Of a DNA stretch of 64,000 bases, positions 1 to 64,000 are shown piece by piece; positions within the stretch are counted from its first letter, which is position 1, and every line of letters starts with the position of its first letter. The DNA comes from Planctomycetota bacterium (GTDB taxonomy: Bacteria > Planctomycetota > Phycisphaerae > Phycisphaerales > UBA5793), in assembly GCA_013112555.1 (NCBI GenBank), contig JABFGK010000001.1:2578581-2642580 (forward strand). The letters are read 5' to 3'. The notes below the pieces were generated by a model. That model made no database searches and was not told the origin of the DNA. It saw only the letters and a program-made list of their open reading frames with translations. The position numbers and the translations under genes were made by a program.

Positions 1-960
1 CATAAGATACGGCAGCACCGAAATGTGCATCTCGCCGTACAACTGCGGCATGTCCGTCGTGTTATACGCACCGGTCAGAATCAACCCGTCCTTATACGGG
101 GCAATCGTCCGGGCGAACTCCTCTTCGTAATACTCCGCCACCTTGCCGGCCATCCGCAGCCGCGCGCGATCCGGGTACTTCTCGAACACACGGGCAAACG
201 CCTGGAGCAACTCGTCGAGTCCCGTCCCCTTGTACACCGTCCCGAGTCGGCCGAAGATGACCGGTCCCCCACTCTTTGCCTCATCGAACTTGCCTGCCGG
301 CCATTCCTCAATCCGCTCATCCCACAGCGGCTGGTTCCCGACGATCGTGACGTCGGTACACCCCCACGTCTCATACTTGTTCTTCTGCCAGTTGCTCGTG
401 ATCTGCACAGCATCGGCCATCCGGCTGTACCGCTTCTCCAGCCCGTAAATGATCGGGAGCAAGGCCCGGCGCGGCCCGGTCCAGAAGCCGTAAATCTGCG
501 GCTCATGCGCATCGAAAATCACCGGAATCCGCAGCGACCGTTGCACCATCGGGATCATCGGGCACAGGTCCTGTCCAATGATCTTCACGGCATCAAACTT
601 CCCCTCACGCAAACACGAGAGAATCGCCTTGTGCATCTTCCGGAAGTTCAGGAAGTTCTTCGGCCCCCCCCAGGAGTCCGACTTCACCGGCACACGATGC
701 ACGGGAATCCCGAAGTGCATCTCATCGGCCGGCAGTTTCATTTCCCGATTCACGCCGAACACGGTCACATCATGCCCGAGATCGCGCAGCAACCGGGCCT
801 GCCCGCAGTACCGGCCATAGGTGCCCTGAAAGCGCTCAAACGTCCTGCTGATGCAGTAGGCAATCCGCAACGGCCGATCGGTGCGCACGCCGCCCTGCCC
901 CGGTTCATCGAGCGTTCCGACAACCGGCCGGTCATCATTGATGGCATCTGTCATAGTCAT
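1..960 (-). CDS. Glycosyltransferase family 4 (group 1), partial, runs off left edge
   Basis: Reverse strand open from ATG ~960 (MTMTDAINDDRPVVGTLDEPG...RIAYCISRTFERFQGTYGRYCGQARLLRDLGHDVTVFGVNRE...) to base 1; contains ...VIFGRLGTVYKGTGLDELLQAFARVFEKYPDARLRMAGKV, a typical GT4 C-domain. Absent from the ORF track because it is open-ended. Confidence 0.8.
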   Translation of the reverse strand, partial: MTMTDAINDDRPVVGTLDEPGQGGVRTDRPLRIAYCISRTFERFQGTYGRYCGQARLLRDLGHDVTVFGVNREMKLPADEMHFGIPVHRVPVKSDSWGGPKNFLNFRKMHKAILSCLREGKFDAVKIIGQDLCPMIPMVQRSLRIPVIFDAHEPQIYGFWTGPRRALLPIIYGLEKRYSRMADAVQITSNWQKNKYETWGCTDVTIVGNQPLWDERIEEWPAGKFDEAKSGGPVIFGRLGTVYKGTGLDELLQAFARVFEKYPDRARLRMAGKVAEYYEEEFARTIAPYKDGLILTGAYNTTDMPQLYGEMHISVLPYLM

Positions 961-972
961 CGCAGACTCGGC

Positions 973-1872
973 TCAGCGGACGATGATGGTCGTATCACGC
1001 TGCTGCCGGCCGAAGTTGAACACATCCTCGACGTTCGGATACAGGATGATCCCGCGTTCCACATCCGTCACGGAGTTAAAGACGGTGCTGATGTTGTTGA
1101 ACAGCGTCATCCATTGCGCCTTGCCGCTCTTGGCAATCATGAGCGTATCGCCGCGCTGCAATAGGATGTTCGAGGTCCAGGCACCGCTCTCCAGCGGATT
1201 CAACATCGCTTCGTGATAATTGAAGATCCCGGCAGCAATGTACGGGGGCCGATCCTGAGACACGCGTCGAACCAGAACCATCCGCTTCGTGTCAGCATCC
1301 GGGTGCGGCCCGCCTGCCTCTGTGATCGCATCGATCAGCGTCATGTCACGTCGCAGTGCAATCCGGCCCGGCTTGTTCACATACCCCAGCACGTTCACAT
1401 ACTGCTGCTCGTAACTCGTCAGGTTCACACTCACATGCGGCTCGACGTAGTACTCGCCCAACCGCTGACTCAGTTTCTCGCGTATGTCGATCGTCGTCAG
1501 CCCCTCGGCCTTCACGCTCCCGGCATACGGGAACTGGAAGCGCCCGTCGATATCAATCTTGAAGGCACCGTCCATGCGGTCGTCTTCGAGGACCCGCACA
1601 TCAATCTCATCCCCCGGGGCCAGGAGATATGGCAGCCTCGGCATGGCAGCCACGAGGCTATTGACGTCGTTCTCCCCGACAGTCTGCCCGCCGGATCCGG
1701 AACCGAGTATGACCGCCTCCTGCAGCGTCTTGTTCGGCCTGTTACACCCACCGACCAACACCAGCGCCAACGCCAGCAGCGGAACGAACAGCAGCGAGCG
1801 CCGTGATCGGCTCAGAGCAGTCATCCGTATCGGTCTCTGTTCGCAAGCGATGCGCCAAGGCTCGTGTAGCAT
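973..1872 (-). CDS. Polysaccharide biosynthesis/export protein (Wza-like, SLBB domain), lipoprotein
   Basis: 299 aa; lipobox-like LVGGC; YLLAPGDEIDVRV...GRFQFPYAGSVKAEGLT, then SLBB-like VNVLGYVNKPGRIALRRDMTLIDAITEAGG. Confidence 0.88.
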   Translation of the reverse strand: MLHEPWRIACEQRPIRMTALSRSRRSLLFVPLLALALVLVGGCNRPNKTLQEAVILGSGSGGQTVGENDVNSLVAAMPRLPYLLAPGDEIDVRVLEDDRMDGAFKIDIDGRFQFPYAGSVKAEGLTTIDIREKLSQRLGEYYVEPHVSVNLTSYEQQYVNVLGYVNKPGRIALRRDMTLIDAITEAGGPHPDADTKRMVLVRRVSQDRPPYIAAGIFNYHEAMLNPLESGAWTSNILLQRGDTLMIAKSGKAQWMTLFNNISTVFNSVTDVERGIILYPNVEDVFNFGRQQRDTTIIVR

Positions 1873-2241
1873 GCCGTACTCTCTCTCTGATTACACAAAA
1901 TCGCCGTCCGACGGTCGCGGCGGCCCCACCTCACCCATGTCAGGGGGCGTGGCTTGATTATTGCAGGTCCATACGCTTTCGCAACCGGGGCCCCCCACCC
2001 AAGCCGTTGACCCCTCAAGTTTCGCCCGGTTCGTGCCCACGGTCCTCCCTACTGTATCCCCAAGACGGTATGCCGGGCACTGACAGGCGACTCAATCACT
2101 GCTTCGCCCGTTTCCGAGTCCCTGCGGCCGGGCTTCCTGCCAAATCCCTTACTATCCTTCTTTCGGCTTGGGACAGCGGCAACATCCAGCAACCAGGCCA
2201 ACTCGGAGCCGATACCAGAGACTGCACACGGAGTTCGCAAC

Positions 2242-3054
2242 GTGGCCGCCACCACTTCTCACAGACTGCCAATCATCGTCTACCACAGTGTCGACGAGAA
2301 AAAAACATCCATCTCGACACCCCTGGCCTTTTTCAAGACCCATATCAACTGGCTCGCTGAGCACGGCTGGTCCACCATCCGACTCTCACAGGCAGCCCAA
2401 ATTGTCAAACAAGGCGGGAATCTCCCTCCCCGATCGTGTGTACTGACCTTTGACGATGCCATGCAATCGATCCGGGATATTGCCGACCCCATCCTCCGCG
2501 ACCATGGCTTCACAGCCACGACCTTTGTCGTCACAGGCCAGGCAGGGGAAAAGCCACACTGGTTCCGCCTCCCCGATCCATACCGAGATGAACCCCTCCT
2601 CGGCCGGGCCGACCTTGAGAAACTGGCTGAAAACGGCTGGGAAATGCACCCCCACACCCACAACCACCCCGTCATGTCCCATCTGCCGGAGGACGTTCAG
2701 CGCGAAGAAATCGAAAAAAGCCGCAGTGTCATCCGGGACTGGTTTGATCAGCCCGGCGACGTCCTGGCTTACCCCTACGGCCAGTTCAATAACGACACAC
2801 AAAGAGCCATGACAGCCTGCGGGATGGCAGCCGGCGTCTCCCTCCGATTCTCCGCGAGCGTCCAAAGCAACTGCCTGATGGACTGCCCTCGAATCGGGTC
2901 GGCCTGGTTCAAAGACTCACCATTGCGCATCAAACTCGCAACAGCCGGCCTTCTTGAGTGGTATGTGTCTGCAAAAGCAAGACTTAAGGGAGACCGCTCA
3001 CGCCATTTCCAAACACCGACGTCAGAAACCGTCCAGGGCCTGATCGAATGCTGA
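2242..3054 (+). CDS. Polysaccharide deacetylase (NodB homology domain)
   Basis: VLTFDDAMQSI (TFDD motif), HTHNHPVMSHLP, LAYPYGQFN. Confidence 0.9.
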   Translation: MAATTSHRLPIIVYHSVDEKKTSISTPLAFFKTHINWLAEHGWSTIRLSQAAQIVKQGGNLPPRSCVLTFDDAMQSIRDIADPILRDHGFTATTFVVTGQAGEKPHWFRLPDPYRDEPLLGRADLEKLAENGWEMHPHTHNHPVMSHLPEDVQREEIEKSRSVIRDWFDQPGDVLAYPYGQFNNDTQRAMTACGMAAGVSLRFSASVQSNCLMDCPRIGSAWFKDSPLRIKLATAGLLEWYVSAKARLKGDRSRHFQTPTSETVQGLIEC

Positions 3055-3508
3055 CAGAAGCAAAGGCCCCCGAAATCAGCATGCATTCTTCCTTTAATGG
3101 CAAGTTATTGTCAGCCCACGGGAGATCGAACGGTTTCACCAACGACCGATCAGGCTGACAATGACCTCCGGCGCGGAGCCGGGGTGAGCGGCAGGCTCGA
3201 TCAGGACTCAGCCAATCGGCATCGTTTGCGCGATGTCAACCGGCGATTGAAGTACCGCTCGAGATGGGTGTAAAGCCGGGAACACCGTGGCGTGAAGGGG
3301 CGAATAACCCCACCGGGAAACAAATGATTATTACGTGACCCTCTTTACGCCGATTGCATTGCCTGATAGCCTACGGACCTGGTTTCCCATATTGGGAGCG
3401 AGGCACATGCGGCGTGCACCAACCGGCCACGGCTACCGGCCTGATGGCTCCGTCGCATAAAGTGGATGTTGTACCAGTTGGGTTCCCCTGTAAGATGAGT
3501 GCTGATTC

Positions 3509-3530
3509 GCGTCTGTATGTACACAGACGC
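3509..3530 (+). promoter_or_regulatory. Perfect 8-bp-stem hairpin in the leader of the first wzz-like gene
   Basis: GCGTCTGT-atgtac-ACAGACGC about 70 nt upstream of ATG 3601. Confidence 0.4.
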
Positions 3531-3600
3531 AGCGCCCCGCAGCCTGGTGGCGCGATCCGAACGCGATCGGCTGCCTTTGCCAACGACCGGGTGAGAATTC

Positions 3601-5244
3601 ATGAATCGAATCGATGGACATAACGAGACGGCCCCCCTGGGGTTTGACGCCGAAGGCTGGCCCATGCCCGAAGTGCGAGCCATGATGATTGACAACTTCA
3701 GTCGATCATGGACACGCCACTGGATCGCGGTCGCCATCATCTTTGTGATCACGGTGTTCCTGGTGATGTTCTCCGTGTTCCTGGTCACCCCGCGCTGGGA
3801 GGGCCAATCTCTGGCCATGATCAACGAGCAGGCGTTACCGAATCTGGCGATTTCCAACGCCTCCTCCACCGATACCGGCCGGCCGGATGCCAGCACCACC
3901 GTCGGGAATCTCATCGAGATTGCCAAGAGCAGGCCCTTCCTCACCGAAGTCGTCCGCGATCTCAAACTCGATCAGTACTTCCAGGACAAGGCATCAAGCC
4001 CCGGCCCGCGCGATCGCATCAAGCAGACGATCATGAACGTCGTCACACTTCGCTTCCTGCGATCCGGCGGCCAGCCGGATTGGGAGAGCCGAGCCGTCGA
4101 GGAACTCCAATCCAAGTGGCTCGCCTCCACCCCGATGGAGCGCACTTCGATGGTGCCGATCCTCATCTACGGCGACAATCCCGTAAAAACCATGGAAGTC
4201 GGCGATGCGATCCTCGACCACCTCAAGGTCTTCATGGATCGCCTGTATCGACAGAACATTGAGGGGTTGCTGCCCGCACTGCGGACCGAGACCGAATCAC
4301 TCGAAACGCAGATTGCCAACGATGAGCAGCAGATCACCGACCTGCTGGCCGGCATCGGCTACGCCGACCCGAAGTCCTATGCCGACCTCGTCATGAGCGG
4401 CCTGGCTGACCTTCAGCAGCAAAAAGCCACCATCGATCTCGAAATCCGCTCAGCCCAGGCGACCGAACTGAGACTGCAGGAGGAACTGAAACTCATCCCT
4501 GAGTTTGCCAAGGTCATGAGCGAGACTTCCTCCGAAAAACCGATGCTCCGGATGTCGGAACAACTCGGCATGCAGGTTGCCAACAAGCAAGCGGAGCGTC
4601 AAGGCATGCTCCAGAATCTGCCGGCAAACTCACCGAAGATCACCTCGCTTGATGCTCAGATTCAGGCGCTGATGGATGCCCAGGAACAAGCCAAGCAGAC
4701 CGAGGCACAACAGGTTGCCGGCGAGCGCATCACCGACACACTCGACCCCAGACACCGACAGACGTTCGGCCAATGGCTCGAAGCGGCCGCGAAAGTAGCG
4801 AGTCTCGAGGCGCGTCAACTCGGCCTCGGTGCGGCGATGGAGACACTCAATAGTTCGCAGCGCGAAGCCATCACCGCCGCACAACAGTTGGAGCGCTTCG
4901 AACGCCAGAAGACGCTGCATGTTTCACAGTACAACGCTCGCTACTCGAAACTGATCGAGTTCGAGACGATGCTCGAGCAGCCGACGCTGTTCAACGTCAT
5001 GCAGAAGGTCGCCCCGACCTCGGTCAAGAGCACCAAGAAGCCTGACAATCCGAACATGCTCCTGGCAGCCATCATTGCCGTCGTGCTGGGCGTGTTTACG
5101 GCACTCCTGCTGCCCATCGGGTTTGACTACATCAATCAAACCCTGATGAGCAGCCGACAGGCGTCGGCCATCCCGGGCGTGCGCGTGATCGCGGCCGTAC
5201 CGAAGTCCAGTTCCCGCAAGATGTACACCCCTGCGAGTCTTTGA
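3601..5244 (+). CDS. Wzz/GumC-type chain-length determinant (exopolysaccharide)
   Basis: 547 aa; N-terminal TM (IAVAIIFVITVFLVMFSVFLV), long coiled coil, C-terminal TM (MLLAAIIAVVLGVFTALLLPIGFDYINQTL). Confidence 0.8.
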   Translation: MNRIDGHNETAPLGFDAEGWPMPEVRAMMIDNFSRSWTRHWIAVAIIFVITVFLVMFSVFLVTPRWEGQSLAMINEQALPNLAISNASSTDTGRPDASTTVGNLIEIAKSRPFLTEVVRDLKLDQYFQDKASSPGPRDRIKQTIMNVVTLRFLRSGGQPDWESRAVEELQSKWLASTPMERTSMVPILIYGDNPVKTMEVGDAILDHLKVFMDRLYRQNIEGLLPALRTETESLETQIANDEQQITDLLAGIGYADPKSYADLVMSGLADLQQQKATIDLEIRSAQATELRLQEELKLIPEFAKVMSETSSEKPMLRMSEQLGMQVANKQAERQGMLQNLPANSPKITSLDAQIQALMDAQEQAKQTEAQQVAGERITDTLDPRHRQTFGQWLEAAAKVASLEARQLGLGAAMETLNSSQREAITAAQQLERFERQKTLHVSQYNARYSKLIEFETMLEQPTLFNVMQKVAPTSVKSTKKPDNPNMLLAAIIAVVLGVFTALLLPIGFDYINQTLMSSRQASAIPGVRVIAAVPKSSSRKMYTPASL

Positions 5245-5247
5245 ACC

Positions 5248-5979
5248 ATGATGAATGAAGCATTCGACGATCTGGCGTTGGACACAGAGGCTCCCGAGTC
5301 CGGGACGGCAGGACTGACCGGCACGCCGGCAGACCTCATGCCCTCGCACCCGCTGACCCAGCATCTGACGCGCCTGCTCACGGCACCCCCGTCTGCCCGC
5401 GTGGCCATGGCCGTCGGCGAACTGGCCTCGGCGATGGATCATGCCGCCGGCGACGACGCCTTTGCCGTCGCCGTCAGTGCCGTCAAACCGGGACACAAGA
5501 TGGGATTCACGGCCCTCACCCTGGCGGCCCTCTGGGGACGCTGGGGACGACCGACCTGCCTCATCGAACTCGGGACCGGCAAGACCTCCATCGGCGGGGC
5601 CGTCCGGTCCACCAGCCCCGACTTGGCCGCAGCCTGCGATCAGGCATCGGCCGGCCGACGCGTCACCGGAGTCTCGAGCCTGCATGCCCAACTACCGGAT
5701 ACCGGCATCATCGCAGCGAATCAGGGCGACGTCCTGCAACTCGTCTCCCGGGGCGGGCTCAAACTCCTCGTCAACTCACTGAAGAATGACTTCGAACGCA
5801 TCGTCGTCGCAGCACCGTCGATGGAAAGTGCGTTCCCCGTTCTTTCACTGTACGGCTTTTGCGATCGACTCGTGATGAGCCTCGTCGCCGGCGAAAGCCG
5901 CGCTGCCCCGCTGCGCGAACTGGCCAAGCACGCACTCATGCAGGGAATGCCTCCCATCGAAGCCATCTGGCACGATTAA
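5248..5979 (+). CDS. CpsD/BY-kinase-like ATPase-fold protein with degenerate nucleotide-binding motifs
   Basis: VAVSAVKPGHKMGFTALTLAALWGRWGRPTCLIELGTGKT aligns by eye with the P-loop/Walker A' region of BY-kinases; FERIVVAAPSMES aligns with Walker B; immediately follows the wzz-like gene. Confidence 0.6.
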   Translation: MMNEAFDDLALDTEAPESGTAGLTGTPADLMPSHPLTQHLTRLLTAPPSARVAMAVGELASAMDHAAGDDAFAVAVSAVKPGHKMGFTALTLAALWGRWGRPTCLIELGTGKTSIGGAVRSTSPDLAAACDQASAGRRVTGVSSLHAQLPDTGIIAANQGDVLQLVSRGGLKLLVNSLKNDFERIVVAAPSMESAFPVLSLYGFCDRLVMSLVAGESRAAPLRELAKHALMQGMPPIEAIWHD

Positions 5980-6083
5980 CAAGTAATCGTCCCTTTGTTC
6001 CGGAACGAGTCGGCCAGGCCGCCCGCACACGTCACCACGATGACTATGCGGCAACCGGCCGGCACCCACGGGGTCACCAGACC

Positions 6084-7631
6084 ATGCTTGCAGCCCTCGA
6101 CCAGTCGATGAGACGCAGACAGGTGCTCTTCTTCACCGTGCTGCTGCTCCCGCTCATGGCGCTGCTGGGACTGGTCGGCGTGGTCATCTCCAGAGTCACC
6201 GGCTACACCCTCCCCATTGCTGCCGGCGGTGCCATGATGGGCATCATTCTCGGCATCGTCGTCTTCGGCGTGAACTGGCGGATCGGCCTGTATGCCATCA
6301 TGTTCCTCGTCCTGTGGGATCGATGGCTCCTGATTACTGAGCGCGGCGGGCTCAATGCGACCAAGATCGCCATCGGACTCACCATCATCTTCATGGCCGG
6401 TGCCATTCTCAGTCGCGAACTCCCGCGCTGGTGGGAGCGGCTGGTGGACGCCATCCCCCTCGTCGCACTCGGATTCGTCCTCATGACGCTCTGGTCATTT
6501 GCCTGGACCCCACACCCGGACCGTGCCATCGACTTCCTGACACGCCGGCTCAACTGCGTCGTCCTGCTGGCACTCGTCATGGTGGCCGTCACCGACCGCG
6601 AAGTGCTGCATCGGGCAGTTTTGTTCTTCGTCCTGGGCGGGATCGTCTGCGCTGCCCTGGCCATGAGTGAGCTATTCACGGGCAAATCCATCCTCGAACT
6701 GCGTGGACTCGCTTCCGAGGAATCCGGCAAGAATGTGCTCCAGGAAGGGTTCGGCGGCCGACTCCGTATTGTCGGACCATCCGGTGACGCCCCCTTCTGG
6801 AGTCTGGCGATCAGTGCGCCCGGAATCCTCCTGTTCGGCCTGCTGTTTTATTACCGAGACTGGAAGAAGCGCCTGGTCATGCTGGCAGGCGTCCTCCTCG
6901 TTGCCCTCAACATCATGGCGACCGGTGCACGCGGCGGGGCCTTGTGCTTCCTGGCCGGTTGTGCAGCCGTCATGCTGCTGTGCCCCATCAAACACAAGGC
7001 CTCGAAGGTGGCGGTGGCGATCGCAGCCTTCATCATCCTGCTCGGGGCGATGCTCCTGTTCAGTGACCAAAGCGCGGCCGGCCGAATTGCCGACCCCACG
7101 CGCGCCACGTCCACCGTCGATTACCGAATCTCGAACTGGTACATGGTCTGGGATATGTACGAGCAGCGGCCCTGGACCGGCCACGGCGTCAACACCTACA
7201 CCATGTTCTACCCCTGGTACCGAATCCCCGGATCATCCGGCGAACCAGTCCGGCCGCTCAACTCATTCATGCAGGCCCTCCAGGAGTCCGGGATCCAATG
7301 CGTACTCGCCTACACACTCCTGTACGTGTTTTCATGGTTTGCAGCCGGCTGTGCGGCGCTGAGTACGAGCGATCGACGATTGCGCTTTGAGGCCACCGCC
7401 CTCATCGGCGTCGTCTTCGGGTTCTTCCTGTTTGCCGGCACGTCAAATGTACTCGAAAATGAGTTGTACTTCCTCATCTTCGGCCTGTGCGGTGCGTGCT
7501 ATAACGTCGCGAGACAGGAGCACGCGATCTGGCCCACCCTCGGGGCCGATTTCATGCAGCCGGCTTACCAGTACCGCCTCACTGCGGCCCTTGAGGCCCG
7601 CCAGCGAGCCAAATACCCCGTCGGAGGCTGA
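6084..7631 (+). CDS. O-antigen ligase/polymerase family membrane protein (Wzy/EpsE-like)
   Basis: ~12 hydrophobic segments; ...TGHGVNTYTMFYPWYR...LNSFMQALQESGIQ typical of the O-antigen ligase family; likely start ATG 6084 (MLAALDQSMRRRQVLFFTV). Confidence 0.8.
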   Translation: MLAALDQSMRRRQVLFFTVLLLPLMALLGLVGVVISRVTGYTLPIAAGGAMMGIILGIVVFGVNWRIGLYAIMFLVLWDRWLLITERGGLNATKIAIGLTIIFMAGAILSRELPRWWERLVDAIPLVALGFVLMTLWSFAWTPHPDRAIDFLTRRLNCVVLLALVMVAVTDREVLHRAVLFFVLGGIVCAALAMSELFTGKSILELRGLASEESGKNVLQEGFGGRLRIVGPSGDAPFWSLAISAPGILLFGLLFYYRDWKKRLVMLAGVLLVALNIMATGARGGALCFLAGCAAVMLLCPIKHKASKVAVAIAAFIILLGAMLLFSDQSAAGRIADPTRATSTVDYRISNWYMVWDMYEQRPWTGHGVNTYTMFYPWYRIPGSSGEPVRPLNSFMQALQESGIQCVLAYTLLYVFSWFAAGCAALSTSDRRLRFEATALIGVVFGFFLFAGTSNVLENELYFLIFGLCGACYNVARQEHAIWPTLGADFMQPAYQYRLTAALEARQRAKYPVGG

Positions 7632-7816
7632 AAACCAGCCGGCAGGACACTGGCAGACGGGAAGACAGCCGAACACGCGAAAACCGGCGACCGAATGTAT
7701 CGGTGATGACCGATTGAATACACTGTCATGGGTGGATGGACGGCTGTTTTTTGCCCCACCCGACACCCGGGGGATCCAGAATCCCCACCAGTCATACAGA
7801 GATTTGCAACCAACAG

Positions 7817-9625
7817 ATGGCACGGCATGTCGAAACCCGAGTCCTGGCACGTACCGATCCTCAGGATCGCAGCGCGATGCTCGCGTCTCCTCCGCAGGCA
7901 GGATCAGGCAGCCGCTCCGAGTGGTTTCCCCCACTGCCGTCAAACACTCGCCGATCCGGATTCGGCTGGCTTCGATTCTGCCTGGCCTCGATCCGCTTCC
8001 ACCCGATCCAGTTCATCGGGACCATCCTGCTCATCTCCTGTGCCGGGATCATCTCCCTCTGGCTACGTCCCGTCGCGTGGCAGGCCACGGCCCAACTGCA
8101 CGTCCCCAACTCGATTGAGCCGGTCGTCGATATGGCCGCAGCACCCGTTGAACAACAGCGGGCCGTCCTGCTTGATCTCAATGCCACTGATGTGGCAGAA
8201 CTCCTCAAGTCACGCACACTCCTCCATTCCGTGCGCGAGGCCATCGCTCAACAGGATCCGGGTCAGGCGTCAGGCCGGCTGCCCGGTGCCCCGATCCGCT
8301 TGACGCTTGACGACGCAGACCAGGCCGGTGACATCGGCACCCTGGCGACCCGGGCGCGCGATTCCGCACGGGCCGCGTGGGCATCGCTCCGTGCTCGCAT
8401 GCGCGACGGCGCTGCCTGGTTCGGCCTCACCACCCCCATTGCCACGGCTGACGATCCTCCGGCTGCCGACCCGGATCATGCCGGCGGAGCCCTCGTTTTC
8501 GGCATTGAGGTCCATCCTGCCGACCGCGATCAGAACGTCATTTCCTTTGATGTCTGGGCCAATCAACCCCAGACGGCTCGGCAGGCAGCCGATCTGCTCG
8601 TCATGGCTGTCCGCACACAACTGACCACTATTTATCAGGACCGAGCCGTGCGACGGTGGGAACAACTTGTCCCTTCGCTCGAAGACTTGTCCATCAACCG
8701 GGCAGCAGCCCGGACTGAACTGCAGCAGTTCCGAGCCGGGCTCGAAAAGCAGAATCCGGCTGCGTATGCCAAACGCCTCGAAGAACTCGTTGCCGATTCG
8801 CGTGCCAGACTCGCGGCCCTCGAAACCGAGAAATCCGAAATCGAAGCCCAGCGGCACAGCGTACTCGGGCAGCTCAATGAGATCAGCCTCGATTCACAGG
8901 AGGAGATCGTCTCAGCAGACAATCCACGCCTCAGCGAGTTGATGGGAGAGATCAGCGACCTTGAAGCCGAGTATGCCTCCAAACTCGCACGCTACACCGA
9001 GAAACATGCCGAGATGGTGCAACTGCGCAGCCAGATCGACTCCAAGAAGGAGGAGTTAAGTACGCTGCAGCAGACCGTCATCACCGAACGCGTCACGGCA
9101 CCGAACCCGGTGTTCCGCGACCTCATTCGAACGCAGATGGAACTGGATCAACGGCTCAACCAACTCGCCGGTCGAGAAATGGGACTGGCACGAGCCGAGA
9201 CGGAACTCTCCGAGGAACTCCGGAACACGTCGGCGGTTGCCGAACAACTGGCCACCCTTGAGACGACTGCAGCGCACCTCGAGACCGAGTGGCAGGCACT
9301 CAAGACTGAGACCGGCTGGCTTCGAGCCATCTCCGACGACGACTTCCTCCTGGCCGACCTCGGCCTGTCGCATCCGGCTGTGGTCAACGATCCGACCCGG
9401 CCTGACCGACCGGTCACCTCAATCCACCTCGGGATCAGCGCTGCCCTGGCCCTGTTCGGCTCCCTCTTCCTCTGCGTCCTCCGTGCAGCCTGGCGCAACC
9501 GGGCCCTCGGACGCTGGCAGGTTGAGGATCTGAGCCAACGCGTCCCGCTGGTCGTGGTCGCTGAGTTGCCCAAGACCTCCTACCGGCGATTGCTGCGCAG
9601 GCAGGCTCCGAAGGCACTGGCATGA
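7817..9625 (+). CDS. Second Wzz/GumC-type chain-length determinant
   Basis: N- and C-terminal TMs around a long coiled coil (LEELVADSRARLAALETEKSEIEAQRHSVLGQL...); ORF open from 7736, ATG 7817 plausible (MARHVETRV). Confidence 0.75.
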   Translation: MARHVETRVLARTDPQDRSAMLASPPQAGSGSRSEWFPPLPSNTRRSGFGWLRFCLASIRFHPIQFIGTILLISCAGIISLWLRPVAWQATAQLHVPNSIEPVVDMAAAPVEQQRAVLLDLNATDVAELLKSRTLLHSVREAIAQQDPGQASGRLPGAPIRLTLDDADQAGDIGTLATRARDSARAAWASLRARMRDGAAWFGLTTPIATADDPPAADPDHAGGALVFGIEVHPADRDQNVISFDVWANQPQTARQAADLLVMAVRTQLTTIYQDRAVRRWEQLVPSLEDLSINRAAARTELQQFRAGLEKQNPAAYAKRLEELVADSRARLAALETEKSEIEAQRHSVLGQLNEISLDSQEEIVSADNPRLSELMGEISDLEAEYASKLARYTEKHAEMVQLRSQIDSKKEELSTLQQTVITERVTAPNPVFRDLIRTQMELDQRLNQLAGREMGLARAETELSEELRNTSAVAEQLATLETTAAHLETEWQALKTETGWLRAISDDDFLLADLGLSHPAVVNDPTRPDRPVTSIHLGISAALALFGSLFLCVLRAAWRNRALGRWQVEDLSQRVPLVVVAELPKTSYRRLLRRQAPKALA

Positions 9626-10548
9626 GCACGCGCAAGAGCAATAGCACATCCAGCAAAGCCGGCCAAACGACTGACCACCACGATCCCAAGCCGGGCGCGG
9701 CAGCATCCTCGCCAGAGGAGGCCGACGCTCACACCAACCGGGCCGATGCAGACGACCCGCAGACCTCGCTCACAACCACGGCCGATGAGTCTGACTCATC
9801 ATCATCAACATCGTCATCAACTTCTGATTCCAGCAGCGCACAGATCCTCCCGGCCGAGCCGGGCTGGATGTCGCGACGCCCGGCGACCGAACCGGCACTC
9901 ACCCGTCAGAAGCGAGGCAAGGGCACCATCCGGCGACTGGCTCGGCGACTGGCCGGCGGGGATGACTCCTCCGAAGCCATGACGGCCCTGGCCCGCGTCG
10001 CCGCTGACCTCCGCCGAACAACCGACCGTGCCTCCGTCTCCGTGGCCGTCACATCAACCGGCCCCGGCAATCGAATCGAACTGACGGCCATCGGGCTGGC
10101 CACCCTCTGGGCTCGATGGGAACACAATACGCTCCTGCTCGATGCAGCCGGCCTCACCCCGGTCAGTGCCATCAGCCGGACCTCGTTGGATGAGCTGGCC
10201 GAGGCACTGGCACGCGGCAGCGATCTCCCGGCGCCCCCGCTGCTCACGTCAGCGCTCGAACGGCTCGAAGTCATTGCCACAACTTCCGCAGCGTCACTGG
10301 CCCGCCTCAGTGAGACCGGCCAACTGGCCTTTTTGATGGAAGCATTGCGCAGCCGCTATGAACGGATCGTCTGGGCCTTGCCACCGGTCGGGTCAGCCGG
10401 CTGGGCCGTCTGCCTGGCCGATGGGATCATCGATCAGGTCATCCTCTCGGCCTGCCGTGGCAAAGCGAATCGTGCACGCATCGCTGATGCTGCCACCCAA
10501 CTCGCCGCCTCCGGCAAGCCGCCGCTGCAACTCTTCTGGCACGGGTGA
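9622..10548 (+). CDS. Second CpsD/BY-kinase-like protein with degenerate nucleotide-binding motifs
   Basis: ATGA overlap with the preceding gene; VAVTSTGPGNRIELTAIGLATLWARWEHNTLLLDAAGLTP and YERIVWALPPVGS correspond to Walker A/A'/B regions; C-terminus PPLQLFWHG resembles PPIEAIWHD of the first copy. Confidence 0.6.
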   Translation: MSTRKSNSTSSKAGQTTDHHDPKPGAAASSPEEADAHTNRADADDPQTSLTTTADESDSSSSTSSSTSDSSSAQILPAEPGWMSRRPATEPALTRQKRGKGTIRRLARRLAGGDDSSEAMTALARVAADLRRTTDRASVSVAVTSTGPGNRIELTAIGLATLWARWEHNTLLLDAAGLTPVSAISRTSLDELAEALARGSDLPAPPLLTSALERLEVIATTSAASLARLSETGQLAFLMEALRSRYERIVWALPPVGSAGWAVCLADGIIDQVILSACRGKANRARIADAATQLAASGKPPLQLFWHG

Positions 10549-10637
10549 TCCGGGTGCGCAACCCGCTTTACTGCGATGGTCACGACTCGTCGATCAGTTC
10601 GGCACACCACCCGTTGCGGGTATAGCATCTCCCCGCT

Positions 10638-11891
10638 ATGCCGGACGGAACACGAGACATCACGAATCACGCATCGACTCCCACCTCCGACGTGCCGCAG
10701 CCCGTCATCGAAAACGCACTGGTCATCCACCTATTCCTCGGGCGCGAAGCCGGCGGGATTACCAGCGCCATGGGTCAGTGGATCCCGGCCCAGATGGAAG
10801 CCGGCTGGCGGCACCTGGCCTTTTGCCTCCGACCCGGGGCCGTCGAGCGCGAAATGGAACGCTTTGCCGTCCCGGCCGTCGTCGCCGACAACGGCCGAGG
10901 GTACTCCACCCCCAAGCGCTTCTTTCACAAACTGCGCACCGAACTCCGCTCGCTCGGGCCGGCGATCATCCACGCCCACAATCCCGCCGCCCAGTTCTAC
11001 GCTGCCTGGCAACAACCGCGCCACGCCGAGCACCGCTGGCGCGTCGTGCGCACCGTCCATGCTGACTCCCGCCTGGAGATGAAACACAATCTCTCACTCC
11101 CCGGTCGACTCTTCTGGAACACGGCCTCTGCCTGGTCGATGGCGCATACCGACGGGCTGATCTGCATCCATGAGCATGTCCGTCAATGCCTGCCGACGAA
11201 GTACCAACAACAGGCCGTCGTCATGCCCAACGGTCTCAATGCTGCCGAAATCGAAAACTCAACCAAACCCCTGCCGACCGACCTGGCCGACTGGCTCGGG
11301 TCCGATGACATCCCCATGGTGCTGTCCATCGGCCGACTTGTTGACATCAAGCGATTCGATTGGGTCATCGACTGCTGGGCCAAAACGAAGACGGCACGGA
11401 ATCACGCAAGACTCGTCATCCTCGGTGAAGGGACGCAACGGGCTGCCCTGCAACAGCAGATTGAATCGCTCGGGTTGCAGGACTGCGTGCGGCTGCAACA
11501 CTGGACGGCTGACATTGCCCCGATCCTCAAGCGATCGTGCCTGACGGTCGTGGCCAGCAAGAGCGAAACCGGCCCGCTCGTCCTGCTCGAATCGATGGCA
11601 GCCGGTGCCGCATCCATTGCGACCCCCGTGGGCATTGTGCCCGATGTGATCGAGGAAGGAGTCACTGGCTGGATGATCGACCATCCGGACGATGCGAATC
11701 GGGCGGCCGATTCCGAGTGTCAGCAACTCGCTTCGTTGCTGGATCGCTTGCTTTCAGAGCCGGCCACACTCGAGGAAGCCGGGCGTTGTGCTCGGCGTCG
11801 CCTGGCCGAAACCCACAGCCACACGGCTGCCGCTGCTCGCCGCGCCGAGTTCTATAACCGTGTGCTGCAGCCCACCGGCAAGCCCGACTAA
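10638..11891 (+). CDS. Glycosyltransferase family 4
   Basis: 417 aa; VLSIGRLVDIKRFDWVIDCWAKT, LVILGEGTQRAALQQQI, ETGPLVLLESMAAGAASIATPVG. Confidence 0.9.
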   Translation: MPDGTRDITNHASTPTSDVPQPVIENALVIHLFLGREAGGITSAMGQWIPAQMEAGWRHLAFCLRPGAVEREMERFAVPAVVADNGRGYSTPKRFFHKLRTELRSLGPAIIHAHNPAAQFYAAWQQPRHAEHRWRVVRTVHADSRLEMKHNLSLPGRLFWNTASAWSMAHTDGLICIHEHVRQCLPTKYQQQAVVMPNGLNAAEIENSTKPLPTDLADWLGSDDIPMVLSIGRLVDIKRFDWVIDCWAKTKTARNHARLVILGEGTQRAALQQQIESLGLQDCVRLQHWTADIAPILKRSCLTVVASKSETGPLVLLESMAAGAASIATPVGIVPDVIEEGVTGWMIDHPDDANRAADSECQQLASLLDRLLSEPATLEEAGRCARRRLAETHSHTAAAARRAEFYNRVLQPTGKPD

Positions 11892-11912
11892 GTGGTGCAC
11901 ATCCCTGACCAA

Positions 11913-11936
11913 CCCCACGGATCTGAATCCGTGGGG
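11913..11936. terminator. Palindromic hairpin, likely terminator after the glycosyltransferase
   Basis: CCCCACGGATctGAATCCGTGGGG; a near-identical palindrome occurs at 17127-17149. Confidence 0.5.
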
Positions 11937-12132
11937 TCTCGGTGCCCCCCCTCCAACCGGCACAACCCCTGCAATCCGCAGACGCATCACAGACGGCACA
12001 GCGCGCCTATCCCAGCGCGCTTCTGCAGTTTGAACACGACCATCGTCTGCACACAGCGTCTCTGTATGCGAAGGTTAACACGTGGGTGACTGAGACGATT
12101 GTGCCGATGCCGGAACATGGAGGAGTGAGGCT

Positions 12133-13344
12133 ATGAACTCGAGCAGGACCACTACCCCGATGCGATCCCGAATCCTGATTGCCGGCCTCCTGGTACCGGC
12201 CATGATGGCCCTGAGCTGGCCCTCCAACGCACAAATGTCTGACAGAGCGACCGGCATGCGGGGACGGGTCACCAGGCGGACCCGGCTGCCTGACAAGTCA
12301 CAGGATAACACGAAGCTGTGGGTCCACGGTGCCATCCATGCACCGGACAAGGTCGCCGGACTCGGGGCTGCCGGGGCCAGAGGCATTATCGATCTGCGCA
12401 AGGTCAAAAACGCCGACGAGGTCATCACTCGACTTGAGGAGTACAGACAACTCGGCATCGGCGTCTGCATCACCGTCCGCTGGCAAAGCCAGGACGGGAC
12501 GCACCATCTCGACACCCCGCCGACGGAAGAGGAATCGGACCATGCCGTCGCCACGCTGATGACGGCACTGACATCCGAACCGGCCAAGGCGCTGGCCGGA
12601 AAACTCTGGGTGCAGTTCTACAACGAACTCACGGCAGCCAGCCGGATCGATCCCAAAGACGCCGATGCGATGTTCGAGTTTGCCACGCGGGCAACACTCC
12701 AGATTCGCAAGGACGCCCCGTTCGTCAAGATCTGCGGGCCGGCCCTGACCGTGTCCCAGTTGCAATACAAGGACCCGAACAGGCTCCGCGCTCGCCAGCG
12801 TGAGCGCTACAACCTCCGTCAGCGAATCATCGAGTGGACGGCCAAGTATGCCGATGCGGCCGATGTTCATGCCCATGTCGATGGGCCCGCGGCTGCCACT
12901 GAGGCCATCCGTTCCCTCCGAGCGCTGCTTGATGAGCGGGACAACGGACCGAATGTCAAGATTGTCGCCATGGAATGGAGTGCCGCACGCTATCCCGATC
13001 GCACGGATACCGCCGGCGCACAAAAAGCCGTCAAGGATGTCTGGGCGGCCATCCAGGCCGAAGGCGTCACGATCGGTGCCTACGGGTCGCTCTACCCGGC
13101 ACTCACCTCAGGTGAAGCGTTTCAGTGGCAGTCAATCTGTAAGAGCGATGGTAAACCCAACGAGCCGTTCTTCACCACCCTCAGCGAACTCGCAGCCTCC
13201 GGTGGCGAGAACGCTGCGACGAATGACAAGGTCCAGAAGAAGGCACGAGGCTCCGCACGGCGACTTACTCGCGCGCGCCGAGTCTCCCGTCAATCGTCAG
13301 CAAAGCGCCGGGGTTCTGGCCTGCGAGGTCGAACATCGCGATGA
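12133..13344 (+). CDS. Secreted glycoside-hydrolase-like protein (TIM-barrel type)
   Basis: 403 aa with signal peptide; KLWVQFYNELTAASRIDP (N-E pair), VKIVAMEWSAARYPD resemble clan-A glycosidase motifs; preceded by gaggagtgagg. Confidence 0.5.
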   Translation: MNSSRTTTPMRSRILIAGLLVPAMMALSWPSNAQMSDRATGMRGRVTRRTRLPDKSQDNTKLWVHGAIHAPDKVAGLGAAGARGIIDLRKVKNADEVITRLEEYRQLGIGVCITVRWQSQDGTHHLDTPPTEEESDHAVATLMTALTSEPAKALAGKLWVQFYNELTAASRIDPKDADAMFEFATRATLQIRKDAPFVKICGPALTVSQLQYKDPNRLRARQRERYNLRQRIIEWTAKYADAADVHAHVDGPAAATEAIRSLRALLDERDNGPNVKIVAMEWSAARYPDRTDTAGAQKAVKDVWAAIQAEGVTIGAYGSLYPALTSGEAFQWQSICKSDGKPNEPFFTTLSELAASGGENAATNDKVQKKARGSARRLTRARRVSRQSSAKRRGSGLRGRTSR

Positions 13345-13753
13345 TCTCGCCGGCTGAACTTTCTTCCTCAACCTGCTCGTCAATGAACCACCGAAGGTGA
13401 CTCACGGTCGCGTAGTCCTTCTCGCTCTGTGCCAACTCGTACATCTTGTGGATCCGTGCCGTCACGGCCTGCTCATGCTCGAGTGCCTGTTGAAACGTAT
13501 CGCGGGGCGTGCCGAAGTCACCCGTCGGGGCCGGGATCGCACCCAACGCCACCGACGACCCGCGGTCATGAACGTACTCGAGTAACCGCATGGCATGACC
13601 AACCTCCTCTTCGGCCTGGTGCTTCATCCACTTGGCACACCCCGGCAGGCTCGACTCGTCGAAGTGAGCCGACATGGCCAGGTAGACATATGCCGAGGCC
13701 AGTTCGAAGTTGATCTGATCGTTAAACGCTGCCTGCAATGTTGCGCTGAGCAT
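13265..13753 (-). CDS. Ferritin (non-haem)
   Basis: MLSATLQAAFNDQINFELASAYVYLAMSAHFDESSLPGCAKWMKHQAEEEVGHAMRLLEYVHDRG...WFIDEQVEEESSAGEI: bacterial ferritin pattern. Confidence 0.93.
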   Translation of the reverse strand: MLSATLQAAFNDQINFELASAYVYLAMSAHFDESSLPGCAKWMKHQAEEEVGHAMRLLEYVHDRGSSVALGAIPAPTGDFGTPRDTFQQALEHEQAVTARIHKMYELAQSEKDYATVSHLRWFIDEQVEEESSAGEIIAMFDLAGQNPGALLTIDGRLGARE

Positions 13754-13968
13754 ATCACGGTTCTCCTGATATTGATGATCATCACCCTGAGCGAGCGGAC
13801 TTCCCGCCGTCATCCACTATAGCAGTCGATGAATCACCGTAACGGCGGGTCACCTCGGAATGGGGGGGGCCTCTGGGACTCGAGGCCAGGACGGAAACAA
13901 GCCGGTTCCGACAACCGAGCGCTGCGAGATCGGCTCGCCCCGATCGTGCATCCTCAGGCCCAGGCGAT

Positions 13969-14976
13969 CTACTGATTGGCCAAATGCGCTTCAGCCCGAC
14001 ACGTCCCGCACCACAACTCACTGGCTGCCAGAAAGGCATTCACATCTTGAATCGCACGCAGCGAGCCGACTTGCCCGCTGTCGCGGCGCCGATCCAGCGC
14101 ATCAAGTCGAGGCCGGGCAATTCGCTGAAAACGCTCCTCAAACATCTGGTACTCCGGGCTGTTCTGCGTCGAGGCATACTTCGTCTTGAGCAACTTCTCC
14201 ACCTGTTCAATTCGAGACTCCGGGTGCGGGTGCGTGCTCAAAAACTCCGGCGGTAACGACGAACTTGCCTGAGCCGCCTCGTTCAGAATCTGCATCACCT
14301 GCAACTGACCGGCCGGGTCATATCCTGCCCGCGACATATACCGCATCCCCAGCCGATCCGACTCGAGTTCCTGATCTCGGCTGAACTTCAGGAGATAGCC
14401 CTGCCCCCCAACGCCGACCAGAACCCCAGTTAACTGCGAGTAATCCGAATCCTTCGTCACCTGGGTCGCAATCGCGCCCAGAATTGACACGCCGGCTGCC
14501 TGCGCCATCCGATCGTTGATGTGCCGAGCCGTCACGTGCCCGATCTCATGGCCGAGCACACCTGCCAACTGGGCCTCATTCGACATCATCGTCATCAGCC
14601 CCTCGGACATGAACACCTTCCCACCCGGCAAGGCAAACGCATTGATGACCTCGCTGTCCAGCAGCGTGAACTCCCAGGGCAGATCCGGGCTGTCCCCCTC
14701 CGTGTACTGCATCATCTCCATGCCGACCTGTTCAACATACGAGCGGAGTTGTGCATCCGGCACCACGCCCCCGTACTCCTCAACGAGTTGCGGCATTGCC
14801 TCGGCCCCGAGCGCGATCTCCTGATCCGGCTTGAGGAAGTTGAGCTGCGACCGACCGGTGGCCGGGTTCGTCGTGCAGCCCGTCTGGGTCACGGCAAGAA
14901 CCGCTGCTGCAATCGCAAATACACAGCCGGTCCGCCCGATGAAAAACCTACCTTGATGGTGTCCTGTACGCTTCAT
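13969..14976 (-). CDS. M48 family metallopeptidase, lipoprotein
   Basis: HEIGHVTARH zinc site, lipobox-like TQTGC, SEGLMTMMSNEAQLAGVLGHEIGH; start MKRTGHHQGRF (ORF open to 15036). Confidence 0.9.
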   Translation of the reverse strand: MKRTGHHQGRFFIGRTGCVFAIAAAVLAVTQTGCTTNPATGRSQLNFLKPDQEIALGAEAMPQLVEEYGGVVPDAQLRSYVEQVGMEMMQYTEGDSPDLPWEFTLLDSEVINAFALPGGKVFMSEGLMTMMSNEAQLAGVLGHEIGHVTARHINDRMAQAAGVSILGAIATQVTKDSDYSQLTGVLVGVGGQGYLLKFSRDQELESDRLGMRYMSRAGYDPAGQLQVMQILNEAAQASSSLPPEFLSTHPHPESRIEQVEKLLKTKYASTQNSPEYQMFEERFQRIARPRLDALDRRRDSGQVGSLRAIQDVNAFLAASELWCGTCRAEAHLANQ

Positions 14977-15057
14977 GACAGCCTCCTGCATGGATTGATC
15001 CCTCGATCCGCAGAGCAACCGGATCGTTGTGAGCATCTCACAGGATATGATGGATCA

Positions 15058-15876
15058 GTGAACAAGACACGGCCCATCTCGACGGATTCCACAGTCTGGA
15101 CCCCCGAAGCACTCGACCGGCCCCATGACGAGGCTGACAAGGCCCAGCGCGTCAATACCATGTTTGCGGCCATTGCCGAGTCCTACGACCTCAATAACCG
15201 CGTTCACTCCCTCTGGCGCGATCAGGCCTGGCGACGCAAAGGCGTCACACTCGCGCGGGTGAAACCCGGGACCGACGACATCGTGGACGTTGCCTGTGGC
15301 ACCGGTGACCTCTCCCTTGCCTTTGCCCGGGCACACCCAGCCTCCGTCACCGGGATCGACTTCGTCCCGAAAATGGTCGAACTGGCGACGGCAAAGGGGG
15401 CTCGAGCGCAGCCGGACCTCGACACCACGTCGATACACTTCATGGTCGGCGACGCCATGAACCTGCCGCTGGCCGATGCATGCGCCGACGTCGTCTCCAT
15501 CGCATTCGGCATCCGCAATGTCAGTGACCCGGACCAAGCCCTGTCCGAGTTTCGCCGTATCCTCCGCCCCGGTGGACGGCTGTTGATCCTCGAGTTCGGC
15601 CTTCCCTCGAATCCGGTCCTTCGCGGCCTGTACAACTTCTACTTCAATCGCATCATGCCCTGGACCGCCACCCTGATCAGCCGCGATCGCACCGGTGCCT
15701 ACAAATATCTGCCCCGCTCGGTCAACACCTTCATCCCCAAAGACGAGATGCTTGCTCGAATGGCCAACGCCGGTTTCGGGCAGTGTGCATGCCACCCGCT
15801 CACGTTCGGTGTTTGTCTGGCGTACCTCGGAGCGGTGTCAGGCAATCCCCGATCGCAACCGGCCGATAACGTCTGA
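15058..15876 (+). CDS. ubiE: Demethylmenaquinone/ubiquinone methyltransferase (UbiE/MenG family)
   Basis: MFAAIAESYDLNNRVHSLWRDQAWRRKGV, DVACGTGDLSLAFA, GIRNVSDPDQALSEFRRILRPGGRLLILEF; probable GTG start 15058. Confidence 0.9.
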   Translation: MNKTRPISTDSTVWTPEALDRPHDEADKAQRVNTMFAAIAESYDLNNRVHSLWRDQAWRRKGVTLARVKPGTDDIVDVACGTGDLSLAFARAHPASVTGIDFVPKMVELATAKGARAQPDLDTTSIHFMVGDAMNLPLADACADVVSIAFGIRNVSDPDQALSEFRRILRPGGRLLILEFGLPSNPVLRGLYNFYFNRIMPWTATLISRDRTGAYKYLPRSVNTFIPKDEMLARMANAGFGQCACHPLTFGVCLAYLGAVSGNPRSQPADNV

Positions 15877-16131
15877 TCGGCTGCTGAATCCTGAGTCATT
15901 GCGCGCGTTACCGGACACTGACCGGTGTGTTCGAGCGGTGGGCCCGAACGCGTCGATGATGTCTGTCTCAAAGGTGAAGCAGCGCGCGTGCCTGCCCGGC
16001 GGCTTGGAGGGTCGAGCGGGTCAGGACCATGAGGCAACGCGTTTTCTGACAAGTCTGCTTGGATATTCAAAAACCAACAGGTTGTGCCCGGGCGGAGGTA
16101 CCCGGATCGACCACGACAAGGAGGTCGTCCG

Positions 16132-16920
16132 GTGAACCAGGAAGTTCTCATAGAACGACTGTTTCAAGCCCTGGTCAATGGGAATCGGAGCGCCGCTCGT
16201 GAGATTGTGGCCGAGACGCTGCAGGCAGGGATCTCAGCAGAGGAAGTGCTCTCCGATTTGTTCTGGCCAACACTCACCCTGCTGAACAAGCTCCATCGTG
16301 CTGATCAACTCGCCATGATGGGGCACCACTTTGCCACCCGGTTGCTCCGATCGCTGGCCGATCAGATGCAACTACGGCTGCAGCGTCACCCATCGCTGAG
16401 CAAGCGAGTCCTGATTGTCTGCGGTCCGACCGAGCAAAACGAACTCGCTGCCTGCATGGCTGCCGACCTCGTCGAAGCACGGGGGTTCGATGTGTCGTTT
16501 GCCGGCGGGGGCGTGCCGGCCGATGAAGTCATGGCACGCGTCGGCGAACATCGACCCGACACGCTGTTGATCTTCTCATCGTCTGCCCGCGATCTGCCCG
16601 ACATTCGGCGCATGATTGATCGGCTGCATGAGATGAACGTCTGCCCACATATGCAGATCGTTGTCGGCGGCGGCGTGTTCAATCGTGCAGACGGCCTGGC
16701 TGAGGAAATCGGGGCCGACCTGTTCGTTTCCGAACTCGGTGAGATTGCATCCGAACTTGTCGAAAATGCCGATGTTCGCGCCAGCCCGGGTCAGCGCACC
16801 GTCGGCCGAAAACGACGCAGCAACGACAGCAACGTGGCCGGCTCATGCGGCATTGACAACTGTGACGAGGACGACGATCGGGACGAGGAAGTCCGTCGTA
16901 TACACACGGACGCTGCGTGA
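16132..16920 (+). CDS. Cobalamin-binding-domain-like protein (B12-binding fold with helical cap)
   Basis: GTG start behind aaggagg; helical cap then KRVLIVCGPTEQNELAACMAADLVEARGFDVSFAGGGVPADEV...QIVVGGGVFN. Confidence 0.65.
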   Translation: MNQEVLIERLFQALVNGNRSAAREIVAETLQAGISAEEVLSDLFWPTLTLLNKLHRADQLAMMGHHFATRLLRSLADQMQLRLQRHPSLSKRVLIVCGPTEQNELAACMAADLVEARGFDVSFAGGGVPADEVMARVGEHRPDTLLIFSSSARDLPDIRRMIDRLHEMNVCPHMQIVVGGGVFNRADGLAEEIGADLFVSELGEIASELVENADVRASPGQRTVGRKRRSNDSNVAGSCGIDNCDEDDDRDEEVRRIHTDAA

Positions 16921-16975
16921 TGACGACCACGCAGTAGACCGACGTTCGATGTCCCATTCCGAACACAAAACACAC

Positions 16976-17012
16976 ACGCCCCGTGATCCATGACGATCGC
17001 GGGGCGTTTGCT
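16976..17012 (+). terminator. Rho-independent terminator
   Basis: ACGCCCCGTGATC-catgac-GATCGCGGGGCGTTTG. Confidence 0.65.
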
Positions 17013-17063
17013 ATTAATCGGCTCACCCACCCCCTCGCTCGGCTCACAGCACCCTCACTCGTC

Positions 17064-17083
17064 ATTCCCGCGCACGCGGGAAT
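17064..17083. repeat. dRS3-like palindrome ATTCCC-N8-GGGAAT
   Basis: ATTCCCGCGCACGCGGGAAT within gtcATTCCC...GGGAATccagg. Confidence 0.6.
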
Positions 17084-17126
17084 CCAGGTGAGACGCAGTG
17101 ACGTCCGTAGATTCAAATAGATCGAA

Positions 17127-17149
17127 CCCCACGGATTGGAATCCGTGGG
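17127..17149. repeat. Second copy of CCCCACGGAT-GAATCCGTGGG palindrome
   Basis: CCCCACGGATtgGAATCCGTGGG; compare 11913-11936. Confidence 0.5.
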
Positions 17150-17172
17150 CTTGGCTCGGATTGGTCATGATC

Positions 17173-17195
17173 AGTAGTAGTAGTAGTAGTAGTAG
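17173..17195. repeat. (AGT)n microsatellite
   Basis: agtagtagtagtagtagtagtag. Confidence 0.85.
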
Positions 17196-17223
17196 GTCAG
17201 GACGAGGTCCCCCGAGTCCTGAC
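17196..17223 (-). terminator. Hairpin downstream of lepA
   Basis: GTCAGGAC gaggtcccccga GTCCTGAC just beyond the lepA stop. Confidence 0.4.
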
Positions 17224-17249
17224 GAAAAAGCCGTTGAAAGCGAAAACTC

Positions 17250-19052
17250 CTACTCCTCGCCGCTCTCCAGGACCGTCATAAAGGCTTCCTGCGAAATCTG
17301 CACGTTCCCCACCATCTTCATCCGCTTCTTCCCCTCCTTCTGCTTCTCCAGCAGTTTCCGCTTCCTCGTCACGTCACCACCGTAACACTTGGCCGTCACG
17401 TTCTTTCGCACCGCCTTGATCGTTTCCCGGGCAATGACCTTGCCGCCGATCGCTGCCTGCAGTGGGATCTCGAACTGATGCCGCTCGATCTGACGCCGCA
17501 ACTTGATCAGCAACCGCCGGCCGCGCTGCTCGGCCGTGTCACGGTGGCAAATCACGCTCAGCGCTTCCACTGTCTGACCGTTGACCAGAATCTGCAGTTT
17601 CACCAGCCGATCGGATCGATAGCCGATCAACTCCCAGTCCATCGTGCCGTAGCCGCGTGTGATCGACTTCAGTTTGTCATAGAAGTCATAAATGATCTCG
17701 GCCAGCGGCACCTCATAATCAAGAATCTGACGCGTATCCGACAGAAACTTCTGGCTCTTGTACATCCCACGCCGAGAGTCACACAACTTCATCACATCGC
17801 CGATGGACTCATTCGGGCAGATAATCTCAATGCGAACGATCGGTTCACGAATCTCGGCCACATGGCTCATGTCCGGCAGATCCGCCGGGTTGTTAATAAG
17901 CAATACCTTGTCGTCACGCAAGAGAATCTCATACGGCACGGTCGGCGGAGTCTGTACCACATCGACGCCGCCCTCGCGTTCAAGCCGTTCCTGCACAATC
18001 TGCATATGCAGCATCCCGAGGAAGCCGCAACGGAAGCCGAACCCGAGCGCTTCGGAGTGATGCGGCTCAAATGTGAAACTCGCATCGTTCAGGTGCAGTT
18101 TGTGGATTGCCTCGCGCAGCGTCTCGAACTCCGCCCCCTTCTCGCCGCTGCTCGACGGGTAGAACTCGCAAAACACCATCCGTAGCGGTTCCTGATACCC
18201 AGGCAGTGCCTCTGCCGCCGGGTGCGCATCAAGTGTCACCGTATCGCCGATCCGAACATCATCAAGCGTCTTGATCGACGCAATGAGATACCCGACCTCG
18301 CCGGTGTTCAGTTCCCCGACCTTCGTGGCCTTGGGCGTGTACCGGCCGAGTTCCGTCACGTTCCACGTCCGGCCGCTGCTCATCATCCGCATGCGATCAC
18401 CAACCCGCAGTGTCCCGTCAAAAACGCGGATAAACACGATGATCCCTCGATAGTCGTCATAGATTGCATCGAAAATCAGACACCGGGTCTCGTTGATCAC
18501 GGAATCGCGCGGAGGCGGAAACCGAACACACAGTGCATCGAGCAGTTCCAGAATCCCCTCGCCCGTCTTGGCCGAACACCGCATGCAGTCCTCGGCCGGC
18601 AGCCCGAGCACCTGCTCGATCTCCATGGCCACGTCGTCCGGCATCGACCCGGGCAGGTCCGTCTTGTTCAGAACCGGCAGCAACTCCAGACTGTTGTCCA
18701 CGGCCAGGTAGGCGTTGGCCACCGTTTGCGCCTGCACCCCCTGGGTCGAGTCGACCACCAGGATCGCCCCATCGCAGGCGGTCAACGCACGGCTCACCTC
18801 GTAGTGAAAGTCAACGTGACCCGGCGTGTCGATGAAGTTCAACTCATACCGCTCGCCTTTGTACTCGTGGTACACCGTCACTGCAGAGGCCTTGATGGTG
18901 ATCCCGCGCTCCCGCTCCAGATCCATCGAATCGAGCAGTTGAGCCCGAGCCTCACGGTCCGAGACGGCATGGGTAATCTGCAGCAGCCGATCCGCCAGTG
19001 TGGACTTGCCGTGATCAATATGGGCGATGATGGAGAAATTCCGGATGTGCAT
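17250..19052 (-). CDS. lepA: Elongation factor 4
   Basis: MHIRNFSIIAHIDHGKSTLADRLLQ, RERGITIKASAV, DTPGHVDF, GYRSDRLVKLQILVNGQ...CHRDTAEQRGRRLLIKL. Confidence 0.97.
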   Translation of the reverse strand: MHIRNFSIIAHIDHGKSTLADRLLQITHAVSDREARAQLLDSMDLERERGITIKASAVTVYHEYKGERYELNFIDTPGHVDFHYEVSRALTACDGAILVVDSTQGVQAQTVANAYLAVDNSLELLPVLNKTDLPGSMPDDVAMEIEQVLGLPAEDCMRCSAKTGEGILELLDALCVRFPPPRDSVINETRCLIFDAIYDDYRGIIVFIRVFDGTLRVGDRMRMMSSGRTWNVTELGRYTPKATKVGELNTGEVGYLIASIKTLDDVRIGDTVTLDAHPAAEALPGYQEPLRMVFCEFYPSSSGEKGAEFETLREAIHKLHLNDASFTFEPHHSEALGFGFRCGFLGMLHMQIVQERLEREGGVDVVQTPPTVPYEILLRDDKVLLINNPADLPDMSHVAEIREPIVRIEIICPNESIGDVMKLCDSRRGMYKSQKFLSDTRQILDYEVPLAEIIYDFYDKLKSITRGYGTMDWELIGYRSDRLVKLQILVNGQTVEALSVICHRDTAEQRGRRLLIKLRRQIERHQFEIPLQAAIGGKVIARETIKAVRKNVTAKCYGGDVTRKRKLLEKQKEGKKRMKMVGNVQISQEAFMTVLESGEE

Positions 19053-19158
19053 GTCTGTCTTGTACCATTCCTTGCGTGGCCCAATGATACGACAGCACAC
19101 CGCCCTTCGTCGTCTGACAATGCAGGTTCAGGTGCAGACAGTGGGTGGAAATGTCCGC

Positions 19159-19953
19159 TCAGATAAGAATGACGCGACTCACGGCACACGTCGTCCGATT
19201 GACTGCCTGAACCAGCACTTGGCCGCAATACCCGTCGGGCATCGTCCCCTGCACGCAGAAGTTCCCGTTTTCATCGGCAGTCCCGTGTGCGGCCACGCGT
19301 GCATGGTCAACCTTGACGTAGAGACCTGGGCACCCCTCGATCGGGCCGGTACTCCCCAGTCTCAGCCCACACACCAAGGCCACCTCGTTGCCTGCGGCCG
19401 CGTTCTGGGCACACAGCCTCATATCGCCGGGACAATCACCTTGCGATACCACGGTGAAGCCAACCCGGCGGAATGTGACGTCATCCATCACGAAGTAGCC
19501 GTAGTCACCGACCACATGGACCCCATCAATCGGCTCGTCGTACCCCGAATCAAGGAATTGACCGGTCCCGGACCCGTCGAGGTTCACATGATCACTCACA
19601 TGGACCAACGTCGATGCGAGGTACAACTCGAAGTGGATCGGGTTGTGGCCGTGATCTGACCCATACCCATTGAAGAACGCACCGTCGAAAACGACAGGCT
19701 CGGCAAACTGAAAAGCACCGTACTGGTTTGCATACGCTCGCTGTGGCGGCGAACTCGCGTTGTATGGTGGCTCGTTTGTGTCGTAGTGCAGCCAGTCGGT
19801 CCAGTTGATAACCCCACCGTACCCGTCCGGGACTGGCCCGTCGCCGCGCAGCCCGTCAAACGTGATGACCTTTGCACCGGACGGGGCGGCCGTCAGAACT
19901 GAAAGGATCCCGAGTACAGCGGACGAAACGAACAACGAGGTGGATTTGCTCAT
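19159..19953 (-). CDS. Secreted protein, paralog family A (member 1)
   Basis: MSKSTSLFVSSAVLGILSVLTAAPSGAKVITFDGLRGDGPVPDGYGGVINWTDWLHYDTNEPPYN...; C-terminal GDCPGDMRLCAQNAAAGNEVALVCGLRLGSTGPIEGCPGLYV. Confidence 0.75.
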   Translation of the reverse strand: MSKSTSLFVSSAVLGILSVLTAAPSGAKVITFDGLRGDGPVPDGYGGVINWTDWLHYDTNEPPYNASSPPQRAYANQYGAFQFAEPVVFDGAFFNGYGSDHGHNPIHFELYLASTLVHVSDHVNLDGSGTGQFLDSGYDEPIDGVHVVGDYGYFVMDDVTFRRVGFTVVSQGDCPGDMRLCAQNAAAGNEVALVCGLRLGSTGPIEGCPGLYVKVDHARVAAHGTADENGNFCVQGTMPDGYCGQVLVQAVNRTTCAVSRVILI

Positions 19954-20090
19954 GATGAGGCTCCGGTTGGGACGAACGAACAGACCTTGCCAACTGGCCC
20001 GGACCGCGACGGATACCCACATCACCATTAATATAACTGATTCGGTCGATGATGGAAAGCCGATCAGAATACGAATCTCGGAATCGGCCG

Positions 20091-20138
20091 AAAAAAGAGA
20101 AACGGGCGAATGGCATCTTGCAGCCACTCGCCCGCTTC
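20091..20138 (-). terminator. Rho-independent terminator downstream of family A member 2
   Basis: Minus strand: CGGGCGAGTGGctgcaagatGCCATTCGCCCGTTTCTCTTTTTT. Confidence 0.6.
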
Positions 20139-20183
20139 GTATTCAGAGAACCAACTGTCACACAGACAGTCTGCTTCCGGCGA

Positions 20184-20966
20184 TTAGATGTACGCCAGAT
20201 TGCTGACCTCGCAGGTGGACAGATTCACTGCCTGGACGACGACGCGGCCACATGCACCGGCCGGGACGCGGCCCCTGGCACAGAAGTCGCCGTTGGCGTC
20301 GGCATTGCCGCGAGCGGCTTCCTTGGCCCGCTGAATGCCAACATACAGGCCCGAGCAACCCGGGACGGGACCCGAGGAACCTTCAGCAAAACCGTAGGCG
20401 ATGACAATACGGTCGCCGGGGTTGGCACGATGCGCACAGGCCTCCATGGTGCCCGGGCAATCGCCGGTCGTATCGACGCTGAAGCCGGCTTCGCCGGTCG
20501 TCACGTCGTCCATGATGAAGTAGCCGAGATACCCGACGACATTGACGGAATCAATCGAGCCGGCATAGCCGCTGTCCAGCCACTGGCCGACGCCCGAGCC
20601 GTCAAGATCGATCACGGCGCTGGTGTGGACGAGGCTGCCGCCGCTGAACAGTTCCATGTAAATGGGGTCGAAGCCGTGACCCGTGCCGTAGCCGTTGAAG
20701 AAGGCTCCGTCAAACGTTACGTCGGCCGCAAAGTCGAACTGGCCGGTGCCACCGGTGGGATACACGCGGCAGGGCTCTGAACTCGGGTTGTACGGGGGCT
20801 GCGCCCAGTCATAGTACTGCCAGCCATACCAATTCGAAACACCGCCGTAGCCCGGAGGCACGGATGCCTGACCGACGAGATCATCAAAGTTGATCACATC
20901 AGCACTGGCCGACAGGCCCATCGCAAGAATGGCACCGGCGGCAACTGTCAAACAAGTCTTCTTCAT
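20184..20966 (-). CDS. Secreted protein, paralog family A (member 2)
   Basis: Signal peptide; INFDDLVGQASVPPGYGGVSNWYGWQYYDWAQPPYNPSSEPCRVYP...; GDCPGTMEACAHRANPGDRIVIAYGFAEGSSGPVPGCSGLYVGIQRAKEAA. Confidence 0.75.
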   Translation of the reverse strand: MKKTCLTVAAGAILAMGLSASADVINFDDLVGQASVPPGYGGVSNWYGWQYYDWAQPPYNPSSEPCRVYPTGGTGQFDFAADVTFDGAFFNGYGTGHGFDPIYMELFSGGSLVHTSAVIDLDGSGVGQWLDSGYAGSIDSVNVVGYLGYFIMDDVTTGEAGFSVDTTGDCPGTMEACAHRANPGDRIVIAYGFAEGSSGPVPGCSGLYVGIQRAKEAARGNADANGDFCARGRVPAGACGRVVVQAVNLSTCEVSNLAYI

Positions 20967-21092
20967 GCTGTTACTCCTGTATTTTGCAGCATCATAATGG
21001 TTGGCGATCCAGACATCGCTGTCATCTCAAGATAGCCAACACCGGCAGTCCTGAGTCACGCCCCATGGCTTGGATCACGGCTCGATTTCACA

Positions 21093-21127
21093 AAGCGGGC
21101 GAGCGGGTTAATTCATCCGCCCGCCCA
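21093..21127 (-). terminator. Hairpin terminator downstream of family A member 3
   Basis: Minus strand gggcgggcggatgaattaacccgctcgcccgctttg. Confidence 0.45.
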
Positions 21128-21222
21128 CTGTTCGATCATGAGATCCAGACATGAAGTTGTCCGCGAGAGACCCGGCCGAATCCACCGGGCCCAGGAACAG
21201 GCTTCACATCAAGCGATCGTCA

Positions 21223-22017
21223 TTACGGAGTCGTTGCCACGTTCGTCTTCTCGCAGTTGTCAAGATCGACAGCCTGAACCAGCTTGTTGCAGAAGGCCGG
21301 CCCGCCGGACTTGTTGAACGAGAACTCGCCGTTGCCGTCAAGGTACACGAACAGGACGTCGTTCGGGTACGCACGCCAGGCGTCGGCCCGCGCGATGTCA
21401 ACGCTGATGCCGCAATTCGGGACCGGAGTCGTTCCGGCTGCGGTGCCATAGGCAAACGCGCACTTGGCGCCGGCAGCGCCGCCGGTGATCGCAACATCCA
21501 TGCTCCTGTTGCAGTCGCCGGTGATCTCGAGCGTGAAGCCGCCGCCACCATAGGTGAGATCATCCATGATGAAGTAGCCGTAGTACCCAACGACATTGAC
21601 GGAATCAACCGTGCCGGCATAGCCGCTGTCCAGCCACTGGCCGACGCCCGAGCCGTCAAGATCGATCTGCCCGCTCGTGTGAACGAGGCTGCCGCCGTTG
21701 TACATTTCCAAGTAAATCGGCAGGAAGCCATGACCCGTGCCGTAGCCGTTGAAGAAGGCTCCGTCAAACGTTCCCGCTGCGGCAAAGTCGAAGTTACCGA
21801 CGCCGACGGGATACACGCGGCAGGGCTCCGAACTCGGGTTGTACGGGGGCTGCGCCCAGTCATAATACTGCCAGCCATACCAGTTCGAGATTCCGCCGTA
21901 GCCCGGAGGCACGGATGCCTGACCGACGAGATCATCAAAATCCACGACGGTCTGACCGTGGGCACCAAACGTGAGGCCCAACAGGCCGGCTGCTAGAGCA
22001 ATTCCAAACTTCTTCAT
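21223..22017 (-). CDS. Secreted protein, paralog family A (member 3)
   Basis: VDFDDLVGQASVPPGYGGISNWYGWQYYDWAQPPYNPSSEPCRVYPVGVGNFDFAAAGTFDGAFFNGYGTGHGF; N-terminal module near-identical to member 2, C-terminal module diverged. Confidence 0.75.
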   Translation of the reverse strand: MKKFGIALAAGLLGLTFGAHGQTVVDFDDLVGQASVPPGYGGISNWYGWQYYDWAQPPYNPSSEPCRVYPVGVGNFDFAAAGTFDGAFFNGYGTGHGFLPIYLEMYNGGSLVHTSGQIDLDGSGVGQWLDSGYAGTVDSVNVVGYYGYFIMDDLTYGGGGFTLEITGDCNRSMDVAITGGAAGAKCAFAYGTAAGTTPVPNCGISVDIARADAWRAYPNDVLFVYLDGNGEFSFNKSGGPAFCNKLVQAVDLDNCEKTNVATTP

Positions 22018-22484
22018 CTGCAGTTCTCCCTTTCAACATTCTGAAAGATACAGAGTGCTTTGTCTGCGGTCATCTCGTCACTGAGCACACGCGCACCCGG
22101 ATGACGACCGCCACGGTAAGTAGCCAAAATGCCTCTCCAGCCAAATGAACGAGGCTGAACAGGGTAACAGACAGTACTGAAAATGACGTCACAAAGCGAA
22201 GAAGGGTTCTCTCTCCAACTAGACGCTCTTTTCTCCGTCAACAGAATAACACATACAGCCTCAGGCCGTCAATAGAAAGACGGTCTTTTTTGAGAAAAGA
22301 GGCGCTATTGTGCCACCCGACCATTCTACAAACGGCCTGGGTGGACACATTCGTGCAATCTTACCGGCACAAGCCGATAAGGCGAGGTCAATACCCAGTA
22401 CTCAGGCATTGCTCAGGGAAACCCCGGAGCCACTTCAACACAAAGGTTCTCGGACTCCCAGTTGTCGATTCAGCTGCCGGAAGA

Positions 22485-22706
22485 TCACCCATCAAGTCGG
22501 AAGCCGACCTTCAGTGTCACCTGCCAGTGCTGGACTGCCTGCCCGTCAATGTTCCCGCGAACCTCCACCACCTCAAACCACCTCATGTTTCGCACCGTCT
22601 CCGATGCCTTGGCGATTGCACTGTTGATCGCATCCTCGATCGACTTCGAAGACGTGCCCGTCAACTCGATCTTCTTGTATACGTGGTCACTCTCTTCAGA
22701 TGACAT
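22485..22706 (-). CDS. Dodecin family flavin-binding protein
   Basis: [66 protein letters not shown] matches the dodecin consensus. Confidence 0.95.
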
Positions 22707-22761
22707 ACCAGCGGCTCCTCACATACTTGGGATTGAAAAAACAAGATATCCAGATTCGAAA

Positions 22762-22835
22762 CGCACCCGGGAGGACTCGAACCTCCGACCTGCGATTTAG
22801 GAAACCGCTGCTCTATCCTGCTGAGCTACGGGTGC
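22762..22835 (-). tRNA. tRNA-Arg (anticodon CCU)
   Basis: GCACCCGTAGCTCAGCAGGATAGAGCAGCGGTTTCCTAAATCGCAGGTCGGAGGTTCGAGTCCTCCCGGGTGCG folds as a cloverleaf; loop TTCCTAA. Confidence 0.95.
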
Positions 22836-23020
22836 ACAATCAATCTCAGCCGGCCACCGATTCGCGATACCGTAAACCATGCCCCAGGCACGGTCAATCA
22901 CGCTGCGACATTCCTCCATGCACACGCGACACGCCTGCCCAGCGTCAGCCACATCGAAAAACCTGAAAAAGCACCTGTTTTACGACACCATGTCAGTGCA
23001 AAATCTGTACCATTTCCCCT

Positions 23021-23302
23021 ATGCCCAGAATCAGAACCACGCCCCATTTGAACCGATACTTCCCTGCCCTGTCTGCAGGGCCCGTGGAAGTACAGGCAAG
23101 ACTGAGTGTGGCCGACCTGATTCGGGAGTTGGACCGCCGCTTTCCCGGGCTCGCTGCATACCTCGTCGATGACCGTGGTGCGCTTCGTCAGCATGTCGTC
23201 GTTTTCGTGGACAATCGCCCAATCGATGATCGAGTCGGTTTGAGCGATGAAGTCGATGAATCAGCCGACGTCTTCATTGCACAGGCACTCTCCGGCGGAT
23301 AG
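23021..23302 (+). CDS. MoaD/ThiS family sulfur-carrier-like protein
   Basis: 93 aa beta-grasp pattern VADLIRELDRRFPGLAAYLVDDRGALRQHVVVFVDNRPIDDRVGLSDEVDESADVFIAQALSGG, C-terminal GG. Confidence 0.85.
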   Translation: MPRIRTTPHLNRYFPALSAGPVEVQARLSVADLIRELDRRFPGLAAYLVDDRGALRQHVVVFVDNRPIDDRVGLSDEVDESADVFIAQALSGG

Positions 23303-23395
23303 ACGACTGATCGTGCCCCACCGGGATCTGAACAACCGATTTCGATCCACCCACCTGCCATTGTGTGGGCTATTCGAATGCAGGAAGAACACACC

Positions 23396-24545
23396 ATGAC
23401 CACACCATCGAAGAATCTCATGCTGCTCGGGACCCGCAAGGGACTGTTCATCTTTGAACTCGACGGCAACAGCACCTGGCAATTCAGATCACATACACAC
23501 ATCGGGATACCCATTGCCTATGCCATGCTGGACCACCGCTCCGGGATCCTCTGGGCTTGTCAGGATCACGGGCACTGGGGCCAGAAACTCGTCCGCTCGC
23601 GCGATCTGGGCGAAACATGGGAGGAAGTGACGGCACCGGCATACCCCGACGGTGAACAGATCATCAACTCCTTTGCCACCGGGGGCAAAACAGAGAAAAA
23701 GCCGGCCACCCTGCGATACCTCTGGTGCATGGCCGAAGGAGGCGATGACCGTCCCGATCGACTCTTCATCGGGACCGAGCCCGGCGGCCTGTTCGTCTCT
23801 GAGGACGGCGGCGATTCCTGGTCCCTGGTCCGAGGCCTGTGGGACCACCCCTCCCGGACCGAAGGTAACTGGTTCGGCGGCGGGCGCGACGATGCCGGCA
23901 TCCATTCCATCATCATCGACCCGAACGACTCGGCCCGCATCCTCATCGGCGTCAGTTGTGCCGGCGTGTTCGAATCAACGGATGACGGCACAACCTGGAA
24001 CCCACGAAACACCGGCCTGCGCGCTGACTTCCTGCCAAATCCGGATGCCGAGGTCGGGCAAGACCCGCACCTGGTCGTCATGTGCCCATCGCATACCGAT
24101 GCCCTCTGGCAGCAAAACCACTGCGGCATATTCAGAAGCACCGACGGGCGCCAAGACCTGGCAGGACGCCGGCGAACGTGACGGCGGACCCGCAAACTTC
24201 GGCTTTGCCATCGCCGTCGATCAACGAGACCCCGACACCGCCTGGGTCGTCCCCGGGCTCTCAGACGAGCGTCGAGTCACCGTCGGGGCAGCACTCGTCG
24301 TCTGCCGCACAGAGGACGGCGGAAAATCCTGGCAACAACTCCGAAACGGCCTCCCGCAGGATCACGCATACGACATCGTTTACCGCCATGCGCTCGACCT
24401 TCACGGCGAGACTCTGGCCTTCGGCTCAACCACCGGCAACGTCTACACCTCGCTCGATCGCGGCGACACGTGGCACTGCCTGGGCACGAATCTCCCGCCG
24501 GTGTACTCGATCCGTTTCGCGGTTGCACACGAATCACCCAAATAA
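23396..24545 (+). pseudogene. BNR/sialidase-like beta-propeller protein, frameshifted near 24140-24155
   Basis: Frame of 23396 (MTTPSKNLMLLGTRKGLFIFELDG...GIFRSTDGRQ) continues in another frame as ...GAKTWQDAGERDGGPANFGFAIAVDQRDPDTAWVVPG...; an extra base in gacgggCgccaag explains it. Confidence 0.75.
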
Positions 24546-24856
24546 CACGCATGCGTCGCATTTGAGCAAAAAAAGTCACCTGTGGGTACGGGAATAGAAG
24601 AACAGGATTCACACGTTTTCCGTATGGATGACTGTACAGAAGACCCCCCGGAACCGGCCAGGATGCCTTACGGGAACGGGCAATAAATCGCTTTCTCTCC
24701 TTCCGACGTTGGCCGTACAGTCCCAGTACGGTCAATGTCGTTTTTGGCCTGCCCAGCGCAAGAAAATGTCCGGATAGACCTGCCACGCTCGGTCAGGACC
24801 TGTTGTGCATTGCCATTCTTAAAGGAATCTTGCGGTCATCCGGGCCAAAGCACGCC

Positions 24857-25345
24857 TCACGGCTGTGAGGAAGCCTCCTGCCCTGGCCCTGAGGTCAGGA
24901 TCGGCTCGTTGGCCGGCCTCACGGACCGCTCAGCCTGGACGGCCCGGGCCAGGCAGATCAGGGCCTCAACGGCCTCACGGATCTCGATCTCATCCATTCG
25001 GCTGATCTCGCCGTCACTGATCGCAGCAATCGCCTCTGCACATTCCTTGACCGCATTCACCGACGCTGCCTCGATGGCCTCCTCGCGAATGAAAAAGCCG
25101 CCCATCTGCTGACAGATGTAGTCGAGCGAACGATCCCCGGCCTCCGGGGCTGAGCACTGCAGTGCACGAATCAGCCGCTCGATCGGATTCGGCTGAGCCC
25201 CCGACAGCATCCGATTCACTTGCCGGGTACTCAGTTCGAGTCCCGAGGAAAACCGCTTCACGCCGACGCTATCGACCATGTGCTGGAAGTACTCAGATGC
25301 TTCCCGTGTCAGTTCGTCAACTGGGCCGGATTCGTGGTGCGCCAT
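24857..25345 (-). CDS. Hypothetical protein, possibly DNA-binding (phage CII-like helix-turn-helix)
   Basis: MAHHESGPVDELTREASEYFQHMVDSVGVKRFSSGLELSTRQVNRMLSGAQPNPIERLIRALQ...; start chosen at residue 54 of the ORF. Confidence 0.4.
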   Translation of the reverse strand: MAHHESGPVDELTREASEYFQHMVDSVGVKRFSSGLELSTRQVNRMLSGAQPNPIERLIRALQCSAPEAGDRSLDYICQQMGGFFIREEAIEAASVNAVKECAEAIAAISDGEISRMDEIEIREAVEALICLARAVQAERSVRPANEPILTSGPGQEASSQP

Positions 25346-25682
25346 AGTGACCTCGGTATCGAAAACAAAAAGAGTGCCGCAGACTCGTTGGTGATGGCTA
25401 CCCCCGGATCCCGACGGGACTTCGTGCCGAAGAGACACCGAAAGAACCGCCCACGGGGTGAGTGGGTCATGATACGCCCCAAGATACCGGCCACGCGTCA
25501 ACACGGCACAAGTGCAGCACAGTTTTTTCCAGACAGTCTCCCGACCCAGGCGAATACGGCCAAGACCTCACCTCCAGCAATAGCACCACCCTGCGTGGGT
25601 ACAATACGGTCATACAACAGCCTGCGGAGGGGAATCCGGTCGACCGTGCCGTGAGTACGGCACTGATGGAGAGCGAGCGTTG

Positions 25683-27170
25683 ATGTCTGCACACTGGCCA
25701 ATCATCCGACAACTCGTGGCCCACCCGAGCCGATTGCTCGTTCTGGACGATCAAAAGCACTGGAAGGCATATGAGTTACTCGCAGCAGCCTTCCACGTGG
25801 CCTCAGCCATCGAGAAACACAGTACGGCCAGCCACGTCGGGATCATGCTCCCGACCAGTGGCCTGTTCCCCGTCGCCGCGCTGGCCTCATGGATGCTCGG
25901 CCGGGTCATCGTCCCACTCAACTACCTCCTCAAGGGCGAAGACCTCCAATACGTGTGTGATGATGCCGAACTCGATGCCATCGTCACCGTCCAGCCAATG
26001 CTCGACTTTGTCGGCTTTGAGCCGAGTGGCTGTGCGATGATCAAACTGGAGGATCTCAACTTCACCGGCGTCCCGGAGCCGCGCTGGCCGGCCATCAGAA
26101 GCCGAGACGATCTGGCCACACTCCTCTATACCTCCGGCACCAGCGGGCGTCCCAAAGGCGTCATGCTCACACACGGGAACCTCCGATCCAATGTCCTGCA
26201 GAGTGTCGAATGGGCCGGCTTCGGGACCGGCGACAGCATGCTCGGCGTCCTGCCGCAGTTCCACTCGTTCGGCCTGACCGTCCTCACGCTCGTCCCTCTC
26301 ACGGTCGGCCTGCCTGTCTATTTCACGGCCAAGTTCATGCCACGACGAATCGTCCAGATGATCCGCAAACGACGGCCGACAGCCATGGTGGCCATCCCGT
26401 CAATGTACAACGCCCTGCTCACTGTCAAAGACGGATCACCCGAGGACTTTGCATCGCTCCGCTATGTCGTTGCCGGCGGCGAACCCCTGCCTGATGCGGT
26501 GGCCGAGGCCTTTGAAGAGCGATTCGGCGTCCGGATTGCCGAAGGCTACGGCCTCACCGAGACGAGCCCCGTCTCCCACTGGTGCCGTCCCTTCGAGTTC
26601 AAACGCCATAGCGTCGGCCGACCAGTCCCGGGCGTGCAGACCCGCATTGTTGACCCCGAGGAGCATGAGTGCCCGCCGGGAAGCGACGGCGAGATCCGAC
26701 TCGCCGGGCCGAACATCATGAAGGGGTATTACCGACTGCCCGAGGAGTCCCGGTCCGCATTCGATGACCGGGGCTACTTCCGGACCGGGGACATGGGACA
26801 CGTCGATGAGAACGGCTTTCTCTATATCACCGGCCGAATCAAGGAAATGATGATCATCGCCGGCGAAAACGTGTTCCCACGCGAAATCGAGGAAGTCCTG
26901 AACCGTCACCCATCCGTCAGTGCCTCTGCCGTGTTCGGCATCATGGACCCCTCCCGCGGGGAGGTCCCGATTTCCTATGTCGAACTCGTCGAGGATGCCG
27001 ATTTTGATGAAGTGGGAATCCGGGCCTTTTGCCGCGAACACCTGGCCCAATACAAGGTCCCACGCGAAATACTCCACGCCGCTGAGGGCCTGCCTCGCAA
27101 TCCCACCGGGAAAATACTTCATCGGGAGTTAAAAGCGAACTACGGCAAATCGGCTGAGGTCGGTGCCTGA
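25683..27170 (+). CDS. AMP-dependent synthetase/ligase (acyl-CoA ligase family)
   Basis: LLYTSGTSGRPKGVMLTHGNL, GYGLTETSPVSHW, YFRTGDMGHVDENGFLYITGRIKEMMIIAGENVFPREIE, NPTGKILHREL. Confidence 0.95.
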   Translation: MSAHWPIIRQLVAHPSRLLVLDDQKHWKAYELLAAAFHVASAIEKHSTASHVGIMLPTSGLFPVAALASWMLGRVIVPLNYLLKGEDLQYVCDDAELDAIVTVQPMLDFVGFEPSGCAMIKLEDLNFTGVPEPRWPAIRSRDDLATLLYTSGTSGRPKGVMLTHGNLRSNVLQSVEWAGFGTGDSMLGVLPQFHSFGLTVLTLVPLTVGLPVYFTAKFMPRRIVQMIRKRRPTAMVAIPSMYNALLTVKDGSPEDFASLRYVVAGGEPLPDAVAEAFEERFGVRIAEGYGLTETSPVSHWCRPFEFKRHSVGRPVPGVQTRIVDPEEHECPPGSDGEIRLAGPNIMKGYYRLPEESRSAFDDRGYFRTGDMGHVDENGFLYITGRIKEMMIIAGENVFPREIEEVLNRHPSVSASAVFGIMDPSRGEVPISYVELVEDADFDEVGIRAFCREHLAQYKVPREILHAAEGLPRNPTGKILHRELKANYGKSAEVGA

Positions 27171-27459
27171 CATCGGCGGCACGAAATCGCACGCTCCCAT
27201 CGTGTCAATCACCTCATGATCGGCAAATCGGGGAAATGCCCGCATTGCAGCGCGCGCTCGGCTCCGATTCAATCACCCGATACCTGACGGCTGACCGGCA
27301 GACCGAACTTTCAACCGAGGCACAGAGACCAGGGACAGTTGATCCCGGCCCGACAGAGTGGGCAGCCGGGATGATCCACCCAGACCGCACGCCGGCAGGC
27401 GACCGCTTTACGCTGCCCGCAGGCACCGCCCGCATCGCTCGGGAGACGAGGAGCAACGC

Positions 27460-28695
27460 ATGAGAATCAGCCCGTTTCGTGCCGTTCGACCCCAGCCGGA
27501 CAAGGCCGATCACGTTGCGTCCGTCCCGTATGACGTGGTCAACCGTGACGAGGCTGCCGCGCTGGCTGCCGGCAATCCCATCAGTTTTCTCCACGTCGTG
27601 CGCCCCGACATCGATCTGCCGGCCGACACCGACCCCTATGCCGATCAGGTCTACGAACAGGCACGCACCGCCTTTCAACAGTTGCGTCACGACAACATCC
27701 TGATTCAGGAAGCCGAACCGGCCCTGTACCTCTACCGACAGGTCATGGCCGGCCGAGCGCAAATCGGACTCGTGTGCTGCTGTCACGTTCAGGACTATGA
27801 ACAGAACCTCATCAAGAAGCACGAACGAACCCGCCAGGCCAAAGAAGATGACCGCACGCGACATGTGCTGACGCTCAACGCGAACGCCGGCCCCGTCTTT
27901 CTCACCTATCGCAGCCTCGAGCCCATCGACCGCGTCGTCGCCGATGTGACGGCCAAGACGGACCCGCTGTATGACTTCGTCGCTCCGGACGGCGTGCAGC
28001 ACACCGTTTGGAAAACCGATCCCGCCCAGGCCGATGCGATCGTCACGGCGTTTACCGACGTCCCATGTACCTACGTCGCCGACGGCCACCATCGGGCAGC
28101 CAGTGCCTGGCGTGCCGGGCAACAACGTAAAAACGGGAATCCGGACCACACCGGAAACGAAGAGTACAACTGGTTCCTCACCGTCCTCTTCCCTGCCGAC
28201 CAACTCTGCATCCTCCCGTACAACCGCGTCGTGCGCGACCTCAACGGCCTCAGCAGCGAGTCGATCATTGCGCAACTGGCCGAACTGGGAACGGTTGCGC
28301 CCGTCGCCACGCCCGATCCCGCGCAGCCCGGCACCTTCTGCATGTATCTGGCCGGCCAGTGGTATCAGATCACGGTGGCCGATGCTGCCATCGACCGCTC
28401 CGATCCGGTCCGATCCCTTGACGTGGCCATCCTCCAGGAACGCGTCCTGCAACCGCTGTTCAATATCGAAGACCCTCGGACCGACGAACGGGTCGATTTC
28501 ATCGGTGGCATCCGAGGCGTCAAGGCACTGGAACAGCGCGTCGACCAGGACGGGTGGGGCTGTGCCTTTCTCATGTACCCGACGACCGTCGAGCAACTGA
28601 TGGCCGTCGCCGATGCCGATTGCATCATGCCCCCGAAGAGCACCTGGTTTGAACCGAAACTAAGAAGCGGATTGCTGGTGCATCTGCTTGATTGA
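27460..28695 (+). CDS. DUF1015 domain-containing protein
   Basis: MRISPFRAVRPQPDKADHVASVPYDVVNRDEA..., YVADGHHRAASA, YNRVVRDLNG. Confidence 0.9.
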   Translation: MRISPFRAVRPQPDKADHVASVPYDVVNRDEAAALAAGNPISFLHVVRPDIDLPADTDPYADQVYEQARTAFQQLRHDNILIQEAEPALYLYRQVMAGRAQIGLVCCCHVQDYEQNLIKKHERTRQAKEDDRTRHVLTLNANAGPVFLTYRSLEPIDRVVADVTAKTDPLYDFVAPDGVQHTVWKTDPAQADAIVTAFTDVPCTYVADGHHRAASAWRAGQQRKNGNPDHTGNEEYNWFLTVLFPADQLCILPYNRVVRDLNGLSSESIIAQLAELGTVAPVATPDPAQPGTFCMYLAGQWYQITVADAAIDRSDPVRSLDVAILQERVLQPLFNIEDPRTDERVDFIGGIRGVKALEQRVDQDGWGCAFLMYPTTVEQLMAVADADCIMPPKSTWFEPKLRSGLLVHLLD

Positions 28696-28774
28696 CGTCC
28701 CACACTGAGACGGGAGCGCGTAACTGAGACGCGCGCACCTTCACAAGAACGACGAACACAGAGAGAGTAGTGCC

Positions 28775-29734
28775 ATGAAGGTTCTGATCGCAGACAAATA
28801 CGAAGATCAAGGACTCGACGGACTGAAAGCCCTGGGCTGTGAAGTCATCTACACCCCCGACCTGACTGCCGAACAACTCCCCACGGCGATCGCCGACACC
28901 GACCCGACCGTCCTCATCGTGCGCAGCACGAAGGTGCAGGACCCGGCCATCGAAGCGGCTCAGTCACTGAAAGTGATCATCCGCGCCGGGGCAGGCTATG
29001 ACACCATCCAGACGGCGACCGCACGGGCCAAAGGCATCTCCGTCTGCAACTGCCCCGGTACGAACTCCGCTGCCGTGGCTGAACTCACCTTCGGGCTCAT
29101 GCTCGCCCATGATCGCCGCATCCCCGACCAAACGGCCGACCTCAGGCAGGGCGTCTGGGACAAGAAGAAGTACTCGAAGATGGGTCGCGGTCTCAAGGGT
29201 CGTACCCTCGGCCTCATCGGCGTCGGCCAGATCGGCATCCTCGTCGCACGTCGGGCCGTCGCCTTTGACATGCAGGTTCTCTATCACAAGCGCACGCCAT
29301 GCGAGGAACTGGACAACAATCCGAACGCTCAACGCGTCTCGCTTGAGCAACTGCTGGCCGAGTCCGACTTCGTGTCACTCCATGTTCCCTCGAACGACTC
29401 GACGAAGCACCTGATCAACGCACAGACGCTGGCCCAGATGAAGAACGATGCCGTGTTGATCAACACGACCCGCGGTGCCGTCGTCGATCAGGCTGCCCTG
29501 GCCGAGGCGCTGACCGCCGGCACCATCGGCGGGGCTGCCCTTGATGTCTACGAGAACGAGCCGGCTGCCGGCGACACGGCGATCGCTAATGAAGTCGTCG
29601 CGATCCCGGCCTTCCTCGGCACGCACCACGTCGGGGCCTCCACCGAACAGGCTCAACTCGCCGTCGCGGCCATGACCGTCGACATTGTCACAGCATTCAA
29701 GAATGACGGCACCGTGCTTAACTGTGTTAACTAA
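28775..29734 (+). CDS. serA: D-3-phosphoglycerate dehydrogenase-type 2-hydroxyacid dehydrogenase
   Basis: GRTLGLIGVGQIGILVARRA, NAQTLAQMKNDAVLINTTRGAVVDQAALAEAL, FLGTHHVGASTEQAQ; adjacent to serC. Confidence 0.9.
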   Translation: MKVLIADKYEDQGLDGLKALGCEVIYTPDLTAEQLPTAIADTDPTVLIVRSTKVQDPAIEAAQSLKVIIRAGAGYDTIQTATARAKGISVCNCPGTNSAAVAELTFGLMLAHDRRIPDQTADLRQGVWDKKKYSKMGRGLKGRTLGLIGVGQIGILVARRAVAFDMQVLYHKRTPCEELDNNPNAQRVSLEQLLAESDFVSLHVPSNDSTKHLINAQTLAQMKNDAVLINTTRGAVVDQAALAEALTAGTIGGAALDVYENEPAAGDTAIANEVVAIPAFLGTHHVGASTEQAQLAVAAMTVDIVTAFKNDGTVLNCVN

Positions 29735-29823
29735 CCGACCTCACACGACCCAGTATTAATGACCGCTTGCACACGGGCGCTGCCCCGCGCAGCACCACAC
29801 TACGAGAGAATTGAGACAGTACC

Positions 29824-30912
29824 ATGAGTGACCGTATTTATAACTTCTCAGCCGGCCCGGCCATTCTGCCCGAACCTGTCTTGAAGCAGGCCCAGACCGA
29901 TATCTGGAATATTGCCGACAGCGGCGTCGGCGTCCTCGAACACAGTCACCGCGGCTCGGTCTTCCAGGCCGTTGCCGATGAAGCCGAAGCAGTCTGCCGG
30001 GAAATCGCAGGCATCCCTGATAATTACAAGGTCCTGTTCCTCACCGGCGGGGCCTCCTCGCAGTTCTTCACGATCCCCATGAACTTCCTGGCACCCGATG
30101 ACACGGCGGACTACATCGTCACGGGCAGTTGGTCAAAGAAGGCGGTCAAGGAAGCGAAACTGTTCGGCACGCCCCATGTCGCTGCCACGAGTGAGGAATC
30201 AAACTTCACCTACATTCCCGGTGCCGAGCAAACCCAGTGGTCCGACGCCCCGAAGTATGCGCACTATACCTCGAACAACACGATCTTCGGCACCCAGTGG
30301 AGAGGCATCCCAGCCGTCCCGGCCGGCGTGCCGTTGATGTGCGATATGTCCAGCGACATCTTCAGCAAACCGCTCGACGTCAGTGGGTACGCGCTGATCT
30401 ATGCCGGTGCGCAAAAGAACATCGGGCCGGCCGGCGCCACGCTCGTCATCATTCGCGAGGATCTCATCGAAGCCGGTCGCGCCGATCTTCCCACCATGCT
30501 CCAGTACCGAACCCACGCAGACAAGGGCTCGATGTATAACACGCCGCCTGCCTTCTGCATGTACATCATGGGCCAGGTGTTCAAGTGGATCCAGGACCTC
30601 GGCGGGCTTGCAGCGATGCAGCAGATCAACGAGGACAAGGGTGGCATCCTCTATGACTACCTCGACAACAGCGACTTCTTCCGTCCCACGGCCGAACCGG
30701 ACAGCCGCTCATTGATGAACGTGACCTTCCGAGGCCCGAGTGAGGACCTCGAAGCGAAGTTCATCAAGGAAGCGCTCGCAGCCGGCTTCTCCGGGCTCAA
30801 GGGGCACCGCTCCGTCGGCGGCATGCGCGCCAGCATCTACAACGCCTTCCCGAAGCAAGGCTGCGTCGATCTCGTTGAGTTCATGAAGAAGTTCGAGACC
30901 AACAACCGCTGA
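29824..30912 (+). CDS. serC: Phosphoserine aminotransferase
   Basis: YNFSAGPAILPEPVLKQAQ, VLFLTGGASSQFFTIPMNFL, DMSSDIFSKPLDVSGYALIYAGAQKNIGPAGATLVII. Confidence 0.97.
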   Translation: MSDRIYNFSAGPAILPEPVLKQAQTDIWNIADSGVGVLEHSHRGSVFQAVADEAEAVCREIAGIPDNYKVLFLTGGASSQFFTIPMNFLAPDDTADYIVTGSWSKKAVKEAKLFGTPHVAATSEESNFTYIPGAEQTQWSDAPKYAHYTSNNTIFGTQWRGIPAVPAGVPLMCDMSSDIFSKPLDVSGYALIYAGAQKNIGPAGATLVIIREDLIEAGRADLPTMLQYRTHADKGSMYNTPPAFCMYIMGQVFKWIQDLGGLAAMQQINEDKGGILYDYLDNSDFFRPTAEPDSRSLMNVTFRGPSEDLEAKFIKEALAAGFSGLKGHRSVGGMRASIYNAFPKQGCVDLVEFMKKFETNNR

Positions 30913-30954
30913 TCGACACGCCGCGCGCGCGGAAGCCAGCGGGCTCCGGTTCGC

Positions 30955-30992
30955 CCCCGACTCTGCCGGGGTGGATGATGATGATGCGCAAG
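30955..30992 (+). repeat. Left flank of the repeat array: cgactctgccggggtggatgatgatgatgcgcaag
   Basis: Near-identical to 32043-32080 (ccccggctctgccggggggcatgatgatgatgcgcaag). Confidence 0.6.
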
Positions 30993-31017
30993 CATCATGC
31001 AATCCCGGAAGGGTGCT

Positions 31018-32003
31018 TCACCGCGAAGCGGTGCGCGTTTGTAGCCGGGGGTGAAGCGAGTCGGAGACGAGCGCCACCCCCGAAAGGTGATGCCAACGAG
31101 AGAACCTCTTCACACCCCGAAGGAGTGGTCGAGGCATCCTCCGACAAGCCGCGCGCGGATGCCAGCGGGCACTTCCACTCCCTCGCCCGTCAGGGCGCGC
31201 GAACGTAGCCGGCGGCTTCAGCCGCCGGAACAGGATCGCGCCCCGCGACACCAACCGCCCGGAGGGCGGACGATGCGTAACACAGGATCTGTACCCACAA
31301 CGGGGCACATGCAATGTGCCCCTACATTCCGACAAGCCGCGCGCTTCCTCACCGCGAAGCGGTGCGCGTTTGTAGCCGGGGGTGAAGTGAGTCGGAGACG
31401 AGCGCCACCCCCGAAAGGTGATGCCAACGAGAGAACCTCTTCACACCCCGAAGGAGTGGTCGAGGCATCCTCCGACAAGCCGCGCGCGGATGCCAGCGGG
31501 CACTTCCACTCCCTCGCCCGTCAGGGCGCGAACGTAGCCGGCGGCTTCAGCCGCCGGAACAGGATCGCGCCCCGCGACACCAACCGCCCGGAGGGCGGAC
31601 GATGCGTAACACAGGATCTGTACCCACAACGGGGCACATGCAATGTGCCCCTACATTCCGACAAGCCGCGCGGCTTCCTCACCGCGAAGCGGTGCGTTTG
31701 TAGCCGGGGGTGAAGTGAGTCGGAGACGAGCCGCCACCCCCGAAAGGTGATGCCAACGAGAGAACCTCTTCACACCCCGAAGGAGTGGTCGAGGCATCCT
31801 CCGACAAGCCGCGCGCGGATGCCAGCGGGCACTTCCACTCCCTCGCCCGTCAGGGGCGCGCGAACGTAGCCGGCGGCTTCAGCCGCCGGAACAGGATCGC
31901 GCCCCGCGACACCAACCGCCCGGAGGGCGGACGATGCGTAACACAGGATCTGTACCCACAACGGGGCACATGCAATGTGCCCCTACATTCCGACAAGCCG
32001 CGA
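31018..32003 (+). repeat. Tandem array, ~3 copies of a ~330-bp composite palindromic unit
   Basis: caccgcgaagcggtg recurs at 31019, 31350 and 31680; each unit holds the same series of short palindromes (accgcgaagcggt, cgcccgtcagggcg, ccggcggcttcagccgccgg, cgcccggagggcg, ggggcacatgcaatgtgcccc). ORFs called here are probably spurious. Confidence 0.9.
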
Positions 32004-32507
32004 ACGCGGAAATCCATCCTCTCCTTCGCCACGCCGCTCTAGCCCCCGGCTCTGCCGGGGGGCATGATGATGATGCGCAAGGCCGGCACAGGCCATCTTG
32101 CCGGTGGCTCTGATCGAAGTCTGCCGCCACAACAGGCCGATTGACGACCTATCCATTTCAGAAAACTCTCTGAATCGCCGATTTGAAACAGGCTAACCCG
32201 ATCGGCATATACTCCAGCCCGTCCGAACGGCTCAGGACTCCATTCCGGGCCCTCGGGTGGGACGGTGAATCAGTCACCGGGTGGCAGCGGACCCATAATT
32301 CCGATGACTGGGAACGCTGACCGGTGCGCATTCCGGCAAATGCGAGAGGGAGACTGCCGGATCGTGAAAATGGGCCGAAAAGCCCGGGAACCGTGGCACG
32401 GAGTGTGCAACAGTCAGATGGGTCGAATTACCCCGATATGACGGAGTACGCGACGCTGCCGCAGACGCTCGGAACACGCTATCTGAAAAAGTGGACGGAA
32501 GCCGCCA

Positions 32508-33950
32508 ATGAAGACAATCAATGCAACGAGTCGAATGGTGACTGCCGGCCTGATCATGGCCGCTGGTGTCGTTTCAATCGCAGCCTGGACTTTCGGGGAG
32601 GCTGCTGCTGCCCGTGGGCCGGTCTCAGCCGACCCGGTCGGTGCCTCCATCCAGCAGCAGGAGCAGAAACTGCCAAAGCCGACCACCGGCCGCACCGACT
32701 GCACCTCCAGCCTGTGCCACGATGACAAACTCACCTACTCCATTATGCACGAGCCGGTCGAGAAAAAGGACTGCCTCAAGTGCCATGAGTATGTCGATGC
32801 CGAACGCCACCTGCTGCAACTGACGACCCCGCGCAACCTGCTGTGCTCGAAGTGTCACGGGGTCCAGCACCTCGGCTACGAGCACCAGCCGGTCAAAGAC
32901 GGCAACTGCCAGGGCTGCCACAATCCGCACGGCTCCGAGTTCCCGGGCCTGCTCGTGGACCACCCGACCCGCGGCTTGTGTCTCCAGTGCCACAACAAGG
33001 ACTTCGAGCACGAGAAGTATGTCCACGGCCCGGTCGCCGGCGGTGCCTGCATCGTCTGCCACGAGCCCCACTCCTCTCGCCAGGAGCACCTGCTCTCCAA
33101 AGAAGCAAACAAACTCTGCACGCAGTGCCACTTCGAGATCGAAACCGAACGGTCGCCCGGCCTGCACATCCACTCGGCCATGGACAAGGGATGCACGTCC
33201 TGCCACGATCCGCATGCCTCCGAACTCCGCTACCAACTCCACGAATCCACGCCGGACCTGTGCTTCCAATGTCACGAAAACATTGGTGAGACTGCAGAAC
33301 ATGCCGAATCACTCCATGCGATCATGGATCCGGGGGCCTGCACGAAGTGCCACAATCCTCACTCGTCACGACTTGCCAAACTGCAGAAACAAGTTCAGCC
33401 CGATCTCTGCCTCAACTGCCATGATGAGGCGATCGAGACGCCCGACGGCCGCACGCTGACGAACATGGCCCAGTTGCTCAAGGACAATCCGAGCCAGCAC
33501 GGGCCGATCCGCGAGGGGGCCTGCTCGGCCTGCCATCAGCCGCACTCCAGCGACAAGCAGAACCTGCTCCTGCTGTCCTACCCGCCCGAGTTTTATGCCC
33601 GCTTCGACATGGACCTGTACAAACTCTGTTTCAGTTGCCACATCCCGGAACTCGTTCTCAATCCGTCCGGCAAAGGGCTGACCGGGTTCCGCAACGGCAC
33701 GCTGAATCTGCATTGGCTCCATGTCAATCAGGAGAAGGGCCGCACCTGCCGCGCCTGCCACGAAGTCCATGCCTCGCAGCGCGACTTCCACATTCGCGAG
33801 TCCGTCCCCTTCGGCCCGACGGACTGGGAACTGGAGATCAACTTCGAGAAGTCCGGCAACGGCGGCTCGTGCAAGCCGGGGTGCCATCGGAAGGCCACCT
33901 ACGACCGGACAGCCGAAGTCGAGCCGAATACGAACGGGTCAGCCGGCTGA
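32508..33950 (+). CDS. Secreted multihaem c-type cytochrome (doubled CXXCH type), 13 CXXCH plus CX3CH and CX4CH
   Basis: 480 aa with signal peptide; CLKCH, CSKCH, CQGCH, CLQCH, CIVCH, CTQCH, CTSCH, CFQCH, CTKCH, CLNCH, CSACH, CFSCH, CRACH, plus CTSSLCH and CKPGCH. Confidence 0.93.
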   Translation: MKTINATSRMVTAGLIMAAGVVSIAAWTFGEAAAARGPVSADPVGASIQQQEQKLPKPTTGRTDCTSSLCHDDKLTYSIMHEPVEKKDCLKCHEYVDAERHLLQLTTPRNLLCSKCHGVQHLGYEHQPVKDGNCQGCHNPHGSEFPGLLVDHPTRGLCLQCHNKDFEHEKYVHGPVAGGACIVCHEPHSSRQEHLLSKEANKLCTQCHFEIETERSPGLHIHSAMDKGCTSCHDPHASELRYQLHESTPDLCFQCHENIGETAEHAESLHAIMDPGACTKCHNPHSSRLAKLQKQVQPDLCLNCHDEAIETPDGRTLTNMAQLLKDNPSQHGPIREGACSACHQPHSSDKQNLLLLSYPPEFYARFDMDLYKLCFSCHIPELVLNPSGKGLTGFRNGTLNLHWLHVNQEKGRTCRACHEVHASQRDFHIRESVPFGPTDWELEINFEKSGNGGSCKPGCHRKATYDRTAEVEPNTNGSAG

Positions 33951-34195
33951 CCGGAACGGCACGGTGCCGGCGCCGGTGCGGATCAGAGGTGGCCGTATGT
34001 GCTTCCAGGTGTGCCGGACTCGATGGTCCGTTGGTGATGGAATAGAGGCCGCCCGTTGACGTCTGAGTGTGTGTGTGTGAAGGCACAGGACTCCGGTTGG
34101 CACAACAGGACAAAACAATACAGGACCGAATCGCAAGGACAGGATTCAATCAGACAGCACGGGACCAACCCGGTTCCCGGTGGAGAGTTCAGATT

Positions 34196-35380
34196 ATGGA
34201 TAACCGCAGAAGTATCCCGCGCCGTTTAGGCCGCACCACGAATCGATCTCGTTTTCATTCCGCGCTCGCCACGCCGCTCGTGACGGCAGCCGCCCTGCTC
34301 GTTACATGGTGTTGCATCGCAATCGGCAGCGGGCAGACCGCGTTGGCCGCCACGGTCGATGACGACTGGGCGACCTGGGGCCCACCCCAGCCGGGTCAGA
34401 CGGCCCCGCCGGTGGCCTTGCCTGATGCCGAAGGGGTCCGGATCGATACGAGTTCACTGGCCGGCCGAACCGTCGTGCTCATCTTCGGCGACCTGAATCA
34501 ACAGAACACGCACAAGGCCTTCAAGGACATCGAGGGGGTTCTGCACGACCCGCGGCTCGAAGGCAAACGGATCACCCCCGTGTTCATCACGGCCAACTCG
34601 CACCCGGCCGGTGACGATGAGCAGCACAACGGCGAAGCCGGTCAGGCAATAAAGGGTGAGTTCACGCCCGGCATCGTTCTCTATGACGTCGAACGCGTGG
34701 CCCACGGCGACTACAGCGTCGATGTGCTGCCAACCACGATCGTCATCGATGCGGAACAGAAGATCGTGCATGTCTTGCATGCCTATACCTCGCGATATAG
34801 CGACATCCTGTCCGATGCCCTGCTGCTGTCACTCGGCGACATGAATCGTTTTGAGTTCGAGTACCGTCTGCACCCCGAGCCGGCCGACGCTGCGAGCAAT
34901 GCCGTGCGTCATGCCGTCTGGCTGGTCGGGCTGGCCGACCGCCTCGTGCTGCGCGACCTGCAGGAGGCAGCCATCAAGAAGTATGGCGAAGCCCTGCAGC
35001 GTGTGCCCGATCTCGAAGCAGCCCACATCGGCCTGGGCAATGTCTATCTCATGGCAGAGAAGCCGGATGAGGCCGAGAAGCACTTTGCATCGGCCTTCAA
35101 GAGCAACACCGGCTCCGTCAAGGCACGCCTCGGCCTGGCCCGCGTGAACCTCCAGCGCGGCGGCATCAATCTCGAAGTGGCACGACGCTATGCCGAGAGT
35201 GTGCTCGCCGATCATCCGGAGGATCCCGATGGCCACTTTGTCATGGGCATGATCCATGAGCAGCAGTCCGACATCAGGGCCGCGGCCGCCGAGTACCGAC
35301 TTGCTGCCGAGCTGCTTTTCAAACTGCAGCGTGCTGAGGACATCGAGAATCTCAACCCGCTGCCCGTCGCCGAGCCGTAA
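34196..35380 (+). CDS. Secreted redoxin-like + TPR protein
   Basis: PPQPGQTAPPVALPDAEGVRIDTSSLAGRTVVLIFGDLNQQNTHKAFKDIE...VLPTTIVIDAEQKIVHVLHAYTSRY, then TPR-like repeats (HIGLGNVYLMAEKPDEAEKHFASAF...). Confidence 0.75.
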   Translation: MDNRRSIPRRLGRTTNRSRFHSALATPLVTAAALLVTWCCIAIGSGQTALAATVDDDWATWGPPQPGQTAPPVALPDAEGVRIDTSSLAGRTVVLIFGDLNQQNTHKAFKDIEGVLHDPRLEGKRITPVFITANSHPAGDDEQHNGEAGQAIKGEFTPGIVLYDVERVAHGDYSVDVLPTTIVIDAEQKIVHVLHAYTSRYSDILSDALLLSLGDMNRFEFEYRLHPEPADAASNAVRHAVWLVGLADRLVLRDLQEAAIKKYGEALQRVPDLEAAHIGLGNVYLMAEKPDEAEKHFASAFKSNTGSVKARLGLARVNLQRGGINLEVARRYAESVLADHPEDPDGHFVMGMIHEQQSDIRAAAAEYRLAAELLFKLQRAEDIENLNPLPVAEP

Positions 35381-35436
35381 TCTTGTCGTACAGAAGTTTG
35401 AGTAGGGGCACATTGCATGTGCCCCAAATCCGTAGG

Positions 35437-35470
35437 GTGGGATAAGCGACGGTTTCGGAGCGCATCCCAC
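35437..35470. repeat. GTGGGATAAGCGA...GCGCATCCCAC inverted repeat
   Basis: gtgggataagcgacggtttcggagcgcatcccac. Confidence 0.5.
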
Positions 35471-35561
35471 CGGCATGCGGATGCAGACTCCATGTCTTGT
35501 CAGGCAGTAGGAATTCATTCCTACTGCATCAGCGGCCCGCTCCCTCACGGTCGCGGCTCGT

Positions 35562-35857
35562 CGGAGGATGCCTCGACCACCCCTTCGGGGTGAGGAGAGG
35601 TTTTCTCGTTGGCATCACCTTTCGGGGGTGGCGCTCGTCTCCGACTCGCTTCACCCCCGGCTACAAACGCGAACCGCTTCGCGGTGAGGAAGCGCGCGGC
35701 TCGTCGGAGGGTAGGGGCACATTGCATGTGCCCCGTAGTGGGTACAGATCCTTTGTTACGCATCGTCCGCCCTCCGGGCGGTTTGTGCCCATGATGCGTG
35801 CCTGTTCCGGCGGCTGAAGCCGCCGGCTACGTTCGTGCGCCCTGACGGGCGAGGGAG
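35562..35857 (-). repeat. Single inverted copy of the ~330-bp composite unit found at 31018-32003
   Basis: Reverse complement reads ...cgcccgtcagggcgcacgaacgtagccggcggcttcagccgccggaacagg...cgcccggagggcggacgatgcgtaac...ggggcacatgcaatgtgcccc...accgcgaagcggt..., same order as the array. Confidence 0.85.
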
Positions 35858-35965
35858 GGAGTGGAAGAGGCCCGCTCTCTCACGGTCGCGGCTCGTAAGA
35901 TTCGGGCCTGCGGCCCGATGATTGACGGGCGAGACGCCCGTTCCACCGCGGAGTGGAGAGGATGG

Positions 35966-35985
35966 ATTCCCGCGTACGCGGGAGT
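35966..35985. repeat. dRS3-like palindrome (one mismatch)
   Basis: ATTCCCGCGTACGCGGGAGT. Confidence 0.5.
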
Positions 35986-36205
35986 GACGAGCGAGGAGAA
36001 GTGCCCGCTTGCTGATGCGCGCGCGGCATCTTCAAAGTCAGATGGATGCCCGAATACCCCTTGCACTCACTCAGTTTTCCTGTAAACTATCTTCCGGTGT
36101 CCGATTGACTGGCCCGTTCCGGGTTCGTCATGACACCGCTGTGGCGCTCTGTAAGGCCTGATTCCGGGCTCATTCGGCCCAATCAACACAACAGGAGAGA
36201 AAACG

Positions 36206-37072
36206 ATGAGAGCAGCCAGCATCATTGTGTGTTTTTCAGTCGCCACGGCCCTGACGGCCGGGACAACCCTCGCCCAGGGACCGATCGACCTCGAGGACTT
36301 CTCCGGGAGCGAGCAGGTCATCACGTTCGCCCCCGGGTTTGCCTCCCAGTGTGCTCCCTTTGAGTACGAGGGGGTCGTCTTCTCGGAGAACGGTGGCGGA
36401 ACCGGCGGCCCGTGCTTCCGAGCCAACTCGGATTGGGGGAGCTTCTTCGACAACATCCCCGGTGCGTCGATAGGCCTCGGTTTCAACGATCAATGGGGGG
36501 ATTCGAGAATTGTCATGGAACTCCCGGCCGGCATGCGCCGGGTGGGATGCCTGCTGTCGACCTCGCCGGTCACGACCTGGACGATGGACCTGTATGACAG
36601 TAGCAGTACCCTCATCGGCTCTGACACTCGCGCCATGCCGAATACCTCGGAAGCGGTATTCATCGGGTACGAAACGGCGGCTGACATTGCCCGTGTCGAG
36701 ATCTGGGAGACAAACGGTGAGAATGGACACATCACGCTGATGGATGATGTCCGCTTCGAGGCGGTCGACGGCCTCAGGCTCGCCGTCACCGGTGACTGCC
36801 CCGGTACCATGGAAGCCTGTGCCTCCGGTGCCGCTCAGGGTGACAAAATCGTCATCATCTACTCGTTCAACTTCGGAAGCGCCGGACCGGTTCCCGGCTG
36901 CCCGGATCTCCTGACCGATCTGAAGGCACCGAAGGCAGCGGACTCCGGAACGGCCGATGCGACCGGGACATTCTGCACCTCCGGGCGCGTCCCCGGGAAT
37001 GCATGCGGGCGCGTGAAAGTACAGGCGATCAACCGAACGACGTGTGAGAAGTCGTCCGTGGTCGAAGTCTGA
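36206..37072 (+). CDS. Secreted protein carrying the family A C-terminal module on a different N-terminal domain (member 4)
   Basis: Signal peptide; GDCPGTMEACASGAAQGDKIVIIYSFNFGSAGPVPGCPDLLTDLKAPKAADSGTADATGTFCTSGRVPGNACGRVKVQAINRTTCEKSSVVEV aligns by eye with members 1 and 2. Confidence 0.75.
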   Translation: MRAASIIVCFSVATALTAGTTLAQGPIDLEDFSGSEQVITFAPGFASQCAPFEYEGVVFSENGGGTGGPCFRANSDWGSFFDNIPGASIGLGFNDQWGDSRIVMELPAGMRRVGCLLSTSPVTTWTMDLYDSSSTLIGSDTRAMPNTSEAVFIGYETAADIARVEIWETNGENGHITLMDDVRFEAVDGLRLAVTGDCPGTMEACASGAAQGDKIVIIYSFNFGSAGPVPGCPDLLTDLKAPKAADSGTADATGTFCTSGRVPGNACGRVKVQAINRTTCEKSSVVEV

Positions 37073-37161
37073 CGGCGCTCCATGAAGCAATGAGGCTGCT
37101 CCCATCGGCCAAAAGATGACCGGGCCGAGGGACGGGCGCCGACAATCCAGACACCTTTCCC

Positions 37162-37204
37162 ACAGGCCTCGGGTCTCCAAATCCCCGGGGCCTGTTGTTT
37201 TCCC
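37162..37204 (+). terminator. Rho-independent terminator after family A member 4
   Basis: ACAGGCCtcGGGtctccaaatCCCcgGGGCCTGTtgtttt. Confidence 0.6.
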
Positions 37205-37273
37205 ACCCGTGCCCGGATGACGGGGACCAGGAACCCGCTTGTATGCTTTCGCGCGCGGCTCGACGTCTATGTG

Positions 37274-37324
37274 GAAAGGGGTCGGGAGTCGATTCGTGCT
37301 GAATCGACTCCCGACCCCTTTTCC
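37274..37324 (-). terminator. Long hairpin immediately 3' of tRNA-Ala
   Basis: AAAGGGGTCGGGAGTCGATT cgtgctg AATCGACTCCCGACCCCTTTT, ~20-bp near-perfect stem. Confidence 0.65.
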
Positions 37325-37330
37325 GAAACA

Positions 37331-37403
37331 TGGAGCCGAGGGGGCTCGAACCCCTGACTTCTGCCTTGCAAAGGCAGCGCTCTCCCAACTGAGCTACGGC
37401 CCC
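37331..37403 (-). tRNA. tRNA-Ala (anticodon UGC)
   Basis: GGGGCCGTAGCTCAGTTGGGAGAGCGCTGCCTTTGCAAGGCAGAAGTCAGGGGTTCGAGCCCCCTCGGCTCCA; loop TTTGCAA. Confidence 0.96.
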
Positions 37404-37720
37404 GTGAGAATATCAGTCTACAAAATACGTCATCGGCTGCCGGCGGTGCGACCAAGAGCTGCCCCAATGTGTGCCGGTCGATAACGCGGCCATCATAGTC
37501 CCAGCCCCCCACCCCGGGCCACCTCAGGGCCGATCCGGCGTCTTTTCGCCCCCAAATCGCCAAAACAGCCAAATGGTCCGCCCCTTCATGCGTCAAACCC
37601 TACAGCAGGGACGCGTTCGCCAAAGGACACGCAATCGACCCTGCCAGTGCCGATTCACACCCACACACACTGCGGGATGATGCGAACCACCCAAGCCGGC
37701 GACGATTGGAGAACCACACC

Positions 37721-40141
37721 ATGACCCCCAATACCCACCAGTTTCCAACTTCATACAGGCACAAAAGCCCCAGCAGCCGGCACCCGGGACGACTCGAAAC
37801 GACTCCAACCGCCTGCCTCTGGACCATCCTGCTGCTGACACTCCTCGGGCTGATGCCCATCCCGGCACTGGCCTCCGGGTTGCTGATCGTCGATACGCCG
37901 GGCGTCCCCCCGTTGCGCATCGTGGATCACTTCGTGCGGGCCGAGATCAGGGATCGTGTCGGGTACACGACCATCAAACAGACGTTCGAAAACACATCCG
38001 ACCAGCGACTGGAAGGGACGTACATCTTCCCGATCCCCGAAGGTGCTGACATCACCGACTTCCAGATGACCTTCAACGGCAAGATGGTCAAGGGCGAAGT
38101 GCTGCCGGCCAAAGAGGCCCGTGAGATATACGAGGCGATTGTCAGGCAGCAGCGCGACCCCGGGCTGATCGAGTTCATCGGCAATCGGCTGATGCGCTGC
38201 CGCATCTTCCCGATCGAACCGAAGTCCAAGACCGACATTCAGATCACCTACCAGCAGATTTGCGAGCCCATGTCGGGCATGTGGAAGTACCACTATCCGC
38301 TGCGGACGCCGGGCACGAACAGCTCGGTCTACGGCACACTCCGATTTGAAGTGAGCATCGAGAGCACCGAGCCGCTGCGCGGCGTGTGGTCCCCGACGCA
38401 TGACGTCGAAGTCGTCCGCCACGGCGATCACGAAGCGGTCGTGGCCTACGAAAAATCAGGCGGGAGTCTCGACAGCGACTTCCTGGTCATGTACGACTCC
38501 GAGGACTCGGACGTCGGCATGTCACTCGTGACTTATCGCGAAAACGAAGTGGACCCGGGCTACTTCCTGATGCTGCTGTGCCCGAAGCAACTGTGGGAAG
38601 ACCGGAAGCATGTGCCGCAGGATTACGTCTTTGTCGTTGATACCTCCGGCTCGATGGCCGGCGAGAAGATAGACCAGGCACGCGAGGCGCTGGCATACTG
38701 TGTGAACACGCTGGAAGACGGGGACCGGTTCTCAGTCGTGCGATTCTCAACCGGGTACGACCTGTTGTTTGATGAACTGCGTGACGCCTCGGCCGAGACT
38801 CGTAGGACGGCCTGTGACACGATCAAGAAGTACAACGCAACCGGCGGGACGAACATTTACGATGCGCTGAAGGCCGCAGCACAACTCAGGCCGGCTGACT
38901 CGGACCGGCCGTTCCTGGTCGTGTTCCTGACCGACGGCCAGGGCGAGCGATCGCGCGAAGACATTGAGGCCATGTTCAAGGAGGAAACCGGGTCGTATGC
39001 GAAGCATGTACGCCTCTTCCCGTTCGGTGTGGGGCACAATGTGAACACGAAACTGCTCGATGCACTGGGAACCGGCTTCGGCGGGGACCCGACCTATGTT
39101 CAGCCGGGTGAGAACCTGGAATACGTGCTCGGCGACTTCTTCTCGATCATGAGCGAACCGGTGTTGACGGATCTGCGGCTGTCGCTGCCGGATGCCATGA
39201 TCACCGACAAGTTCCCGACGGACCCGGGTGATCTGTATCACGGGCGTCAACTCGTGCTGGCCGGCCGATTTGACAAACCGGTCACAGGCGATGTGGTGCT
39301 CAAGGCCAGGCGCGGGAACGAAGACGTCGAGTACCGATGGGAAGGGATTGACTTCCAGTCAGATCGCTCGGCCCATTATGTGGCCGGCATCTGGGCCGGT
39401 CGGAAGATTGCATATCTGATTGATCGCATTCGTCTGGTCGGTGAATCGGACGAGTTGGTGAGTGAGATCCTTGCGTTATCGCAGCAATTCGGGATCCAGA
39501 CGCCGTACTCGAGTTGGCTGGTGAACCCGGAGGGCCGGCCGATGCCGGGACGCGGCCGCCGCACTGATGATCTGTTCCTCGGGCGACCGGCAGCAGCCGA
39601 GCAGCTGCAAAGACTGGCACCGATGGAGGAAATGGGCGCACCGGCCGATGCTGCCTCTGAGCCGGGACTCAGTAGTGGCAAGGGTGGCGAAGCCTTCTAC
39701 TTCGGTTCAGGCGGGGGCCGTGGCGGACGCAGTGTTCAGGATGCCGTGGCAGCCGAGAGCGGGGCCCTGGCTGCCCGCGTCTCCACACGAAACGCGCAGA
39801 TGCGCAAGGCTGACTCGCTTGATGAAGACGGCAAACTGAATCAGGCAGCGTTGGCCATGCGAACCATCGATGGTCGGGATTATCACAACATCAACGGGAT
39901 TCTGGTGGATTCCGCGTTCACGGATAAGTCAGAGGTCATCGAGATCAAGTTCGCTTCCGATGCGTACTTTGACCTCGTCATGAATCGCGAGGACCTGCGC
40001 AAGGCACTGTCTGCAGCGAAGTATGTGATCGTGATGGTCGGCGAGAATCGGGCCGTGTTTGTCCGCGATCAGGCCGGCCTGGAGACACTGACCGACAAGC
40101 AGCGGTCGACGATGTGGAAGATTGAGAAGCCTGACAAGTAA
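37721..40141 (+). CDS. VIT domain + VWA domain protein (inter-alpha-trypsin-inhibitor-like)
   Basis: VGYTTIKQTFENTSDQRLEGTYIFPIPEGADITDFQMTFNGKMVKGEVLPAKEAREIYE (VIT); DYVFVVDTSGSMAGEKIDQAREAL (MIDAS, VWA). Confidence 0.93.
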   Translation: MTPNTHQFPTSYRHKSPSSRHPGRLETTPTACLWTILLLTLLGLMPIPALASGLLIVDTPGVPPLRIVDHFVRAEIRDRVGYTTIKQTFENTSDQRLEGTYIFPIPEGADITDFQMTFNGKMVKGEVLPAKEAREIYEAIVRQQRDPGLIEFIGNRLMRCRIFPIEPKSKTDIQITYQQICEPMSGMWKYHYPLRTPGTNSSVYGTLRFEVSIESTEPLRGVWSPTHDVEVVRHGDHEAVVAYEKSGGSLDSDFLVMYDSEDSDVGMSLVTYRENEVDPGYFLMLLCPKQLWEDRKHVPQDYVFVVDTSGSMAGEKIDQAREALAYCVNTLEDGDRFSVVRFSTGYDLLFDELRDASAETRRTACDTIKKYNATGGTNIYDALKAAAQLRPADSDRPFLVVFLTDGQGERSREDIEAMFKEETGSYAKHVRLFPFGVGHNVNTKLLDALGTGFGGDPTYVQPGENLEYVLGDFFSIMSEPVLTDLRLSLPDAMITDKFPTDPGDLYHGRQLVLAGRFDKPVTGDVVLKARRGNEDVEYRWEGIDFQSDRSAHYVAGIWAGRKIAYLIDRIRLVGESDELVSEILALSQQFGIQTPYSSWLVNPEGRPMPGRGRRTDDLFLGRPAAAEQLQRLAPMEEMGAPADAASEPGLSSGKGGEAFYFGSGGGRGGRSVQDAVAAESGALAARVSTRNAQMRKADSLDEDGKLNQAALAMRTIDGRDYHNINGILVDSAFTDKSEVIEIKFASDAYFDLVMNREDLRKALSAAKYVIVMVGENRAVFVRDQAGLETLTDKQRSTMWKIEKPDK

Positions 40142-40175
40142 CTCCACAGGCCTCCATGACCCGCCTGTGAACCAC

Positions 40176-40212
40176 GGCCCCGTGTGCGTACCCACATGGG
40201 GCTGTTTTTTGT
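40176..40212 (+). terminator. Rho-independent terminator
   Basis: GGCCCCGTGTG cgtac CCACATGGGGC TGTTTTTT. Confidence 0.75.
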
Positions 40213-40240
40213 GCGCCAGAAGTGACTCGGAGGATGCTGG

Positions 40241-40516
40241 CTACCAGGCTTCGAACATCCGGGCATCGGTGCCGTTGGGCCCGATGGTTGCCGTCACCCG
40301 CCGGCCACAGTGTGGGCACTGGCCGACGTAGCGCGTGCCGTCCGGGGTCCGGTTGGCCCGGCCATAGGTAGAACAACAGCGATACCACACCATCAGCCAG
40401 GGCTTGCTCGCCTGCTGGGACGCTGCACGTCTCGACGGTACCGGTTGTCGATTTGATGGTCCTGTCACGCTCCCGGTTATCGGCTGTTCAGGCTGCACGG
40501 GTTGAGCGAAAGGCAC
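40241..40516 (-). CDS. Small putative zinc-ribbon-like protein
   Basis: C-terminal WYRCCSTYGRANRTPDGTRYVGQCPHCGRRVTATIGPNGTDARMFEAW with two Cys pairs. Confidence 0.5.
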   Translation of the reverse strand: MPFAQPVQPEQPITGSVTGPSNRQPVPSRRAASQQASKPWLMVWYRCCSTYGRANRTPDGTRYVGQCPHCGRRVTATIGPNGTDARMFEAW

Positions 40517-40623
40517 GAACGTGAAAACGACGAACGAGACACAGACTCGATCGGCGTCTGGTGTGACGATCTTCGCTTAACAGGTGCCGTGGAACAGTCG
40601 ATGAACAGGACGATGGACCGATC

Positions 40624-41208
40624 GTGACATCGATATCTGATCGGTGCGCACGGTCCACCGCCGTTATTTCCACGCAGATGGGTCCGGGGAGTATCTCCAT
40701 GTCGCGATCGATGGATCTGACCATCCGGCGCTTCGAGCGGAACGATATCGTTCTCGATGCGCTGCTGGAAGTCGATGAGTCGCAACGGGAGCAAGTGGTC
40801 TTCTCCTCGTCGAACCCACAGGCAGCGAATGCACATACCTTGAAGGTGACGCTGGCGGACGTGGGAGACGGCGGCGTCGGGATTCAGACGAGCGTCTTTC
40901 TGCCACGGGGCCTCAAGGCACGGGTCCGGGTGATGGCACCACGGCTGGAATCGCAGGATGGCGAGACGGCCAATCAGCGAGATCCTCAGGGTGAAGCGAC
41001 GACCGAGGTCTTGTTTGAGCATGGCGTTCAGGTCCGCCGGGTCGAACTGACCAGTCGGATTCCGACCTTCTTTATCGGCATGAGTTTCGAAAACGCTGCG
41101 CCTGACATGAGTCAGCAGGTTGAAGCATTCATGGCCAGGGCCAGTGAAGTGTTTCGCGCGGTCAACATGGCCAGGCTGGAGGCAATGGAGCGCGGCGATG
41201 TTGCATGA
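40624..41208 (+). CDS. PilZ-like domain protein (start possibly 40699)
   Basis: TLKVTLADVGDGGVGIQTSVFLPRGLKARVRV pattern; overlaps the start of the GspE/PilB gene. Confidence 0.4.
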   Translation: MTSISDRCARSTAVISTQMGPGSISMSRSMDLTIRRFERNDIVLDALLEVDESQREQVVFSSSNPQAANAHTLKVTLADVGDGGVGIQTSVFLPRGLKARVRVMAPRLESQDGETANQRDPQGEATTEVLFEHGVQVRRVELTSRIPTFFIGMSFENAAPDMSQQVEAFMARASEVFRAVNMARLEAMERGDVA

Positions 41209-42907
41209 CGGCTCTGAATTCCTCGAACGAGCCCTTGTTGAAGAGGGGCTGATCAAGCAGCAGCAACTCGAGGAGGCTCGCGCGCTGGCCGAGGAGGCGT
41301 CCTGCTCACTCGATGATGCGATCGTCACACTCGGGTTTGTGGACGGGCGACGGATCGCGCTGACCAAGGCACAGATCTGCGAAGCCCCGTTTGCCGATGT
41401 GACCCGCTTCGAGATCAACCAGAAAAACTGCTCCTGCATCCCCCGGGCGGTTGCCGAACAGCACAACGTCTTCCCATTGTTCGTCTTTGACAACGTCGTC
41501 ACGCTCGGAACGACCGACCCGCTCAACATTGCAGCGCTCGACCAGGTGCGGCAGATTGTCAAACGTGACGTCGATGCCGTCCAATGCGAAGCAAAGCCGC
41601 TGCGCGAGTTAATATCGAGAGCCTACAGCCTCTCGAGCGGCGTGACAGAGGAGTCGGCCTCTGACTCGGATGACGGGAAGGCGACGCGCGGGAGTTCGGA
41701 TCACGATGAGGAGACCGGGCCGATCGTCGCAGCCGTCAACACGCTGCTGAGCGATGCGATTGCCGTCGGTGCCTCAGACATTCACCTGAACCCGGATCAG
41801 CACGATCTCGTGCTGCGATTCCGTGTGGACGGTGTGCTGCAGAAGCGACAGGGACCGCCGCTGAGCATGCACCCGAAACTCGTCCAGCGATTCAAGGTCA
41901 TGTCGCAGTTGGACCTGACGCAGACGCGCCGGCCACAGGACGGCAAGTTCCGCTTTCACCACGGGGATCGGACGGTCGACGTTCGTGTGAGCATTCTGCC
42001 CACGATCACCGGCGAAAACGTCGTGCTGCGATTGCTCAATACACAGACCTCCATCCTCAGTTTCCGTGACCTCGGCCTGCCGACCGATGCCATCGAACGG
42101 CTGGACATGGTCCTGAAACAGCCATACGGCATGTTCCTCGTGACCGGCCCGACCGGGAGCGGCAAGACGACGACGCTGTACACGGCGTTGTCCAAGATGA
42201 ACACGCCGGATCGAAACATCATGACGATTGAGGATCCGGTCGAGGTGCGTCTCCCGCTGATTCGACAGATCCAGGTGAATGCTGACATCAACCTCACGTT
42301 TGCGACCGCACTGCGGTCCATTCTGCGTCAGGATCCCGATGTCATCCTGGTGGGTGAGATTCGCGATCTCGAAACGGCCACGATTGCCCTGCAGGCATCG
42401 CTGACCGGCCATTTCGTCCTCAGTACGTTGCATACGAATGACGCCCCGAGTGCGGTGGCGCGTTTGCGCGACTTCGGGCTGCCGCCGTTTGTCATCAACT
42501 CGGCATTGCTGGGCGTGATGGCTCAGCGTCTTGTCCGCCGTGTCTGTGAGCACTGCTCGCAGCCGGCCGAGATCGATCCCGTCCTGGCTCGCTACTTCCA
42601 GATTGAAGATCAATCCGGCTTTATTGAAGGGAAGGGGTGCGGGCGCTGTCTGCAAAGCGGCTTCAAGGGGCGCCTCGGCGTGTATGAACTCATGCAGGTC
42701 GACCCCGGCGTGCAGCGGGCCGTGGCCGAAGGACTCCCGACAGAACACATTCGCAAAGCATCCATCGAGGGTGGCATGCGCCTGATGTGGCAGGACGGTC
42801 TCGAGAAAGCACAACTCGGCCTCACGACACTCTCTGAAGTGTCCAAAATGGTCTCCGTCACAGCCATCGAAGAGGTGACCGAACCGATGTTGAAGGAGAG
42901 CGCATGA
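41198..42907 (+). CDS. gspE: GspE/PilB-family secretion/pilus assembly ATPase
   Basis: VTGPTGSGKTTTLYTAL, MTIEDPVEVRLPLIRQIQVN, ILRQDPDVILVGEIRDLETATIALQASLTGHFVLSTLHTNDA, CXXC zinc site CEHC...CGRC. Confidence 0.97.
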   Translation: MLHDGSEFLERALVEEGLIKQQQLEEARALAEEASCSLDDAIVTLGFVDGRRIALTKAQICEAPFADVTRFEINQKNCSCIPRAVAEQHNVFPLFVFDNVVTLGTTDPLNIAALDQVRQIVKRDVDAVQCEAKPLRELISRAYSLSSGVTEESASDSDDGKATRGSSDHDEETGPIVAAVNTLLSDAIAVGASDIHLNPDQHDLVLRFRVDGVLQKRQGPPLSMHPKLVQRFKVMSQLDLTQTRRPQDGKFRFHHGDRTVDVRVSILPTITGENVVLRLLNTQTSILSFRDLGLPTDAIERLDMVLKQPYGMFLVTGPTGSGKTTTLYTALSKMNTPDRNIMTIEDPVEVRLPLIRQIQVNADINLTFATALRSILRQDPDVILVGEIRDLETATIALQASLTGHFVLSTLHTNDAPSAVARLRDFGLPPFVINSALLGVMAQRLVRRVCEHCSQPAEIDPVLARYFQIEDQSGFIEGKGCGRCLQSGFKGRLGVYELMQVDPGVQRAVAEGLPTEHIRKASIEGGMRLMWQDGLEKAQLGLTTLSEVSKMVSVTAIEEVTEPMLKESA

Positions 42908-44109
42908 GCGTTGCCTCATTCCAATACGAAGCGCTCACCGCAGACGGCGAAGTGCGCCAGGGCCTGACGAAGGCTGAGAACTGGCACGATGCGTATCGGC
43001 AGCTGGCCTCTGCAGGCCTGTCACCGATCACGATCTCACCGGAGAAGAAACGTCGATTCGGACGGCGCAAAAAGCGAATCTCACTGCGCGACCTGAGCCT
43101 GTTTACCTATCAATTCTCCGTGCTGATGGAGGCACGCCTGCCGATCTCCGAGGGTCTGCGCTCCATAGCAGAAGAGGAAACGCACGAGTCGCTCAAGGAG
43201 ATGGTGCTTGATATTGCTTCGCACATTGAGGCCGGCAGCACCGTCACCGATTCGCTGAAGCCCTACGAACATGTGTTCGGCGACGTCTATCTCGAAACGA
43301 TCCATGCAGCAGAGCAGAGCGGCAACATGGTGGCCGTGCTCGAGCATCTGTCCAAGATGCTTGATCAGGAAGTTGAGCGTCGGGCCTCGATTCGCTCGGC
43401 GTTGATCTACCCGCTGTGCGTCGTGTCAGCGCTGCTGTTGGCGGTCGTGTTTCTGATGATCTTTATCGTGCCCCGGTTTACGAAGATGTTCACCGAGCGC
43501 GACGTGGCATTGCCGTTGCCGACCAAACTGCTGATCGGGACGAGCCAGTTCATGATCAGTTACTGGTGGCTCGGTCTGATTCTGGTTATTGGATGTGCAA
43601 TGCTTCTCAAACAGATTCTTTCGATGCCTCAAGGGCGCGCGCTGGTTGACCGATATCTGTTTCGAATTCCAGTGGTCAGTCGCGCGCTGCAGGCCGCGGC
43701 GTTGGCGCGCTTCGCTCACGTCTTCAGCCTGTCACTGTCAAGCGGTCTGAGTCTGATCGATTGTCTGGAAATGAGTGGGCGGGCATCGGGGCGACCGTTG
43801 CTAATGCGTGATGCAAACTATCTGGCCGCACAGGTCGCCCAGGGCGGCCGCCTGGCTGATGCGCTGCCGCGGTGTGAGTACATCACCCGATTCGCACGTC
43901 GTCTCATCAGTGCCGGCGAGCAATCGGCAGAGATGCCGCGCATGTGCGGGATTATCGCTCGGCACTATGACCGGGAGGTGAGGTATCTCACAAAGAATGT
44001 GGCCACGATCATCGAGCCAATCCTGGTGCTCGTGCTGGCCTGCGTCGTGCTGTTTATTGCACTGGCCGTGTTCCTGCCCATGTGGAACATGATGAGCATT
44101 ATGGGATAA
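42904..44109 (+). CDS. gspF: GspF/PilC-family inner membrane protein
   Basis: FTYQFSVLMEARLPISEGL, ...LRSAL-type repeat, three TM segments, ATGA overlap with gspE. Confidence 0.95.
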   Translation: MSVASFQYEALTADGEVRQGLTKAENWHDAYRQLASAGLSPITISPEKKRRFGRRKKRISLRDLSLFTYQFSVLMEARLPISEGLRSIAEEETHESLKEMVLDIASHIEAGSTVTDSLKPYEHVFGDVYLETIHAAEQSGNMVAVLEHLSKMLDQEVERRASIRSALIYPLCVVSALLLAVVFLMIFIVPRFTKMFTERDVALPLPTKLLIGTSQFMISYWWLGLILVIGCAMLLKQILSMPQGRALVDRYLFRIPVVSRALQAAALARFAHVFSLSLSSGLSLIDCLEMSGRASGRPLLMRDANYLAAQVAQGGRLADALPRCEYITRFARRLISAGEQSAEMPRMCGIIARHYDREVRYLTKNVATIIEPILVLVLACVVLFIALAVFLPMWNMMSIMG

Positions 44110-44297
44110 GGCACTGCGCCGTGGCGTGGTGCTTCAGTCGACCGCTCACCATGCGTCGTTCAGGTGAGTGAGCGAGCGAGAGCGCAAATGAACGACAGAG
44201 GCGGAAGCGGTCCTTCGCGCCTGACCCGACTGCATGAGGGTAGGCCGGACCACGTCTTCACATCGAGAATCGTACTTGTCAGATAAAGGAGTACATC

Positions 44298-44720
44298 ATG
44301 CAGAGACACCGTGAACATCGATCATACGCATTTACGCTGATCGAACTCGTGGCCGTGATCATCGTGCTGGCCATTCTCTCGGGCGTGGCATTGCCGAAGT
44401 TCTTCGACTACTCGGCCAAGGCCAAGGAATCGGCATGCAAGGGTGCACTGGGTGGCGTCCGCGCTGCCGTGGCAAACTTCTATGCCAATGCCGCCATCAA
44501 CGGCTCGCCTGCCTACCCATCCCTGTCCGAGGTACAGTCGGTCGGCTCGGTGATGCAGGAGACGATTCCGGATAACCCGTACAACGGCTCCAACTCGATT
44601 TCGGCAGCCACCTATGACGCGTCCGACCCACCGGTCAGCGGCAGTGCCGGCTGGAACTATGACGCCAGCAGCGGCCGATTCTGGGCCAATTCGGATAACG
44701 TCGGCGAGAATGAGTGGTAA
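44298..44720 (+). CDS. GspG-type pseudopilin
   Basis: YAFTLIELVAVIIVLAILSGVALPKFFDYSAKAKESACKGALGGVRAAVANFY. Confidence 0.92.
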   Translation: MQRHREHRSYAFTLIELVAVIIVLAILSGVALPKFFDYSAKAKESACKGALGGVRAAVANFYANAAINGSPAYPSLSEVQSVGSVMQETIPDNPYNGSNSISAATYDASDPPVSGSAGWNYDASSGRFWANSDNVGENEW

Positions 44721-44864
44721 AGCGCGACGACCGAGCGCTGCAGGACGATCTCCCGCATCGCGCAACGCGTCTGCGCTTGAATACGCCACGCCACGCCATG
44801 AGTCGGTGTTGACCGCCTGTCTGTCTACGACTGACGTGGGTCAACACCAGGATCGGAGCAGGTC

Positions 44865-45464
44865 GTGCGTTCACCGACGGATGACACTCAGGCCTTGCGC
44901 TGCGCCGTGACGCGCTGCGTGCCGGCCTCTCGATCAACGGTGAGTCTCCCCCCGCCCGGTTGCGGCCGGTCCGGGTTCACGCTCATCGAGTTGGTCGCCG
45001 TCATGGTGATGGTCTCGATCGTCGGGCTCGTCGTGATTGTGCCGAGCATGTCCGATCTGACAACCAGTAGACAGTCCGGCGCTGCCACCCGCGTTTTGCA
45101 TGACATCCATGCAGCACGACAGCGGGCCATGGCCCGGGGAACACGGCTCTGGGTCGTGTTTGACGCCGACTCAGATCGCTACGACGTGTACGTGGAGCCG
45201 GCAGGCTCACCGGGTCGCGCCAATCGCATCCCGCTGGTCGATCCGGCCACCGGGAACGAAGTCGGACTGCAACTCAACGAGTGGCCGTATGCCGGCAGCG
45301 GGATCGATGCGATCGACGTGGCCGGGGGGACCGAAATCGGATTTGACTACCTGGGCCGGGCCCTAACCGAAGGCGAGCAGATCCTCACCCAGGACGGAAC
45401 AGTCACGCTGACCGGTGGGCATACGCTCACCATCGCAGCACGGACGGGTCATGTATACGAGTAA
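44865..45464 (+). CDS. GspH-type pseudopilin (start may be GTG 44940)
   Basis: GFTLIELVAVMVMVSIVGLVVIVPSMSDL. Confidence 0.88.
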   Translation: MRSPTDDTQALRCAVTRCVPASRSTVSLPPPGCGRSGFTLIELVAVMVMVSIVGLVVIVPSMSDLTTSRQSGAATRVLHDIHAARQRAMARGTRLWVVFDADSDRYDVYVEPAGSPGRANRIPLVDPATGNEVGLQLNEWPYAGSGIDAIDVAGGTEIGFDYLGRALTEGEQILTQDGTVTLTGGHTLTIAARTGHVYE

Positions 45465-45489
45465 CATACAACTCGGAGCCGGCCCTCCC

Positions 45490-45912
45490 GTGAGCAGACT
45501 CGATCGGCGTCGCGCCTTTACGTTGATCGAGACGATCGCGGCCGTGGTCGTATTGGCTATTGCAATCCCCCCACTGCTGCTGACTGCACGGCGAGCCACC
45601 ATTGATTCGGTCACGCCGATCATGTTCTCACGCGCCCGTTGGTTGGCCGTGGAAAAACTCGAAGATGTGATCGGCGACCGCCACAGCCCCCAGCGCGGGT
45701 ATGACTATCTCAGTTCGGGCAACTACCCAGCGGAGGACCCCGTCACGTCGGACCCGGGCTTCTCGCGCTCCGTGCAACTCAGTGAAACCGGGGCCGACCT
45801 GCAGACTCCCGGAACCGGATACATGACCGTGACGGTCACCGTCAGTTGGACTGATGCAACCGCAACCGTCCGCTCGCTGCAAATCGGAACCGTTCTGACA
45901 GAGTATGAATAA
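45490..45912 (+). CDS. GspI-type pseudopilin (start may be ATG 45451)
   Basis: RAFTLIETIAAVVVLAIAIPPLLLTARRATIDS. Confidence 0.85.
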   Translation: MSRLDRRRAFTLIETIAAVVVLAIAIPPLLLTARRATIDSVTPIMFSRARWLAVEKLEDVIGDRHSPQRGYDYLSSGNYPAEDPVTSDPGFSRSVQLSETGADLQTPGTGYMTVTVTVSWTDATATVRSLQIGTVLTEYE

Positions 45913-45914
45913 CG

Positions 45915-46481
45915 ATGTCACACAGCCGAACAGACCGACGACTCCGCCTCTCGGCTTCGGGGTTTACCCTCGTGGAGACGATTGCCGTCATCACGGTGCT
46001 GGCCGTGATCGGGTCGATGGTCTCGATGCTGCTGCTGACTTCGAGTACGGGGTATCACGACGCCTCGGTCCAGGGACAGTTGCATGTGGAGACAAGCAGC
46101 GCTCTGGATCGGGTCGTTCGTGAGTTTCGGCAAATCGAGGCTGTTGATGATGGGCAAGGCAGCCTGATGCCGGATATTACATCGGCTGCAGAGAATGCCA
46201 TTGCCTGGTCCACGGACAGCAGCCTGAGTGTGAACGGCGATCAGCAGTTGATTCTGCGGCTCGGCGGCACCGACTCCGTCCTCGCAACCGATGTCACTGC
46301 ACTCGCACTGGACTACCTTGATGGAACCGCCTCCTCGTTGCTCTCGGGAGGGCAGGTCCCCAACGGCAGTCTGCCCGACATCCGCAGACTGTCGATCAGC
46401 CTGACGGTCACACGCAGCGGCTTGAGCGACACACTCCACACGCGCCTGTTCCTGCGGTCCGTCATGGAGGGCACAGGATGA
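45915..46481 (+). CDS. GspJ-type pseudopilin
   Basis: SGFTLVETIAVITVLAVIGSMVSMLLLTSSTG. Confidence 0.85.
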   Translation: MSHSRTDRRLRLSASGFTLVETIAVITVLAVIGSMVSMLLLTSSTGYHDASVQGQLHVETSSALDRVVREFRQIEAVDDGQGSLMPDITSAAENAIAWSTDSSLSVNGDQQLILRLGGTDSVLATDVTALALDYLDGTASSLLSGGQVPNGSLPDIRRLSISLTVTRSGLSDTLHTRLFLRSVMEGTG

Positions 46482-46894
46482 GACACGAGAATCAACACGA
46501 TCTGCACAACACCCGCCGGAGCCGTGGGGCCGTCATTGCGGCCGTCGTCGTCCTGCTGCTGGCTGCCAACATTGCCATCATCGGCTTTGCGCTGACGGTC
46601 ACGTCGGATCAATCAATCGCCGTCGATCGGCTCGACACCGTCCGCGCGTTCTATGCCGCCGAGGCCGGCGTCAGCATGGCCGTCCGTGAACTGATGTTAA
46701 GTGAAGATGAGGATGGGGACGGCTCGATCGGTTCGATCTCAGACGACGGGAATCCGGATAATAACCCAACCCTCCCTCAGGCCAGTGTCGTCGTGACCGT
46801 CAGCACCGGCGGCGGGAGCGACGTGACGCTGACAAGCACCGGCTCAGCCGGCCAGTCACGACGCAGCCTGGAAGCGTTACTGAGTTCGTCCTAG
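46478..46894 (+). CDS. GspK/PilX-like minor pilin
   Basis: RGAVIAAVVVLLLAANIAIIGFALTVTSDQSIAVDRLDTVRAFYAAEAGVSMAVREL; ATGA overlap. Confidence 0.75.
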   Translation: MRHENQHDLHNTRRSRGAVIAAVVVLLLAANIAIIGFALTVTSDQSIAVDRLDTVRAFYAAEAGVSMAVRELMLSEDEDGDGSIGSISDDGNPDNNPTLPQASVVVTVSTGGGSDVTLTSTGSAGQSRRSLEALLSSS

Positions 46895-47138
46895 TGCGCG
46901 GTTACGTCAGGGAGAGAACAAACGCGTGGTTATCGGGTGCCTGTGCCATATCACAGCGTCACACAGGGAAACTTGTAGTGACTGATGGGTTCCGGACAAG
47001 CCGACTGACGTCACCGCGATCAATCCGGTGATCAGTCCATCCGAAGTGACCGATCGAGTTTGAGATTCTGAAGCCGGTGCGTTCGTGGGAGCAGGCCGGC
47101 GGCCGAGTGAGTCGTGATCCAGCCGTTGGGAGACTACC

Positions 47139-48827
47139 GTGAATCGTATCCGTCAATCACATACAGATGCTCGCACTACCTTCCACCCGGGTATTCAGGC
47201 ACTTCTGTACCTGGTTTTTGTCGTGGCCTGGTTGATGTTCCCGCAGACACAGCACGCCGCATCGTCCCCGATTGCATCGGAGGCTGTGTTCATCTCGCTG
47301 GCTCATGCAACAGGTGGCAGCATCGTTGTGTCCGCGATGGATGATGACGATGACGATGATGACGACAAGGACAAGGGCAAGAAGAAGGACCACGACGACG
47401 ACGACGATGATGACGACAAGGACAAGGGCAAGAAGAAGGACCACGACGACGACGATGATGACGGCAAGGGCAAGGGCAAGAAGAAGGGCCACGACGACGA
47501 CGATGATGACGACGATGACCATGATGGCCATGGTGACGACGAGGGTGATGACGAGGGTGATGACGAGGGGGAATCCGACGGCGGCGTCACCCTCTACGTT
47601 CGTACCAGTGGCAGCGATTCGAATAACGGGTTGACACCCGAGACCGCATTTGCCTCCATTCAGAAGGCGGTCAACTCCTGCACCGGCGACGGCTACACCA
47701 TCTACGTCGGGCCCGGCACCTACCACGAAACCGTGGAAGTCGGGTACGGCGGCGGCAAGGCTGCCAAGAGCGGCGAGAAAGGAAGCCTCAACCGGATCAT
47801 CGGTGACAAGGGCGGCACCAAGACCGGCGATCCTGCCGGCTCCGTCATCGTGGATGGTGATGGGAGCAAGAACTGGGGCATTCTCGTCTATGAACGGGAC
47901 TACTGGTCCATTCACACCATGACCGTCAAGGGCTTCCGCTCATACGGAATCTACTGTGGGCTCGGAGAGGGCCAGGAGGTCCATGGATGTACCGTCTATA
48001 TGGACGGCTACTACGGGATTCTCTCCGTCTACGGCGTGGATGCCAAGATCTGCAACAATCGCCTGTACCGGGGGACGCGCGGGTATTACATGATCTATGC
48101 CTATGCGTCCGGCGGCACCGTCCTCGTCGACAGCAACCGGTTCAACCAGACCGGCGATGCGTACCTGGCGTGTGGGTATGGCGACGGCTACTGGTCCCAG
48201 AACAGATATAACAACTCGTATTATTACTATGGGATTCTGGCTTACTCCTACCCCAAGAGTGATACAAAACTCATCGTGACGAACAACATCGGCAGCGATG
48301 TCCTCTACGGCATCTATGCGTACAGTTACAAGAAGGACCACTCAGACATCACGATCGCGCATAATGTGCTCAGCGGCTGCTACTACGGGATGTATACTTA
48401 TTGCTATGCCGGCGAGATGCTGCTGGCTGACAATGTCATCACCGACTCCTACGTCGGGATCATGTCGCAGGACCACAAAGGCTCGACGCGAATCAGCGGC
48501 CTGCTGACGAACAATATTACATTCAAGCCGGTCTGGCTGCGCGGAAAGAAGAATGTCGAAGGGCACATCGACGGGCAGGACCCGATGTGGGTGGATGCAG
48601 CCTCCGGCAACTTCCTCCCACAGCCCGGTTCACCGGCAATCGACGGCGGCCTGGGCGTGGCAGGCATCAACATCGACATCCGCGACCTCTCACGGCCGAT
48701 CGACGGCGATCGAGACGGTCTGGCCGGCTACGACCTCGGCGCGTACGAGTATGACCCGGTCTCCGACGGGGCCTCGGCACCGGTCATCGTCATGTGGCGA
48801 GAAGTAGACAGCGAGACGACTGACTAA
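47139..48827 (+). CDS. Secreted right-handed parallel beta-helix protein with Asp/Lys-rich repeat region
   Basis: Signal sequence, D/K block repeats, then GVTLYVRTSGSDSNNGLTPETAFASIQKAVNSCTGDGYTIYVGPGTYHETV (DUF1565-like) and Tyr/Gly-rich rungs. Confidence 0.85.
   Translation: MNRIRQSHTDARTTFHPGIQALLYLVFVVAWLMFPQTQHAASSPIASEAVFISLAHATGGSIVVSAMDDDDDDDDDKDKGKKKDHDDDDDDDDKDKGKKKDHDDDDDDGKGKGKKKGHDDDDDDDDDHDGHGDDEGDDEGDDEGESDGGVTLYVRTSGSDSNNGLTPETAFASIQKAVNSCTGDGYTIYVGPGTYHETVEVGYGGGKAAKSGEKGSLNRIIGDKGGTKTGDPAGSVIVDGDGSKNWGILVYERDYWSIHTMTVKGFRSYGIYCGLGEGQEVHGCTVYMDGYYGILSVYGVDAKICNNRLYRGTRGYYMIYAYASGGTVLVDSNRFNQTGDAYLACGYGDGYWSQNRYNNSYYYYGILAYSYPKSDTKLIVTNNIGSDVLYGIYAYSYKKDHSDITIAHNVLSGCYYGMYTYCYAGEMLLADNVITDSYVGIMSQDHKGSTRISGLLTNNITFKPVWLRGKKNVEGHIDGQDPMWVDAASGNFLPQPGSPAIDGGLGVAGINIDIRDLSRPIDGDRDGLAGYDLGAYEYDPVSDGASAPVIVMWREVDSETTD
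47349..47520 (+). repeat. ~48-51-bp tandem repeat encoding D(6-9)-KDKGKKK-DH
   Basis: gacaaggacaagggcaagaagaaggaccacgac at 47364 and 47415, variant near 47463. Confidence 0.85.
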
Positions 48828-49073
48828 GCCCACGGCTGGCCGTGCGAACGTGCGTACCCGGCGCTTCGGGTACTTCTGAATGACGTACTGTGGCGGCCCG
48901 GCGCTGCCGATCGCCGGTGCAGGTGATTTCAGTGATTCACGGTCCTCCTGCAAGCCCGGAATCTGCCCCGGTTGCCGGTCGGGATACCGAAGGGGCAGCC
49001 CGAATGAGCCGATATCTGATGTGCAATCGATTCATTGTGACGAATATCGCAGATCGGGCAGGCGGAATGAACC

Positions 49074-50768
49074 ATGCGTCGTACCAGTCCTCTCTTCATT
49101 AATCTGACCGATAAGACGATCGAGTTTGCCGTGCCGGGAGGTGGGGCCGGGTCCGCATTATCGGTCCAGGTGGACCTGCCGGATGAGGCAAATGCGTGGA
49201 TCGGCTCGGTTCCCGAACTGGCACCGGTCATCATGGAGGCAGCACAATCGCTCGGCATTGAACATGCCTGCGTGAGCCTGGCCTATGACAGCCCATCACT
49301 GACGACACAGCTGGTCAGTCAGGCAGCCGGGAGCGAAGGCCAGGCGGCCACCGCGGCGCGCCTGGCCAGTGCATCGGGAGCCCACTACGGAACCTCTCCC
49401 TCGGTGACTGATGCGTGTGTAATCGGAATCGACGCTGCGGATCACACCGGTACCAATGAGAATGCGCCGAACAAGTACCATGTCGTGGCCGCGACCGATC
49501 GCCAGGCAGCATGCGAGGCACTCGTCTCATTGATCGAGCGCTGCGGCTGGACGCTGCAGCAACTCATCTCACTGGACTCGTTCGTCGTCAGCCGGGAGGC
49601 TCGCACCTCGCTGGCCCACCACTCGCCGGCCCCGCTGGCACGACTCTACCTCGGGCGCCGACACTCCGTCCTGTCAGTCGGGTGTGCCGGCCGCTTGCGT
49701 TTGTTCAGACGAATCGGATTCGGAATCGATCTGCTTGCCGAGGCACTGTGCAAGCCCATCCCGCTCGGGCACGACGGGCAACGGGAGGCACAACTGGAAT
49801 GGGCCCAGGCACTCGATCTACTCTATACCCAGGGGCTTCCATCGCGTGACACCGAAGTGTGCCAAGGCACGGAGGTCAAGGGCTATCACGTCCTGCCTCT
49901 AATTCAGCCCGTGTTGCAGCGCTTGCTCGTCGAACTGAAGCAGTCCCTGCGTTTCGGATTAAACGAGTTCGAACCAAGCGACATACAAGGCGTCCTGACC
50001 GGGCCCGGAGCGTACGTGGACGGCGTGGCAGGACTGCTCAGTGAGAGCACCGGCATCGATTTCCAGGCGTCGCCGTCGGAGGACGAGTCACGCGAACCCG
50101 AGAACCCAGCCTGGAACGCCTACTCGTTCGGGCAGTTCGTATCCGATGCCGACGACACCGAGACACCGAACCTGCTGCCACCGTCGGCAATTTCACGGGT
50201 CACCGCTCGACGCATTCGCTACGGCCTCGCTGCCGGGTGTGCCGCCGCCGTCATCCTCATCGGGGCCGACACCTTCCGACTCAATCACGCGATTGCCTCG
50301 GCTCGTGTGCAACTTGAACAAGCGGTACAGTCCAATGAAAACCTGACGGCCATGGACGACCTGCGACAGCAGGTGATCGAAAACAACGGCCGGCTGCAGG
50401 CACTCAACAATCAGATGGCCGAAACATACCTGTTCCGAGTCGACTGGGCTGCCGGCATCAAGGAACTGACTCGACTCGCGCCGCCCGAGATCAAACTGAT
50501 TCAAATCGACGCCGGGGCTGACGACGCCGAGAAGGCCGAGGCAGGGTACATGACCGTCCATGCCTACTCGCTCGGCCCATCCGATGATGAAGTGATTCAG
50601 CAATACATTACAAGACTCTCCGACAGCGCGCTGTTTGCATCAGTCAGAATCGGCCCGGTGCAGAAGGTGAACCTGGATGGGACCAGCGCTCGCCGCTTCA
50701 GTGTGGAGACTCGGTTGAGTGCCGTCGATCGGGGCGAGACAGCGCCGGCAACCGACAGTGATCAGTAG
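49074..50768 (+). CDS. PilM-like + PilN-like (GspL-type) fusion protein
   Basis: N-terminal actin-like/PilM-like region; C-terminal TM (IRYGLAAGCAAAVILIGADTF) followed by PilN-like IKELTRLAPPEIKLIQIDAGA. Confidence 0.7.
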   Translation: MRRTSPLFINLTDKTIEFAVPGGGAGSALSVQVDLPDEANAWIGSVPELAPVIMEAAQSLGIEHACVSLAYDSPSLTTQLVSQAAGSEGQAATAARLASASGAHYGTSPSVTDACVIGIDAADHTGTNENAPNKYHVVAATDRQAACEALVSLIERCGWTLQQLISLDSFVVSREARTSLAHHSPAPLARLYLGRRHSVLSVGCAGRLRLFRRIGFGIDLLAEALCKPIPLGHDGQREAQLEWAQALDLLYTQGLPSRDTEVCQGTEVKGYHVLPLIQPVLQRLLVELKQSLRFGLNEFEPSDIQGVLTGPGAYVDGVAGLLSESTGIDFQASPSEDESREPENPAWNAYSFGQFVSDADDTETPNLLPPSAISRVTARRIRYGLAAGCAAAVILIGADTFRLNHAIASARVQLEQAVQSNENLTAMDDLRQQVIENNGRLQALNNQMAETYLFRVDWAAGIKELTRLAPPEIKLIQIDAGADDAEKAEAGYMTVHAYSLGPSDDEVIQQYITRLSDSALFASVRIGPVQKVNLDGTSARRFSVETRLSAVDRGETAPATDSDQ

Positions 50769-50789
50769 ACGAAAGAACAAGCCGAAAGC

Positions 50790-51437
50790 GTGGGCAATAT
50801 GGGTGGCGACACCATACGTGAACTTGGATCCTTCGGGCTGATCGCAGCGGCCGTCACGGTCGGCGGCGTCGTGCAGTTTCTGTTCCCGAAGATGAGCGAA
50901 CTGCAAACGACGCAGGCTCAGATTCAACAGATCAATGCGGACGAGGGCGCAAACGCCGGACCGAGTGCCGATGTGCAGGCCCGGGCTGACCACATTCGGG
51001 ACCGGGTTCGCATGGTGAACGAACTGAATCACAAGACAGGTGATACGCGCGTGCTGTATCAACTCCTGCTCCAACTGGCCGAATCCCACGGGGTCGAATA
51101 CGAGAGCATCCAGCCGCAGGAGCAGAGCAAGGCCGAACCAAACTCGAAACAGGTCAGAACAACAGCCTTCCGACTCGCCTGGGTCTCAGACCTGCCATCA
51201 ACCGGCCATATGCTTGAAGACCTGGATGCGTGCGGGATCCCACATCGGGTGGCCAACCTGCATCTGCTCCCGATCAAACAGGATGACATCACCGTGGTGT
51301 CAGTCAGCATGCAGGTTGAGTTCCTGCACTATCCGATAGTCCCGATGCTGGCTGCGATGGCCGAACTCAACGAGTCGGGCGAGCCGGGGAATGACCCAAT
51401 GCCGCCGGCAGCCACGGGGCAGGGAGGTGGCATATGA
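50790..51437 (+). CDS. PilO/GspM-like protein
   Basis: Short N-terminal TM (FGLIAAAVTVGGVVQFLF), coiled coil, then PilO-like C-domain LLLQLAESHGVEYESIQP. Confidence 0.65.
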   Translation: MGNMGGDTIRELGSFGLIAAAVTVGGVVQFLFPKMSELQTTQAQIQQINADEGANAGPSADVQARADHIRDRVRMVNELNHKTGDTRVLYQLLLQLAESHGVEYESIQPQEQSKAEPNSKQVRTTAFRLAWVSDLPSTGHMLEDLDACGIPHRVANLHLLPIKQDDITVVSVSMQVEFLHYPIVPMLAAMAELNESGEPGNDPMPPAATGQGGGI

Positions 51438-52051
51438 GTTTCATATCACTGCAACCTGCTGCAAAGATGAAACTGGGGACGGCCGCTGCCGTGATCGGCC
51501 CGGTGGTGCTGGTGCTGTTTACGAAACTGCTCGGGATGGGCCCGGGGCATGTTCAGGGAGGAGAGCAGGGAGATGGCAATGCCACGGCCGGCGAAGCAGC
51601 CCTCACGGGTGTCGCTCACAATGTCACACAAGAGTTGCGCTGCGATGCGACGCACGAGGCGGGAACCGCTGCGCAAGCACTGCGACATGAAGCCTTCCCG
51701 CAGGATCCCTTCTATTTGACCGGGATGTTCGGGGGCGACCCGAGCGAAATGCCGGTCCCGACTCCCGACCTGGGTGCAGGCAACCAGCGCTTCTCAATAT
51801 CCGGGTTCATCAGCGGCTCAAGACCGATGGCCGTGATCAACGACCAGGTCTGCACTATCGGGCAAACGGTCACAGCCGAGCGCTTTCAATGGACGGTCGA
51901 GGCCATCGACTGCGAAAAACGCACCGTCACACTGCGCGGCTCAGATGGCAAATCATTCGTCGTTGAAGCCGATGAACAGGGAACACGCAGCCCGGGACGA
52001 AGAACGCCTGCACAAAACGACAACGGCCCACCCACGATGCCAATCCCATAA
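51434..52051 (+). CDS. GspC/PilP-like protein of the secretion operon
   Basis: N-terminal TM; GFISGSRPMAVINDQVCTIGQTVTAERFQWTVEAIDCEKRTVTLRGSDGKSFVVEA; ATGA overlap with the PilO-like gene. Confidence 0.55.
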   Translation: MSFISLQPAAKMKLGTAAAVIGPVVLVLFTKLLGMGPGHVQGGEQGDGNATAGEAALTGVAHNVTQELRCDATHEAGTAAQALRHEAFPQDPFYLTGMFGGDPSEMPVPTPDLGAGNQRFSISGFISGSRPMAVINDQVCTIGQTVTAERFQWTVEAIDCEKRTVTLRGSDGKSFVVEADEQGTRSPGRRTPAQNDNGPPTMPIP

Positions 52052-52136
52052 CAACTGAACTGCGATTGCTGCATTGAGTGAACACCATGACCACACGACC
52101 TCGAACAGGTGGCCTGTTCGTGCGCGCTGCGGCCGG

Positions 52137-54845
52137 CTACTCGTCTGTTGTCTCGGTGTTATGCTCCCGAACGCGCTTGGCCCACTTACGCAGGAAGTCA
52201 CGGTACTTCGGTGCCACCGCTTCCTGATTCACGGCACGCTCGATTGCATCGGCTGCCTCCTTCAGGAGTTGATTCATCTGGGCGCCTCCCTCCGGACCAC
52301 CCCCTGACGTATCGCCCTGGATGGCTTGGCCGTCTTCGTCCGTCGGGACATCGGATGGATCGCGATACCATCGGGAAAGCGTCAGTTCGTCCCGTGGCTC
52401 CGGATCGCCGGTGCCCTGCCCATCGCCCGGTTCCGGCCGAGCATCAAGATCAACGACATCATAATCCCGGTCGGGCGTGCCCCCCTGCTGCAGCCCGGAT
52501 GGTGGGCCGACGTCTGAGCCGGCATCCTGCCCGGGAAGGCCGGGTTCCTGCCCCTGCTCGCGGGCCAGATCGCGCGCCCAACGCTCAAGTTCCTCACGCT
52601 CCTCCGGCGACAACTGCTCCAGAAGTTCACGGGCCTTGTCCTGCATCTCCTTGCTGACTTCCCGCCGTTTGCCTGCCTGATCCTGCCACTTGCCGATGCG
52701 CTCCAACTCCTCCCTCAGCCGGCGGATCTGCCCCTCGGCATCAGGCGCCGGCTCACTCCCCGTATCCCCTGGCGGCTCGTCAGTCAGCGCCGGGCCGGAA
52801 TCAGGCGGCTGTACATTCTCTGAAGACGACGATTGCTCATCAGTGGGCTCAGTACCCTCCACATCAAGTCCCTCGCCCGTCGGCGGATCAGCGGGAACGG
52901 GTCCCTGACCCGGCTCCTTATCAGTCTGTGACGGGGTCTCACTCGGCTGCGGTTGCTGCTCATCACTCCCCGGCTCAGCCTCGGCCGGCTGCCCGTCGGT
53001 CCCCTGCGGCGGTTGCTGCTGCTGATCCGATTCGGGAGGTGCTGCAGCGTCAGACGGTACCTGCTCTGTTTCAGTCTCGGAATCCTGCTGCGAGGGAGGT
53101 GTCTGCGTGTCCGGCTGGCCGGGTTCATCCATTGTGGCCGGCGGCTGTTGTCCCGACTCATCGCCCCCGTCGGTGCCCTGGGCCTCCTGCTCGCGGCTCG
53201 TGCCATCCTGCGGTGGCTGCGTACCGGCATCGTCCTGAGACTGTGATTCGTTGGGAGGAGTCGCCGGCTGCTCTGACTCCACCGCACGGGCTGCCTCACG
53301 CAAACGCTCAGCCAATCGCTCGGTCTGCTCGTCGGCCTGCCGACGGACTCGATCCTCCTGATTCAATCGATCAATCTCATCGGCAGCCCGATCCGCCGAA
53401 CCATCGTCGGCTCCCGCATCCTCAAGTGCCTGCTCGACGTCATCCCGCTTCCAGCCGTCCTCCTCAAGTTGATCGAGTTTCGACTCATCCGACACTCCCA
53501 GATCCCGCATCAGATCACGCTGGGCTGAGTCCTCGGATGGCTGCTCATCCACAGCGTCCGGATCACCGGTCTCCTGCTTGTCCTGCGTATCCGACCCACC
53601 GGCCGGCACCGAATCGTCAGACGGCTGCTGTGACTGTGGCGTGGGCTGTTTCTTCGGCCTCAGGTTGTCCGCCATCCGTTCGAATCGTCTGGCCAACTGC
53701 TGCCGCTGCTCGGGCGTCATCTCGCGGACCTCACGGGCCAGGTCATCGAGTTGCCGGGCTGCATCTTCGATCCGGCCATCCGACAACGCTTCCTCGAACT
53801 CAGGGGCCGGCGTGTCATTCTCCGTCAGATCGTTGGGCTCCAACTCCTGCGATTCCGTGCTTCGCGGCATGGTACGGGCTGCCTGCGACATTCGCGAACG
53901 CATTTCGTCAGCAGCCTGATCCAACTGTTGGGCTTCCTCGTCAAGCGATTGAGCAACCTGATCAAGTTCCTCGGCTGCCTGCGCCAGCATTTCATCAGAT
54001 GACGGGCTCGGCTCCGGCAGCGCCCCGCCACCTCCTGCTGCCTCATTGGACCGTGATGCTGCCTGCTGTGAACTGCGATCCTGCGCCGCAAGTTGCTCCT
54101 CAAGTCGGTCCAGCGTCTGGACTGCCTGGGCTGCAGCATCGTCTATCAAGACGGCATCACCATCATCAGCGGTCGTATCCGGATTCGCGAGGCTGTCTTC
54201 CAACTGTTTCCGTGCATCAGCCAACGTCGATCGGATCGCCTGCTCCGCCTCCTCGAGCTGTCGCTCGTTTTCGGCCTCGGTGTTCTTGATCCCGGCAATG
54301 CGACGGGCAGCAGCCACGATGTCAGCAGCCGGCACATAGGCCCATGCCACCGGAACCCCTGCCAGCAGTACGACGGCCACGGTGGCCCAGAGCGACGACA
54401 TTCGAACCGGCAGTGCCGACTTCGTATCAATGCGGCCGGCATTCGACGCAGCATCGGCAAGCAGCAGCGCTGCCATCGGGCCGTGCGATTCGAGTAACCG
54501 GTCATCGCGCCTGACCTCAATCGCCGAGGCATACCGGTTCAGCGCGAGCGTGGCGTCATCAAGCGTTCGTGCCACGGCAAATGAATCCGGCCGACGGAAC
54601 CAGACAATCAGCATCGCAATCGGCAGCCCGCACAGACTCAGGACCACATACGGCCACACCGGAAGTGTCAGCGGGAACGAGGTATCCGGAATGAGGCGAT
54701 CAGCCAGCAGCAACAACGCAGACGCCACACCGGTGACGCACAGCAGGGGCGGTGCCAGCCGAACCAGATGTGCCACCATCAGCCGACGGCGAGCAGCCTG
54801 CAGTGCCCCGTCCAGAATCGGATTATGCCGGTCGTGAGTCGTCAT
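52137..54845 (-). CDS. Large membrane protein with long acidic/Gln-rich low-complexity domain (hypothetical)
   Basis: 902 aa; 2-3 N-terminal TMs, coiled-coil and Q/E/S/P-rich region. Confidence 0.8.
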   Translation of the reverse strand: MTTHDRHNPILDGALQAARRRLMVAHLVRLAPPLLCVTGVASALLLLADRLIPDTSFPLTLPVWPYVVLSLCGLPIAMLIVWFRRPDSFAVARTLDDATLALNRYASAIEVRRDDRLLESHGPMAALLLADAASNAGRIDTKSALPVRMSSLWATVAVVLLAGVPVAWAYVPAADIVAAARRIAGIKNTEAENERQLEEAEQAIRSTLADARKQLEDSLANPDTTADDGDAVLIDDAAAQAVQTLDRLEEQLAAQDRSSQQAASRSNEAAGGGGALPEPSPSSDEMLAQAAEELDQVAQSLDEEAQQLDQAADEMRSRMSQAARTMPRSTESQELEPNDLTENDTPAPEFEEALSDGRIEDAARQLDDLAREVREMTPEQRQQLARRFERMADNLRPKKQPTPQSQQPSDDSVPAGGSDTQDKQETGDPDAVDEQPSEDSAQRDLMRDLGVSDESKLDQLEEDGWKRDDVEQALEDAGADDGSADRAADEIDRLNQEDRVRRQADEQTERLAERLREAARAVESEQPATPPNESQSQDDAGTQPPQDGTSREQEAQGTDGGDESGQQPPATMDEPGQPDTQTPPSQQDSETETEQVPSDAAAPPESDQQQQPPQGTDGQPAEAEPGSDEQQPQPSETPSQTDKEPGQGPVPADPPTGEGLDVEGTEPTDEQSSSSENVQPPDSGPALTDEPPGDTGSEPAPDAEGQIRRLREELERIGKWQDQAGKRREVSKEMQDKARELLEQLSPEEREELERWARDLAREQGQEPGLPGQDAGSDVGPPSGLQQGGTPDRDYDVVDLDARPEPGDGQGTGDPEPRDELTLSRWYRDPSDVPTDEDGQAIQGDTSGGGPEGGAQMNQLLKEAADAIERAVNQEAVAPKYRDFLRKWAKRVREHNTETTDE

Positions 54846-54933
54846 CGTCTGTGCTCAAGAACACCCTTCCACACCAACTGTACGTATGGGTCGGGCCGGC
54901 GATGGGCTTTTTGCCGGACATGCCTGCAAAACA

Positions 54934-55746
54934 CTATACGTTTTTCGGCTGATCCGATGTCACGCAATCAGCCGGGTCAATGCCGAAAAAACGGCTCGTA
55001 TTGGCGTTAATCCGGGCATGGAACTCATCCCACGGCTCGCTGCGCAGCGCAGCGACGTTTCGGGCCGTCGCAATCGAATACTGCGGCTCGTTCGTGCGAA
55101 TCTTGCGGTGCGGCTCGGGGGTCAGAAACGGGGCATCCGTTTCGATCATGATTCGATCCCCAGGCACCATCCGAGCAGCCTCCCGGATCGGCTTCGCACT
55201 CGCGTTCGTAAACGTGACGATGCCGGTGAAACTGATCCAGGCGCCGAAATCAAGTACCTGCCGGGCTTCATCAGGATTGCCTGTGAAACAGTGAAAAACG
55301 AACCGGTCGGCCGGCAACCCCGACTGCCGAAGAATGGGCAGCAGATCGTCGAAGGCCTTGCGGCAATGCACCACGATTGGCAGCGCAATGCGGCTGTCTG
55401 AAATGACGGCCAGTTGATCATGCAGAACCTGTTGCTGGAGATGGAACGGCGGGCGATCGTAATGGCGATCCAGACCAAGTTCGCCCCAAGCCACACACTT
55501 CGGGTCGGCAGCCGCAGCCACCACCGTGGGCCAGTCAATCGGCTCATCGCAGTTGAGCGGATGCACGCCGGACGTGAACCACACATTGGCAAACCGACGA
55601 GCCAGGCCGGCTGCCTCCAGGACATCCTGTGAGGTGGTGGACACGGTGATCGCGCCGGCAACGCCGGCCGACCGCGCATCATCCAGTACCTGCACGACGC
55701 GAGTCAACAGTTGGGAAAACGTGAGATGGCAATGGGTGTCAATCAT
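54934..55746 (-). CDS. tatD: TatD family metal-dependent hydrolase
   Basis: MIDTHCHLTFSQL, WGELGLDRHYD, HCRKAFDD, FHCFTGNPDEA, IETDAPFLTPEPHR. Confidence 0.95.
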   Translation of the reverse strand: MIDTHCHLTFSQLLTRVVQVLDDARSAGVAGAITVSTTSQDVLEAAGLARRFANVWFTSGVHPLNCDEPIDWPTVVAAAADPKCVAWGELGLDRHYDRPPFHLQQQVLHDQLAVISDSRIALPIVVHCRKAFDDLLPILRQSGLPADRFVFHCFTGNPDEARQVLDFGAWISFTGIVTFTNASAKPIREAARMVPGDRIMIETDAPFLTPEPHRKIRTNEPQYSIATARNVAALRSEPWDEFHARINANTSRFFGIDPADCVTSDQPKNV

Positions 55747-56198
55747 GGTGTCACATACTGTAGGGGCTGCAGGCCGATTCGGACGCGGGCAGGCGAGCGT
55801 GAATCGACTGCTCCCCCAGGCAGATTCCACCTGCTCTGCAACCAACGACAAGAAAGCGACTTGGGCGCATTAGCCGGATTGATTCTCCTTTTTCTGATTC
55901 TCCACTGTGACGGCTGCGATCGGCAGGCGACCAATCACGCGTTGCAGGCACAGCCACGGTGATCAGCGCACTCACTGTGATACGCTGCAGCAGCACGGCC
56001 GGTTTCGCAGGGAAGCCGGCGAACTCACAACCAACCACACAGCAACATGGCCAGGCAACCCCGGCTGCCTGCAGGGGCCCGGAAGCGCGATCGGTGCGCC
56101 GATCCGCAGCCGCTGCCGCTTTGTCATCGCTGCACAAGCACGCTCACTCACACACACAAACCGAGAACACCATCAACTGATAGAGGAGAACCACAACC

Positions 56199-57113
56199 AT
56201 GCGTACCAACAACCACACTCGCCGTCATCTGACTTCGACCCTTGCGATGATGGGGGCGGCACTGTCCGTCAGTGCAGCGGCATCATCGACCTGCCTCGCG
56301 ACCGACTTCGTCACGACCAAAGTCGCATCCGGACTCGAAGCGCCGATGGGGATTACCAATGCCGGTATGTATCCCTACGTCTGCGTCACCGAAGTCCCGA
56401 CACCCGGCATCAATGGTGACAACGGCGGCCGCAACCGAGTCATTGCCATCAACCTTGCCGACGGCGGCATCACCGAACTGAATGCCGGTGAGCCGTACCC
56501 CGTGAACCTCGCCCGAGCGAGTCAGCATCTGTTCTGGACCTGCAAGTCAGCCGGCGTCATTCTCCATCGTCTGCCCGACGGAACCGTCGAGCATCTGCTG
56601 GACAATCTGAACGCCCCGTCCGGCATCTTCACCGACGGCGACATGCTCTACTTCACCGAAGTGCCGTTCCCCGGTGAGAAGAACCCGGCCAACCGCGTCC
56701 TGTCATTCGACGGTACCACGATGACCGAACTCGTCGCCGGCGAGCCGGCCCCGACCGACATCACGATGGGGTCCGATGGGTCACTTTACTGGACCTGCAA
56801 AACCGCCGGCGTCATCGTCAGGTACGACACCGCCGGACACCTGACCACCGTCCTGGAAGACCTCAACAGCCCGACCGGGATCGCCTCAGACGAGATGGGC
56901 CACATCTACTTCACCGAGGTACCGACCCCGGGCGTCAATGGCGATGAAGGCGGCTTCAACAAGATCTGGCGGTACACGATTGACAGCGGGATGCTGGACC
57001 TCGTCAACGAGGGCGATCCCGAGCCGACAGACGTCACCGTCTCCCCTACCGGCAGTTTCATTGCCTGGACCTGCACTTCAGCCGGCGTGATCAAGGTTGC
57101 CAGGCCACTCTGA
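56199..57113 (+). CDS. Secreted beta-propeller-like repeat protein
   Basis: Signal peptide; repeated YVCVTEVPTPGINGDNGG / YFTEVPFPGEKN / YFTEVPTPGVNGDEGG and WTCKSAGVI / WTCKTAGVI / WTCTSAGVI. Confidence 0.7.
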   Translation: MRTNNHTRRHLTSTLAMMGAALSVSAAASSTCLATDFVTTKVASGLEAPMGITNAGMYPYVCVTEVPTPGINGDNGGRNRVIAINLADGGITELNAGEPYPVNLARASQHLFWTCKSAGVILHRLPDGTVEHLLDNLNAPSGIFTDGDMLYFTEVPFPGEKNPANRVLSFDGTTMTELVAGEPAPTDITMGSDGSLYWTCKTAGVIVRYDTAGHLTTVLEDLNSPTGIASDEMGHIYFTEVPTPGVNGDEGGFNKIWRYTIDSGMLDLVNEGDPEPTDVTVSPTGSFIAWTCTSAGVIKVARPL

Positions 57114-57173
57114 TCGCCGATGCCCGCACTCTTTGTTTCCCTTTCGGCAACTTGGACTTGCCGAATCGACGGG

Positions 57174-57195
57174 CCCAGGTCCACGACAGACCTGG
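57174..57195 (+). terminator. Hairpin after the propeller gene
   Basis: CCCAGGTC cacgac aGACCTGGG. Confidence 0.45.
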
Positions 57196-57473
57196 GTTCC
57201 GTTACGTTTTCGAGCCCGCCATGTGGGTTATGGCCCACCGGTCCGTCTCGGCCGTGGCTGTGGATGGTGGGCGCAGAACAACGGGGCGGGATATGGCGGA
57301 TACGAGGGTCCGATAGCGTGTTTGTCGACTCCAAGAATCAAGCAAACTCGCAGAATCGCCGATTTGATAGGGGAACAGATCAGCGTCCGGTGGTGGCAGG
57401 CGGAGAACGATGCTGATTGACGAGGGAGACATACCCGGTGGTGACACTTGTCCAAAGGTCCGGGGGGGGAATT

Positions 57474-57698
57474 ATGAGCACGAGTCCGGAAGACCGTGAT
57501 CGGTTGCCGTTTGCCTTACACGATGAGCCCGACTGGCTGCATGGCCGTGACGGGCAGATTCGATCAGCAGACGGCGTGGAGCGAAGCGGGGCGGCTGATG
57601 ACGTCCTTCGCACGATTGATGAGTTGAGCATGACGCTCGACGAACTCAGACGTGAACTCGATGCACTCGACACGGAATGGCCGCCCTCGGCTGCGTAG
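57474..57698 (+). CDS. Hypothetical small acidic protein
   Basis: MSTSPEDRDRLPFALHDEPDWLHGRDGQIRSADGVERSGAADDVLRTIDELSMTLDELRRELDALDTEWPPSAA. Confidence 0.45.
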   Translation: MSTSPEDRDRLPFALHDEPDWLHGRDGQIRSADGVERSGAADDVLRTIDELSMTLDELRRELDALDTEWPPSAA

Positions 57699-57776
57699 CC
57701 GACGACTCACCGACGGGGGCAGACCATCACAACTCGACCCGACGCGTCAGTCACGCGTTGGACAGTCAGCGGCATC

Positions 57777-59402
57777 TCAAATCGGGATGCCGTCGTCGTA
57801 GTCGTCCGTCGGCTCATCGCGCCGATCAAACTGATCATCCTGGCCGTGCGTGGGCTCCGATGGATCACGATACTGCTGCTTTCGAGGCGGCGGTGCCCAA
57901 TCCCCACCAGACCCCGGCGGCGGGGATGCCGATGAGTGATCCTTGAACTTCATGTTCGAACCAACCCACGTCAGATCGACCGTGCCGGTCGGCCCGTTCC
58001 GCTGCTTGGCAATGATCAGCTCAGCCGTATTGTCATGCTCGCTCTCATCCGTCCGGTACCGATCCTCCCGATGCAGCATCATCACCACGTCGGCATCCTG
58101 TTCGATCGAGCCGGACTCGCGCAAATCGGCCAGCCGCGGCCGGTGATCCTCGCGGTTCTCAGCGGCCCGATTCAACTGGCTCAGGCACAGAACGGGAACG
58201 TCGAGTTCACGGGCCAGCGCTTTGACGCCTCGGCTGATCTCAGACACTTCCTGCTGCCGGCTTTCCCGACTCATCCCACGCATCAACTGGAGATAATCGA
58301 TGATGATGAACTTCACACCGTGCTGCGCTGCCATGCGCCGACCGCGTGCACGAAGTTCGAGGATCGAAATACCCGGCGTGTCGTCGATGTAGATCGGCGC
58401 TTCACTCAACTGCGCCACGGCCATGCTCAGCCGATCGAGCTCCTCCTTGCGCAGCATGTTGCGACGGAGTCGATGCGAATCGACCTCGGCATTCGAGCAC
58501 AAAAGACGCTGGACCAACTGCTGTCGGCTCATTTCGAGGCTGAACATGCCCACCGGGTTCCCGAGCAGTGCCACGTTCTCAGCGATGTTCAGCGCCAAGG
58601 CCGTCTTCCCCATGGAAGGTCGGGCTGCGAGGATCAGCATGTCGCCCTTTTGCAGGCCGCAGGTGTACTCATCAAACTCGCGATACGCGGTCGGCACGCC
58701 CGTGACAAGCCGGCCGTCATGCGACTGGATCCGCTCCATCGTTTCCTGCAATAACTGCACCAGCGCCTGCGGGCCGCCGCGCTCGGTGCGCTCGACGACA
58801 TCGAAAACGAGTTTCTCAGCCTGGTCGAGGACCAGCTGAATATCGTCGGCCTGTGTGTGTGCTGCATGGAGAATCTGGGCAGCAGCGTCGATGAGCCGAC
58901 GAAGCGTTGCCTTCTCAGACACGATGCGGGCATGGTGCGGGGCATTGATCGAAACCGGGGTACTCGCTGCCAGTTCCTCAAGATAGTCGGGCCCGCCAAT
59001 CGACTCAGCCACCCCTCGATCCACCAGCAACTGGTACAGCATCGCAATGTCGCCGGCGTTGTGCTGGTCGTACAGATCAAGCAGTGCCTTGAAAATATGC
59101 CCGTGGGCCGGCTTCCAGAAGTCGTCCGGCGAGCGGACAAACTGGATGACATCGCCGATGACCTGTGCATCAATGATCATCGCGCCGAGCAATGCCATTT
59201 CAGTCTCGAGCGCGTTGGGTGGCAAACGGTCGAACAGTTTGCTCAGATTCTCACTCCGCCAGATCTGGGACCCGCGACCGGTCAGGACCGAAGAAGCCGA
59301 GACTCCCCCACTGCTGCGGGCCTCGCTCCCTTCCTGCTCAAACGGGCTCCCAGGCCCATTCCCCCCATGACTGCCGCTTCCCGGTGATCCTGCCATATCC
59401 AT
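57777..59402 (-). CDS. dnaB: Replicative DNA helicase
   Basis: PPNALETEMALLGAMIID, LILAARPSMGKTALALNIAENVA, IIIDYLQLM, LSQLNRAAENREDHRPRLADLRESGSIEQDADVV. Confidence 0.97.
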   Translation of the reverse strand: MDMAGSPGSGSHGGNGPGSPFEQEGSEARSSGGVSASSVLTGRGSQIWRSENLSKLFDRLPPNALETEMALLGAMIIDAQVIGDVIQFVRSPDDFWKPAHGHIFKALLDLYDQHNAGDIAMLYQLLVDRGVAESIGGPDYLEELAASTPVSINAPHHARIVSEKATLRRLIDAAAQILHAAHTQADDIQLVLDQAEKLVFDVVERTERGGPQALVQLLQETMERIQSHDGRLVTGVPTAYREFDEYTCGLQKGDMLILAARPSMGKTALALNIAENVALLGNPVGMFSLEMSRQQLVQRLLCSNAEVDSHRLRRNMLRKEELDRLSMAVAQLSEAPIYIDDTPGISILELRARGRRMAAQHGVKFIIIDYLQLMRGMSRESRQQEVSEISRGVKALARELDVPVLCLSQLNRAAENREDHRPRLADLRESGSIEQDADVVMMLHREDRYRTDESEHDNTAELIIAKQRNGPTGTVDLTWVGSNMKFKDHSSASPPPGSGGDWAPPPRKQQYRDPSEPTHGQDDQFDRRDEPTDDYDDGIPI

Positions 59403-59563
59403 CTACCCATCACTTCTCGAGTATTCTGTGCCACGGTAGCCCGCCGACAGACCTGACGCCAGAGCGATCTGCACCGACGATCGACAACTACAACATACCG
59501 GCGGCCGAATCGGGTCACCGGTGCGCGACAGGATGTTCACAATCACAATATATTGATATACGC

Positions 59564-60188
59564 TTACGCACAACCGTCTAACAAACTGGCAGCGAAATGC
59601 TCAGCCTGACCTCGGGCGTCTGCATTGTCAGCCAGCGCTTCCGGGTTGCTGCACAGCGGGATGACCAGATGGCCGGCGTTCTTCGCCAGTGAGAACTCAC
59701 ACAGACGGTCAAAGGCCACGGGGAGCAGTTCGGCGTTGTTCTCGATCGGCCCGGCTGCCGTCACGAGCAGTGCGAACCCCTTGTCCTTCACCTGTGAATC
59801 GTGCGACGGGGTGCCGTAACCTGTGACCAACGTCGTCATCCGCTCGATCAGTTGCATGAGCAGGGCTGAGAATGTCCAGCAGAACAGCGGGGTGGCCAGC
59901 ACGCACAGATCAGCATTCACAATGGCATCGAGAATCGCATCGGTTTCATCATCGACGCCCGGCTGGATCCCGGCGGCCGTCAGCGCCTCTTGGCCGCGCA
60001 ATGCCGGCCCGCCGGCATAGGCCTGGTAATGAGCCGGGGAGGATACCTGCCATCCTCTTCTCAGCCAGATTGATGCGCGTCAGCGTGTGCGGCCCGGTCG
60101 ACGTCGTGAGGCGCTCCTCGATCCAGGTGAGCGCAGTGGCGGTATTGCCGTTGATTCGAGGGGAGCCGAGGAGTGTGAGGATGTTCAT
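59564..60188 (-). pseudogene. Flavodoxin-like NAD(P)H:quinone/FMN reductase, apparent frameshift near 60035-60050
   Basis: MNILTLLGSPRINGNTATALTWIEERL...INLAEKRMAG in one frame, continuing as ...HYQAYAGGPALRGQEALTAAGIQPGVDDETDAILDAIVNADLCVLATPLFCWTFSALLMQLIERM in another. Confidence 0.7.
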
Positions 60189-60307
60189 GGTGGAGGCTGC
60201 CTGTATGTGTGATCAAGGCGTTGAGCATCAGCGTGTCAAATGGGTGCGAGAGAGATGGTAGGAGTCGGATCCTGCCTCTGCTCGCGAAGCGGGCACCGGG
60301 GGGAGGG

Positions 60308-60770
60308 ACGAATGAACATGATGGATCGTGCTCATCCTCCGCCCCCTATCGGGGGCTAGATTTACCCAATGGTGCCCGTCCCAGAGGCTGCGTTCATCGC
60401 TGCGCGCGATTCACTTGCCTCTGGCTACTTCCCTGATACGCCTTCGGCGTGTGAAGCGCGCAGCAAACAGCCGTAGGCCGGATCAACGCCACTCGGGGCG
60501 GAAGATCCGGCGACCGTCTTCAAAGGCAGAACGTCCAACCCTCCCCAGCACCAACGGTGCGCCTGGGAAGTAGCCAGAGGTAAGTGAGACGATGCGCTTC
60601 GCATCGACGAACGCAGCCCCTGGAAAGAGGGCGCTCCAAGTCGTCTGCAGCCACGAAGTGGCGCAGGAAAGTAGCCAGAGGCAAACGAGGAGCAACGCGA
60701 CGAGTGCAGCCTCTGGTAGACGCGTAGATATCTCATCAAAGCCCCCGACAGGGGGCGCAGGAAGATCATA
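60308..60770. repeat. Composite intergenic repeat with internal inverted copies (foldback)
   Basis: Forward cgccccctatcgggggct...cagaggctgcgttcatcg...gcctctggctacttccc; reverse-oriented counterparts gggaagtagccagagg (60567), ggaaagtagccagagg (60668), aagcccccgacagggggcg (60740). Confidence 0.75.
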
Positions 60771-60804
60771 CTACTCGATTGATGCTCCTGCCCTATGAAT
60801 CGTC

Positions 60805-60923
60805 ATGCCTGCGCACGCAGGCATCCAGGGAGTACGGCCTTACGCGCGCATCCCTATCAGAAACCTGGTGCGACATATGTACGCTTACTTCGACTCCCCC
60901 TGGATTCCCGCCTGCGCGGGAAT
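60805..60923. repeat. Inverted pair of dRS3-like/REP-like palindromes
   Basis: ATGCCTGCGCACGCAGGCAT (60805-60824) and ATTCCCGCCTGCGCGGGAAT (60904-60923) with outer gtcat...atccaggg / ccctggatt...aatgacg. Confidence 0.65.
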
Positions 60924-61020
60924 GACGAATGAGGTCAACCGCGGTGGATCGACGAACCGCGACCGTATAGGAGCCAGCGTCTTAACCGTTCTTCACTGAC
61001 ATGCCTTCTGGATCAACGCA

Positions 61021-61980
61021 TCACGCCGGGGCCGGCTTGCCGCCCCCCGGGGCCCCGCCTTTATTACCGCCACCACCGCCACTGCCTGCCGACGCGAGCA
61101 CGGCGTTCTGCTGCACCACAAACCCGATCACTGCTGCCACCAGTACCAGCAACGGAATCAAAGCCGGGTTGGCTGTGAAATCGTGACGAAGGGCGCTGCC
61201 CCATGATTCAACATGAATCAGCATCGTAATCGCCCCCAACACGAGCACGAACGCGCCGGCAATGCAGGTCATGGCCACGATCACCATCTTATAGAAAATA
61301 AACGACAACAGCCCGAAGGCGACCAGGCCGATCAACGCACCTGCATAGTACGTATCAGGCGGCTGATTCAATGCAGTCCACAGATTCGCACCGGCAAATG
61401 CACCGGCCACGCCCCCACTCGCAGCGATCGCATACTTCATCAACGGCCAGGCAACCACCGCAGCCAGACACCCGATGCAGGCACTCATCAACAGATTCAC
61501 ATCCATCGACTTCGATGCTGCGTGCCCGATTCCCATCCCAACCAGAAACGTGCACACAATCACAATCGTGCGGTGCCAGCGATACCCGTTGAGGACCGCA
61601 AACAGACCGGCAGTAATGAAGATCCCAGCCCAGACCAGATGCAGCTGCGCCAGTGTGTCCAGCAACTCACCCGGGTGGTTCAGCAGGTCCATCCGCGGCA
61701 AGTGCTCAAGGAACAGGTTGATCGGGTTCATCCCGACTTCGCGCATGGCATCGGTCCAGCCGGTGTCTACTTCCGTGACCGCCCCGCCGGCTGCTGCGCC
61801 CGAAGCAGGCGGTGCCCCACCAAAGGCTTGCCCTGCGGCACAGAGATAGCCGATCATGGCCGGCACTGTGAGGGCCAGGCGCCGGCTCATTCGCTGCAGG
61901 GGACTCGAGTGCATGTGATTCAGGGCCGGCTCAGCCGTCGAAGCGGCCAGCGGTGTGGTGCGTCCGTTGTGATGCCACAT
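61021..61980 (-). CDS. Multi-TM membrane protein, Gly-rich C-terminal tail (hypothetical)
   Basis: ~8 hydrophobic segments; tail GSGGGGGNKGGAPGGGKPAPA. Confidence 0.65.
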   Translation of the reverse strand: MWHHNGRTTPLAASTAEPALNHMHSSPLQRMSRRLALTVPAMIGYLCAAGQAFGGAPPASGAAAGGAVTEVDTGWTDAMREVGMNPINLFLEHLPRMDLLNHPGELLDTLAQLHLVWAGIFITAGLFAVLNGYRWHRTIVIVCTFLVGMGIGHAASKSMDVNLLMSACIGCLAAVVAWPLMKYAIAASGGVAGAFAGANLWTALNQPPDTYYAGALIGLVAFGLLSFIFYKMVIVAMTCIAGAFVLVLGAITMLIHVESWGSALRHDFTANPALIPLLVLVAAVIGFVVQQNAVLASAGSGGGGGNKGGAPGGGKPAPA

Positions 61981-62291
61981 GGTGTGCGTGCCTCGGAATG
62001 GGCCGTGGGAGCGTATCGCCGACATCACCCGCCGGATCAAGAATGGTCACTGATACGACAAGCCCTCACGGGACATCAAACGGCACGGCAAGTCCGACCC
62101 GGTTCGGCGCCACCGGCTCCATCCGGTGGGCTGCATGCTCAAGCATGCTCGGAACCGACCGCCAACCCGGCGTGCCGATCATCCTTTTCCTTCCACTCCA
62201 CTCCTGCCCACCCCGCTGCACCTGCCGAACTCATACGCACCCAACCGGCGCGCGCGATCGCGCAACCGTCAGCGCATAGTCCGAGTATGTG

Positions 62292-63209
62292 CTAGTTCTT
62301 CTTATCGGCCTTGCGGCCAACCCACTTGAACTGGATCAGCAGGCCAAGTAGCGATAATCCGAACCACCATGCGAGTTTTCCGGTCATGGTGGCCAGACCG
62401 AGTGCCTCAACCGGCATCGCATAGCGAAGCCCAAGCAGCGATCCTGATCCCAATATGACGAGTGAGCCAACCAGGGCCGTCACCACTGCGCCCGATAACT
62501 TCGGTGCCATGATGCCAAAAACGATGCCCAGCGCGATTCCGGCAAAGGAAGCCAGAACGGTGGCCGTCTGCTGAATCCCGGGAGCGTCCCGCCAGTTGTT
62601 GGCCAGCTCGCGGGCAATGTCCCGCATCATGCGATTGAAGCGGTTCCGCCAGCCAGGCGTCGCTTCAGCGTTGTCATCGCCCCCGCTACCGCCACCCTCA
62701 CCATTGCCATCTCCCGACAGGATGTCCTCATTGTCCTTGATGATGTCCCCGATGGCATCAGATGCCTTGTCCGCAGCATCCTTGACGTGATCCTGAACCG
62801 ACTTCTGATCCTCCGACCCGCCACGCAACTCCTCATCGCTGAGCGTCTGGCCGGGCTGATCGCGGTACAGGCCGGTGATCTCGGCATAGGTGAAGTAGCC
62901 GAGTGGGCACGCCAGCCCGAGGCTGACAGCCAGCATGGCTGCCATCACAAACCGATAGGCAGCCAAAGCGACCAGCGCAAAAACGATGACCCCCCCGCCG
63001 ACCGGCCATAGCACCGAGATATGCTCAGGCATAAATGCAGCGGCAACAAAGCCGACCGAGGCACCCATTGCCATGGCAGCAAGCACCAGAGTCGGTTTGA
63101 GCAGGTGCTTCCCAAAGGCCCAGATCACGACACCGGCTGCCAGAATCAGGCCGAGCCCGACATGGACCCCCCACGGCAACGAGGTGAGCACTTCTGTAAA
63201 CATGGTCAT
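62292..63209 (-). CDS. Multi-TM membrane protein with large charged loop (hypothetical)
   Basis: MTMFTEVLTSLPWGVHVGLGLILAAGVVIWAFGKHLLKPTLVLAAMAMGASVGF... Confidence 0.65.
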   Translation of the reverse strand: MTMFTEVLTSLPWGVHVGLGLILAAGVVIWAFGKHLLKPTLVLAAMAMGASVGFVAAAFMPEHISVLWPVGGGVIVFALVALAAYRFVMAAMLAVSLGLACPLGYFTYAEITGLYRDQPGQTLSDEELRGGSEDQKSVQDHVKDAADKASDAIGDIIKDNEDILSGDGNGEGGGSGGDDNAEATPGWRNRFNRMMRDIARELANNWRDAPGIQQTATVLASFAGIALGIVFGIMAPKLSGAVVTALVGSLVILGSGSLLGLRYAMPVEALGLATMTGKLAWWFGLSLLGLLIQFKWVGRKADKKN

Positions 63210-63481
63210 ATGAGCAGCCCTCTGCCTTCCATCTGCACAGATTCCCCAGCCGATCAAAGGGGGGCTGGCAATCTGATCACCGTGTCTTATTCGGATACTG
63301 CCTACGATTATTGACCGCCCGACCCCGTCGGCGCGCCCCGGGGCTTAGTTTCAGTCGGATTGCTGCCGCGGCCCCCGGAAAAAGACGATACGGTGCGTAT
63401 TCTGACGTATACTCCTATGTGCAGGTGCTTGATACTGCACCTTGAGATGACGATGAAGCAGAACGAGGCAAGGATTCGGCC

Positions 63482-63811
63482 ATGACCATCAGCAGCACAC
63501 TCGCAATACTCGGGCTTCCCGGCGGTTCGGAGTGGATCGTCATTGCCCTGATCGGGTTGCTCGTCTTTGGGCGGCGGCTGCCTGAGGTGGGCCGGTCGCT
63601 GGGGCGGAGCATCGTCGAGTTCAAGAAAGGCATCAAGGGCGTCGAGGACGAGATCGAGGCCGAGAGCGCAGAGCCGCTCAAGCCATACGATCGGCGTCTG
63701 GGTGGGGACGAAGAGGAACTCCGACGGCTCCAGCAGCAAGGCGAGGCCGCCGAGGAACTCAAACGGGTGTCGCAGCAACAGCAACAGCAGCAGCACCAGG
63801 GCAACGGCTAG
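63482..63811 (+). CDS. tatA: Sec-independent translocase TatA/E family
   Basis: GGSEWIVIALIGLLVFGRRLPEVGRSLGRSIVEFKKGIKGVEDEIE. Confidence 0.92.
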   Translation: MTISSTLAILGLPGGSEWIVIALIGLLVFGRRLPEVGRSLGRSIVEFKKGIKGVEDEIEAESAEPLKPYDRRLGGDEEELRRLQQQGEAAEELKRVSQQQQQQQHQGNG

Positions 63812-63907
63812 CCGGGGCACGGGCGCCCATCGCAACAGCACCGGACTTCGCTAAGGCAACACAATCCAATTCGACAACATGCGCTTTGCTCCATCCGTGA
63901 CGCAGGG

Positions 63908-64000
63908 GGGAGTGAACGTGACGGACCGTGTCAATCCTCCGCCCCCTATCGGGGGCTTGATTCGTTCTATTGCGCCCCGTCCCAGAGGCTGCGCTCATCG
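63908..64000 (+). repeat. Second direct copy of the 60308 repeat (truncated by window end)
   Basis: tcctccgccccctatcgggggct...cgtcccagaggctgcgctcatcg; compare 60335-60399. Confidence 0.8.

Follow-up and report, generated by a model that had tools for sequence, protein, structure and literature searches.

Gene content of the locus

The window, by which we mean the whole 64,000-nucleotide stretch of planctomycete DNA that was analysed, contains a predicted Wzy-dependent exopolysaccharide operon with two chain-length determinant and pseudokinase gene pairs around a single polymerase gene. A Wza/OPX-like polysaccharide export protein with Poly_export and SLBB domains is encoded on the minus strand (973..1872; Pfam PF02563, E=5.7e-18, and PF10531, E=3.6e-11; NCBIfam TIGR03027, E=3.9e-24). 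The genes that follow in this paragraph lie on the plus strand, including a polysaccharide deacetylase gene upstream of the operon (2242..3054; Pfam PF01522, E=1.5e-24). The first pair consists of Wzz1 (3601..5244), a chain-length determinant of PCP-2 type that has no kinase domain and shows a partial match to NCBIfam TIGR03007 (E=2.9e-13, below its cut-off) and a weak match to Pfam Wzz (E=0.014), and psK1 (5248..5979), a stand-alone BY pseudokinase. The second pair consists of Wzz2 (7736..9625), also kinase-less, with a partial match to TIGR03007 (E=1.4e-12) and matched by Wzz1 at E=2.8e-7, and psK2 (9622..10548), a second stand-alone BY pseudokinase. Between the two modules lies a Wzy/O-antigen-ligase-like polymerase (6084..7631; Pfam PF04932, E=1.5e-17), found in the same place in 6/6 genomes; its open frame starts further upstream, and the ATG at 6084 is our choice of start. 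A GT4-family glycosyltransferase (10638..11891; Pfam PF13692, E=3.8e-26; NCBIfam TIGR03088, E=2.2e-31), conserved in order, ends the conserved block. Pfam thus places both a Wzy-like and a Wza-like gene in the locus. The two ORF pairs and their spacing are as an earlier note on this DNA had given them, with a 3-bp gap between Wzz1 and psK1 and a 4-bp overlap between Wzz2 and psK2.

Relationship of psK1 and psK2 to BY-kinases

psK1 and psK2 are distant relatives of BY-kinases, both by sequence and psK1 also by fold. Among solved BY-kinases, VpsO (6u1q) was the best sequence match to the family profiles of psK1 (E=4.2e-5) and psK2 (E=3.3e-6), and psK2 also matched the tyrosine autokinase model TIGR01007 of NCBIfam (E=1.7e-8, below its cut-off). 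The AlphaFold model of psK1 (pLDDT 73) had its best Foldseek matches in VpsO (1.8e-8) and Wzc 3la6 (5e-8), with CapAB also among the best structures, and the first 42 of 50 listed hits in the PDB were VpsO, Wzc, Etk, CapAB and BceF. The structural search that the earlier note had named as a possible refutation therefore returned BY-kinases. The five-sequence model of psK2 was poor (pLDDT 48, best Foldseek E=7.5e-3), too poor to confirm a fold, so the assignment of this protein rests on sequence. The window psK2 is 34–39% identical to its orthologs and carries a low-complexity, Ser/Thr/Asp-rich N-terminal extension that is specific to this genome and absent from the orthologs.

Loss of nucleotide-binding and phospho-acceptor motifs

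Six psK1 and six psK2 proteins were aligned by HMM with BY-kinases from the same class, and the motif columns were read across all 12. The Walker A Lys column holds I, A or M in the six psK1 and H, Q or I in the six psK2, with Lys in 0/12, and the Walker B Asp column holds A or V in psK1 and S or A in psK2, with Asp absent from 12/12. Among 35 other kinase-domain sequences from the class, used as controls, 27/35 have the Walker A Lys and 35/35 are acidic at the Walker B position. Most P-loop glycines are lost in psK1; in 5/6 psK2 proteins, part of the P-loop survives as a G-N-x-x-S-like remnant. The Lys in 'PGHKMG' of the window psK1 aligns with the second Walker A Gly column, not with the catalytic Lys. 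At Walker A', the first position is acidic (D or E) in 12/12 and the second Asp/Asn is lost in 12/12.

These columns bear out the earlier note on most points. Its motif strings for the two ORFs were correct, and the absence of the Walker A Lys and Walker B Asp, which it had read in both, extends to all 12 proteins. It had also reported that the A' Asp was gone in the first ORF, which is true of the window genome (Glu) and not of the other five psK1 (Asp). Its wider statement that all nucleotide-binding motifs were lost holds for the Walker A Lys and Walker B Asp but goes a little too far, given the acidic residue retained at the Walker A' position.

The phospho-acceptor part of the kinase is missing as well. 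There are 0–1 Tyr in the last 40 residues of 12/12 proteins, in agreement with the claim that no C-terminal Tyr cluster is visible. The similar tail described for both ORFs is indeed shared and corresponds to the last core beta-strand: the psK1 model ends in this strand (residues 238–242) and psK2 stops at the same place, where kinase relatives read '..KPPLVVLNRKQYHVPGFLYRRL' and continue into a short Tyr-bearing tail. An EX2RX2R motif, which together with the Y-cluster forms the ring (octamer) interface of BY-kinases (PMC3795738), was found in none of the 12 psK1 and psK2 proteins. Among new residues, LW-[GA]-R-W and a Trp near the C-terminus are invariant in 12/12. The homology is significant, and six genomes from two genera show the same losses, so the pattern is more than chance.

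The acidic residue at the first A' position in 12/12 proteins makes some role for a ligand or metal possible. Both this residue and the P-loop remnant of psK2 would fit proteins in which a rebuilt pocket still takes up a small ligand, such as a nucleotide or metal, and which work as ligand-gated switches, not passive scaffolds. We consider this unlikely, as the Walker A Lys, the Walker B acid and most psK1 P-loop glycines are gone, and the substitutions differ between species and so do not suggest a new conserved catalytic set.

Pairing with Wzz1 and Wzz2

Wzz1 and Wzz2 have the features of a partner PCP-2: two transmembrane (TM) helices, no kinase domain and a short cytoplasmic C-terminal tail. 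The TM segments lie at residues 36–67 and 483–512 in Wzz1 and at about 88–115 and 560–586 in Wzz2, followed by conserved cytoplasmic tails of ~35 and ~43 residues, respectively. Conserved segments in these tails (PG-x-R-V-x-A-x-VP and LPV-x-LVGELP) resemble the linker strand of fused Wzc. Wzz1 orthologs are present in 6/6 genomes of the family (35–37% identity).

The pseudokinases might instead act mainly on each other or on fused Wzc, in a mixed ring or as regulators of another pathway. They are paralogs within one operon, a fused Wzc lacking the Walker A Lys is encoded elsewhere in the window's genome, and PssP and PssP2 of Rhizobium leguminosarum, two PCPs on one EPS polymerase, form heterocomplexes (PMC4182512). 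However, the psK genes of the window sit next to their own Wzz genes, psK1 at a distance of 3 bp and psK2 with an overlap, and both Wzz proteins keep the conserved tail, which makes this explanation quite unlikely relative to a partnership of each pseudokinase with its own Wzz.

Conservation, selection and origin

The order Wzz1-psK1-Wzy-(sulfotransferase)-Wzz2-psK2-GT4 is intact in 6/6 genomes of the GTDB family, which span two genera. Both pseudokinases are under purifying selection (dN/dS 0.05–0.34, one genus): within genus g2, dN/dS was 0.054 for psK2 of G003 and G005 and 0.09–0.34 for other pairs. Decay in a single genome was rejected on these grounds and because the orthologs share the motif loss; among the six genomes we found no ortholog with intact motifs, the other outcome that the earlier note had set against itself. 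Its description of paired pseudokinases that have been retained therefore stands. Decay of the genes, with function gone, would account for the strong divergence from kinases and for the low identity and private extension of the window psK2, but it is very improbable given open frames and kept gene order in 6/6 genomes, the dN/dS values and the invariant new residues. BY-kinases and MinD/ParA proteins have a deviant Walker fold in common, but it is equally improbable that psK1 and psK2 are unrelated MinD/ParA-like proteins, as their best matches (in structure, those of psK1) are specifically BY-kinases and their genes directly follow Wzz genes.

In the tree, psK1 and psK2 form sister clades (support 100/100), which indicates that one Wzz-pseudokinase module was duplicated. 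The branch leading to both is long (1.86), and the tree sets them beside L041, a stand-alone Phycisphaerae kinase, with weak support (84/67). Such a grouping would mean that the motifs were lost independently of EcpK and HfsB. Derivation from fused, Lys-less Wzc is not favoured, as psK1 and psK2 fall outside that clade, with the same caution about branch length and placement.

Proposed function and comparison with known systems

We consider it likely that psK1 and psK2 are BY pseudokinases and that Wzz1 and Wzz2, both PCP-2 proteins without a kinase domain, are their partners in a Wzy-dependent exopolysaccharide operon, where the pseudokinases would play a scaffold or timing role through the Wzz tails without ATP or phosphorylation. 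Every ortholog is seen to have lost both the nucleotide-binding and the phospho-acceptor motifs, and BY-kinase homology, stable pairing with Wzz, purifying selection and module duplication are likewise observed; from these we infer a scaffold or gate function for chain-length control. Each pseudokinase would bind the short cytoplasmic tail of its own Wzz, which would supply the juxtamembrane helix and strand that belong to the same chain in fused Wzc. Binding and release may stabilise or time Wzz oligomerisation around the single Wzy, and this could control both the chain length and the transfer of the polymer to the Wza-like exporter with no need for ATP or tyrosine phosphorylation. On this one polymerase, the two non-identical modules might assemble either into separate, alternative PCP complexes or into a single mixed one.

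In the current Wzc-type model, polymer synthesis needs a PCP-2 that cycles between phosphorylated and dephosphorylated states. This model has begun to be questioned through the stand-alone pseudokinases of Myxococcus and Caulobacter, and the window's operon is a further case. Both pairs are kept by selection though the ATP-binding and phosphorylated parts are lost, so control of this sugar-polymer pathway probably works through protein binding rather than phosphorylation, in line with a recent proposal for Myxococcus.

The pairing of a stand-alone BY pseudokinase with a kinase-less PCP-2 is already published for EcpK/EpsV of Myxococcus xanthus and HfsB/HfsA of Caulobacter crescentus, and for EcpK experiments showed both binding to EpsV and a requirement in EPS formation (PMC12004946). 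Compared by description, the window's proteins share with EcpK/EpsV a stand-alone BY-kinase fold without Walker A, Walker B or a Tyr tail (EcpK also lacks A'), and a PCP-2 with a short cytoplasmic tail and no kinase domain; the window's EPS pathway is predicted to be Wzy-dependent, as that of EcpK/EpsV is. They differ in that pseudokinase and PCP genes are adjacent and form two paralogous pairs around one Wzy, in the acidic A' position, and in ending at the last core strand without the Lys/Arg-rich C-terminal helix of EcpK. HfsB/HfsA, as described in the same paper, likewise combine a stand-alone pseudokinase lacking a Tyr tail with a kinase-less PCP-2, but as one pair rather than two, and HfsB has a C-terminal helix, with predicted packing against the first TM helix of HfsA, that is absent from psK1 and psK2. 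No C-terminal alpha-helix thus takes the place of the Tyr tail here; since that helix has been described for EcpK and HfsB only, it is perhaps not defining for the type.

CapA/CapB of Staphylococcus aureus, a PCP-2b with split modulator and kinase, also occurs as two paralogous pairs (CapA1B1 and CapA2B2), one with an inactive kinase (PMC3795738). The split architecture, short PCP tail and doubling resemble the window's modules, whereas the Walker motifs, EX2RX2R and the Y-cluster, lost from psK1 and psK2, are present in CapB1 and CapB2. PssP/PssP2 resemble the window's operon in having two PCPs on one polymerase, but just one of these, PssP2, lacks Walker A, A', B and the Y-cluster, and that system has no pairs of Wzz and stand-alone pseudokinase (PMC4182512). 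The literature library searched contained no paper joining planctomycetes with Wzc or BY pseudokinases. As far as that library shows, the phylum is new; so are the arrangement of two modules about one Wzy and the graded loss within Phycisphaerae.

Other BY-kinases of the class

Fused Wzc is nearly universal in the window's order, and its Walker A Lys is absent in 70/70 genomes examined, with A' and B kept. None of the BY-kinase-like genes of the window's genome (92% complete) has a canonical Walker A. It is possible, and we propose it tentatively, that the whole order around Phycisphaerales abandoned the ATP-driven switch by tyrosine phosphorylation that Wzc-type polymerisation uses: the Walker A Lys is gone from fused Wzc, which otherwise keeps its site, it is gone too from some stand-alone partners of other families in the class, and the duplicated module of the window's family would work, in the window's genome, without any active BY-kinase. 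A low-molecular-weight (LMW) tyrosine phosphatase gave one match in genome G000, followed by an apparent RpiB gene and not by an EPS locus, and is for that reason uninformative on phosphorylation cycling.

The split architecture itself is shared more widely. In other Phycisphaerae families (L041, L137, L140 and L146), a stand-alone kinase gene follows a Wzz-like gene, with a Wzy-like gene next in L041, L140 and L146. L041 keeps the Walker A Lys, and in both A' and B its Asp is replaced by Glu. In L137, L140, L146 and L160 the loss is confined to the Walker A Lys (A or V), with A' and B retained, whereas the window's family has lost nearly everything. Motif loss thus appears graded across Phycisphaerae, from Lys kept, through Lys alone lost, to nearly all lost, and with this natural series one can ask what in the kinase domain serves assembly and what serves catalysis.

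Loss of nucleotide-binding motifs in two BY-kinase descendants

Two modules in the window each pair a kinase-less PCP-2 chain-length protein with a stand-alone BY (bacterial tyrosine) pseudokinase, at the positions and spacing given in the earlier note. Wzz1 (3601-5244) is separated by a 3-bp gap from psK1 (5248-5979), and Wzz2 (7736-9625) overlaps by 4 bp with psK2 (9622-10548). psK1 has no Pfam match; psK2 is hit by the NCBIfam tyrosine-autokinase model TIGR01007 with E=1.7e-8, far short of the model's cut-off. A Wzy/O-antigen-ligase-like gene lies between the modules and a GT4 glycosyltransferase gene downstream of both; upstream are a polysaccharide deacetylase gene and, on the opposite strand, a Wza-like gene.

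Motif columns were read from an HMM-based alignment of 12 psK proteins with kinases of the class Phycisphaerae. The Walker A Lys and Walker B Asp, reported as lost in the earlier note, are indeed absent from all 12 psK1 and psK2 proteins. The loss of the A' Asp reported alongside them is particular to the window's genome, since the first A' position is acidic in 12/12 (five of the six psK1 proteins have Asp there, and five of the six psK2 proteins have Glu). The BY-kinase ring interface consists of the EX2RX2R motif and the Y-cluster (PMC3795738); all 12 proteins lack the former and have zero or one Tyr in their last 40 residues. Residues that do not vary across the 12 proteins include those of LW-[GA]-R-W, on the helix following what was the P-loop, and, close to the C-terminus, a Trp.

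psK1 and psK2 are BY-kinases by descent. The two proteins are homologs (E=8e-18; 29% identity by pairwise alignment), and profiles of six orthologs each matched the same PDB chain, the Vibrio VpsO kinase domain (psK2, E=3.3e-6; psK1, E=4.2e-5). The structural search that the earlier note had proposed led to the same family: psK1 as modelled by AlphaFold (mean pLDDT 73, pTM 0.78) matched VpsO (E=1.8e-8), followed by Wzc, CapAB, BceF, and Etk, with BY-kinases making up the first 42 of 50 listed matches. For psK2 the model is of low quality (pLDDT 48), and the matches to BceF and Wzc (E ~1e-2) are at most consistent with a BY-kinase. Separately, the window's psK2 has a low-complexity Ser/Thr/Asp-rich N-terminal extension (9622-9910) that is absent from 5/5 orthologs.

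Conservation and origin of the doubled module

The GTDB family was represented by six genomes: the window's genome, the sole one of its genus, and five of a second genus, including UBA5793, which NCBI assigns to Phycisphaerales. Both pseudokinases occur in all six, ~5 kb apart, in the shared order Wzz1-psK1-Wzy-Wzz2-psK2-GT4. All five second-genus genomes have a sulfotransferase-like gene between Wzy and Wzz2 (10693-11571 in locus L036, PF13469 E=4.5e-23; same place in L037-L040), where the window has none, which suggests a sulfated polymer in that genus. dN/dS was 0.054 for the closest pair, 0.09-0.34 for other second-genus pairs, and higher (0.30-0.60) against the window's genome, in comparisons where dS is near saturation. 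Adjoining the operon, a secreted-looking protein (12133-13344) without a match in Pfam or NCBIfam is conserved in four of five relatives at 34-36% identity, with two copies in some.

In the tree, psK1 and psK2 are sisters (100/100) and both are monophyletic, which dates the duplication to before the split of the two genera. Wzz1 as query matches Wzz2 (E=2.8e-7), as would be expected if the module had been duplicated as a unit. A search of 145 further genomes of the order turned up no psK1 relatives. Stand-alone kinase genes 3' of a Wzz-like gene also occur in other families of the class. The kinase at locus L041 has the Walker A Lys, with Glu in place of the A' and B Asp; those at L137, L140, L146, and L160 have lost the Lys alone (Walker A x-x-G-[AV]-[ST]; A' and B intact), and of these four the genes at L140 and L146 are followed by a Wzy-like gene. 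This looks like a graded series of motif loss, with the window's family at the far end. psK1 and psK2 are placed beside L041 weakly (84/67), on a long branch (1.86).

Putative role in chain-length control

Each Wzz protein carries two TM segments and a short cytoplasmic tail (~35 residues in Wzz1, ~43 in Wzz2); conserved stretches of these tails are similar to the linker strand that connects the Wzz and kinase parts of fused Wzc. Each tail may dock onto its own pseudokinase, and ATP-free binding and unbinding of the pseudokinase could time PCP assembly around Wzy. Any psK ring would need other contacts, because both halves of the canonical interface are gone. With two modules on one Wzy, there may be two settings for chain length, or the modules may form a mixed complex; Rhizobium PssP/PssP2 are a precedent for two interacting PCPs with one polymerase (PMC4182512).

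Compared with the published pairing of a stand-alone BY pseudokinase with a PCP-2 protein (EcpK/EpsV, HfsB/HfsA; PMC12004946), the present case is new in its phylum, as far as the literature searched shows, and in its doubled module, and it differs further in its adjacent genes and lack of a C-terminal helix. We found no paper on planctomycete cases in the literature searched, and one may still exist.

Fused Wzc across the order

Besides psK1 and psK2, a single BY-kinase-like gene was found in the window's genome (92% complete); it encodes a fused Wzc (G000:C1:1088105-1090363, equal to L092:8106-10367) with Ser for Lys in its Walker A, QPGAGSSS. Homologs were found in 99/101 genomes of the order. 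Among sequences from 70 genomes (homologs L101-L130, L161-L200), the Lys was replaced in every case (T 23, A 21, S 10, V 10, G 3, C 3); 68 retain the first A' Asp, and all 70 the Walker B Asp. The motif loss in psK1 and psK2 is therefore part of a wider trend. The fused Wzc may be a pseudokinase throughout the order, or it may bind nucleotide without the Lys, and we consider it more surprising than the psK1 and psK2 finding itself. An intact Walker A occurs in a further paralog of four relatives (L057-L060), which was not found in the 92% complete genome of the window. The fused Wzc sits in a second, exosortase-linked EPS locus; upstream of it (L092:40-3102) are genes for an SLBB protein and an exosortase (Pfam PF09721 E=2.2e-47) and an EpsI-like DUF3485 gene.

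Follow-up and report, generated by a model that had tools for sequence, protein, structure and literature searches.

A C-terminal module of about 90 residues was found in at least 150 copies in the 4.55-Mb genome that contains the stretch of DNA analysed here (64 kb in its entirety, hereafter the window), and with a little more confidence than doubt we regard it as a targeting or anchoring domain on Sec-exported proteins. This reading is based in part on the finding that the module stands where close relatives place PEP-CTERM-like or dockerin-like tags, and it is most likely interchangeable with these known C-terminal tags.

The window encodes four copies of the module. One is located in the gene at 36206–37072 (+ strand), which, according to the open reading frame list, encodes a putative exported protein of 288 amino acid residues. 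The protein was divided into a probable Sec signal peptide, MRAASIIVCFSVATALTAGTTLAQ (36206–36277, +), assigned by reading the translation and by a signal-peptide heuristic applied over the tagged set; a passenger domain (36278–36766, +), assigned by blastp grouping and modelled with low confidence; and the C-terminal Ig-like module, or tag (36767–37069, +), assigned by genome searches and AlphaFold2 prediction. The other three copies are in related tandem genes on the − strand at 19.1–22.0 kb, namely 19159–20127 (module, 19162–19464), 20184–20966 (module, 20187–20489), and 21223–22017 (module, 21226–21519), the last of which carries the most divergent module. The 36206–37072 protein had no match above the cut-off in Pfam and NCBIfam, with a sub-threshold match in the former and none in the latter. 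Its full-length model had a mean pLDDT of 55 and was of low quality beyond the module, and its passenger was grouped by blastp with three others from this genome (C2:1111623, C2:1112787, and C2:837372). Directly downstream of this gene, 37706–40141 encodes a protein with VIT and VWA domains and without the module. A multihaem cytochrome, encoded at 32508–33950, contains six paired CXXCH stretches.

An earlier note on this DNA had described the C-terminus of the 36206–37072 protein as shared with that of the 20184–20966 protein and the N-terminal domains as unrelated. The quoted C-terminus is present at the end of the former frame, and the two proteins, whose genes are about 15 kb apart, share it with 55% identity over 111 residues (E = 7e-32). 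The statement on the N-terminal domains holds at the sequence level, because they belong to separate blastp groups (E < 1e-4) and hhalign of the 36206–37072 domain against those of the tandem trio gave a match of only 38 columns, at the edge of the domain (prob. 88, E 3e-6), which takes in the first strand of the module; the domains may still have a common fold.

When the whole 36206–37072 protein was searched against its own genome, 88 matches were obtained at E ≤ 0.01, nearly all of them on its last ~100 residues. A profile (A1) made of 81 own-genome modules from these matches then gave the figure of at least 150 copies, for which 150 of 310 candidates were scored (weakest E, 2.7e-16); three weaker copies beyond these (L210, L211, and L213) were also confirmed. 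With this number of copies, the sharing of the C-terminus is not a matter of chance. Plasmids were also searched with one of the distant modules, with no match. The placement of the module was read from the DNA around all 150 matches, translated to the stop codon. The module ended 0–11 residues ahead of the stop codon in 149 of the 150 copies and exactly at it in 64. Modules fetched from 12 genomes of eight other families of the phylum (f61, f10, f23, f54, f37, f41, f31, and f71) all ended 0–16 residues ahead of the stop codon (30 of 30), so that C-terminal placement is the rule beyond the genome under study. The modules occur singly, without arrays. In the single exception, C1:1725563 (L029, 1246–2784), the module directly follows the signal peptide and precedes 332 further residues with a sub-threshold match to Peptidase_C39_2 in Pfam; this protein could be an enzyme for which the module serves in docking.

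A signal-peptide-like start was detected by a home-made heuristic in 134 of the 139 tagged frames that are complete upstream, compared with 105 of 247 control frames, among which are spurious frames. The passengers of 146 tagged proteins formed 58 sequence-distinct groups by single linkage (blastp, E < 1e-4); the largest, with 36 members, consists of HAF-repeat proteins, and 42 groups are singletons. Since the passengers were cut at the start of the profile, which leaves the first strand of the module on them, groups may have been merged by this procedure and cannot have been split. The families recognised among 64 representatives in Pfam and NCBIfam included subtilase, M14 and M28 peptidases, FG-GAP, HAF, CHRD, PQQ and BNR propellers, beta-helix, laminin-G, glucose/sorbosone dehydrogenase, and choice-of-anchor B and O. 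The name "choice-of-anchor" is used at NCBI for proteins that occur with alternative C-terminal anchors. Identity of at least 60% was found for 131 module pairs, of which 30 bridge different passenger groups, and the identity across such groups reaches 84%. Modules move between passengers, with similar copies found on unrelated ones. Two tandem genes (L054, C2:1239657–1240638; frames of 126 and 130 residues) encode little beyond a signal peptide and one module, and these stand-alone modules are perhaps natural competitors for a receptor. The earlier note had read the shared C-terminus as a sorting or anchoring tag, for which strictly C-terminal placement, set as a test beforehand, and many different partner domains were expected; both were found, and the reading is well supported by the placement in the own genome and the other families and by the 58 passenger groups.

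All six genomes of the family to which the source genome belongs had at least 149–150 module matches each. In the rest of the order, the module was found in none of 55 genomes (61 genomes of the order were searched, including the six of the family). In a sample of the phylum, 48 of 294 genomes gave a match, including six genomes of family f61 with at least 17 matches each. For the comparisons described below, a set of 30 genomes was used, consisting of the six own-family genomes, 15 tag-less relatives from the order, the six f61 genomes, and three other tag-bearing genomes.

The HAF-repeat passengers provided a direct view of the exchange of tags. A HAF-repeat profile (A8) was searched in 25 tag-less relatives of the order, 15 of which had matches at E ≤ 1e-10. 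Fetching 30 of the 47 matched loci yielded 28 closed, unique frames, and the sister genomes of the own family likewise yielded 28; open frames were left out of both sets. The module was present on 27 of the 28 HAF passengers of the sister genomes and on none of the 28 of the tag-less relatives. By inspection and pattern, the C-termini of the latter were PEP-CTERM-like in 11 frames, dockerin-like in 14, and neither in three. These classes were confirmed only in part, because the family models match fewer of the frames: library scans of the same 28 frames found Dockerin_1 in nine, the GC-type dockerin in nine, and PEP-CTERM in four (Pfam) or three (TIGR02595). The own genome has 48 HAF-repeat propeller matches, which represents a large expansion. 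Among the 39 of these that were listed and examined, 36 were tagged, including one frame-split gene, and three lacked the module; 32 of the tagged ones adjoin a module of the top 150, three carry weaker modules, and one has it in the second piece of the frame-split gene. The strongest evidence that the module, the PEP-CTERM-like tails, and the dockerin-like tails may do comparable work is that all three are carried by one kind of passenger.

The GC-type dockerin was counted in the same set of 30 genomes. Five tag-less relatives (G002, G034, G251, G270, and G278) had at least 139, at least 139, 71, 69, and 52 copies, respectively, and the other ten had none. The own genome had none, its five sister genomes had 0, 0, 2, 0, and 0, the six f61 genomes had none, and one of the three other tag-bearing genomes had a single copy. 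The GC-type dockerin and the module are thus nearly mutually exclusive in the genomes compared. Within the order, the GC-type dockerin is used en masse in genomes of f2 and f5, and the genomes tested from f3 and f4 had none. Within one order, therefore, the secreted proteins of some families, fifty to a hundred or more of them, end in a dockerin, and those of another end in the module. For a family of freshwater planctomycetes, a cohesin-dockerin complex outside cellulose degradation, the "planctosome," has been put forward (PMC6461901).

The four modules of the window were predicted by AlphaFold2 to form an Ig-like sandwich of eight strands (mean pLDDT 94.7, pTM 0.85). In 149 aligned copies, G61, Q80, and P70 were conserved at 99%, 99%, and 91%, respectively. 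Three pairs of cysteines covary in these copies: C39 and C87 are both present in 112, singly in one, and absent in 36; C5 and C74 in 54, one, and 94; and C12 and C64 in 10, one, and 138, respectively. Such pairs are what disulfides would give, and this covariation among related copies points to a module that would fold outside the cytoplasm. The module can do without disulfides, because 36 of the 149 copies are without the C39–C87 pair and 21 are without any cysteine.

Searches for relatives of the module gave no significant result. The 81 modules had no match in Pfam better than E 0.02, with single matches only, and PDB sequences, searched with a profile, gave nothing under E 0.049. Foldseek against the PDB gave no match at E ≤ 0.001, the best being neocarzinostatin-type proteins (E 3.5e-3). 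The module resembles neocarzinostatin, macromomycin, and other Ig or Fn3 domains in overall fold, with weak profile similarity, and differs from them in its context and in the lack of significant sequence homology; membership in the neocarzinostatin family was rejected, the profile search reaching only E 0.31–0.62. The top rows of VIA-align were Fn3 domains of PelI and Pel3 (Z 9.8–9.1; 2.2 Å over 81 residues at Z 9.8), with Z scores within 1 of those of unrelated Ig domains. In a literature search of titles and abstract openings, with most subscription papers outside its coverage, the module was undescribed.

Three known kinds of C-terminal tag were compared with the module. The 36206–37072 protein had no match above the cut-off, and the 81 modules none, to the models of the type A C-terminal domain (CTD) of the type IX secretion system (T9SS; PF18962 and TIGR04183). 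The module and the T9SS CTD share an outline, since the T9SS CTD is described as an Ig-like sandwich of ~80 residues at the C-terminus of many unrelated cargoes with a Sec signal peptide (PMC4804311 and PMC10202324), and the module, too, is predicted to be an Ig-like sandwich, placed strictly at the C-terminus of proteins with a signal peptide; the module differs in having no sequence match and up to three covarying cysteine pairs. No solved T9SS CTD was noticed among the Foldseek and VIA-align matches listed (50 rows for Foldseek). The T9SS CTDs are described as confined to Bacteroidota (PMC10202324). The PEP-CTERM tag of the exosortase system is also a C-terminal tag of many Sec-exported proteins and is found in the same order on the same HAF passengers, whereas the module lacks the PEP motif, the transmembrane segment, and the basic tail, its folded domain runs to the stop codon, and none of the 81 modules matched the PEP-CTERM models. 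The GC-type dockerin (NF041540) and dockerin I are small C-terminal modules that occur on the same passengers, with copy numbers from 52 to at least 139 in some of the sister families; they consist of EF-hand-like repeats, in contrast to the beta sandwich of the module, and no match to the duplicated EF-hand-like segment (PF00404/NF041540) was found among the modules. The module is thus likened to the T9SS CTD or the dockerin in position and use, and by the tests run it is a member of neither.

Candidate partners of the module were sought by genome distribution. The window contains an operon resembling those of type II secretion systems (T2SS) and type IV pili (41120–52051, +), in which Pfam and NCBIfam searches give GspE/PilB-like, GspF, prepilin-like, and beta-helix proteins and which also includes the protein encoded at 49074–50768. 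From their position and by eye, the proteins starting at 49074, 50790, and 51434 look like GspL/M/C types, without family matches. Close to its N-terminus, the beta-helix protein (47139–48827) contains long low-complexity stretches rich in Asp. Pfam and NCBIfam recognised no secretin in this operon, and five secretin matches are located elsewhere in the genome. Secretins were found in all 30 genomes, whether the tag was present or absent. The 49074–50768 protein was detected in five of the six own-family genomes, one of the 15 tag-less relatives, one of the three other tag-bearing genomes (G003, E 8.7e-5), and none of the six tag-rich f61 genomes, in which divergence could conceal homologs. 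An exosortase was found in all six own-family genomes, all 15 tag-less relatives, two of the six f61 genomes, and all three other tag-bearing genomes; with exosortases in every tag-less relative and none found in four of the tag-rich f61 genomes, it was rejected as the partner of the tag. SprA_N was found in none of the 30 genomes, and the 14 control genomes were silent as well (0 of 14). Neither the secretins, nor the 49074–50768 protein, nor the exosortase follows the distribution of the tag in the 30 genomes. An approach suited to finding such a partner is the comparison of whole gene sets, by which EpsH was tied to PEP-CTERM (PMC1569441).

The earlier note had suggested that the tag is served by the operon at 41–52 kb. 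The genome distribution does not bear this out, given that secretins were found in all 30 genomes and the 49074–50768 protein was undetected in the f61 genomes, and the operon was rejected as the main idea for the partner. The note had also named occurrence of the module in genomes without the secretion system as evidence against its reading; this was observed in part, for this operon only, because the 49074–50768 protein was undetected in all six tag-rich f61 genomes. That the module recruits its passengers to a T2SS, notably the one encoded by this operon, is accordingly the least probable of the readings considered here and only a slim chance. The presence of the operon in the window and the VIA-align matches to the pectate lyases PelI and Pel3 speak for it, the T2SS secretion signal of Pel3 being described as loop regions, one of them in its Fn3 domain (PMC7949064). 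The likeness was not taken as evidence of T2SS secretion, because the Z scores tie with those of unrelated Ig domains; moreover, secretins occur regardless of the tag, the operon has no recognised secretin, and the 49074–50768 protein, undetected in f61, is present in a tag-less relative. Scarcely more probable is an ordinary accessory Ig-like domain that binds or stabilises, with glycans, matrix proteins, or small ligands as its targets, and is C-terminal by habit without being a sorting signal. It would agree with the Ig-like fold, with the ligand-binding neocarzinostatin family as the nearest Foldseek match (E 3.5e-3), and with the two genes that consist almost purely of a signal peptide and the module. 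Accessory domains are, however, commonly internal, N-terminal, or in arrays as well, whereas these modules are single, C-terminal in all but one of 150 copies, and occupy the position that PEP-CTERM-like and dockerin-like tags have in relatives.

An unlikely reading, which nonetheless deserves more weight than these two, is that the module is a signal for outer-membrane translocation by a dedicated machine, possibly removed after export, and so the counterpart of the T9SS CTD in another phylum. It is in keeping with the outline of the T9SS CTD, a Sec signal peptide plus a C-terminal Ig-like sandwich of seven strands (PMC4804311 and PMC10202324), and with the strict C-terminal placement, many copies, and patchy distribution of the module. 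Against it, searches of Pfam, NCBIfam, and PDB sequences gave no T9SS CTD match, and the tag-less sister families carry the same passengers on other tags; since the same passengers bear other tags elsewhere, a tag-specific machine seems unneeded for export as such. Several points also speak against the preferred reading of the module as a tag for targeting or anchoring: no partner gene was found among the candidates compared, many of the traits could be shared by a generic binding domain, some copies lack the C39–C87 pair or any cysteine, one copy is N-terminal, three of the 39 HAF matches are untagged, and two genes are nearly stand-alone modules.

If the module is a targeting or anchoring tag, the preprotein would cross the inner membrane via Sec, and the module would fold, with formation of its disulfides, outside the cytoplasm. 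The folded module would then be recognised by a partner in the outer membrane, on the cell surface, or in the matrix, and the passengers would thereby be held at, or brought to, the cell surface. Since dockerins act through binding, and since neither a cleavage motif nor a transmembrane segment nor a basic tail is seen in the module, stable docking would be favoured over cleavage and covalent linkage. As a tentative extension, somewhat short of an even chance, the module may represent an undescribed sorting route with a receptor or translocon of its own, which in one family took the place of the PEP-CTERM and dockerin tags of the sister families on at least 150 proteins.

At least 150 genes of one 4.55-Mb genome end in a domain that has no entry in the family libraries used. 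If this domain is a sorting or anchoring tag, it would define the surface proteome of a whole family at once and provide a common label for more than 50 groups of secreted proteins, and its receptor would be expected as a gene family that shares the distribution of the module. The sister families offer a clean comparison, with the same passengers on other tags. The nearly exclusive use of either the module or the GC-type dockerin within one order raises the question of how a lineage swaps the tag on more than 100 proteins. If a new sorting route is involved, a lineage would be able to swap its C-terminal tags all together, much as if the whole cell surface were given a new postal code.
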